Positions 1 through 30,912 of a stretch of DNA of 30,912 bases are shown here, piece after piece. A program made the translations under genes and the position numbers. Origin of the DNA: a virus; IMG/VR virus record IMGVR_UViG_3300029286_000178, positions 1 to 30,912 of that record. The stretch is one strand, 5' to 3'. Within the stretch, counting starts at the first letter, position 1. Each line of letters starts with the position of its first letter. Under the pieces are notes generated by a model. The model was not told where the DNA came from, ran no database searches, and worked only from the letters and a program-made list of their open reading frames with translations.

Positions 1-153
1 CTTGCGCACGAAGTTGGCCAGGAAAGCCCGTGAGTCGGGGAATCCGCGGCTTCTGGCCAATTCCTCGAAGTCGGGCAGCAGCTGTCGCGGGATTTTAACG
101 ATGATCTCGCCCTCCGTCTCAACCTGTTGCTGCTTTTTATCTTTCTCGAACAT
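1..153 (-). CDS. Small phage protein, partial (C-terminus outside window)
   Basis: The first 51 codons of a minus-strand gene are present and the frame is still open at the window edge. The ATG at 153 follows a strong TAGGAGG that overlaps the stop codon of the upstream gene, so it is translated right after that gene in the tail operon. The N-terminus is charged and Gln-rich (EKDKKQQQVETEGE), followed by a segment IIVKIPRQLLPDFEELARSR that looks like a beta strand plus helix, as in small ribbon-helix-helix proteins. That resemblance is weak. Function is unknown. Confidence 0.6.
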   Translation of the reverse strand, partial: MFEKDKKQQQVETEGEIIVKIPRQLLPDFEELARSRGFPDSRAFLANFVRK

Positions 154-161
154 TGAACCTC

Positions 162-674
162 CTAATCGGTAGCTATATATAGTGCGTTCTCCACCGAATC
201 TATATAGATGTCGCCCTCACTAGGCGATGATGGCGCTGAGTTGGCCACTCTTACCCTGTGCGCCGGGTCGGCGCCGGAGATGGCTACCCACTTGGCGCCG
301 CTGTAGACCAGCATCAGGTAAGCATCGGCATTATCCAGGCTAATATCCGCGCCGCCGGGCAGACAGATGTTGCCAACGTCATGCTTGACCACGATCGTCC
401 TGGCGCCGTCAGCCGGGCGGATCAGGATAACCTCTCCCTCAGCGCCACCATTTACAGTCTCAAGATCATCTGTAGGTTCATCAGCCTCGGTGTCAATGGT
501 GTGGTGCGAGTAGGTTTTAGTCACGGCACCGTTAGCGATGGTCAATTCAACGGCGGCCTCCAGCACGATGTTGGTTTTGAGATAGAGCAGATCGTTTTTG
601 ACAATATAATCCACCAGGGCACGTTGCTTATTATCAGGTGTAAGTAAAGTCTTAGGCTCGATCCACTCAGTCAT
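162..674 (-). CDS. Distal tail-region protein, unknown function
   Basis: This is a 170-aa protein at the end of the tail operon. Its ATG overlaps the end of the preceding tail-tip gene by 8 bases. It is rich in Thr, Ala and Asp and predicted mostly beta, with no transmembrane segment or Cys pair. The last 25 residues (SAPSSPSEGDIYIDSVENAL) follow a GD-[IL]-x-ID pattern seen in phage fibre and structural proteins, and a similar GDLLID pattern occurs in the decoration-like protein at 9592-10287. Position after the hub and tip genes suggests a tail-fibre or fibre-attachment role. No family is recognised. Confidence 0.6.
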   Translation of the reverse strand: MTEWIEPKTLLTPDNKQRALVDYIVKNDLLYLKTNIVLEAAVELTIANGAVTKTYSHHTIDTEADEPTDDLETVNGGAEGEVILIRPADGARTIVVKHDVGNICLPGGADISLDNADAYLMLVYSGAKWVAISGADPAHRVRVANSAPSSPSEGDIYIDSVENALYIATD

Positions 675-2241
675 AAATGCGCTCCAATCGCCATTGAACG
701 GTGTAGGACATTCCAGCGTCGATTATGGTGTGCTTGATATTGTTGATAAAATAATCAGTATTCAACCCCAAGCGTGTATTGATAAGAGTTATGCGGGTGG
801 AGATGTCCGCAGTTATGACCGAGTCTTTCAGCGTCCCGGGCTTCAAATTCTGAAAGGTGACTATAAGATTATTGACGCGCGGATTTTTATTGTCCTCCAA
901 GATTTGGTCAAGTATGATTTGGGTGTCATCCTGAGATAATGATAATTGGGTATTGAGTGAATAGGTGCGCCTTCCGTATTTGGCTATGCTATCCGGGTCC
1001 GTTGCGGAGAGAGTAACCGTTTGAAGCGGCACTAACGGCTGGCCATGGATTGCGAGTTTAGTAACGTAAGCGGGGTCACCGGGGGGTAGTACCACGTCAA
1101 AACTCAAGATATCCCCGTATTGCTCGGCGCCTTCAGAGTCTACCCCGACAGCTTGGAAGTAATATGTCCTGTTTCTTGCGAGTTTATGCACAGTCATTGA
1201 GAAGGATGCCGCGGCCGGTATTTTGCTGATGTGGCCGCTTGGCGGATTATCCAACCCGATTTTGAAGTACACTTGGTCAACGCCCTCGCTTTCCCCATTC
1301 AATGTTGCTTTGGCAAAGTAATAGTCAACATCCGTAGCTGGGAGAGTGGTGACGGTAGCTGTACCATATTCAAATGCGTCTAATCCACCATTTACCTCCT
1401 CTCCTTCCGTTGCATACGCCTCAAAATAATATCTAACATGGGGAGATATTCCATTAATCTCTTTGCTAAAATTATTTCCCTCGGAAACCGATTGGCTGGC
1501 GGTAGTATTCCTAAGAGTGCCATTCTGACTATACCAATCCTCTGTATCCCACCGGAAAAAACAGGAGGCACTGCCGTTGATCGTACTGAATAAGTTACCA
1601 TTCAGAGTGGCAGAAGTTGGTGCAACATTTGTTGCGTCCAAGGTTTCAACTCCTGTTGATGGCAGAGGTGGGGCATCGTAATAAATCCCGTAATCGTCAT
1701 ATATACTCTCCATCCATCCCCAACCACCTGGTACTTCATTGATAACAGCTTTACAATTTGGATGATTGTGGGCAGAACAAGCTGTCAATCCAGTTATTAA
1801 ATTCCAGGTACCCTCTGGACTGATATATTGCGCAGCTGCAGTAGAGATTTTGTGGCCGTGAGAACCTGCGGTAAGAGACGGAGAAGATTCAAGCTCTTCT
1901 TCCACTTCGTATGTAAGGGCTACATGGCCAAACCCAAATAATAAGCAATGTTCTCCATCGCAGCCCCCATTATTTTCGGATAGCATGGTTGCCGTGGTTA
2001 GTATTTTGATTCTCTTGTATTTGTGGGTATGACCGATAGTATTTTCATCCTGAGAATCAGTCTCCCATAAGTTGTCGTCCCAGACCCATTTAGGAAACTC
2101 CACCAGAGATGCAACCGAACACAGGCAATTACTATGGCCTTCCGGACATGATTCAGTGTATTCTCCAGCCAGAGTGGAGAAAGTCCCGCTTACTACCAGA
2201 TTGCCATACTGCCCGCCATTATTATATTTATGGCTATGCAT
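667..2241 (-). CDS. Tail-tip protein: His/Cys-rich N-terminus, FN3-like domain, hub-type C-terminal module
   Basis: This 524-aa protein probably sits at the tail tip and contacts the host. Three regions are visible. Residues 1-190 carry four HxH motifs (2-4, 71-73, 128-130, 158-160) and seven Cys (32, 39, 41, 94, 99, 155, 163). Residues about 200-295 look like a fibronectin-III-type repeat (ATNVAPTSATLNG start). Residues about 300-524 are closely similar to residues about 210-435 of the neighbouring 2241-3545 product, including GDPAYVTKLAIHGQPLVPLQ and a YTVQWRLERIYD end. HxH motifs in trimeric phage fibre tips, such as T4 gp37, bind iron; a similar role here is inference. The start directly abuts the upstream gene's stop at 2241. 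The N-terminal part is unlike the neighbour and is probably the variable, receptor-facing part. Confidence 0.7.
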   Translation of the reverse strand: MHSHKYNNGGQYGNLVVSGTFSTLAGEYTESCPEGHSNCLCSVASLVEFPKWVWDDNLWETDSQDENTIGHTHKYKRIKILTTATMLSENNGGCDGEHCLLFGFGHVALTYEVEEELESSPSLTAGSHGHKISTAAAQYISPEGTWNLITGLTACSAHNHPNCKAVINEVPGGWGWMESIYDDYGIYYDAPPLPSTGVETLDATNVAPTSATLNGNLFSTINGSASCFFRWDTEDWYSQNGTLRNTTASQSVSEGNNFSKEINGISPHVRYYFEAYATEGEEVNGGLDAFEYGTATVTTLPATDVDYYFAKATLNGESEGVDQVYFKIGLDNPPSGHISKIPAAASFSMTVHKLARNRTYYFQAVGVDSEGAEQYGDILSFDVVLPPGDPAYVTKLAIHGQPLVPLQTVTLSATDPDSIAKYGRRTYSLNTQLSLSQDDTQIILDQILEDNKNPRVNNLIVTFQNLKPGTLKDSVITADISTRITLINTRLGLNTDYFINNIKHTIIDAGMSYTVQWRLERIYD

Positions 2242-3545
2242 CAGTCATAAATCCTTTCCAATCTCCACTGGACTGTGTAAGAAGCCCCCGCGTCAGCTAC
2301 CGTATGCTTTACGTTGTTTATGAAGTAGTCCGCGTTTATCCCTAAGCGCGTATTTATCAGGGTTATTCTCGTGGAGATATCTGCAGCAATAACAGAGTCT
2401 TTCAGCTCACCTGCCCTCAAGTTCTGGAATGTGATAATGAGGTTGTTTACTCTGGGGTCTTTGTTATCTATTAAAATCTCGTCCAGTATTATCTGAGTAT
2501 CATCCTGGGACAGTGAAAATTGCGTGTTTAGTGAGTATGTACGCCGTCCATATTTCGCTATGCTGTCAGTATCCGTCGCCGATAATGTGACAGTTTGCAG
2601 AGGTACTAGAGGTTGTCCGTGAATAGCCAGCTTGGTAACATAGGCTGGATCACCCGGCGGCAATACTACCTCGAAGCTCAAAATGTCCCCATAGTATTTG
2701 GTGCCGCCAGTGTCTATTCCGACGGCTTGAAAATAGTATGTTCTATTGCGTGCGAGCCTATGGAGTATGATCGAAAAGGATGGCGCTGCAGGTATTTTGC
2801 TGGTGCTTCCAGTGGGCGGGTCGTCAAGCCCGCACAGGAAATAGACGGAGGACATTCCATAACTTTCGCCGTTCAATGTTGCCTTAGCGAAGTAAAAGTC
2901 CACGCCTGTTGCCGGTTTAGTCCTTATTGCGGCGGATATATCTCCCGTAATAACAATATACGCATTATTCCACCTTGCGAATTGTTGGCATCCCGCCGTT
3001 GGGGGCGTGCCTGCAATCTCATGGCTGAACCTGAAGCCGAAACCGTATTGACCATTCCAGTCTATGCCTGCTTCAGTTAAGTCTATCTCGACAACGTGGT
3101 CTACACTATAACTCGGCTCGTAAGGCGGGCTGCAGCTACCCAGAGCTGACGTGCAAGTCTTTAGGTATTCATATACCCCCGTGTTGCTAAGGGCTGGAGC
3201 CGCTACCACATTAAACGTATCACATGCGCTGACAGGGGTATTGCCGTTCATATAACAAGCCCTGTTGAATACTATCCGCAGTTTAACCGCTGTAATGTTG
3301 GAAAAGACACCTGTCGGGAAGTATTGCGCTCCGGTGAGACTTATTCCACGCATGTATAGCGAAGTGAAATTCCAGGAATCTATGCTGCCGAAGCTCCTGT
3401 ACTCTGACCCCATAGCGGCTTCCCAGTCAATTACCTCTCCTATTTCGCCGTCCCCGTTCCACACTGACAACCAGGTCAGGTCGGGGTCGTTGTAGACCGA
3501 ACGCTTTTGAGTCAGCGTATGTAATTCTATGACCGTTTCTGCCAT
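2241..3545 (-). CDS. Tail-tip protein sharing the hub-type C-terminal module
   Basis: This is a 434-aa tail protein. I chose the ATG at 3545, which overlaps the upstream TGA (TGATG) and has GGGGG 7 bases before it; a TTG one codon upstream is also in frame. Residues 1-200 are a beta-rich, Cys-containing segment (FNRACY, SACDTF, LKTCTS, LGSCSPP, TAGCQQF), possibly a lectin-like sandwich. From about residue 210 onward it matches the 667-2241 product nearly residue for residue, first an FN3-like stretch (FYFAKATLNGES through DILSFEVVLPPG) and then the module beginning GDPAYVTKLAIHGQPL. The module resembles the C-terminal part usually fused to siphophage hub proteins, which the upstream hub gene lacks. 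A role in baseplate or host recognition is inferred from this and from gene order. Confidence 0.7.
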   Translation of the reverse strand: MAETVIELHTLTQKRSVYNDPDLTWLSVWNGDGEIGEVIDWEAAMGSEYRSFGSIDSWNFTSLYMRGISLTGAQYFPTGVFSNITAVKLRIVFNRACYMNGNTPVSACDTFNVVAAPALSNTGVYEYLKTCTSALGSCSPPYEPSYSVDHVVEIDLTEAGIDWNGQYGFGFRFSHEIAGTPPTAGCQQFARWNNAYIVITGDISAAIRTKPATGVDFYFAKATLNGESYGMSSVYFLCGLDDPPTGSTSKIPAAPSFSIILHRLARNRTYYFQAVGIDTGGTKYYGDILSFEVVLPPGDPAYVTKLAIHGQPLVPLQTVTLSATDTDSIAKYGRRTYSLNTQFSLSQDDTQIILDEILIDNKDPRVNNLIITFQNLRAGELKDSVIAADISTRITLINTRLGINADYFINNVKHTVADAGASYTVQWRLERIYD

Positions 3546-4525
3546 CAATAGCCCCCGATGTTGGTAATTAGCATCGTGGCGCTGGTAGCAGTAAACGTCG
3601 GGTCAACCTCTATCCAATTCGGCACCTCTATACCATGCCCGTCCGGTTGCGTGTTGGCATCAAAGTAACTCAGATCAGCCTTAATGAAAGTGGCATTTTT
3701 GCATGGGTATTGATACTGGCAGTAAAGGCTTACCGTCTGTCCTGAATTGACCTTGACGGGGTTGGCCAGATTGTAAATTATTTGGTCTGGCTGAAGTTCC
3801 GCTTCTGGCGTGAAGTCGCAGGTTATTTCATTGAAAACATTTAACAGATTGAACGTGGACTCGATGTGAGTATTAGTGTTGTCGATGGTTAAAGTTGAGT
3901 CCGTGATAGCAGGCCTATAATTGGCGTCCTGCCAAACAAAATTCCCTTGCCCGTCAACAAAACACCTTGCACCATATTCCAGCATCTCTAATTGATTTAA
4001 CGCTTCCATGGCTGACGTTGCGCTTACCGATGCCCACGGGAAGTTATAGGCTCCTGTGTCAATCAGCCGGTTGTCCTCAGGCCAGCCAGCGTCGTCAAGG
4101 ATGTCATTAACTATTTTCCCTGAGGAGATGTTGTCCTGAAGGGCTACATTGGCCATTCCTCGGCTTAGAGCGTCCATGCCGTCAACCAAGTAGACGTAGC
4201 AGTCTTGAGCATCAAGTCTGGGATTCGGTCTAAGCTCGTTGATAAATCCGGTGAATAGATAGACAGTCCCCGATAAACCTTCATACAAGACCTGCACCTT
4301 TTTCCTGGGCAAGATTTTGCCGTAGATCGGAGATGCCTGGTTGTCGGGTGAGTATTTGCCTGTCTCATTCCGTACTACAAATTCACACGTCCCTGCTTGA
4401 GTGCGGCCTAACTCAGCGTCCCTTCCCCGGGTGAAATTCAGATTCTTAACATCGGCGGATATGTCGTCAAACTCGCCCGTATAGTTCCCGTCATCATCCC
4501 AGTCAACAAATACCGATATGGTCAT
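3545..4525 (-). CDS. Tail hub / distal tail protein, apparently C-terminally shortened
   Basis: This 326-aa product lies directly after the tape measure, where siphophages encode the distal tail or hub protein. It begins with VFVDWDDDGNYTGEFDDISADV, typical of hub proteins of Gram-positive-type siphophages, then LGRTQAGTCEFVVRNETGKYSPDN and KVQVLYEG..YLFTGFI, which are beta-sandwich hub-domain features. It ends at TATSATMLITNIGGY. In related hub proteins the chain normally continues with a xYVTKLxIxGxPL segment; here that segment begins the shared C-terminal module of the two downstream genes. Its start overlaps the tape-measure stop by 4 bases (ATGA type). Role: ring at the tail end linking tube to tip. 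Confidence 0.75.
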   Translation of the reverse strand: MTISVFVDWDDDGNYTGEFDDISADVKNLNFTRGRDAELGRTQAGTCEFVVRNETGKYSPDNQASPIYGKILPRKKVQVLYEGLSGTVYLFTGFINELRPNPRLDAQDCYVYLVDGMDALSRGMANVALQDNISSGKIVNDILDDAGWPEDNRLIDTGAYNFPWASVSATSAMEALNQLEMLEYGARCFVDGQGNFVWQDANYRPAITDSTLTIDNTNTHIESTFNLLNVFNEITCDFTPEAELQPDQIIYNLANPVKVNSGQTVSLYCQYQYPCKNATFIKADLSYFDANTQPDGHGIEVPNWIEVDPTFTATSATMLITNIGGY

Positions 4526-6111
4526 ACTAAGCGCCCGTAAGTCCTGGTATTGTTTTCGTTCCTCATGACCTCCTGGATCATGCGAGCGAAGTTTCGCGCG
4601 TCCTCCCTCGAACCCATGAAGGCCCCGGCTGAGATATTTACAGTGTAATTTCCTCCCTGGGGCGATATATTATTCAACCGGTCCAGCGGGATTACTGCTT
4701 CCGGGCCGGCCTCGCCGATTATGCCCAGGGTAGGCTGGTTGAAAATGCCACCTGCAGCGTGAAAACCTGCTGTCGCCCTAACAGAGACAGAAGAGCCACC
4801 GCTGAATAGGCTGTTCCATGAGTTCCTGATGTCATTGCAGAACTGCTGTATCTGCGCCCAGGCGTCCCTGAAAGGCCTGGTCAGCCAATCCCCCACTGCT
4901 ACGAAAGCGTTCTTGATACCATTAACGATGCCGCTGAAAAAGGCCACGACGTTATTCCAGGCGTTCACGATCCCGTCTCGGGCCTGCATGAAAGCCAAGC
5001 GTGCCTCGTTGATGGCTATATTCAGATTGTTGCGGATAATGTCAGCGACTATGCCGAACAGTTGCCCTAACCTGTCCCACTCGGTCACCAGGGCATAGAT
5101 GAAAAATCCCACGCCAGCCAGGGCGGCGGCGAAAGCCCCTATGGTCACCAGGGCTGTGCCGCCGAATACACCGGCTATCAAAGGGCCGAGTCCAGGCAGA
5201 AACGTGCCCAGCCAAGTAAAAGCCTTGATCAGAGGCATCAGCGCCCAGCCTAGGCCCGCAATAATGCCGCGTGCTCCGGCCAGGGCCGCAATGCCAATCG
5301 CGATCTGGCCGATGGCATTGACCACCTCCGGATTCTCTTTGGCCCACTTATTCAGGCCTACCAGCGCCTCGGTAAGGCTGGTAATGAACTCTGCCCCCTG
5401 CTTGCCGGTGGCAGCTCCTGTTAATGTGTTGAGCAGCTGTCCCCAGGCTGCCTCTAAGTCCTCAATGGCACGCTGGGCTGCCTTGGCCTTTTCGAGATCG
5501 GCATCGCTCATCCCGCCGCCGAGCTTATCGAAGGCATCGGACAATTTGGTGACACCCTCGATGAACATGGGCAGCATGGTAGTGCCATTCTTACCGAAGA
5601 TAGTGACCGCGATATCTGTGCGGGTGGCTTCATCCTTCACTTTGCCCAACGCGTCAGCGATGGCCTTGAACTGCTCGCCGACGCTCATTTTGCTCAGGTC
5701 TTCCCAGGACAACCCCAGCTGCCTGAAGGCATCCTGGGCTGCTTTGCCGCCAGTCCTGGCGTCGACCAGCGTCCTCTGCATCTTCTTCACCGAGATATCC
5801 AGCCCCGACATATCGCTGCCGGTGAGCTTGGCCGCGTAGCCCAGCTGCTGGACCTCCTTGGTGGTTAGTCCTGTCTTGTCGGCCAGGTTGGCTATGTCCT
5901 CGCCCTGCTGGGCCCAGGATTTGAAGGCAGTCACCACAGGAACCATGATTGCAGCAGCCAAGGCCGTAGACTGAAGGGCAGTTGCCTTGAGGTCGGCCTG
6001 GATATTGCCGAACGACCTCTTGAACTGTCGCTCAGCATCACCGAGTTTTTTATTAAAGTCCGTAATGTTGGCACGTATCACGAAAACGAGACTTTTCTCT
6101 GCGTCACTCAT
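4522..6111 (-). CDS. Tail tape measure protein
   Basis: This is a 529-aa protein that sets tail length and is ejected with DNA. The N-terminus (FVIRANITDFNKKLGDAERQFK) and the segment LADKTGLTTKEVQQLGYAAKLTG match TP901-type tape measure proteins. The middle, residues about 260-350, is strongly hydrophobic with alternating Gly/Ala/Leu stretches, as expected for membrane-inserting parts. The C-terminus contains GGIFNQPTLGIIGEAGPEAVIPL, the hallmark end motif of this family. By the usual ratio of about 1.5 angstrom per residue the tail would be about 80 nm long. It overlaps the end of the GT frameshift frame by 8 bases, the standard arrangement. Confidence 0.93.
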   Translation of the reverse strand: MSDAEKSLVFVIRANITDFNKKLGDAERQFKRSFGNIQADLKATALQSTALAAAIMVPVVTAFKSWAQQGEDIANLADKTGLTTKEVQQLGYAAKLTGSDMSGLDISVKKMQRTLVDARTGGKAAQDAFRQLGLSWEDLSKMSVGEQFKAIADALGKVKDEATRTDIAVTIFGKNGTTMLPMFIEGVTKLSDAFDKLGGGMSDADLEKAKAAQRAIEDLEAAWGQLLNTLTGAATGKQGAEFITSLTEALVGLNKWAKENPEVVNAIGQIAIGIAALAGARGIIAGLGWALMPLIKAFTWLGTFLPGLGPLIAGVFGGTALVTIGAFAAALAGVGFFIYALVTEWDRLGQLFGIVADIIRNNLNIAINEARLAFMQARDGIVNAWNNVVAFFSGIVNGIKNAFVAVGDWLTRPFRDAWAQIQQFCNDIRNSWNSLFSGGSSVSVRATAGFHAAGGIFNQPTLGIIGEAGPEAVIPLDRLNNISPQGGNYTVNISAGAFMGSREDARNFARMIQEVMRNENNTRTYGRLV

Positions 6112-6723
6112 CTTTTGCCTCGAAATACTTTTGGTAGAGTTTGATAATCTGCATCATCTGTTCTGCTGTCTGCTGTTTACTCTCTGTTTTGCCCGGCATA
6201 AAATCCTCTGGTTTGAAGGCGTTTGATCTCTTGGGGTCACGATGAATGTTGGCCAATACAGCGCAGATCAGCCCGGCATGGTAGTCCTGGCGCTCGATTA
6301 GCAAGGCACGGCGCTTGAGCAGGGCACTCAGCTCTTTGAGAGTGAGTGCCCAGAAATCATGTTCTGATAGGTTAAGGTCGTACCTCCCGACGGACCATAA
6401 GGTCAGCCAGTCGAGAGGCTCGCCGCGTTTGGGCCTGTATTCCCCTGAGGCACGGCCGCATTGATCACTTTGGGTATCAATTCAATGAACTCAACCATCT
6501 TGTTGATATCAACCATGTATTTAACGTCTTCCAGCTTTAACGTTCGATCTTCCCAGAGCAGGCAGGCCCAGAGGAAAGGGACTATCTCCTTCTGTGTGAA
6601 GCTGGCCGGATCGGCATTGCCGGAGAGTACATCTATCCCGGTGACCTCCTGGAACCTCTCCATGCCGCCCATGGTCCATTTCAGGTGTCGTTCCTTATCC
6701 AAGATTATAGGTATCGTGTCCAT
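6104..6723 (-). CDS. Tail assembly chaperone GT (made by -1 frameshift)
   Basis: This product joins the first 99 codons of the upstream chaperone (6723-6427) to 107 codons in the -1 frame (6427-6104), giving about 206 aa. After the slippery site the new frame reads CGC GGC GAG and encodes RGEPLDWLTLWSVGRYDLNL, then FWALTLKELSALLKRR, then an ICAVLANIHRD...DFMP segment. This matches the T-type chaperone half of lambda-like tail assembly proteins, which binds the tape measure and recruits tail tube subunits. The open frame containing an ATG at 6304 is therefore the tail of this fusion, not a separate gene. The downstream neighbour is the tape measure, as in nearly all siphophages. Confidence 0.88.
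6403..6723 (-). CDS. Tail assembly chaperone G
   Basis: This is a 106-aa zero-frame product between the major tail protein and the tape measure. The features IPIILDKERHLKWTMGGMERFQEVTG and FLWACLLWEDRTL are typical of the gpG/gp13-like tail chaperone. It ends with TGA only about seven codons after the C_CCA_AAC slippery site, so most ribosomes finish here and a minority make the longer GT form. The start lies just before the stop of the major tail gene (6724), so the genes abut. In lambda-type tails G and GT coat the tape measure during tube polymerisation and are absent from the virion. Confidence 0.87.
   Translation of the reverse strand: MDTIPIILDKERHLKWTMGGMERFQEVTGIDVLSGNADPASFTQKEIVPFLWACLLWEDRTLKLEDVKYMVDINKMVEFIELIPKVINAAVPQGNTGPNAASLSTG
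6427..6433 (-). promoter_or_regulatory. Programmed -1 ribosomal frameshift site (C_CCA_AAC)
   Basis: On the minus strand the heptamer CCCAAAC lies in the phase X_XXY_YYZ of the chaperone frame (codons GGC CCA AAC). A purine-rich SD-like AGGGG lies about 8 bases upstream (6446-6442), and a small hairpin CGAG-CCT-CTCG can form directly downstream. The -1 frame entered here is open for 107 codons and encodes the expected T domain. Together these make the site close to certain; the frameshift efficiency cannot be read from sequence. Confidence 0.88.
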
Positions 6724-7440
6724 TTAGCTGGCCGCCCTGGCTACTCTTACCATGTAGGTTTTGGCGACCTTGCCGGTCTCGGTGACCACGATGGTTATGG
6801 CCGTGACGCTGCCGGCGGCTCCCAGTGCAATCGCGCCGGAGGCATCTCCAGTAGCAACAGTATTGCCGTTGATGGTGATAACACCGGCTGTGGCCGTGGG
6901 GGTCACGGTGACCGAACTGATGCCAGTCTCTACCGTAGCCACGTAATCGTAGACGGTGCCGGAAGGCGACGGAAGGATAACGGCGTCATCGCTGATCTCG
7001 AAAAAGGGCGTGGTCAAGCCGCTTGAGGCGCCGATAGCCAAGGTAGGCTTGCCGGAGATCTTAAGCGAGGCGGAGAAGTCGATCTTGCCGCCTACCGCAT
7101 AGTCGCCTACCTTGAACTTGGTCACCAGTGCATTGAAAGACCAGGTGGCCGTGATGGCCGTGGGCAGCGTCAGTACAAACGATTGCACCGTCATGGCTAA
7201 TTGGTCGGCCATTAAGGCGATCTGCCCGTCTGCATCCCCTGCGATAAAATTACCTTCTATCGGCACCTCGCTGGTATCAAACCAGGTGCCGATAAATTCC
7301 TTGAAGCTGTCGGGCGAGGTCAAGGTGGTGACGTCCAGCGTCTCTAAATTGATCTCGATACCGCCGATCTTGGTGATCTCGGCAATGGTGTGTCCGTCCC
7401 TGGCCAAGGTTGCGCCCTTGGCTGCAATGGCATTGCTCAT
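6724..7440 (-). CDS. Major tail (tube) protein with C-terminal cadherin-like beta-sandwich
   Basis: This 238-aa protein forms the tail tube. The N-terminal about 150 residues fit a lambda gpV-type tube protein: GATLARDGHTIAEITKIGGI, LETLDVTTLTSPDSFKEFIGTW, and a final FSASLKISGKP strand. Residues about 165-236 form an added domain, with VTVTPTATAGVITINGN and IVVTETGKVAKTYMVRVARA, matching the cadherin-like (PF12733-type) sandwich often attached to tube proteins and displayed on the tail surface. A clear TAGGAGG lies 8 bases before the ATG. It is followed directly by the chaperone gene. Confidence 0.87.
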   Translation of the reverse strand: MSNAIAAKGATLARDGHTIAEITKIGGIEINLETLDVTTLTSPDSFKEFIGTWFDTSEVPIEGNFIAGDADGQIALMADQLAMTVQSFVLTLPTAITATWSFNALVTKFKVGDYAVGGKIDFSASLKISGKPTLAIGASSGLTTPFFEISDDAVILPSPSGTVYDYVATVETGISSVTVTPTATAGVITINGNTVATGDASGAIALGAAGSVTAITIVVTETGKVAKTYMVRVARAAS

Positions 7441-7451
7441 GATTGTTCCTC

Positions 7452-7850
7452 CTACTCGTTGTAGTCAATTAGATATTCCACGGGAACGTGATAAAGCTCG
7501 GTCTCGGGCTCGAATAAGTCCTGCTCGCCGTCATACTGGATGCTGACCCGCACGCCGCCGATCCCGCCGATGATCTCGTTGTTCTTGTCCTGCAGTGCCA
7601 GCTGAATTTGCTCGGCTATTTGCTTGGCCGTGTAATAGGTCTGGGAGAAGATGGAGAACTGGAAGCGCGAGTTGACCAGATGAGAGGAGGCGGTTAATGT
7701 CCGCCCCCTTATCGCCGAGACCTTGAAGAACACGATATAGGGTGTTTGCACGTCCTGCGGCGCGGTGACATAGTAAAGCCTCTCCCCGATAAATGCGGCC
7801 AGGGCAGATTGGGCCAGCAGGTGTTTCAAGAGGGCGTGTTCAACGTACAT
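7452..7850 (-). CDS. Tail completion / terminator protein (DUF3168-like)
   Basis: This 132-aa protein occupies the tail terminator slot between the gp10-like protein and the major tail protein. MYVEHALLKHLLAQSALAAFIGERLYYVTAPQDVQTPYIVFFKVS is the classical beginning of DUF3168 proteins, with the following strand SRFQFSIFSQTYYTAKQIAEQI. These proteins cap the head-proximal end of the tail tube and mediate head joining. The start overlaps the upstream stop by one base (TAATG), so translation is probably coupled. Confidence 0.85.
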   Translation of the reverse strand: MYVEHALLKHLLAQSALAAFIGERLYYVTAPQDVQTPYIVFFKVSAIRGRTLTASSHLVNSRFQFSIFSQTYYTAKQIAEQIQLALQDKNNEIIGGIGGVRVSIQYDGEQDLFEPETELYHVPVEYLIDYNE

Positions 7851-8287
7851 TACTTTTGTGCAGCCTCCATGATCATATTCAGAAGCTTATCCTTGATCTG
7901 GGTGTAGATGCGGACCACGTTGGTATCTACGGCCGGGCGGAAGAAAGGTATTGCAGGGCCTATACCGGTCGGTCTACCCGTTGTCTTCTGAACGCGCGGC
8001 TTGGTCCCGTACTCGATCAAATGGGCGTGCGGTGCTATCTTGCGGTCCACGGCAGCTGCGGCCGAGCGCGGGTAGTTGCTGATCTGCCGCAGGAACTTGG
8101 CTTTGACGCTGCGTTTAAGGTTGCCGGTCGGGCCCTTGGGTGCCTTGGACTTGGCAGCGTCGGCGATCACCTTGGCTCCCTCCATCATGACAGGCTCAAC
8201 CTTCTCGTTGGGTAATGCCGTTACCAGGTTGCGCAGCGTGGCCTCAAACTCCTTCTTGCCCTCGATCTCAACGGTGAATGTGTCCAT
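7850..8287 (-). CDS. HK97 gp10-like head-tail / tail-assembly protein
   Basis: This is a 145-aa protein of the HK97 gp10 family. It starts with FTVEIEGKKEFEATLRNL, followed by the helix MMEGAKVIADAAKSKAPKGPTGNLKRSVKAK and the LIEYGTKPR segment, which are signature features. It is thought to act in neck or tail completion. It overlaps both neighbours by one base (TGATG at the start, TAATG at the end), typical of a tightly packed connector cluster. Confidence 0.88.
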   Translation of the reverse strand: MDTFTVEIEGKKEFEATLRNLVTALPNEKVEPVMMEGAKVIADAAKSKAPKGPTGNLKRSVKAKFLRQISNYPRSAAAAVDRKIAPHAHLIEYGTKPRVQKTTGRPTGIGPAIPFFRPAVDTNVVRIYTQIKDKLLNMIMEAAQK

Positions 8288-8607
8288 CAGTCCAGTCCCT
8301 CTGAATACATCAGATGCAGCTCCCTGCGGTTCTCCTGCGGATGGATGATCGAGACGATATTGAGTATCCTGTCGCCGAACCTGATGCGCATGGTGGGCTC
8401 CAGATCATCTCGATAGCGCATCCTCACCCTGCCATCGACCTTTGATTCCAGCTGGTTGGCAGCGTAATAGGTCCGACCTATAGCGGGCTCGATGGCTGCC
8501 CAGACCGTGCAAAAGGTGCTCCATGTAAAGACGACCTCATCGATGGCATTCTTGGTCTGGGTCTGCTGCTCAATTACGATGCGGTGTTTTAATTGCCCTG
8601 CCTTCAT
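8287..8607 (-). CDS. Head-tail adaptor (SPP1 gp16 / phage head-tail joining family)
   Basis: This is a 106-aa protein. The N-terminus MKAGQLKHRIVIEQQTQTKNAIDEVV, then TFCTVWAAIEPAIGRTYYAANQLES and a C-terminal RFGDRILNIVSIIHPQENRRELHLM, are diagnostic of the small head closure or adaptor beta-barrel. It would plug or extend the connector below the portal. Its ATG follows the stop of the upstream connector gene without a gap. Confidence 0.88.
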   Translation of the reverse strand: MKAGQLKHRIVIEQQTQTKNAIDEVVFTWSTFCTVWAAIEPAIGRTYYAANQLESKVDGRVRMRYRDDLEPTMRIRFGDRILNIVSIIHPQENRRELHLMYSEGLD

Positions 8608-9183
8608 TTAGAAGCACCTGTCCTGCCAGAGCAGGGCGTCCACGCTCATGGGCGCCGGGTAGAGCTGGCTCTGAGAGATGGCCTCCCTGTTCTCATAGAA
8701 ATGCCCGACCAGCAGCTTTATCGCGTACAGGACTTTAACGGGCACATCTCCGGCGCTGTCCCCGTACCCGCAGACGAAGGTGACGCAGACGCCGTTGGTG
8801 GGCCGCAGGGCTGTCGTGGGCCACGACTTGCCGTAGTTGAGGGAGAGGCGACCAGGCTGGGACTGGGTGTCCACATAGTAGTTGCTGTTATGCAGCGTGC
8901 TCTCGACGCCCTCCGTATCGTAATACTTGATTGAGGACACGGACTGCAGCGGCGGCCAGGGGAGGTAGATATTATCTATGACCGGGAACCTGTCCAGCCA
9001 CATCTGCCAGGTCTGCGTGATATAGGCGCGGCGCTGGAAGCCCTCGCAATACTGGCGGGCGGCCGTAATTAGTGATGATAGCAGGGCGTCCTCAGTTATA
9101 CCGCTGTCCAGGCGCAGGTGCAGCTTGATCTCCTCAAGGCTGACCGGCTCGATGGCCGGAGCCGACGTCTGGTTCAAGCCCAT
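8608..9183 (-). CDS. Head-tail connector (gp6-like)
   Basis: This 191-aa protein starts with PVSLEEIKLHLRLDSGITEDALLSSLITAARQYCEGF, the typical gp6-like connector N-terminal helix pair. LYAIKLLVGHFYENREA near the C-terminus matches the last conserved helix. It forms the ring directly below the portal. The start overlaps the end of the preceding small gene by 10 bases in another frame. Confidence 0.87.
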   Translation of the reverse strand: MGLNQTSAPAIEPVSLEEIKLHLRLDSGITEDALLSSLITAARQYCEGFQRRAYITQTWQMWLDRFPVIDNIYLPWPPLQSVSSIKYYDTEGVESTLHNSNYYVDTQSQPGRLSLNYGKSWPTTALRPTNGVCVTFVCGYGDSAGDVPVKVLYAIKLLVGHFYENREAISQSQLYPAPMSVDALLWQDRCF

Positions 9184-9362
9184 GGCCTGTTCCTCTTTTT
9201 GGGTTTGTCCTCAGCGGGATCCTGCGGCTGAACTGATTGGGCTTCCACCGGCTCAGCGTAGCCCTGCTTGATCAGGCGCAAGGCCACGTTATGAGGAACT
9301 TCCTCAATCTGGCCTGACCTGTCCCTGCCGTCGATGATGATGCTTTTGTATTTGATGATCAT
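9174..9362 (-). CDS. Small charged phage protein, unknown
   Basis: I placed the start at the ATG at 9362, which overlaps the upstream TGA (ATGA), rather than further upstream in the same frame. This gives 62 aa: MIIKYKSIIIDGRDRSGQ followed by VPHNVALRLIKQGYAEPVE and a Lys/Arg/Asp/Pro tail (AEDKPKKRNRPWA). It lies in the slot between capsid and first connector, where many siphophages encode a short protein with a ribosomal-protein-like or SH3-like strand pattern. Function unknown. Confidence 0.6.
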   Translation of the reverse strand: MIIKYKSIIIDGRDRSGQIEEVPHNVALRLIKQGYAEPVEAQSVQPQDPAEDKPKKRNRPWA

Positions 9363-9595
9363 TTGATGTTTATCCCTCGCCTGAGCTTGTCCTCGACCAG
9401 TCTGGGCGGCGCCGGCCGGCCGCACTGGGAGCAGACCAGCTGACCGTCGCTGTAACGGTAGTATTTACATTTGCAGACGGCCTTGTTGGGCGTTATGGGC
9501 GTTACTTTTGAAGCTGTAACGCCCTCACCCTTATGTTTGTCACGGTAACGCCGCACCCTATCGCGGATCTGCTCCCGCTCTTTATCGGTGCTCAT
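9359..9595 (-). CDS. Small zinc-ribbon protein in the capsid-connector interval
   Basis: This is a 78-aa protein. The N-terminal half is very basic (EREQIRDRVRRYRDKHKGEG). The centre holds a CKC...CSQCG arrangement (VCKCKYYRYSDGQLVCSQCG) that fits a minimal zinc ribbon. It overlaps the stop of the decoration-like gene by 4 bases and the next start by 4 bases, so it is part of the translationally coupled late operon. Nucleic-acid or protein binding is likely, but no specific role can be given. Confidence 0.6.
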   Translation of the reverse strand: MSTDKEREQIRDRVRRYRDKHKGEGVTASKVTPITPNKAVCKCKYYRYSDGQLVCSQCGRPAPPRLVEDKLRRGINIK

Positions 9596-10287
9596 GCGGT
9601 GATGTCCAGCCAGACCACCAGCAATTTATCTCCCGTGGTGTCTGTGCCCTCGGCGTTGTTGATCTTGCCCGCCGCTGTGGTGAACTCGCTGGTGAGGTCG
9701 GTCATGTCATCCAGGTGGCCGTCTGCCACCAACCTTAATACTGAGACCAGCTCGTCTGAGGCTGTTATTCCGGTTACCGTGTGATCTCCAGCGGAACCGC
9801 CGGCAATCAGGTTGACCTTGAAGAATCCGCCGGCTAGCTTGCCCTTGCTCACCGCTGCAGCGCCGATTTTGGTCTCGGTGACGGCGCCGGTGCCAATCTC
9901 GGATTCGGCGATATCGCGCACCGAGTTCCAGGTGGGCGAGGCCTTGGTATTGGTGTTCTGGTAGACCTTCTTGTTGGCTGTGTCGATTAAAAGATCACCG
10001 GGCTCTGCCGATCCTGCCAGCGTGCCCTCGGTACCGTCAGTGGGAGCGCCGTTGTTGGTCCAGAGGTGCTGTGTTGGCTCGGCCTCCGTGGTGTATTTAG
10101 TCCAGGTGGGCGAGAGCTTGGTATTGGTGTTCTGATAAAGGTTGCCGTTGGCGTAATCGATGAGCAGGTCGCCAGGGTCTGCGACACCCGCCAGAGTTCC
10201 GGATGTGCCGTTGGTGGGCACACCATCGTTCATCCATGGCCGCTTGGTGGCGCCCTCAATCACCTTTCCACCTTGTATGATGGGCAT
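9592..10287 (-). CDS. Capsid-adjacent structural (decoration-like) protein with tandem repeat
   Basis: This 231-aa protein is encoded directly after the major capsid gene, the usual slot for head decoration proteins. It starts after AGGAGG with 6 bases spacing. Residues 19-65 and 77-123 are a tandem repeat of 47 aa with a period of 58 (GTxGTLAGxAxPGDLLID, then YQNTNTK and SPTW). The C-terminal part (AESEIGTGAVTETKIGAAAVSKGKL, then GDHTVTGI and KLLVVWLDITA) resembles surface or fibre-like beta proteins. Assignment as decoration or head fibre is inferred from position and repeat architecture only. Confidence 0.6.
   Translation of the reverse strand: MPIIQGGKVIEGATKRPWMNDGVPTNGTSGTLAGVADPGDLLIDYANGNLYQNTNTKLSPTWTKYTTEAEPTQHLWTNNGAPTDGTEGTLAGSAEPGDLLIDTANKKVYQNTNTKASPTWNSVRDIAESEIGTGAVTETKIGAAAVSKGKLAGGFFKVNLIAGGSAGDHTVTGITASDELVSVLRLVADGHLDDMTDLTSEFTTAAGKINNAEGTDTTGDKLLVVWLDITA
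9919..10233 (-). repeat. Two-copy internal direct repeat, period 174 bp
   Basis: The 47-codon units at 10093-10233 and 9919-10059 are similar at the DNA level too: on the plus strand a ccaggtgggcgag block starts at 9928 and again at 10102, each followed by a cttggtattggtgttctg block. This points to a fairly recent in-gene duplication that keeps the frame. Confidence 0.8.
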
Positions 10288-10338
10288 GTTTTTCCTCCTG
10301 TGAAAAAGCTGGGCGGGCAGCTGGCCCGCCCGCTTGGT

Positions 10339-11529
10339 TTAGATGCCAGTTACCTTGCAGAAGGCCTTGGGCCGGAAGTGCACCAAAGAGCAGCGCATAT
10401 CAGCCCTGATGGCCTGCTTGCCGGAGATGAAGTAGGTGTCGTGGGAATCGGTGACCTTGATCTCCAGCCCGCGTTTCATGTAAAGCGCGGAATACTGCCC
10501 GTAGGCACCTACGATGCCGGTGTTGGCCACCACGGCCATAGACAACACCACGCGGATGCCCCACATCCTTTCGACGCCCGGGTCGAGCGGGCTGCCGAAG
10601 ATATAGATGCCGTCGGAAGTCCTGAGCAGGCGGATGTCCTGCCAGTCGGCCGGGTTCATGAAAACGACGTCGGGCTCAGCAAAGCCAACCGTGCGAAGCA
10701 GGGTGAAGGCCTTGTAGAAGGCGTCCGGCGTCGGGTCGGCGCCCTTGGCCTGGGTCTGGATGCCGCTGACGTTGAGCGTGCCCATCAAATTGGGCGGTGT
10801 GCCGTTGCCGTTGAGTATCTGGGAATCGAGGCGGGCTTCCAGCATGTAGGCCAGCCGGTTATTGATGTAGGCAGCCATGCTGGGCACGTCCTCCAGCTGC
10901 TCATCGGTGACGGGCAGCCAGACAGCGATCTTCTCGACCGGCACGCTGCGCTCGGTGAAGGCCAGCGCTGCCTCGCCGTAAGTCCCAGACTCAGCGGTTT
11001 CAGCGGCGTTGTTGGTGAAGGTAGTCTCCTCCATGTACTTGATGGCCGCTTGAGAGGTGGGAAGTACAGGGAGCAGATCGGCCACCATCAGCGGCCGCAC
11101 CGGGTAGGGCTCTACCCTGGGTATGCGCACACTCTCCGGCGCGAAGCCAGCAGTGCGCTCGAACAGGGTTTTGAGGTCTACGTCCAGGCTGGACGTCTGG
11201 CCTTTGTTCTTGAGAGCAGGGCTTTCCATCACCATTTCGCCCAGGGATTTGCGGGCCGCAGGTGAAGGGTCGGCCTTGGGTACCGGTTGTGCGTTGGACA
11301 TCTCGTCGGCGCGTTTGCGGCTCTCGATCAGCTGGTTGGCCTGGTCACGTTTCTTGCCCAGGTCGTCCAGTTCAGCGTTCATGGCCTTGATGGCTTCGAC
11401 CTTGGCAGTCGTGTCGCCGCTCAGGCTCTTGACCTTGGACATATCCATGTCCGGACCGGCCTCCTCGAAGATATCGTGGAGGGCTTTGGATTTGGCTACA
11501 ATAGCCTCGTTAAGTTCTTTAAGGTTCAA
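10339..11529 (-). CDS. Major capsid protein (HK97 fold)
   Basis: This is a 396-aa protein. Residues 1-about 75 are a charged helical delta-type scaffold domain (MNLKELNEAIVAKSKALHDI), expected to be removed by the upstream protease. The mature part shows family features: EYTIFLNN-type equivalent (MEETTFTNNAAETAESG), VPVEKIAVWLPVTDEQLEDV, LEARLDSQILNGNGTPPNLMG, and FMNPADWQDIRLLRTSDG. The start is a TTG at 11529 with GGAGGT 6 bases upstream; no ATG lies nearby in frame, so the most highly expressed virion protein appears to use a non-ATG start. The gene follows the protease after 14 bases. Confidence 0.95.
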   Translation of the reverse strand: MNLKELNEAIVAKSKALHDIFEEAGPDMDMSKVKSLSGDTTAKVEAIKAMNAELDDLGKKRDQANQLIESRKRADEMSNAQPVPKADPSPAARKSLGEMVMESPALKNKGQTSSLDVDLKTLFERTAGFAPESVRIPRVEPYPVRPLMVADLLPVLPTSQAAIKYMEETTFTNNAAETAESGTYGEAALAFTERSVPVEKIAVWLPVTDEQLEDVPSMAAYINNRLAYMLEARLDSQILNGNGTPPNLMGTLNVSGIQTQAKGADPTPDAFYKAFTLLRTVGFAEPDVVFMNPADWQDIRLLRTSDGIYIFGSPLDPGVERMWGIRVVLSMAVVANTGIVGAYGQYSALYMKRGLEIKVTDSHDTYFISGKQAIRADMRCSLVHFRPKAFCKVTGI

Positions 11530-11543
11530 TTGTTGACCTCCGT

Positions 11544-12269
11544 TTAATTCAGATTGCGTAATGTCCTGGAAAATGCCAGGTACAGGCTGCCGACCACGGA
11601 TTTGCTGGCGGTATCAGTCTCGTCCAGGAGCGTCTGCAGTTCGGCAGACAGGATATTTAACTGAGACTGCAGGTCTTTAATCCGATTGCGGTTAGCCTGG
11701 GATAAGGTGCGGCCTTCCTTGCGCCTCAGATCGGCAAGCGATTTAGAGCGCTCAACCACTCCAGCGACAGCAGCAAGCGCCGTCTCGAAATGCTGAGCGA
11801 AGGTGGCACCGTCGTCTTCCTTGATGGCCAGGGTCGCGGTGCCGACTCCGGCACCCTTGAGCACAGGGGATATCTCGACAGGGTCGACGGACTCCAGGAT
11901 CCTCACCTGTTTGCCGTCGATCTCCTCCATGTTCCACTTGACTGGCCAGAAGCCGTAGCTCCATTCCTGCAGGTCGCCGGTGAACTTCACGGCCTCATAA
12001 TGCTCGCGACCCGAGACAGAATTAAGGTTAAATTGGCCTTCAGCGATCACAGCATCGCCGATCTCCCTGATCACCGCCTTGCCCACGGGGAGGGCGCCCT
12101 GCCAGGAACCATGCTGATAGGCAGAGATCAATAGCTCTTTGCCCGTAGGGAAGGCGCCGGACTTGGTGAGGTCGCCGTCGCTGTCAACCACGTTGAGCGT
12201 GGCGATCTGGGCGGTGAATGCCCCTTCCTGGGCTTCCTTGAACTGTATTTTGATAGATTTGTGTTCCAT
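11544..12269 (-). CDS. Prohead maturation serine protease (HK97 gp4 / U35 family)
   Basis: This is a 241-aa protease that trims the scaffold domain of the capsid during head maturation. Features: the FTAQIATLNVVDSDGDLTKSGAF start, a candidate catalytic His53 in AYQHGSWQGALPVGKA, and candidate Ser104 in EWSYGFWPV, followed by VDPVEISPVLKGAGVGT. The C-terminal third (RSKSLADLRRKEGRTL then a heptad-like NRIKDLQSQLNILSAELQTL) is helical and coiled-coil-like, possibly a scaffold-like tail. SD GGAGG lies 4 bases before the ATG. It is separated from the portal gene by a plus-strand cargo gene, which is unusual. Confidence 0.88.
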   Translation of the reverse strand: MEHKSIKIQFKEAQEGAFTAQIATLNVVDSDGDLTKSGAFPTGKELLISAYQHGSWQGALPVGKAVIREIGDAVIAEGQFNLNSVSGREHYEAVKFTGDLQEWSYGFWPVKWNMEEIDGKQVRILESVDPVEISPVLKGAGVGTATLAIKEDDGATFAQHFETALAAVAGVVERSKSLADLRRKEGRTLSQANRNRIKDLQSQLNILSAELQTLLDETDTASKSVVGSLYLAFSRTLRNLN

Positions 12270-12280
12270 GTGGCCTCCAA

Positions 12281-12307
12281 CAAAAAAGGCGCTCGTTTTG
12301 AACGCCT
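12281..12307 (-). terminator. Intrinsic terminator on minus strand, upstream of protease
   Basis: On the minus strand AGGCGTTC-AAAAC-GAGCGCCT forms an 8-bp stem (one U.G pair) and is followed by TTTTTT. On the plus strand the stem has a mismatch and no T tract follows, so it acts in the minus direction. It lies just before the protease start and would stop transcription coming from portal unless antitermination occurs. Confidence 0.7.
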
Positions 12308-12319
12308 ATCGTGCCCGAA

Positions 12320-12350
12320 TTGATATAATGGCGATGTCTTTTATTAAAAT
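12320..12350 (+). promoter_or_regulatory. Possible promoter of the plus-strand cargo gene
   Basis: The AT-rich stretch before the cargo gene has TTGATA (12320-12325) and TAAAAT (12345-12350) 19 bases apart, and a perfect TATAAT at 12324-12329 without a good -35 at normal spacing. The gene needs its own promoter because neighbours run the other way. Exact position uncertain. Confidence 0.35.
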
Positions 12351-12379
12351 AGTAAATAGACAATGGGAGGTAGCTTGCA

Positions 12380-13078
12380 ATGTTTACACATACTGAAATC
12401 GAAAGGATTATTGAGGCTTATATTTATGAGCAAAATAGTCTGCAGACAGATGATCCAAAATATTTTGCCTGTATCAACTACTTCGCTACGTTTAACCTAA
12501 CTTCATTAGGTCCAAAAGAACTGGAAGTTATTAGAGACTTTCTTTTCAAATGGGGCCATATGGGACGTACTGGCATAGATCCAACTGATCCTGAACTGGG
12601 TTTAATTATTAAAAAGCATTCAGAATTTTTAGAGAGTGCACGGAAGCAAGAATTGCATAAAAGCAGTATCCTACCGGATAAACAGACCATTGCCATAATC
12701 TTCGAAAATTTAAATTCCTTGGTTGGACCAATTTCGGCCTCGAAAATATTACACTTGATAAGCCCCGGATTCTTTCAACTGTGGGACAACGGTGTTATCG
12801 ATGGATGTAATTCCAGTAAACAATTCAAATATAAGTCCGATTTAATAGAAATGGTAGAAAAGGAAAATACGAAGGGTAGTCATAGGCCTTCTGGTAATGG
12901 CTACTACTCTTTTATGGAATTCACACAATCTTTTATAAATAAATACATCAATGTACTTACACAGATTCAAACAGTGCTGAATAGTCAGGCCCAGTGCGCA
13001 GGATCAAAAACGTTAGTTAAAATGGCCGACGAATTCAATATGTTTGCTACAAAAAAGCCGTTTCTATATCTATTATGA
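12380..13078 (+). CDS. AT-rich cargo (moron) gene, unknown function
   Basis: This 232-aa gene runs against the late operon between portal and protease. The ATG has GGGAGG 9 bases upstream, and the 3' end overlaps the portal stop by 6 bases. Base composition is visibly AT-richer than both neighbours, indicating separate acquisition. The segment GPISASKILHLISPGFFQLWDNGVID (residues about 115-140) resembles the helical SK-x-LHF-x-x-P-x-x-F-x-x-WD motif found in several helix-hairpin-helix-like proteins of unknown role. No membrane segment or signal peptide. Lysogenic-conversion or phage-exclusion function is a reasonable inference from its moron position, not from a recognised domain. Confidence 0.75.
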   Translation: MFTHTEIERIIEAYIYEQNSLQTDDPKYFACINYFATFNLTSLGPKELEVIRDFLFKWGHMGRTGIDPTDPELGLIIKKHSEFLESARKQELHKSSILPDKQTIAIIFENLNSLVGPISASKILHLISPGFFQLWDNGVIDGCNSSKQFKYKSDLIEMVEKENTKGSHRPSGNGYYSFMEFTQSFINKYINVLTQIQTVLNSQAQCAGSKTLVKMADEFNMFATKKPFLYLL

Positions 13079-14308
13079 AACGCGTGTAGATTTGCCTTGA
13101 GAAGTCTGCAATAGCTGCAGAGCCGGCACCATGTTCATGGGATTCAAATAAATATCGCCTTCCTCACCGGGCAGCGGATTCTGATTCTCAAGCTCCCTGA
13201 TATCATTGGCCGACAGCCAGCCCCACTGACGTCCGGTAGCATAGGCCTGGTAGCGTGCCTGTATATTGCCCCTCAGAAGTCCATCGACCAGGAATTCAGC
13301 AAAATATTCTGCCCTCTCATCAGGGTTGAGCAGCTTCTGGTTGATCGACTGCTCCCAGCGGACCAGCCAGGGACGCATGGTATAGACCACGAATTCCAGC
13401 GCCTGCTCCTCAATGTTGGAGAAGGTGGCTCGGTCAAGGTCTCCGATCATGTGGGGTGGTATGTGAAAGAACGATGCTATCTCGTTGCGCTGAAACTTGC
13501 GGGTCTCCAGGAACTGAGCATCGTCCGGCGGTATGCCGATCTTGCTCCACTTCATTCCCTCTTCCAGGATGGCCAGCCGGTGCTGGTTGGATAGGCCGGA
13601 GTGCATCTCGTTCCATGATTTACGCAGGTTTTCCTGTGCCTCCTTGGAGAGCTTGGCCGGGTGCTCAAGAACACCACCCGGAGCCGCGCCGTTGCCGAAG
13701 AACCTGGCGCCGAATTCCTCCGTGGCCAGCGATAATCCAATGGCTTCACGCGCCAGTGTGATGGGAGGATAGCCGACCAGCCCGTCAAAGCCCAGCCCAG
13801 GGATATGCCAGACACGGTATGCCGGCAGTGTCACCATCCCTGCACTGTTGGGTAAGTAATATTTGTAAATAATCTGGTCGTTCTCCCGCCAGACCTGCAT
13901 CCTGTCGGGGCGCAGTGGCCAGAGCGCCTTAACCTTTGTGTAGTTGTCCCATTCAATCTCGGCATAGGCGTTGCCCCAGGTAACCAGATGCGCCATTAAG
14001 GTCTCGCGGAAGGTAAAGCTGTTCATTTCGGGATTCGGTATGTCGTGCAGTATTTGATAGAGAGGATGCTCAATGGCTCTTTGTTTGCCCCGTTCCAGCC
14101 TCTTGTACAGATGCAGCGGCAGTGATGCCAGCGTTTCAGATAAGATGCGCACGCAGGCGTAAACCGTTACAACCGAGAGCGCTGTGGTTTCGGTAACGCT
14201 GGCGCCGGTGTTGCTCCTGCGCCAGTACAGGTTAAGCGGGTCATCCACCCTGTTTAAGGATCCGGCGGCTGATTTACCGAGCAGCTTCTTTAAAAACGGT
14301 ATCTTCAT
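13073..14308 (-). CDS. Portal protein (HK97 family)
   Basis: This 411-aa protein forms the dodecameric DNA entry channel. Features: VVTVYACVRILSETLASLPLHLYKR near the N-terminus, HPLYQILHDIPNPEMNSFTFRE, then WGNAYAEIEWD, EEFGARFFGNGAAPGGVLEHP, and FQRNEIASFFHIPPHMIGDL with ATFSNIEEQALEFV. All are hallmark portal segments. The start overlaps the large terminase stop (ATGA). Its 3' end meets the convergent cargo gene with a 6-base overlap. Confidence 0.95.
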   Translation of the reverse strand: MKIPFLKKLLGKSAAGSLNRVDDPLNLYWRRSNTGASVTETTALSVVTVYACVRILSETLASLPLHLYKRLERGKQRAIEHPLYQILHDIPNPEMNSFTFRETLMAHLVTWGNAYAEIEWDNYTKVKALWPLRPDRMQVWRENDQIIYKYYLPNSAGMVTLPAYRVWHIPGLGFDGLVGYPPITLAREAIGLSLATEEFGARFFGNGAAPGGVLEHPAKLSKEAQENLRKSWNEMHSGLSNQHRLAILEEGMKWSKIGIPPDDAQFLETRKFQRNEIASFFHIPPHMIGDLDRATFSNIEEQALEFVVYTMRPWLVRWEQSINQKLLNPDERAEYFAEFLVDGLLRGNIQARYQAYATGRQWGWLSANDIRELENQNPLPGEEGDIYLNPMNMVPALQLLQTSQGKSTRVS

Positions 14309-15858
14309 ATAACTGTCAGTCCCTGCGTTTCATACATCGACGTCTCGATCAGGTTGCTGTGCCGGCTGGCCCGGTCGATGGACATGATCAAGGCCACCAT
14401 GCCGTCTATCTTCTGAGTCGATTTCTCCTTGTCGGGCTTAAGGTTACCAGCGGGATCCATGCGCACGACCAGGTTGTCGCAGTTCCACCTGAGCACAGGA
14501 TGCCCGCCGTGCCTGATCTTCTTGCTCAATACCAGGTTCATTAGTTCCTTGGTAGGGGCGCTCATGGAAGCGAAGCCCTGGCCGAAGGGGACCATCAAGA
14601 AGCCATCGTCGGTTAAATCCTGGCTAAGCTTGGTCGCTCCCCATCGGTCGAAGGCGATCTCGGCGATGTCATATTTCTCTCTAAGCTCATGCAGCGTGTG
14701 GCGGATGTACTGGTAATCGATAACGTTGCCTGGCGTGAGGTTTATAAGGCCTTCCTTGGACCAGACCCGGTAGGGCACACGGTCCCGTTTCTCCTTGTCC
14801 ACAGCGGTGTCGCCGGGTATCCAGAAGTGCATCAACACGTCAAGGGTGCCGTCATTATCGATAAAAACCAATGCCAGGGCGGTGAGGTCGGTGGTGGCGG
14901 ACAGGTCCAGCCCGGCGTAACAGGTGCGGCCGTTGAGTTTCTCAACGTCGACCGCGCCGCTGCAGGCGTCCCAGGCGTCCATGGGCAGCCACCTTTCCAC
15001 GGAGTTCACCCACTGATTGAGATACAGCCGCCTGAAAGCCATCTCCAGGGCAGGTGTCTCCTGGGCCTTGTTACAGAGGGTGCGCATCTCATCGATGTTG
15101 CGGAAGGTGCCCAGCGCCGGATTACATGATGCCCAGACTCTCTCGTCCTTCCAGCCCGCGTCCTCGGGAGCGGAAAATATAACAGGAAGGAAGGTAGGAT
15201 CTTCAATGATGCCGTTCTGCACCTTCAAGGCGTAATTATGCTGCTCCCAGCAGATTGAGTTGCGGTCATATCCCGCCGTGGTGATCACCAGTGTCAACGG
15301 CTGGCGCCGTGAGCCGGTCGAGGTCGTCAGGGTGTCCCATAGATCGCGGTCGGGCGCAGCGTGCAATTCATCATAAATAATGCCGTGAGCGTTGATGCCC
15401 CACTTGGTGAAGGCCTCGGCCGAGATGGCGCTGTAGAAGGAGTTGTACCTGCGATAGACGATGCGCTTCTGGCTGTCCACGATCTTGGAGATGTTAAACA
15501 GGTTGGGCTCCTGGCGTACCATGGCTGCTGCCTCATTGAAAACCAGTGCTGCCTGCGGCCTATCGTTGGCGGCGCTATATATCTCGCAGCCGGCCTCGCT
15601 GTCGGCATAAAGCAAGTAGAGCGCGATAGCAGAGGCGACAGTCGTCTTGCCGTTCTTGCGCGGCAATTCCACGTAACAGGTGCGGTACTGGCGGGTACCG
15701 TCTGGATTCAGGGTGCCGAACAAGGGCCGGATGATCTTCTCGCGCTGCCAGTCCTGCAGGATGAAGTTCTGCCCGGCCCATTGTCCCTTTGTGTGCCTGA
15801 GCCTCTGAATGAATTCGACAGCCCGCTTGGCTCGCGCTTCACTGAAGTTTCGTTTCAT
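14305..15858 (-). CDS. Large terminase subunit (ATPase/nuclease)
   Basis: This 517-aa protein powers DNA packaging and cuts the concatemer. ATPase: a Walker A variant PRKNGKT (66-72) and Walker B GIIYDE (159-164), followed by the coupling segment VITTAGYD. The nuclease domain begins at about residue 310, with YAGLDLSATTD supplying the first metal-binding Asp (318) and IAEIAFDRWG another acidic site. These are features of the Terminase_1 family found with HK97-type heads. It overlaps the small subunit by 4 bases and the portal by 4 bases. Confidence 0.95.
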   Translation of the reverse strand: MKRNFSEARAKRAVEFIQRLRHTKGQWAGQNFILQDWQREKIIRPLFGTLNPDGTRQYRTCYVELPRKNGKTTVASAIALYLLYADSEAGCEIYSAANDRPQAALVFNEAAAMVRQEPNLFNISKIVDSQKRIVYRRYNSFYSAISAEAFTKWGINAHGIIYDELHAAPDRDLWDTLTTSTGSRRQPLTLVITTAGYDRNSICWEQHNYALKVQNGIIEDPTFLPVIFSAPEDAGWKDERVWASCNPALGTFRNIDEMRTLCNKAQETPALEMAFRRLYLNQWVNSVERWLPMDAWDACSGAVDVEKLNGRTCYAGLDLSATTDLTALALVFIDNDGTLDVLMHFWIPGDTAVDKEKRDRVPYRVWSKEGLINLTPGNVIDYQYIRHTLHELREKYDIAEIAFDRWGATKLSQDLTDDGFLMVPFGQGFASMSAPTKELMNLVLSKKIRHGGHPVLRWNCDNLVVRMDPAGNLKPDKEKSTQKIDGMVALIMSIDRASRHSNLIETSMYETQGLTVI

Positions 15859-16334
15859 TGCGCCTTCGTGGTTTCACTGCAGAAATCGAGCAGTTTATTC
15901 CAACCATCGTCCTCACCTGGCCTGGCCATGTTAATCCTGCCGCGGCTGGCGGGCGTCATGCCGAACTCGACCAGGAACTTATGACACTGTTCCATGGCCC
16001 TGTTGGCCACCCACAGCATGGGTGAGATGATCACGTTGCCGTTCTGCGTCTTGTACAGCTCGCCCTTCTCGTTAAGTACAGCCTCAGCCTTCTTCCACCT
16101 GGCATAGGCCTGACAGTAGAAGGCCAGCTCGGTGCGGTCGATCTTGGATAGCAAGCCCATCTCCTCCAGCTGAGGCACGATGCGCTTCCACTCCGTCTTA
16201 GCGGCCGGGCTAAGATGGTCCGGACACGTAGGACGGCCGGGATGAGGTCTTGGTTCGCGCCTGTTTATTCTATTTTTGTTCTTCTCGCCCTCAAGAATCT
16301 TGACCTTGGTGGGGCGAGGCTTACGTCCTTTCAA
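15855..16334 (-). CDS. Small terminase subunit (P27 family)
   Basis: This is a 159-aa protein. MKGRKPRPTKVKILEGEKNKNRINRREPRP is a standard P27 N-terminus, followed by CPDHLSPAAKTEWKRIVPQLEEMGLLSKIDRTELAFYCQAYARWKKAE. It recognises the packaging site and hands DNA to the large subunit. The start is a TTG at 16334, supported by AAAGGA about 8 bases upstream; no ATG fits. It is the first gene of the late operon and divergent from the 16427-16840 gene. Confidence 0.9.
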   Translation of the reverse strand: MKGRKPRPTKVKILEGEKNKNRINRREPRPHPGRPTCPDHLSPAAKTEWKRIVPQLEEMGLLSKIDRTELAFYCQAYARWKKAEAVLNEKGELYKTQNGNVIISPMLWVANRAMEQCHKFLVEFGMTPASRGRINMARPGEDDGWNKLLDFCSETTKAQ

Positions 16335-16426
16335 GAGTTTTTCCTTTCAATTTACTGAGCAAAGCTATTGACTTCCTCAGCGCCCAGAGTGATGAATGTG
16401 AGTAACTTAAAAGTAGGAGGTATTAA

Positions 16427-16840
16427 ATGGCAATTAGCAATCGCGAGATCAAGTCTGGGATGGTGCTGACCGGCAAGTACCACAAGGTCGAGTACACCTG
16501 CGAGGTAGTCGAAAAGGATGGCAAGCTCGTCTACCGCGTCATGGGAGAGGATTACAAGAGCATCTCCGCCGCCGGCAGCTCGGTTACAGGACATCCCTGC
16601 AACGGCTGGGTGTTCTGGAGTGAGTCGACGCCCAAGGCCGAAGAGGTTTCACAGCCGGTGCAGACAGATGCCACAGAAAATGAAGCAATCGTGGACAAGA
16701 AGAGCGTCTGCCGCAGGAATCCAAATCAGAAGGGTGTGCCGCAGGGTCAGGTCCGCTGGCACTGCTACGCCTGCCGCAAGAGCTTCTTGCTTCCTTCGAC
16801 TCAGGTGCCCGCTGGATGCCCTGGGCATCCGATCAGCTAA
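16427..16840 (+). CDS. RAMA-like domain protein with C-terminal zinc-binding tail
   Basis: This 137-aa protein has a strong GTAGGAGG 7 bases before the ATG. Residues about 5-66 (GMVLTGKYHKVEYTCEVVE, YRVMGEDYKSISAAGSSVTG, CNGWVFW) fit the RAMA/DUF4357-like pattern of a strand-rich domain with the S-x-S-A-A-G and NGW-x-FW signatures. Such domains are usually fused to methyltransferases and restriction proteins and are predicted to bind modified DNA. Residues 95-134 have Cys95, Cys113, Cys116, Cys131 and flanking His (WHCYACRKSF), a possible zinc ribbon. It is oriented opposite to the late operon and the adjacent methyltransferase, and has its own terminator. The function is inferred from the domain only. 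Confidence 0.7.
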   Translation: MAISNREIKSGMVLTGKYHKVEYTCEVVEKDGKLVYRVMGEDYKSISAAGSSVTGHPCNGWVFWSESTPKAEEVSQPVQTDATENEAIVDKKSVCRRNPNQKGVPQGQVRWHCYACRKSFLLPSTQVPAGCPGHPIS

Positions 16841-16863
16841 CTCTGACAACCGAACAACAACGT

Positions 16864-16898
16864 GGCAGGCTCTCGCTCTGGGAGCCTGCCATGCTTTT
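16864..16898 (+). terminator. Intrinsic terminator after the RAMA-like gene
   Basis: GGCAGGCTC at 16864-16872 pairs with GAGCCTGCC at 16882-16890 (9 bp, extendable by one pair) and is followed by atgcTTTT. It lies 24 bases after the stop codon of the plus-strand gene and would end its transcript. The stem can also form in minus-strand RNA, where no T tract follows. Confidence 0.7.
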
Positions 16899-17003
16899 CG
16901 TTGCGTAGGACCTAAAAGCATTCAAAAATATCTTGAAAATTATGGCTTAAACCACTTGGCTTTCACTGCTTTGTACGCTAATCTATGAGTATAGGAAACG
17001 GCA

Positions 17004-17174
17004 ATGAAACGGATTGAAACGATATACAAATTTAGCGAACTGGCAAATGCTCTTAGCTTCACTGAACGCTGCATCAAGATAATGATGATCGTCCTGGGTG
17101 ACGATGAGAAGTTCTGGGTTGTAACGCCCGCTCACGCCACTCGCTTGATGAAACAAGGGTACGAGTTAGCTTAA
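17004..17174 (+). CDS. Small ORF, 56 aa, unknown
   Basis: An ATG with AGGAAA about 6 bases upstream opens a 56-codon frame: MKRIETIYKFSELANALSF, then TERCIKIMMIVLGDDEKFWV and PAHATRLMKQGYELA. Predicted fold is short helix, helix, strand, helix; it could be a small DNA-binding or regulatory peptide. Its stop overlaps the convergent methyltransferase stop by 4 bases. It sits behind the terminator at 16864-16898, so it would need its own promoter; none is convincing. Confidence 0.5.
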   Translation: MKRIETIYKFSELANALSFTERCIKIMMIVLGDDEKFWVVTPAHATRLMKQGYELA

Positions 17175-18379
17175 GGCTCTATCTTTGAAGCCTGCTTGCC
17201 CGTGAAGTTCTGCCAACGGTTAATGATCACGTCGCAGTACTTGGGGTCGAGCTCCATGCCGCAGAACCTGCGCCCCATCTTCTCACAGGCTACGAGCGTC
17301 GACCCCGAGCCGGTAAATAAGTCCAGTACAAGATCATTCAGTTGGCTGCTATTCTTAATGGCCCGCTCTGCCAGTCCCACAGGCTTCTCGGTGCTGTGCA
17401 CCATCTTGGTGTTGTGTACCTTGTCGACCTGCCATAGGTCGGTCTCGGAATGCCCGCCGAACCAGCGGTGCGCCTTGCCCTCCTTCCAGCCGTAGAGTAT
17501 CTGCTCGTGCTGGCGGTTATAGTCGGTGTTGAACTTGCCCAGCACAAACTGGTTCTTGGCCCAGACGATCAATTGTCTGAACTCGCATTTATTCTGCTTC
17601 AGGTTTCTCTCAAACTCTCCGAAGGAGTTCCATCCGGAGCACATATAATAGGCATGCCCTTCCTTCAAGACGGCAGATATATTGGCGATGAACTTGCTGC
17701 AGAACTCGGTCCACTCAGCCGGGCCCAGGTTGTCATTGAGGATGCCATTAAACCTTTCGCCGTGCATCTTGCCGCGGTATTCCCAGTTCACGTTATAGGG
17801 CGGATCCGTAAAGACAAGATCGATCTTCTCGCCTGCGGTCAACCGCTCGATATCGCTAATTGAGGTTGAATCACCGCACAATAGCCGGTGCACGCCCAGT
17901 TGCCAGAGATCGCCGGGCTTGCAGACAGATTCCACATCCTCCGGTATCTCATCGTCATCGGTCAGTCCTTCCTCCGGCACGTGGAACTGCGTCATCAGGC
18001 CTTCGATCTCGTCTTCATCGAAGCCTGTAACGGTCAGGTCAAATTGACCGTCGTCCAGCTCCTGCAGCAGGTCTTTGAGTAACGGCAGATCCCAGTCGGT
18101 TAAGTCCTGGGTCTTGTTATCTGCGATCAGATAGGCATCAGCCTTGGCGCCCTCCAGGTCAAGGTAGATGGCGGGTATATCGGTGATGCCGGCCTTCTCC
18201 GCCGCCTTTAACCTGGCATGCCCGGCCAGGACGATGCCGTCTTTGGAAACCAGCACCGGGTTGGTCCAGCCGAACTCCTGGATTGATCTGGTCAGTTTGG
18301 CGATGGCGCTGTCCGGGTGCTGGCGCGGGTTCTTTTCATGCGGTTTTAGTTCAGTAATTTTGACGGTTTTTAGCTTCAT
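17171..18379 (-). CDS. ParB-like domain fused to DNA methyltransferase
   Basis: This is a 402-aa protein. Residues 1-about 95 are a ParB/sulfiredoxin-like domain (LKPHEKNPRQHPDSAIAKL, VSKDGIVLAGHARLKAAEKAG, LIADNKT). Residues about 155-400 are an adenine-N6 or cytosine-N4 methyltransferase of beta-type motif order: catalytic TDPPYN (191-196) precedes the SAM-binding DLFTGSGST (353-361), and KPVGLAERAI lies between. This fusion is very common in phages and mobile elements, usually without a cognate nuclease, and may protect phage DNA or influence packaging or gene expression. Target sequence unknown. No clear SD precedes the ATG. It may be co-transcribed with the HNH gene 128 bases upstream. 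Confidence 0.88.
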   Translation of the reverse strand: MKLKTVKITELKPHEKNPRQHPDSAIAKLTRSIQEFGWTNPVLVSKDGIVLAGHARLKAAEKAGITDIPAIYLDLEGAKADAYLIADNKTQDLTDWDLPLLKDLLQELDDGQFDLTVTGFDEDEIEGLMTQFHVPEEGLTDDDEIPEDVESVCKPGDLWQLGVHRLLCGDSTSISDIERLTAGEKIDLVFTDPPYNVNWEYRGKMHGERFNGILNDNLGPAEWTEFCSKFIANISAVLKEGHAYYMCSGWNSFGEFERNLKQNKCEFRQLIVWAKNQFVLGKFNTDYNRQHEQILYGWKEGKAHRWFGGHSETDLWQVDKVHNTKMVHSTEKPVGLAERAIKNSSQLNDLVLDLFTGSGSTLVACEKMGRRFCGMELDPKYCDVIINRWQNFTGKQASKIEP

Positions 18380-18507
18380 TTAGGTGGTAGACCCCCCCTA
18401 GTCAATTCTGTGAATTTTCGCGTGGCGCTGGCCGTGCGGTTTAGGCGCGCTCGATCTGTAGAGATTTGGATAGGCCTATCCTATTGAGGACTGCTCTGAT
18501 TGACTGT

Positions 18508-18858
18508 TTAGCCCTGGCTGCCGGTCTTCTGGTCATGATGAAACTTACATAGCGGCTGCCAGTTGGCTTCATCCCAGAACAGGTCTTGGTTGCCCTTATG
18601 AGGAATGATGTGGTCGACGATAGTAGCTGCAGTTACCTGGCCGTTGGACTGGCACACTGCACACAGAGGATGTTGAGTTAAGAAACGTCTGCGTGCCTTC
18701 TGCCAGCGGTAGGTGTAGCCGCGTTCATTACTTGTATCGCGATTGAGATCCTGCTGTTTGCGATAGTCTCGCTGATGTTGGTCACAATAGCCTGAGCGCT
18801 TATAGGTTAGATTGGGGCAACCAGATCGGCTGCATGGCTTCTTGGGTTTATGCGGCAT
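18508..18858 (-). CDS. HNH endonuclease, packaging-associated type
   Basis: The product is 116 aa from the ATG at 18858; an in-frame TTG lies 4 codons upstream, but MPHKPKKPCSRSGCPNL is the usual start of this family. An N-terminal zinc cluster (Cys9, Cys14, Cys25, His28) is followed by a basic linker, then LCAVCQ (66/69), the catalytic VDHIIPHKGNQDLFWDEANWQPLC, and KFHHDQKT. His83, Asn99 and His108 fit the HNH fold. Genes of this type beside terminase assist DNA cleavage during packaging in HK97-like phages. Here terminase is 2 kb downstream, separated by the methyltransferase and the plus-strand genes. Confidence 0.87.
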   Translation of the reverse strand: MPHKPKKPCSRSGCPNLTYKRSGYCDQHQRDYRKQQDLNRDTSNERGYTYRWQKARRRFLTQHPLCAVCQSNGQVTAATIVDHIIPHKGNQDLFWDEANWQPLCKFHHDQKTGSQG

Positions 18859-18946
18859 GATGTTGCACAATCATCAGGATAATTGATCTGTCAATATAGT
18901 AAAATGAATACTCAATATGCTTTCTATCAACGCCGTTGCCACACCT

Positions 18947-19441
18947 ATGAAGTATTTAGTTATTGGCTTACTGCTGATTGGCCTGTTCTTTACAGCTTGC
19001 GATCAGACCGCCGTGCTTCATAATGACAAATGGGGTTATTCGATTGAATATCCGGTTGGCTGGCAATTAGAATTAAACGCCATATCTACACCAGATATCC
19101 ACACTGACTATATATGGGCACCGAAACAATACAAAGGCTTAGTCTCAATTACTGTTTATAATAACTACGTCGGTTATTGCAGCGAGGCAGCTAATGCAGT
19201 ATTGGACCAGTGTAGGTCTGATTATCAGAACGTGGTAGTCATTCAAAATGGCAAGAATTGCATAGGCTGGGACTGGTGTTTGACGATTGATTATTATGAT
19301 CCAGGGACGGGTTCTCTCAGGGACTTCTATTACTATAAGAAAAAGGGCAATCAGCTTTATGAGGTACAGACTACGGGAATTAAGGACGATTATGATACTT
19401 TGGCGCTTGATCGTTTAGTAGCCACTTTTAAGCTACAGTGA
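18947..19441 (+). CDS. Predicted lipoprotein, cargo gene
   Basis: From the ATG at 18947 the product is 164 aa with a classic lipoprotein leader: MKYLVIGLLLIGLFFTAC, lipid-anchoring Cys18. An ATG 10 codons upstream (18917) is also in frame, but the Met-Lys plus hydrophobic stretch favours the later one; neither has a good SD. The mature part is aromatic-rich (WGYSIEYPVGWQLELN, YIWAPKQYKGLVSITVYNNY) and resembles the PsbP-like small globular lipoproteins of bacteria. It is isolated, plus-strand and AT-rich, a typical lysogenic-conversion gene. A surface role such as superinfection exclusion is possible, but only inferred from location. Confidence 0.7.
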   Translation: MKYLVIGLLLIGLFFTACDQTAVLHNDKWGYSIEYPVGWQLELNAISTPDIHTDYIWAPKQYKGLVSITVYNNYVGYCSEAANAVLDQCRSDYQNVVVIQNGKNCIGWDWCLTIDYYDPGTGSLRDFYYYKKKGNQLYEVQTTGIKDDYDTLALDRLVATFKLQ

Positions 19442-19470
19442 TTTTATCTCTGACAACACGAAAATAATCG

Positions 19471-19501
19471 GCTAAATAAAAAAGCCCGCATCTCTGCGGA
19501 C
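19471..19501 (-). terminator. Intrinsic terminator at the end of the minus-strand early/cargo block
   Basis: Minus-strand RNA forms a 7-bp stem (GUCCGCA-GAGA-UGCGGGC, one G.U) followed by TTTTTTATTTAG. It lies left of the restriction island and would stop leftward transcripts before the lipoprotein gene. The plus strand lacks a T tract here. Confidence 0.7.
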
Positions 19502-19746
19502 TATCCCAGCTTACTTCAATTATATTTGCGTTCGTTTGTATTTGTCAACTCATTGATTTCGTATCTAGCATGTCAATAGGGATTGATGCGATAGCTTGAG
19601 CATCTCAGTCTCAGTACAATTATTAGCCGACCCATTTAATCTCATCCAATTCATATGTCTTCAATAACTGTTTTGATTGCGCCTGTATAAAAATATATGT
19701 AGAATGAATATCTAACGTAATAAGTAACTATTTTGGAGGTGCGTAG
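19502..19746. other. Non-coding AT-rich stretch before the EVE gene
   Basis: Together with the terminator this makes a 305-base gene-free interval. I see no convincing ORF. A TTGATT at about 19674 and TATGTA 17 bases later could be a weak plus-strand promoter for the EVE gene. No strong repeats. Confidence 0.4.
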
Positions 19747-20148
19747 ATGTCGGACTGGCTGGCTATTGGTCCTAAAGAAAATTGGGAATTGGGTATAAAA
19801 AGGGGTATATGGGGTTCCACTGAAAGGTATTACAATGCATGGGATAAGGTTAAAAAGGATGATCTTGTTTTTTTCTACGTAACGAAGCCCATAAAGGCAA
19901 TCGTTGGATACGGAGCAGTGAAAACAAAAACTAGAGCAACAAAGCCCTTTTGGCAACAAGAAATAAAAGACGGTGAAGTACTTTGGCCGTTGCAGTTGAA
20001 ATTCGATGTTGTAAAACTAATACCTCTCAATCAATGGGAATACAAGGGCATACCTTTGCCACCATTATCAGAAGGAATCGTCAGACAGAGCGCATTTCAA
20101 ATGTTAAAGGATAAAACAGCGAAAGGAATAATTAAGAAATTTAAGTGA
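19747..20148 (+). CDS. EVE-domain protein (PUA-like, predicted modified-base reader)
   Basis: This is a 133-aa single-domain protein. MSDWLAIGPKENWELGIKRGIWG, then KVKKDDLVFFYVTKPIKAIVGYGAV and EVLWPLQLKFDVVKLIP are EVE-domain signatures: the N-terminal W-x-x-x strand, the DLVFFYV strand and the aromatic WP-x-x-x-x-F segment. EVE domains belong to the PUA superfamily and are predicted to flip out and read modified bases; they are often found with restriction proteins. Excellent SD (TGGAGGT, 7 bases). It is on the plus strand, convergent with the nuclease-like gene, at the left edge of the restriction island. Confidence 0.78.
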   Translation: MSDWLAIGPKENWELGIKRGIWGSTERYYNAWDKVKKDDLVFFYVTKPIKAIVGYGAVKTKTRATKPFWQQEIKDGEVLWPLQLKFDVVKLIPLNQWEYKGIPLPPLSEGIVRQSAFQMLKDKTAKGIIKKFK

Positions 20149-20213
20149 TTTCCTCGATTATCTGATTCTATTTAGTTTTAAGAAGAGCATTTTGATATAA
20201 ATGCCAAATATCA

Positions 20214-20711
20214 TTATTTGATTTGGTACTTTTCAATATTCGTGACTTCGTTTAGAAGCGCATTTATTGGTACCAAACGACCTACTGTGGTGTAGAAACC
20301 ATTGCCAATTGGAGTATGAGTTTCTCTTTCCTTAAAACGATTAATATTTGATAAAAACCATTTTCGGCTTTCAATCATCGGAATACAGTATAAAACCTTT
20401 ATCCGAGTAAAATAATAATAAAGTAAATCTGCTTGTGAATAAATGAAGCATCCCGGCGTGCCCTTTTCCTTATTGCTAAGGGTCTCAAAAAAGAAATTCC
20501 CCGTATTATCCCATCGATCGCCCTTCACTTCTATTGTCAATGTTTTATCATGAGTAATCCAAATTAAGTCAATGTCTTTACCTTGATATTCTGGGTCGTT
20601 TTCCACATTAATTACGTTGAGTGTCTCGCTATTCTTACGAAGATAACACTCGATATCAGCAGATGCTTTTTTAGCTACGATCAATGAATCATTCATTGTA
20701 TATTGACGCAA
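20214..20711 (-). CDS. PD-(D/E)XK-like nuclease candidate
   Basis: This protein has 165 aa from a TTG at 20711, or 160 aa from the ATG at 20696; the SD evidence is ambiguous. The motif set DIDLIWIT...LTIEVKGDRW gives the Asp and E-x-K typical of PD-(D/E)XK nucleases (Asp46 or Asp48 and Glu60, Lys62), and a preceding helix (KKASADIECYLRKNSETL) fits the fold. The rest is aromatic (YYYFTRIKVLYCI). It sits 14 bases after the upstream unknown gene, suggesting an operon. It might be a phage endonuclease, repair factor or defence nuclease. Family not recognised beyond fold-level motifs. Confidence 0.62.
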   Translation of the reverse strand: MRQYTMNDSLIVAKKASADIECYLRKNSETLNVINVENDPEYQGKDIDLIWITHDKTLTIEVKGDRWDNTGNFFFETLSNKEKGTPGCFIYSQADLLYYYFTRIKVLYCIPMIESRKWFLSNINRFKERETHTPIGNGFYTTVGRLVPINALLNEVTNIEKYQIK

Positions 20712-20725
20712 TATTCACCCCAACC

Positions 20726-21250
20726 TTACTGCAAAGCTACATTTACGCCGTTCATAAACATGGCGCGTCCTGAGTAATTCCAATCTCTTATATCTTGTTC
20801 AATTAGAAACCATTTAATCACCTTCAGAATCAGCTCAACTGAATAGCCAGCTTGGAAAGATAAACTTTCATAATTAGCAAGTATTTGTTCAGTATCTTCA
20901 CAATCATGGACACCTTGGATCGCGTTCCTTAATCTCAGGGCTAGTCCTGCGTTTTCTCGTTTTTTACTACTTAGATCGTCAAAAATATCTTTATGTTTAG
21001 GATATTCTCCCCCAGTCTGAAATGTCATTCTTTCAATATTAATTAGAAAGTCAAACCCCTTTTTTAAGTAGGCCGGCCGGGTTAAATAAATTTTTCTGCC
21101 GTCAGCTAAAGTCTCAACATTGTATCGGTACTTGGACGCTCGCTCTCCTCCTCCCAATCCGGGTTCTTCTTCCATAAATTTTCGAATGACAAGATCTCGT
21201 AATTCTCTTCTCGAATAATGTCCCCGTATTAAAAATTCTATGGTTTCCAC
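20726..21250 (-). CDS. Unknown protein in restriction island
   Basis: This is a 174-aa protein starting at GTG 21250 with GGGAGGT 7 bases upstream. It is soluble and mixed alpha/beta. Notable segments: FLIRGHYSRRELRDLVIRKF, RYNVETLADGRKIYLTRPA, KKGFDFLINIERMTF, and a helical C-terminus ending GRAMFMNGVNVALQ. I do not recognise the family. Coupled position between a nuclease-like gene and a Cys-rich gene in an AT-rich cargo block suggests a joint function, possibly a specificity or regulatory partner. Confidence 0.65.
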   Translation of the reverse strand: METIEFLIRGHYSRRELRDLVIRKFMEEEPGLGGGERASKYRYNVETLADGRKIYLTRPAYLKKGFDFLINIERMTFQTGGEYPKHKDIFDDLSSKKRENAGLALRLRNAIQGVHDCEDTEQILANYESLSFQAGYSVELILKVIKWFLIEQDIRDWNYSGRAMFMNGVNVALQ

Positions 21251-21318
21251 AACCTTGACCTCCCATTATTTAATTAGCGACTATATACAATTATTGACCT
21301 AATTGTAATGTACCCCTT

Positions 21319-21612
21319 TTATCTGCAAAATAATATAGGGTTTCCCGCTTTACCCGAACGGCAAACTGGACACCATGATTGTATAAACACTGTTCCGTCT
21401 TCATGGTGACGTATGCCAAAACTATCAGTTAGAAAATAAGCGTGCACTCCATGCTTTTTTGAGCAATTGGGGCAGCTTTTATATCTATTATCACGAATAT
21501 AAACAGACTTAGCTAAATCTTCACCACATATTGGACAATTATCCACAGTAACCCTCCTACCGTTAAATATTACCTTTGATCGCTGTTTGGAATTGGGCCA
21601 TATTAAAACCAT
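21319..21612 (-). CDS. Small Cys-rich (zinc-ribbon) protein
   Basis: This is a 97-aa protein with CPICG, CPNCSKKHG and WCPVC motifs plus a terminal Cys, three CxxC pairs in all. Two pairs would make a standard rubredoxin-type zinc ribbon. The strand DNRYKSCPNC and the FIQSWCPVC segment look like treble or zinc-ribbon knuckles. No SD is obvious. It lies between the unknown 174-aa gene and the restriction endonuclease. It may bind nucleic acid or protein; function unknown. Confidence 0.6.
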   Translation of the reverse strand: MVLIWPNSKQRSKVIFNGRRVTVDNCPICGEDLAKSVYIRDNRYKSCPNCSKKHGVHAYFLTDSFGIRHHEDGTVFIQSWCPVCRSGKAGNPILFCR

Positions 21613-21766
21613 GGATCAGTTTGTTGTTTCCCTTTTGACTTCTTATCTATTGTTCAGCACCTTGTTTATAACCACCCCATGACCAAATAGAACTAACTAA
21701 GCTGAAAATGCAATAATAGCCAATAAATGATACGTGGTATCAGAGTAAGTGAATGCCAATACTAGA

Positions 21767-22675
21767 TTAGAATATTATCTTCTCTAATATTCCTTTTTTC
21801 AACATCCAGGTATTGATTACATATGGAATATTCTCAATACCAATCCTAAACGGATTTTGCATATGCTTCCAGCCGTCTCCATCTGTTAACCATACAAAAT
21901 CCCAGTTCGCTGCTTTTAAAACCTGTGCCCTATTAATATATGAGTTTACTATTTCACTGGGTTTTGAACCTGTACCACTATAGAAATTGACCTCAATATT
22001 TATGTTCTTCGATTGATGTAAAAGAACAGTATCGAATTTTTTGTCCCTCAATGAATCTGGTGTAGCAATGTTATATATATCTTTAATATATTGAAATTTT
22101 TTTTGTTCAACACATTTAATATCCGGATGTTCTTTTACTAACTTCTGCAATATTTCAGATATTACAGACTCAAGAAATTGACCGCTACGATTTTTCCTTG
22201 CATTACTATCCAAGCCAACTTCGATGCCCAACATATAATCAGTAGCCGATTCCATTTCAGTTAACTGATTTAGAAGGCTTGTCTTTTGTGTAAATTCAAC
22301 GATCTGGTTGATATCTGCTGAAGAATGTTGTCCTTTTTCAAAATTAAATATTTTATAATTTATATCAGGTTCCAGCGAATCAAGTGTCTTTATTATCCCA
22401 TCCCGAACAGCTAACAATATAGGGATTACTTTTACAACTTCCGGATATTTCGTTAATAAGTCTCTCAGTGCTTGTACAGGGTCAGTGCTATTTCTTAAAC
22501 TTCCAAGTAAAGCTAATTCATACTTAATTGCATCACGGTTCTCAATTACTTTATTCCAATTAACGAAGAATTCATAAGTATGATTGGTCTCAATTGCAGT
22601 CTCACATAACAGGTTTAATAGCTCATCAACTGAATGAATATTAAAGTGCTCCTCATAAAATGGTAAATTTGCCAT
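21767..22675 (-). CDS. Type II restriction endonuclease, MboI/DpnII family
   Basis: This is a 302-aa protein. The family hallmark EVGLDSNARKNRSGQFLE is at residues 152-169. The catalytic region KKFDTVL...INIEVNFYSGTGSK (Asp215, Glu228) matches the DpnII/MboI type, where EVNFY replaces the common E-x-K. Members usually cleave GATC; that specificity is inferred here. It lies 28 bases downstream of its methyltransferase in the same direction, so modification is translated first. AT-rich relative to the phage backbone. It would confer restriction on the lysogen against other phages. Confidence 0.85.
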   Translation of the reverse strand: MANLPFYEEHFNIHSVDELLNLLCETAIETNHTYEFFVNWNKVIENRDAIKYELALLGSLRNSTDPVQALRDLLTKYPEVVKVIPILLAVRDGIIKTLDSLEPDINYKIFNFEKGQHSSADINQIVEFTQKTSLLNQLTEMESATDYMLGIEVGLDSNARKNRSGQFLESVISEILQKLVKEHPDIKCVEQKKFQYIKDIYNIATPDSLRDKKFDTVLLHQSKNINIEVNFYSGTGSKPSEIVNSYINRAQVLKAANWDFVWLTDGDGWKHMQNPFRIGIENIPYVINTWMLKKGILEKIIF

Positions 22676-22703
22676 TTGATTTGATACCTTTTTCTGAAAA
22701 GGG

Positions 22704-23555
22704 TTAGTCTATTCTCAATCGTCCGGACGTTTTGTTTTCTTCTTCAGCTAAACGTATCTTAGATAATTCCAAGAATTCAGGTTCATTGTCTATCCCGATA
22801 AATTTTCGATGATGTCGAATTGCCGCAATACCAGTCGTCGACGAACCTGTAAAAGGATCTAAGATAATGTCGTTTTTATCGGTTGAAGCCAACACTATTC
22901 GCTCAAGCAAAGCGATAGGTTTTTGGGTAGGATGTTTTCCATGCAACTTCTCTTCTGGCGCAGGGGTAGTTAAAGACCAGATGTCGGGCACTTTTTCAAC
23001 TTCTTTTATATCTATCCAAAACGATCGCATTTGCTTTCCGTTATTCAATTGCTTCATATGTTCATAATTGAATTTGTGTTTACTCTTAGCGGTCTTAGAA
23101 GCCCAAATCACCGTTTCGTGGCTATGAGTAAAATATCTACATGACAAATTGGGTGCCGCATTTGGTTTAAACCAGGTTATTTCATTCAGTAACTTGTATC
23201 CAAGTTGTTGCAAAGCGTAACCGATAGAATATATGCTGTGCATTGTTCCTGATACCCATATGGTACCATCACTTTTTAGAACACGCTTACATGCCGAAAG
23301 CCATTTGACTGCAAATTCATGATCAATATCCAGCCCATTGGATTTATCCCAATTACCCTTATTCACTGAGACCATATGACCCGCATGACATGTAATGCCT
23401 CCGTTTGATAAATTATATGGAGGATCTGCGAAAATCATATCTATAGAATCTGCTGACAAACTCGATAATATTTCTACACAATCACCTTGATAAAGCGTGA
23501 TATTGTCTGTCCGATAAAATGGTGTATAGGTTTGAATCTCTACCTTGCTGCTCAT
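22704..23555 (-). CDS. DNA adenine methyltransferase, beta class (MboI/DpnII-system type)
   Basis: This is a 283-aa protein. Catalytic DPPYNL at 44-49, then NGGITCHAGHMVSVNKGNWD, which matches the second (beta-class) methyltransferase of MboI/DpnII systems. The SAM-binding DPFTGSST is at 233-240, and KHPTQKP at 207-213. Expected to methylate adenine in GATC and protect the host and prophage from the partner nuclease. The SD GGAG lies 9 bases before the ATG. No Dam-like alpha-class methyltransferase, which often accompanies this type, occurs in the window. Confidence 0.88.
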   Translation of the reverse strand: MSSKVEIQTYTPFYRTDNITLYQGDCVEILSSLSADSIDMIFADPPYNLSNGGITCHAGHMVSVNKGNWDKSNGLDIDHEFAVKWLSACKRVLKSDGTIWVSGTMHSIYSIGYALQQLGYKLLNEITWFKPNAAPNLSCRYFTHSHETVIWASKTAKSKHKFNYEHMKQLNNGKQMRSFWIDIKEVEKVPDIWSLTTPAPEEKLHGKHPTQKPIALLERIVLASTDKNDIILDPFTGSSTTGIAAIRHHRKFIGIDNEPEFLELSKIRLAEEENKTSGRLRID

Positions 23556-23597
23556 ATGGTTTACTCCAACTTAACAAACAATCAACTGCTATCCGCT

Positions 23598-23603
23598 ATT
23601 ATA
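23598..23603 (-). promoter_or_regulatory. Candidate -10 (TATAAT) for the restriction-modification genes
   Basis: A perfect minus-strand TATAAT lies 43 bases before the methyltransferase ATG in the 162-base AT-rich gap 23556-23717. No good -35 lies 16-18 bases upstream, so the call is weak. A 5-bp inverted repeat GCCAA-ttat-TTGGC lies further upstream. The gap otherwise holds nothing recognisable. Confidence 0.35.
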
Positions 23604-23717
23604 AACTATTTAAACCAACTTTATAAGGTAACATTTATACTCGAAAGAAAGCCAATTATTTGGCGTACAGTAATTACTCACACAAAGGACGTATTTTCGT
23701 GACCCCTATTTGTATTT

Positions 23718-24104
23718 TCATGCACATCTTTTGTTAACGAATTTGAGATTCAGAAATTTTCGCATCCTCGTAATGATACCGTCACAATAATTAGTCCCTA
23801 TCCACTCGCTTAGAATATAAACCATGAGTATTTCTCTCTGCATTTGGGACAGTCGGCGTGCATGGAATCGCAGTATCTCCGAAGTCACATCCTTGCACAA
23901 ATCGCACCATAGGTCATTTTTGGGGCACAGACTACTAATCGCGCGATCAATATCCGCCTTCCAGATACTGAATGTGGCATTGTAATCCTTGCGGCCGGGG
24001 ACCGATTTGAGCCATTTCGTAGCCCTATCAACTGGCATGTTACCGGAAGCTAAATCGATGTAATGCTCCAGGATAAACTTGATTTGCTCGTTACTGTATC
24101 CCAT
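23718..24104 (-). CDS. Small phage protein, possible late transcription regulator
   Basis: This is a 128-aa protein. The N-terminus (MGYSNEQIKFILEHYIDLASG) and the C-terminal helices (RLSQMQREILMVYILSEWIG, DGIITRMRKFLN) have the look of sigma-region-4-like or ArpU/RinA-type phage regulators, which sit at the end of the early operon just like this gene. Two CxxC-like Cys (WCDLC) are seen mid-protein. The start has GGAG 8 bases upstream and overlaps the preceding gene by 14 bases. The regulator idea is inferred from shape and position only. Confidence 0.55.
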   Translation of the reverse strand: MGYSNEQIKFILEHYIDLASGNMPVDRATKWLKSVPGRKDYNATFSIWKADIDRAISSLCPKNDLWCDLCKDVTSEILRFHARRLSQMQREILMVYILSEWIGTNYCDGIITRMRKFLNLKFVNKRCA

Positions 24105-24285
24105 CGTTCATACTCCATTTAGGCTTCATGGTCATTAATTTTGCGATCTCATCCGGGCCTTCCAACTTGGCCCTGACCGTGACGTTTCTTGGTGATTTGA
24201 TTTTCAACTTCCGTTTGAACTTGGCCATCAATTTCAGCCAGGTCGCCCGGCTAAGCTCGTTGCAGCAGTTTATGAATTCAGGCAT
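24091..24285 (-). CDS. Small basic phage protein, unknown
   Basis: This is a 64-aa protein with GGGAGGT 6 bases before the ATG. It is very basic in the middle (LMAKFKRKLKIKSPRNVTVRAKLEG). It overlaps the broken HNH gene upstream by 8 bases and the next gene by 14 bases, so it is part of the early operon. Function unknown. Confidence 0.6.
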   Translation of the reverse strand: MPEFINCCNELSRATWLKLMAKFKRKLKIKSPRNVTVRAKLEGPDEIAKLMTMKPKWSMNDGIQ

Positions 24286-24486
24286 TTATGACCTCCCGTA
24301 TTCCATGGGCTTCAGAATGATGTCGGCCGCATAGTAGGATCAAATTTTCAAGTTCGTCTTTGCCACCATGTGACCTCATGACTTTGTGGTGTATGGCTAG
24401 GCCGCGGAAATCTCCCGGGCCCGGCAGACTTCGCAAAGCCGACCGGCCCTGTCAAGTACTTTTTGTCGCATTTTCTTTGTGATCAT
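24278..24486 (-). pseudogene. HNH endonuclease gene with a frameshift
   Basis: The frame from the ATG at 24486 reads MRQKVLDRAGRLCEVCRAR and then hits a TAG. In the next frame it continues as RGLAIHHKVMRSHGGKDELE and LLCGRHHSEAHG, ending at 24278. Together the two halves are a complete small HNH nuclease (C..C, HHK, HGG-x-D, C..HH). Adding one base to the GGG run at 24414-24416 gives an uninterrupted protein with GDFRGLAIHHK, the expected family sequence. So a one-base loss, or a sequencing error, breaks it. It overlaps the next gene by 8 bases, as intact neighbours do. Confidence 0.75.
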
Positions 24487-24496
24487 ATTTGTTAGC

Positions 24497-25426
24497 CTAT
24501 GCGATGGATTTGCCTATTATCTCGAACGGCTCCCGTATGCCCACGAACTGGCAGCCTTTAACAAGCTTGTATGACCACTCCAGGCCGTTGGGGTTGATAT
24601 CGTCTCTCGCCCATTCCTTGGCCTTGACGATCTTTAGGCGGTTGGAGCCATCCATGCCGGCGCTGTCCATGGCCAAGTAAAGGCTGGCTTTCTCCAGTCC
24701 GAAGTTTCCGCCACGTCCGAGATCGATGTACTCGGTCTGGCCTTTAAGGTTCTTCTTGCTGGGGTTCTTCTGCACAGCGATGACGGCCAGTCCGTTACCC
24801 TTCAGCTTATCGAAAATGGCTTTGATCTTGGCACCAATCTCATAGAAGTTGTCATATATCTCCAAGTAATCGATCACGCATATGGATTCAGGGAATTTGG
24901 CTACCGCATCATGGAAGTTGTCTCCCCGCTCAAATGCCTGGAAGCCTATGCCAAATGTATCGATGTCAGGGAATTTGTTTAGACGGGCCTTTAGCCTTGA
25001 AGCTCCCATCTCGCTGCTGAAATAGACGATGTGCTGCTTCCACTGGTTGAGCAAGCAGAAATTAAGCATCCAGGCCGTCTTGCCAGCATTGCTGGCTCCG
25101 GCACAGACAATGATCGACCTGGGAAGAGTGAGCACGAAGCGCTCCAGCTTGAAGGGATAGCGTATCTCTAAGGCCTGGGCAGGGTTGGCATTATGGAGGT
25201 CCATCTCCACCATGTCGTCCTCAACCCTTCTGAAACGTCCGTTAACCCTGGGGTCTCTTTCTAATAATCCTTTAGTACATAAAGCATGTAGTTGTACTCT
25301 TATATTAGTTTTATCTCTCTCTATAGTAATAGAGAGAGATTTATATATGTCGTCCGTATAAAACCAGCCGGACGACTGCTCAATAAAATCAAACAATTTA
25401 TGGCTTAAAGGCGTTATGTCTTCCAT
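24497..25426 (-). CDS. RecA/DnaB-like replicative ATPase with N-terminal winged helix
   Basis: This is a 309-aa protein. Residues 1-about 75 look like a winged-helix DNA-binding domain (IYKSLSITIERDKTNIRVQL, KGLLERDPRVNGRFRRV). Residues about 95-300 are an ATPase: Walker A GASNAGKT (110-117), the FSSEMGASRLKARL segment of DnaB/KaiC-like proteins, Walker B ICVIDYLE (182-189), and VIAVQKNP. With the TOPRIM gene just upstream it makes a split primase-helicase pair for phage replication. The N-terminal coding part is very AT-rich and contains a perfect palindrome, an origin candidate. Confidence 0.8.
   Translation of the reverse strand: MEDITPLSHKLFDFIEQSSGWFYTDDIYKSLSITIERDKTNIRVQLHALCTKGLLERDPRVNGRFRRVEDDMVEMDLHNANPAQALEIRYPFKLERFVLTLPRSIIVCAGASNAGKTAWMLNFCLLNQWKQHIVYFSSEMGASRLKARLNKFPDIDTFGIGFQAFERGDNFHDAVAKFPESICVIDYLEIYDNFYEIGAKIKAIFDKLKGNGLAVIAVQKNPSKKNLKGQTEYIDLGRGGNFGLEKASLYLAMDSAGMDGSNRLKIVKAKEWARDDINPNGLEWSYKLVKGCQFVGIREPFEIIGKSIA
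25313..25340. repeat. Perfect palindrome, 12-bp arms, inside helicase gene
   Basis: ATCTCTCTCTAT - AGTA - ATAGAGAGAGAT, no mismatch. It falls in codons about 29-38 of the helicase gene in an AT-rich stretch (about 25255-25375). A second inverted pair AGTACA/TGTACT lies about 20 bases to the left. Coding need alone does not explain a perfect 12-bp stem. Confidence 0.85.
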
Positions 25427-25464
25427 CTTTTTTGCAACTTCTCTGCAACACTCACGATCAGCTT

Positions 25465-25563
25465 TTAACGTTTATTAACGCTGTTCAGCTTCCTTTGCGT
25501 TCATTTCCATTAACAACGTTAAGAAAAAACTGCCTTTTTTAACGTGCCTTTAACGGTCGTTAA
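25465..25563. repeat. Cluster of TTAACG / CGTTAA hexamers (iteron-like)
   Basis: Direct copies of TTAACG at 25465, 25475, 25539 and 25550; inverted copies CGTTAA at 25517 and 25558; a near copy TTAACA at 25510. Six exact and one degenerate copy in 99 bases, with pairs spaced 10-11 bases apart (one helical turn). It spans the primase-helicase gap and the last 45 bases of the primase gene. Candidate origin or operator. Confidence 0.65.
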
Positions 25564-26292
25564 TCCGCTCTCTTCCAGGGCCCGGATGTACTTTTCATGG
25601 CGCCGCTGATGAGCCAATGCCTGCCGGCAGAATTCCAATTGATACTCAATTAGCGACAGTTTTGGTTGATGCTTGATCGGCGCCGTCTTCAGCCATTCCA
25701 ATTCATTTAGCAGCTGCCGAGGCCCCATGGTCTTCAGCCTCTCGTCATACTCGCGCCGATATTCCAGCGGCATGTAGATGGAGGCATCATCGGCTATCTC
25801 CATCAGCTTCTCAGCGGTCCCACCAGCCTCGATCCAGTCGCTGACATCCTTGCCCGTGCCCGGCAGCCTAATCACCTTCACAGCCTCAGCAAAAAGGTAT
25901 AATTCACAGGCCACCTGAAGAGCGTGCTTCCAGCCAGCGTCGTCATTATCAGGACAAATAAGCACCAGGGCGCCGGTCAGTGCCTGAGTATAGGTCTTTC
26001 TCCAGCGGCCAGCGCCCATAGCACAGGTAGTGGTCTCAAAGCCGATTTTGACCAGATTATCAGCGTCCTTCTCTCCCTCACATATAAATATGGGCATGGA
26101 CTTTTCAATTGCCAGTGTGATCTCTGGTAAGCGATAGAGCACCGGCTCGATGTCTTTGAGGTTATAGATGTAGCCACCAGCTCCGTCTGGCCGGCGCTGG
26201 GTGAAGGCCTTAGGCTGGTAACGGACGGTCTCGTGTACCACGCCGCCGGCCCGATTTCGGTATTGATATATTGCAGCTATCTTTTCCACCAT
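25519..26292 (-). CDS. TOPRIM-domain primase-like protein
   Basis: This is a 257-aa protein. TOPRIM motifs: CEGEKDADNLVKIG (71-84) with the catalytic Glu, and CPDNDDAGWKHA (113-124) with the Asp-x-Asp. LPGTGKDVSDWIEAGG is the usual third conserved segment. The N-terminus (YQYRNRAGGVVHETVRYQPKAF) is typical of phage TOPRIM proteins that lack the CHC2 zinc finger. The ATG at 26292 lies only 3 bases after AGAGGA; the next codon, GTG at 26289, has better spacing. With the downstream ATPase it forms a replication pair. Confidence 0.83.
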   Translation of the reverse strand: MVEKIAAIYQYRNRAGGVVHETVRYQPKAFTQRRPDGAGGYIYNLKDIEPVLYRLPEITLAIEKSMPIFICEGEKDADNLVKIGFETTTCAMGAGRWRKTYTQALTGALVLICPDNDDAGWKHALQVACELYLFAEAVKVIRLPGTGKDVSDWIEAGGTAEKLMEIADDASIYMPLEYRREYDERLKTMGPRQLLNELEWLKTAPIKHQPKLSLIEYQLEFCRQALAHQRRHEKYIRALEESGLTTVKGTLKKAVFS

Positions 26293-26308
26293 CTATCCTC
26301 TGGATCCC

Positions 26309-26338
26309 GCCCGGCCCCGGGAGCGTGCGGGGCCGGGC
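26309..26338. repeat. All-GC 10-bp hairpin between antirepressor and primase genes
   Basis: GCCCGGCCCC at 26309-26318 pairs perfectly with GGGGCCGGGC at 26329-26338 around a 10-base loop. No T tract follows on the minus strand, so it is not a normal intrinsic terminator. It lies 16 bases before the primase start and just before its ribosome binding site, and could limit translation or RNA decay. The rest of the 131-base gap holds nothing clear. Confidence 0.7.
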
Positions 26339-26423
26339 TATTTGAAAAAGGAGGCATCGCCTGGCTCGGTTGGCTGCGCCGGGTAATTACCGATGGTTGT
26401 TTAATCCCGGACACCAGGCATAT

Positions 26424-27227
26424 CTATTTATCGAATAAATCCTTGGCCACGACCCACAGCCTGTCGATCTCACCAACATACTGTACATAGGCCAGTGTGC
26501 TCTTAAACCTGGGGCGTGCTTCCCGTTTTATATTGCGACCTGTCCTCAGCCGAAAGGCATCGTAGAGATGATTCCAGATATGTTCGAATTCAGCGAACTC
26601 GCCTGGATGATTGGCCATATACTTGTTGATGAACAGGATGATCTCGTTGCGCCGGGTAAGCGGAGGCACAGGGGGCAAGAGTGCTTTGACCTCCTGACCT
26701 GACTTTAACTGAGATACATCGCTTTTCAGAGTGGCCAAATCAGAAAACACATCTTTAAGAGGGAGCAGACAGCTTATCAGCTCTTGAGTTAAAGCTTTGA
26801 CATGTGCTAAATCGTGGCTATATGCAGGAGCAATCTGCGGTGACATAGCCTGTTGCCGCATGGGTGGCACAGCTTCTATCAATCTGCGATAGAGCACCTT
26901 TGACAGTGGCTTGCGGGATTTGCTGATGATGTCATATAGACCGACTTCATCGGTGAAGGCCATGCGTTGCACACCGCCGGCAGTTTGGATGTTGATCCAG
27001 ATAACGCCACCGATAGCGACACCGTTATTACCGGTGTCGCTATTACAAAGGGGGCGGTTATTATCCGCCTCCTTTGTTAACCGTGCGATGACATCATCTA
27101 TCCTCTTAATGCCCAATGCAGCACAAATATCAGCGATACAAAATAGAATCTTGCCGTCGACTCCTGTGATCCGCCGGATGGTATATTCGTTAAACTTGAA
27201 AACCGTCAACTCCTTTGTCATCAGCAT
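26424..27227 (-). CDS. BRO-N / antirepressor-like protein
   Basis: This is a 267-aa protein. The N-terminus (VFKFNEYTIRRITGVDGKILFCIADICAALGI, VIARLTKEADN, FTDEVGLYDIISKSRKPLSKVLYRRLIE) fits the BRO-N/antirepressor domain used by phages to counter repressors. The middle contains a helical linker (LKDVFSDLATLKSDVSQLKSG). The C-terminus (TRRNEIILFINKYMANHPGE, IWNHLYDAFRLRTGRNIK) resembles a DNA- or protein-binding module of phage antirepressors. GGAG lies about 7 bases before the ATG. Possible role: switch to lytic growth. Confidence 0.75.
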   Translation of the reverse strand: MLMTKELTVFKFNEYTIRRITGVDGKILFCIADICAALGIKRIDDVIARLTKEADNNRPLCNSDTGNNGVAIGGVIWINIQTAGGVQRMAFTDEVGLYDIISKSRKPLSKVLYRRLIEAVPPMRQQAMSPQIAPAYSHDLAHVKALTQELISCLLPLKDVFSDLATLKSDVSQLKSGQEVKALLPPVPPLTRRNEIILFINKYMANHPGEFAEFEHIWNHLYDAFRLRTGRNIKREARPRFKSTLAYVQYVGEIDRLWVVAKDLFDK

Positions 27228-27237
27228 CGTATTACTC

Positions 27238-27828
27238 CTATTCCTCTTTAGGTTCCATGGCCTCGGCTATCTTGTTCCAGGCAGCATCCAGGTCGGTGAT
27301 CTCGTTGGCATCGGAAACACCGAGTATCTTCAGTATGTCCGCGCGGTAGAGGTCCCATTTGGCATTGGCCCGCGTGAACAGCTGCCCAACTGTCGTCAGT
27401 TTCTTGGTGCTTTCCTTTGTGGCAGGCTTTATCTCAGGAAGTGTCAAATTGCCTTTGAGGGCGCCGGCGATGCCGCGGATTGTGAAGGCGATCTGCGTGC
27501 CCAGGGAAGTCAGCGCCTCCTGTCGATAAGCGTTCTTCTCAAACAGGTCGACCTTGCCGGCAATGGCCAAATCCACCAGCGACTTGTAGGCCACCTGGGC
27601 GACGATTAGCTCATCATTCTTCTGGTAGCTCTTGACGCCCTTGTTATCCGACTTGATCATGTAGCAGTCTCCTCGGTCATTGAGTTCCATGCCCTGAGTT
27701 TCCAGATCATCACCCAGCCGGAAGGGCTTGAAGGAGATGATCTTCTTCTCAATTCCCTCACAGACAATCTCCCAGTACTTGTTGCCGCTTTTGGATGTGT
27801 TTTCCAGTATGCTTAAGATCTTGGACAT
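27238..27828 (-). CDS. OB-fold-like phage protein, possible single-strand DNA binding
   Basis: This 196-aa protein starts after AAGGAGGG. Its first about 60 residues (MSKILSILENTSKSGNKYWE, IVCEGIEKKIISFKPFRLGD, DLETQGMELNDRGDCYMIKS) have the strand pattern of an OB fold. The C-terminal half is helical and acidic at the end (AAWNKIAEAMEPKEE), as in many SSB-like proteins. It precedes the antirepressor and replication genes in the early operon. No Walker or nuclease motif. The SSB-like role is inferred. Confidence 0.6.
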   Translation of the reverse strand: MSKILSILENTSKSGNKYWEIVCEGIEKKIISFKPFRLGDDLETQGMELNDRGDCYMIKSDNKGVKSYQKNDELIVAQVAYKSLVDLAIAGKVDLFEKNAYRQEALTSLGTQIAFTIRGIAGALKGNLTLPEIKPATKESTKKLTTVGQLFTRANAKWDLYRADILKILGVSDANEITDLDAAWNKIAEAMEPKEE

Positions 27829-27986
27829 GTTTGCCCTCCTTCACAGTTATTGCACAATCTTTCTTTTTCCGGCACCGGCTGATGGGTGAATACCCTGAAT
27901 TTAGTCCGGCACTGTCGGCATAGGTACCAGCGATAACGGCCGACGCGGCCCTCGATATATTCGCGGCACCTGGTGGTCGGCCTCAA
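27813..27986 (-). CDS. Small zinc-finger phage protein (57 aa)
   Basis: This is a TTG-start gene: AGGAGG lies 4 bases before the TTG at 27986, which overlaps the stop of the upstream gene (TTGA). The product has Cys7, Cys23, Cys26, Cys45, Cys48, Cys54 in a basic frame (RYRWYLCRQCRTKFRVFTHQ), a zinc-ribbon-type layout. It overlaps the start of the OB-fold-like gene by 16 bases. Probably a small nucleic-acid-binding protein of the early operon. Confidence 0.6.
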   Translation of the reverse strand: MRPTTRCREYIEGRVGRYRWYLCRQCRTKFRVFTHQPVPEKERLCNNCEGGQTCPRS

Positions 27987-28129
27987 TTGGCCTCCTGCTT
28001 GCCGATCAAGCCCTCGCGCCTGCCGATAGCCACAGCCAGCTCAATTAGAGTCCTAATCCTGCTCTGCACGGCCGGATCGACGGGCGGGGATATCTCCTCA
28101 GTGTGTGGTGCCAACTTTGTGCTCTCCAT
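27983..28129 (-). CDS. First early-operon small protein (48 aa)
   Basis: This is the first frame after the leftward promoter, about 60 bases from the predicted start site of transcription. The product (PVDPAVQSRIRTLIELAVAI then GRREGLIGKQEAN) is helical and resembles short phage ORFs of unknown role. The ATG has only a weak upstream SD (AAGAAAAA), but the end is coupled to the next gene by TTGA overlap, supporting real translation. Confidence 0.5.
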   Translation of the reverse strand: MESTKLAPHTEEISPPVDPAVQSRIRTLIELAVAIGRREGLIGKQEAN

Positions 28130-28195
28130 GACGATTTTTCTTGAAAACATACCGGGGGATTAATTTGAAGCTGTGGTTATGCTGGAATAGTGATA

Positions 28196-28224
28196 ATATT
28201 ACTTCATTGTAATAATGTTGTCAA
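28196..28224 (-). promoter_or_regulatory. Leftward early promoter
   Basis: On the minus strand TTGACA (28224-28219), 17-base spacer, TAATAT (28201-28196). Near-consensus sigma-70-type promoter facing the early operon (28129 to 23718). Overlaps the operator-like inverted repeat 28197-28214. Confidence 0.75.
28197..28214. promoter_or_regulatory. Operator-like inverted repeat in the early promoter
   Basis: TATTAC-ttcatt-GTAATA, perfect 6-bp arms, covering the -10 and part of the spacer of the leftward promoter. An imperfect GGTGAT-ATC-ATTACC overlaps the rightward -10 at about 28327-28341. Both share an ATTAC-type half site, consistent with a shared repressor; inference. Confidence 0.5.
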
Positions 28225-28308
28225 GTGGTATTTGTCGCTCTATGCAAGATAACATAAAGACGTTTTAGCTATGTAAGTGCGCCTGAAGTCCCTGACGACA
28301 TCAACCGC

Positions 28309-28337
28309 TTGACAGTAAAATTAATAGGTGATATCAT
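28309..28337 (+). promoter_or_regulatory. Rightward promoter of repressor/lysogeny genes
   Basis: TTGACA (28309-28314), 17-base spacer, TATCAT (28332-28337). Drives the XRE repressor 38 bases downstream, then the ImmA-like gene and possibly the recombinase. With the leftward promoter it makes a divergent lysis-lysogeny control region. Confidence 0.75.
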
Positions 28338-28375
28338 TACCATAATATGTCAATCATGCTCACAGAGAGACTTAC

Positions 28376-28783
28376 ATGCCGATAACGCTAGCTCAGCTGA
28401 TCAGGGAGGCGCGGATGCGCACGGGTATGACGCAGCGGGAGCTGTCCCAGCTGGTGGGCACCAGTATGGAGAATGTCACCTCCATCGAGAACGGGCGCAA
28501 TAAAACTCCTTCGCCCGACATCATTCTCGCCATGTCGAAGCATCTTGAACTAGAGGTGACTGACATCTATTCATCCATTGGTGGGACCATGAACAGCTTG
28601 CCCTGGGACAGGGTCGGCGACCTTGATTTGAAGGATCCGGAACTGGAGCTGATGTTCCGCCAGGTGGACCGGCTGACCGATGATGAGGCCAAGGAAAGGG
28701 TCAAGGCCTTCATCAGGTTTACCATTGAAGAAGAGCGGCGCCGCAAACGCCGCGAGATTGCCGAAAAGAAGCAGCCCCAATAG
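28376..28783 (+). CDS. XRE-family phage repressor
   Basis: This is a 135-aa protein. Residues about 5-60 are a Cro/CI-type helix-turn-helix (LIREARMRTGMTQRELSQLV, GTSMENVTSIENGRNKTPSP, then LELEVTDIY). The remainder is an acidic, then very basic helix (LTDDEAKERVKAFIRFTIEEERRRKRREI) with no LexA-type peptidase motif; it may be removed or controlled through the ImmA-like neighbour 23 bases downstream. Likely binds the divergent control region. SD AGAGAG is weak. Confidence 0.85.
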   Translation: MPITLAQLIREARMRTGMTQRELSQLVGTSMENVTSIENGRNKTPSPDIILAMSKHLELEVTDIYSSIGGTMNSLPWDRVGDLDLKDPELELMFRQVDRLTDDEAKERVKAFIRFTIEEERRRKRREIAEKKQPQ

Positions 28784-28806
28784 TCCATATTTCCCTGGAG
28801 GGTCAT

Positions 28807-29277
28807 TTGAGCATTCTCGCCATACAGAAAGCTAAGCAACTGCATTTGAGGCACCCAGGTGTGTATTTCCCATTAGATATGGAAGGCCTGGCCAGTCTTG
28901 AGGGCTGCGAGTGCGTGACCTGGCCGTTCATTCCGCCCATTAGAGAGGTCAAATGCGGCAGATGGATCGGCCTGGCCATGGGACTCAGCGTGGTAGAGCG
29001 CCGCTTTTTAATCGCCCATGCCTTAGCTCACCATTTGATGCACTGCGGCAACCAGCTGACCTTCTACGCCTATCAGGAAACGCTGCGCCGCCAGCAGGAG
29101 AATGATGCGGACTGCTGCGCTGCACATATCCTCATCCCTGAGGAGCAGATCATCGGGCTCGAACAGCTTTCATTATGGGAGATAGCCGAGCACTTCGGGG
29201 TGCCGGAGGAGCTGGGCTTCAAAAGAATCGCCGTGTACGCTACCATGGCCGAGATGGAACGCTGGCGCCGATCGTAG
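28807..29277 (+). CDS. ImmA/IrrE-like protein with altered catalytic motif
   Basis: This is a 156-aa product from TTG 28807, with GGAGGG 4 bases upstream. The layout fits the ImmA/IrrE family: a helix, a strand segment, then RRFLIAHALAHHLMHCGN with the metal-binding His71 and His75, and RQQENDADCCAAHILIPEE supplying the third ligand region. The usual HExxH is HALAH here: the catalytic Glu is Ala, encoded by GCC, so two base changes separate it from Glu. It may be inactive as protease or use another mechanism. ImmA proteins cleave the repressor encoded next door. Confidence 0.75.
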   Translation: MSILAIQKAKQLHLRHPGVYFPLDMEGLASLEGCECVTWPFIPPIREVKCGRWIGLAMGLSVVERRFLIAHALAHHLMHCGNQLTFYAYQETLRRQQENDADCCAAHILIPEEQIIGLEQLSLWEIAEHFGVPEELGFKRIAVYATMAEMERWRRS

Positions 29278-29301
29278 CCTTATTTGCACAAAGAAGCTAA
29301 C

Positions 29302-30843
29302 ATGTCCAATGAGATGGAGAACAAACGCTGCTGCATCTACGCCCGTGTGTCCACGGAGGAGCAAGCCGAACGCGATCTCTCCATCCCATTTCAGTTAGAA
29401 AGATGCCGCTATCACGCGCAGGGCAAGGGCTGGCGGGTGGTCAAGGAGTTTGTGGACGCCGGTGAGAGCGCCAGGACGGACAAGCGCCACGACTTCCAAA
29501 GGATGATCTCTGCGGCACGTAACAAAGAGTTCGACATCATATTAGTTCACAAGTTCGACCGCTTCGCCCGTAACGACTACGACTTCGTGGTCTATGAGAA
29601 GGAGCTGGAAGACCTTAAAATAGTCATCGAGAGCCTGAGCGAGCCTGGGGATGCTTCGACTCCCGCCGGCTATATCAGCCGCAGGATGATGCAGATCATC
29701 AGCTCCTGGTACTCCAAGAATCTTGCTGTTGAGGTCAAGAAGGGCATGCAGAAGAAGGTTGAGAACGGCGGCTGGCCCAAACCGGTCACCCTCGGCTATA
29801 AGAACGTTTCGGATAAAACATCATCATGGATTGAGGTCGACCCAGTCAGCGGTCCGATCATTACCGAAGCCTTCAGGGAGATGGCCACGGGCAAGTGGAC
29901 CCTGCAGGACTGGACCGAGCATGCCTATTCATCAGGCGCCCGCAGCAGGCGTGGAACCATGATCCCCAAGACGGTGTGGAGCAAGATCTTCCACAACCGC
30001 TTTTACCTGGGCGAGACCTGGCTTAAACTGGGAGATACTCCAATCAAGGGCAAGCATCCTCCTTTAGTTGACGAGTACACCTTCTACAAGGTGCAGGATG
30101 TGCTGCAGGAGCACGATAAGTACAGACAGCGCAGTCATCGGCATAAGTACCTTTTAAGAGGGCTGCTGTTCTCCAACGATGCCAATAGCTCCTGCTGGGC
30201 CGAGACGCACCTGCAAAAACAGAAAAGCTATTACAGAAGCAGAAATAAAAAGAACGGAAAGGATATCTATTACAACACCAAACAGGTTGAGGAGCAGCTG
30301 CCGGAGATGTTCAAGAAGATCACGATCTCCAGTGAGGCTGCCAAACAGCTGAAGCGCGATCTGGTGCAGTGGTTCAACAATGAAAACGACTCCAGCGGTG
30401 AGCTCAAGAAGACTGAGACTCGCCTATTTAAATTAGAGAAGATGGAGAAGAATCTGCAGCAGCTTATGATAGAGGACCAGATCTCCATGAGCGACTTCAA
30501 GGAGCACAGGAATCGCATTGATTCGGAGAGGGCCAAGTTAAAGAACTCTGTAGAAGTGATCAGTCAGCGTCAGCATTTAATCAAGGCCGACTTTGAGATA
30601 GCCCTGCAGATGGCCACCGAGCTTGATTACCTCTTCGATAAAGCTAACGAAGATGAGAGGCGACTGCTCTGTGAGACGGTGATTAAGCGGTTAAACATCG
30701 AGAAAGGGACGATCGTTAACATGGAACTCAATGCGCCGTTCGCGCTAATAGCATCCAGGGCTAACGGTTCGGGAGCTGTCAAGAATGGTGGGCCATTGTG
30801 GATTCGAACCACAGACCCCAGTCTTATCAGGACTGTGCTCTAA
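29302..30843 (+). CDS. Large serine recombinase (integrase)
   Basis: The product is 513 aa from the ATG at 29302; a TTG 6 codons upstream is also possible. The resolvase domain is at the N-terminus: ARVSTEEQ with nucleophile Ser17, LVHKFDRFARND with the conserved Arg pair, then a long recombinase domain (VTLGYKNVSDKTSSWIEVDP, IFHNRFYLGETWLKLGDTP). The zinc-ribbon segment is degenerate (LLRGLLFSNDANSSCWAE). A coiled coil follows (LKKTETRLFKLEKMEKNLQQ). The last about 19 codons are encoded by the antisense of the tRNA gene (PLWIRTTDPSLIRTVL), so the protein end depends on the attachment site. Function: site-specific integration and excision. Confidence 0.9.
   Translation: MSNEMENKRCCIYARVSTEEQAERDLSIPFQLERCRYHAQGKGWRVVKEFVDAGESARTDKRHDFQRMISAARNKEFDIILVHKFDRFARNDYDFVVYEKELEDLKIVIESLSEPGDASTPAGYISRRMMQIISSWYSKNLAVEVKKGMQKKVENGGWPKPVTLGYKNVSDKTSSWIEVDPVSGPIITEAFREMATGKWTLQDWTEHAYSSGARSRRGTMIPKTVWSKIFHNRFYLGETWLKLGDTPIKGKHPPLVDEYTFYKVQDVLQEHDKYRQRSHRHKYLLRGLLFSNDANSSCWAETHLQKQKSYYRSRNKKNGKDIYYNTKQVEEQLPEMFKKITISSEAAKQLKRDLVQWFNNENDSSGELKKTETRLFKLEKMEKNLQQLMIEDQISMSDFKEHRNRIDSERAKLKNSVEVISQRQHLIKADFEIALQMATELDYLFDKANEDERRLLCETVIKRLNIEKGTIVNMELNAPFALIASRANGSGAVKNGGPLWIRTTDPSLIRTVL
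30786..30843. other. Probable right attachment region (attR) in tRNA 3' part
   Basis: The recombinase reading frame runs into the 3' half of the tRNA gene. Prophages in tRNA genes carry a copy of the tRNA 3' part at the other end, which is beyond the left window edge. The exact crossover dinucleotide cannot be fixed here. Confidence 0.5.
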
Positions 30844-30862
30844 CCAACTGAGCTAATGGCCC
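30786..30862 (-). tRNA. tRNA-Ile (GAT)
   Basis: The minus strand folds into a complete cloverleaf: acceptor GGGCCAT/ATGGCCC, D stem GCTC/GAGC, anticodon stem CAGTC/GACTG with loop CTGATAA (anticodon GAT), T stem TGTGG/CCACA with loop TTCGAAT. Discriminator A and an encoded CCA end. It is intact although the recombinase gene overlaps its antisense. Confidence 0.95.
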
Positions 30863-30879
30863 CCGGAAATGCAGAGTAA

Positions 30880-30909
30880 AGTATATATGCTGAGGTAAAA
30901 ATGTGTCAA
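30880..30909 (-). promoter_or_regulatory. Promoter of the tRNA-Ile gene
   Basis: On the minus strand TTGACA (30909-30904), 18-base spacer, TATACT (30885-30880), 18 bases before the tRNA 5' end. Strong consensus match. Confidence 0.8.
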
Positions 30910-30912
30910 ACG

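Follow-up and report, generated by a model that had tools for sequence, protein, structure and literature searches.

Two small free-standing genes in this viral window (the whole stretch of 30,912 nucleotides analysed here, a prophage) encode proteins of the RAMA and EVE types, and a sequence-only reading had taken both for sensors of modified DNA acting together beside two methyltransferases. Do the two genes belong to one system, or does each have its own history, and what could the RAMA-like protein do next to a ParB-methyltransferase (ParB-MTase)?

A free-standing RAMA-like protein with a Cys/His tail

The RAMA-like gene lies between the terminase genes and the ParB-MTase gene, among the following features:

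14305..15858, minus strand: terminase large subunit (TerL)
15855..16334, minus strand: terminase small subunit (TerS), assigned from its position before TerL and its conservation in relatives
16415..16420, plus strand: Shine-Dalgarno sequence AGGAGG of the RAMA gene, read from the sequence
16427..16840, plus strand: stand-alone RAMA-like protein, 137 aa, from the ORF list, profile, alignment, AlphaFold model and selection
16861..16893, plus strand: intrinsic-terminator-like hairpin, a 15-bp stem then CTTTT, directly 3' of the RAMA gene
17004..17174, plus strand: 56-aa ORF between the RAMA and ParB-MTase genes
17171..18379, minus strand: ParB-MTase, 402 aa, with profile matches to ParB_N and N6_N4_Mtase
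18508..18870, minus strand: HNH endonuclease, at the upstream end of the conserved block

The open reading frame, the profile searches and the family alignment bore out the stand-alone protein that had been described from the letters alone. Its gene starts at the ATG of position 16427, 6 nt after the Shine-Dalgarno sequence, and a similar signal precedes the gene in relatives; the TerS gene is oriented divergently to it. Since the RAMA gene has its own Shine-Dalgarno sequence and terminator and lies on the opposite strand, it is not co-transcribed with the ParB-MTase gene, and it looks like a transcription unit of its own. It is under purifying selection, with dN/dS values of 0.13-0.25.

The protein is composed of a RAMA domain (residues ~1-68), a low-confidence linker (69-91) and a tail of the pattern C-x2-C ... 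C-P-x(0-1)-G-H, represented by C113, C116, C131 and H134 (C131-P-G-H134 in the window). This Cys/His tail is retained in most divergent relatives and is predicted to form a small beta module resembling a zinc ribbon. In hmmscan, the best single Pfam match was to DUF2924 (PF11149), a family with a RAMA-like core, at E 4e-7 and 30.8 bits, just below the cut-off of 31.2; the match covers the RAMA core alone and leaves the tail outside. Matches to RAMA itself (PF18755; 5.5e-5, 23.5 bits, curated cut-off 35.2) and to DUF4357 were also below the curated cut-offs. In the family alignment, all 15 of 15 members match Pfam RAMA at E <= 0.01, the best at 8.5e-12.

The AlphaFold model has a pLDDT of ~82-86 over the domain core. 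The best three PDB chains re-aligned to it with VIA-align are all known RAMA structures, with Z scores of only 5.7-5.9 (MPND 7ydt, 5.9; CcrM 6pbd, 5.8; MPND 7ydw, 5.7), and a Foldseek search with the model gave no significant match, nothing falling below E 0.3. In PDB sequence searches, the profile of close relatives found no match, while a wider one got as far as CcrM, at E 0.62; taken alone, the sequence similarity to CcrM is therefore weak. The phage proteins retain S and NGWxFW residues equivalent to those in the RAMA domain at the C-terminus of CcrM; S45 and W61 of the window protein correspond to S315 and W332 of CcrM.

The RAMA family is linked to ParB-methyltransferases

Members of this family occur in uncultivated phages and in Chloroflexota prophages, and searches of GenBank phages with three of them gave no match. 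A ParB-MTase homologue lies within 5 kb of 22 of the 24 testable RAMA copies: the viral contigs, window included, show this arrangement in 17 of 18 testable cases, and 400 Chloroflexota genomes surveyed by profile yielded 6 strong stand-alone copies, 5 of them so linked. In phage contig L113 and in one copy from genome G352 (L158), no ParB-MTase lies close to RAMA. Counted by groups, about 14 of 15 are linked, and a rough binomial for 13 linked groups out of 14, with a background of 2 in 9 unrelated TerL contigs, gives p about 3e-8. Among contigs selected by their TerL, RAMA was found only where a ParB-MTase occurs (7/10 with the enzyme against 0/8 without it; Fisher p 0.004, a value inflated by near relatives).

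The pair is arranged convergently in the window lineage, in tandem in L009, L099, L100, L101, L104, L112 and L163 and divergently in L102; since the orientation varies, the pair has been kept while its layout changed. The gap between the two genes is of similar size in relatives L001 and L008 and of a different size in L002, L004 and L005. In the methyltransferase tree, RAMA-linked ParB-MTases appear at three or four separate places at least, and the pairing is a repeated one. Two further lineages, L110 and L114, carry RAMA away from the terminase yet within 5 kb of a ParB-MTase. In L126, a relative in the phage core (TerL 82%), a ParB/PAPS-reductase cassette replaces the methyltransferase domain, and RAMA is gone. 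RAMA sequences of the lineage change faster than those of the methyltransferase and out of step with them (window against L005: dN 0.19 for RAMA, 0.005 for the methyltransferase), and the pairs as a whole show weak co-divergence (r 0.27, p 0.02).

The reverse linkage is weak, with RAMA present at about 5 of 80 and 2 of 79 ParB-MTase loci, weak cases included. In phages lacking RAMA, the ParB-MTase mostly runs directly into TerS/TerL, and no obvious substitute small protein was found in the RAMA slot. Nor was a ParB-MTase-RAMA fusion seen among the surveyed ParB-MTase loci. Positions 14305-18379 of the window hold a ParB domain and a modification enzyme adjoining the terminase, which is the arrangement of the phage 'ParB-Tls' locus, where a ParB-like gene and the terminase flank DNA-modification genes (PMC6536676). 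Some lineages additionally place the RAMA-tail gene between methyltransferase and terminase, on the opposite strand in the window lineage; neither this placement nor the RAMA/ParB-MTase pairing is described in the literature searched. Since RAMA is nearly always found beside a ParB-MTase and the reverse fails, the protein looks like an optional accessory of this locus; since most ParB-MTases have no RAMA neighbour, it is not needed for catalysis in general.

A possible clamp acting in trans

A close parallel is CcrM, whose RAMA domain reaches over to the other molecule of the dimer and holds the non-target strand there by backbone contacts, without reading bases; W332A and deletion of the RAMA domain inactivate the enzyme, and S315A loses DNA binding (PMC6787082). 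The C-terminal domain of CcrM (PDB 6pbd) and the window protein have in common a resemblance in modelled fold (Z 5.8), the S...NGWxxW residues and association with a beta-class methyltransferase. Indeed, motif IV (DPPY) of the window ParB-MTase precedes motif I (FTGSG), the order of the beta class. CcrM-type enzymes, however, carry methyltransferase and RAMA in one chain, whereas the window ParB-MTase has no C-terminal RAMA domain and thus falls outside this type. Unlike its CcrM counterpart, the window RAMA is encoded by a separate small gene, bears a Cys/His tail, stands beside a ParB-fused enzyme, is shorter (about 68 aa versus 83-88 aa) and is optional instead of essential.

The reading we favour, tentatively and just short of calling it probable, is that the 137-aa protein serves the ParB-MTase as an optional accessory subunit that clamps DNA in trans. 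The RAMA domain would bind the DNA backbone, the Cys/His tail could make a second contact, to DNA or to protein, and through physical interaction with the enzyme the protein would supply in trans the clamp that CcrM-type beta-class adenine methyltransferases carry C-terminally. By holding the non-target strand, it may allow the ParB-MTase to flip and methylate its target or to act on a broader set of sites, probably during modification of progeny DNA, before or during packaging. Against this reading stand the many ParB-MTase loci without RAMA, the absence of fused proteins, the separate transcription of the window gene, the copies L113 and L158, the out-of-step divergence, and L101, where the neighbouring ParB-MTase has no catalytic domain left. 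A bolder and more doubtful version is that of a split methyltransferase, in which the RAMA clamp would be a separate, exchangeable subunit for several separate ParB-MTase clades, altering the sites or the timing of phage DNA methylation.

RAMA domains are widely predicted to be 6mA readers and are found fused to nucleases (PMC11037411), and three Chloroflexota loci (L159, L161, L162) look like nuclease-RAMA fusions. The phage protein could accordingly read the mark left by the ParB-MTase, binding methylated phage DNA and reporting its state to terminase packaging, gene regulation or the methyltransferase, which would fit the one-way dependence of RAMA on the enzyme and its position adjoining the terminase in many phages. 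We regard this as less likely, since 6mA left DNA binding by the MPND RAMA domain unchanged, so that a 6mA preference is disputed even there (PMC9963953), both solved RAMA domains contact the backbone only and independently of sequence (PMC9963953; PMC6787082), RAMA persists in L101 although an in-frame loss has removed the catalytic domain of the adjoining ParB-MTase, and L110 and L114 have no terminase nearby. MPND (PDB 7ydt, 7ydw) resembles the modelled fold of the window RAMA and binds dsDNA sequence-independently, but it is a eukaryotic deubiquitinase-family protein without a methyltransferase partner.

Most RAMA copies adjoin TerS/TerL, where ParB-MTases are also common (PMC6536676), and the linkage might thus reflect a shared neighbourhood, the protein being a general DNA-binding or packaging protein of the locus with no tie to methylation. 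The lack of RAMA in the eight TerL contigs that have no methyltransferase, the two lineages that keep the methyltransferase without a terminase nearby and the joint loss of methyltransferase domain and RAMA in L126 make this rather improbable. Still less probable is an anti-restriction or defence gene that coats or senses DNA against restriction by the host or rival phages: different restriction systems do occupy a nearby slot across the lineage, and elsewhere RAMA is fused to restriction nucleases, but RAMA is a core gene of the lineage at a fixed place outside this cargo slot, and it accompanies the ParB-MTase rather than the restriction genes, which vary.

The EVE gene is separate cargo

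The clamp reading concerns the RAMA protein alone, and the second small gene has a different setting:

19747..20148, plus strand: EVE-like protein of the PUA superfamily, 133 aa; accessory cargo
20214..20711, minus strand: 165-aa ORF, convergent with the EVE gene
21767..22675, minus strand: DpnII-type restriction endonuclease (E 2.2e-75)
22704..23555, minus strand: beta-class DNA methyltransferase of the DpnII-type system, without RAMA

Profile and PDB sequence matches support the EVE assignment: Pfam EVE (PF01878) matched at 1.8e-4 and 21.9 bits, just below the cut-off of 23, NCBIfam PRK00809 at 6.8e-10, and the UPF0310/EVE proteins 2p5d and 1wmm at 9e-5 and 3e-4; relatives 33-35% identical exceed the Pfam cut-off. 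The single-sequence model has a pLDDT of 45. Profile searches keep both small proteins in the families first proposed, and the Shine-Dalgarno sequences (here GGAGGT, 19735-19740, 6 nt ahead of the ATG at 19747), the ParB-MTase and the second methyltransferase of the adjoining DpnII-type system were likewise as stated. The EVE-type N-terminus is shared with VcaM4I-type EVE-fusion modification-dependent nucleases (PMC7897488), but the window gene encodes an EVE domain by itself, without a fused nuclease, and its relatives L144 and L145 have an extra C-terminal domain. For the neighbouring 165-aa ORF, a D...E-V-K motif and weak NERD/NO VEIN matches point to a possible nuclease fold of the PD-(D/E)XK type.

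The EVE gene occupies a slot whose accessory genes vary. No relatives were detected in viral contigs, the RAMA-bearing ones included, or in GenBank phages, and a plasmid search with an EVE-fusion relative gave no match; EVE was therefore rejected as part of the RAMA system. A common operon was rejected too: the two genes bound a 3.7-kb stretch that also holds minus-strand genes and the terminator. The EVE gene is a separate accessory gene, outside the RAMA/ParB-MTase module and probably acquired on its own. A joint methylation-sensing network of RAMA and EVE with both methyltransferases is, despite their co-occurrence in the window, very improbable, given that none of the RAMA-bearing relatives was found to carry EVE and that its nearest relatives are Chloroflexota EVE proteins with a C-terminal domain, one of them beside its own methyltransferase. 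The two-reader proposal therefore stands in its family assignments and falls as a unit: RAMA is core and EVE is cargo, and neighbourhood statistics suggest the ParB-MTase as the partner of RAMA, not a network involving the DpnII-type system.

Significance for the ParB-terminase locus

With RAMA, the phage ParB-terminase modification locus would gain an optional component. RAMA domains are routinely called 6mA readers, mainly on contextual grounds. A stand-alone RAMA family that follows a single class of phage methyltransferase offers a small and clean system in which to ask whether such a domain acts as a reader of methylation or as the writer's clamp in trans.

RAMA protein family

The sequence-only reading had proposed two stand-alone readers of modified DNA, one RAMA-like and one EVE-like, beside two methyltransferases (MTases). 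Direct ORF and sequence reading confirmed both genes in this region:

14305-15858, minus strand: TerL
15855-16334, minus strand: TerS
16427-16840, plus strand: RAMA protein, 137 aa
17171-18379, minus strand: ParB-MTase
18508-18870, minus strand: HNH
19747-20148, plus strand: EVE protein, 133 aa

In profile searches, matches of the 137-aa protein to DUF2924/RAMA stayed under the curated cut-offs, narrowly or by a wide margin; comparison of the family alignment with the RAMA profile gave a match in 15/15 members (best 8.5e-12), which bears out the assignment. An AlphaFold model built from an 18-sequence alignment reached pLDDT 82-86 across the RAMA core and about 80 across the tail, and MPND and CcrM RAMA chains took ranks 1-3 among re-aligned PDB chains (Z 5.7-5.9). 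Since these Z values are middling and a Foldseek search with the model alone returned no significant match, the predicted structure is supportive evidence only for the RAMA fold.

The Cys/His tail (C113-x2-C116...C131-P-G-H134), which presumably binds zinc, is found again in the majority of the divergent relatives. A C2H2-like tail replaces it at the related locus L098 and, mostly, in the copies of the genome G352; L111-L114 lack it, with L110 an exception carrying a differently placed CxxC. The RAMA gene is under purifying selection. At L114 (5578-6237), a single protein joins a Lys/Ala-rich, histone-H1-like N-terminal region to RAMA.

Linkage of RAMA to ParB-MTases

Profile-driven searches recovered copies of RAMA from a divergent set of phages and prophages, the related-locus searches relying on short exact peptide patterns in unevenly sampled collections. 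Leaving out L003 and L013, whose contigs end within the RAMA gene, a ParB-MTase homologue lies ≤5 kb from RAMA in 16/17 viral contigs, and likewise in the window; because near copies inflate the counts, binomial and Fisher values for this linkage are rough. In the exception, L113, a search of the 110-kb contig found no N6_N4_Mtase match. One of the 16, L101 (ParB-MTase at 1321-1938), keeps the ParB part only: the whole catalytic domain has been cleanly lost in frame, and RAMA still adjoins the gene. The loss may be genuine or may come from faulty assembly.

In the survey of 400 Chloroflexota genomes, a ParB-MTase lies within about 1.1 kb of 5/6 strong stand-alone RAMA copies (those of G001 and G292, and 3/4 in G352). 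G352 carries four copies, one per contig (L155, L156, L157, L158), three beside ParB-MTases and one not; the sixth strong copy, L158, has surroundings without recognised phage genes. The arrangement of the two genes varies (tandem, convergent or divergent). Since RAMA-linked enzymes occupy several separate, well-supported places on a quick MTase tree with long branches, the pairing appears from sequence to have arisen or been exchanged repeatedly. A search of the open literature found no earlier description of it, which does not prove its absence.

Possible role of RAMA beside the MTase

In CcrM, RAMA is the C-terminal domain; in the DNA complex, the RAMA domain of one monomer grips the non-target strand for the other, S315, N330 and W332 are among the phosphate-binding or conserved residues, and RAMA deletion or W332A inactivates the enzyme (PMC6787082; PMC10359602). 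The corresponding serine and NGWxFW are kept in the phage family. Both CcrM and the ParB-MTase are of the beta class by motif order, whereas only CcrM has its own RAMA domain. Because matching residues are kept and the ParB-MTase has no such domain, it is mechanically plausible, by analogy, that the separate RAMA protein would serve the enzyme in trans, like the C-terminal domain of CcrM. We hold this clamp or accessory role as a tentative reading, its chances somewhat short of even. Several findings count against a tight subunit: ParB-MTases are common without RAMA, the RAMA gene of the window appears to be transcribed separately (own SD, terminator-like hairpin at 16861-16893), RAMA and MTase divergence are poorly correlated, and L101 retains RAMA without a catalytic MTase.

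The main rival, that RAMA is a reader of methylated DNA, seems less likely. A 6mA preference was once reported for MPND RAMA, but a structural study of this domain found no 6mA effect (PMC9963953; PMC11037411).

EVE gene and variable slot

The EVE-like assignment was upheld by profile, structure-sequence and relative comparisons. The gene lies beyond HNH, inside a slot of changing content bounded by HNH on one side and a conserved ~130-aa gene on the other, which seems to be a cargo site exchanging restriction systems across the lineage.

Content of the variable slot
Window 18900-23700: DpnII plus MTase
L004 9798-15582: EcoRV-type endonuclease plus D12 MTase
L002 8350-12214: large N6_Mtase protein with a 199-aa partner

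Searches of viral contigs found no EVE relatives, and in the 400 Chloroflexota genomes the sole relatives form the N-terminal part of larger proteins (~285-293 aa), one of which adjoins a beta-class MTase. At the Chloroflexota locus L144 (469-2319), the protein beside such an MTase combines the EVE domain with an extra C-terminal domain; it is a possible EVE-nuclease and, with the MTase, a candidate restriction-modification pair. In the window, a 165-aa ORF convergent with EVE (20214-20711, minus strand) carries a D...EVK motif (PD-(D/E)XK-like), for which neither a solved-structure relative nor homology to the L144 C-terminal domain was found. At 19548-19473 (minus strand), a perfect sigma-70 consensus (TTGACA-18-TATAAT, 12/12) is separated by about 17 bases from a downstream hairpin that resembles a terminator and has a run of T residues; this element, which has no Rfam match, may possibly give a ~40-nt transcript or act as an attenuator.

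RAMA in the phage lineage

A Chloroflexota host is suggested by the relatives of RAMA and the MTase and by TerL, whose closest counterpart in the sample of that phylum, in G352, is 60% identical. A serine integrase ORF (Resolvase + Recombinase) occupies 29284-30862, its 3' end overlapping a tRNA-Ile gene of the opposite strand (30786-30862), a possible attachment site.

Near relatives share one layout, up to each contig's end: portal, TerL and TerS on one strand, RAMA on the other, then ParB-MTase and HNH. This order is constant, and the RAMA gene is therefore core to the lineage of the window phage.

In the reverse direction, a search with the ParB-MTase of the window brought up 80 loci, of which only those of the window lineage (4 contigs), plus one weak case, have RAMA; a profile built from the RAMA-linked enzymes of other clades brought up 79, with RAMA in 2, one weak. 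L126, which has a related phage core, lacks RAMA, and its MTase domain is swapped for other proteins: the stretch 2306-5260, upstream of TerS, encodes ParB-only, PAPS-reductase-like, second ParB-like and GNAT proteins where the MTase would otherwise stand, possibly a different set of DNA-modification genes occupying that slot.

In RAMA-less phages, TerS/TerL mostly follow directly after the MTase, a layout described for Paracoccus phages as the 'ParB-Tls locus' (PMC6536676). The window has the MTase beside TerS/TerL in common with this locus. Most of the ParB-MTase loci fetched are without RAMA; thus, the gene is an optional extra in a locus of known kind.
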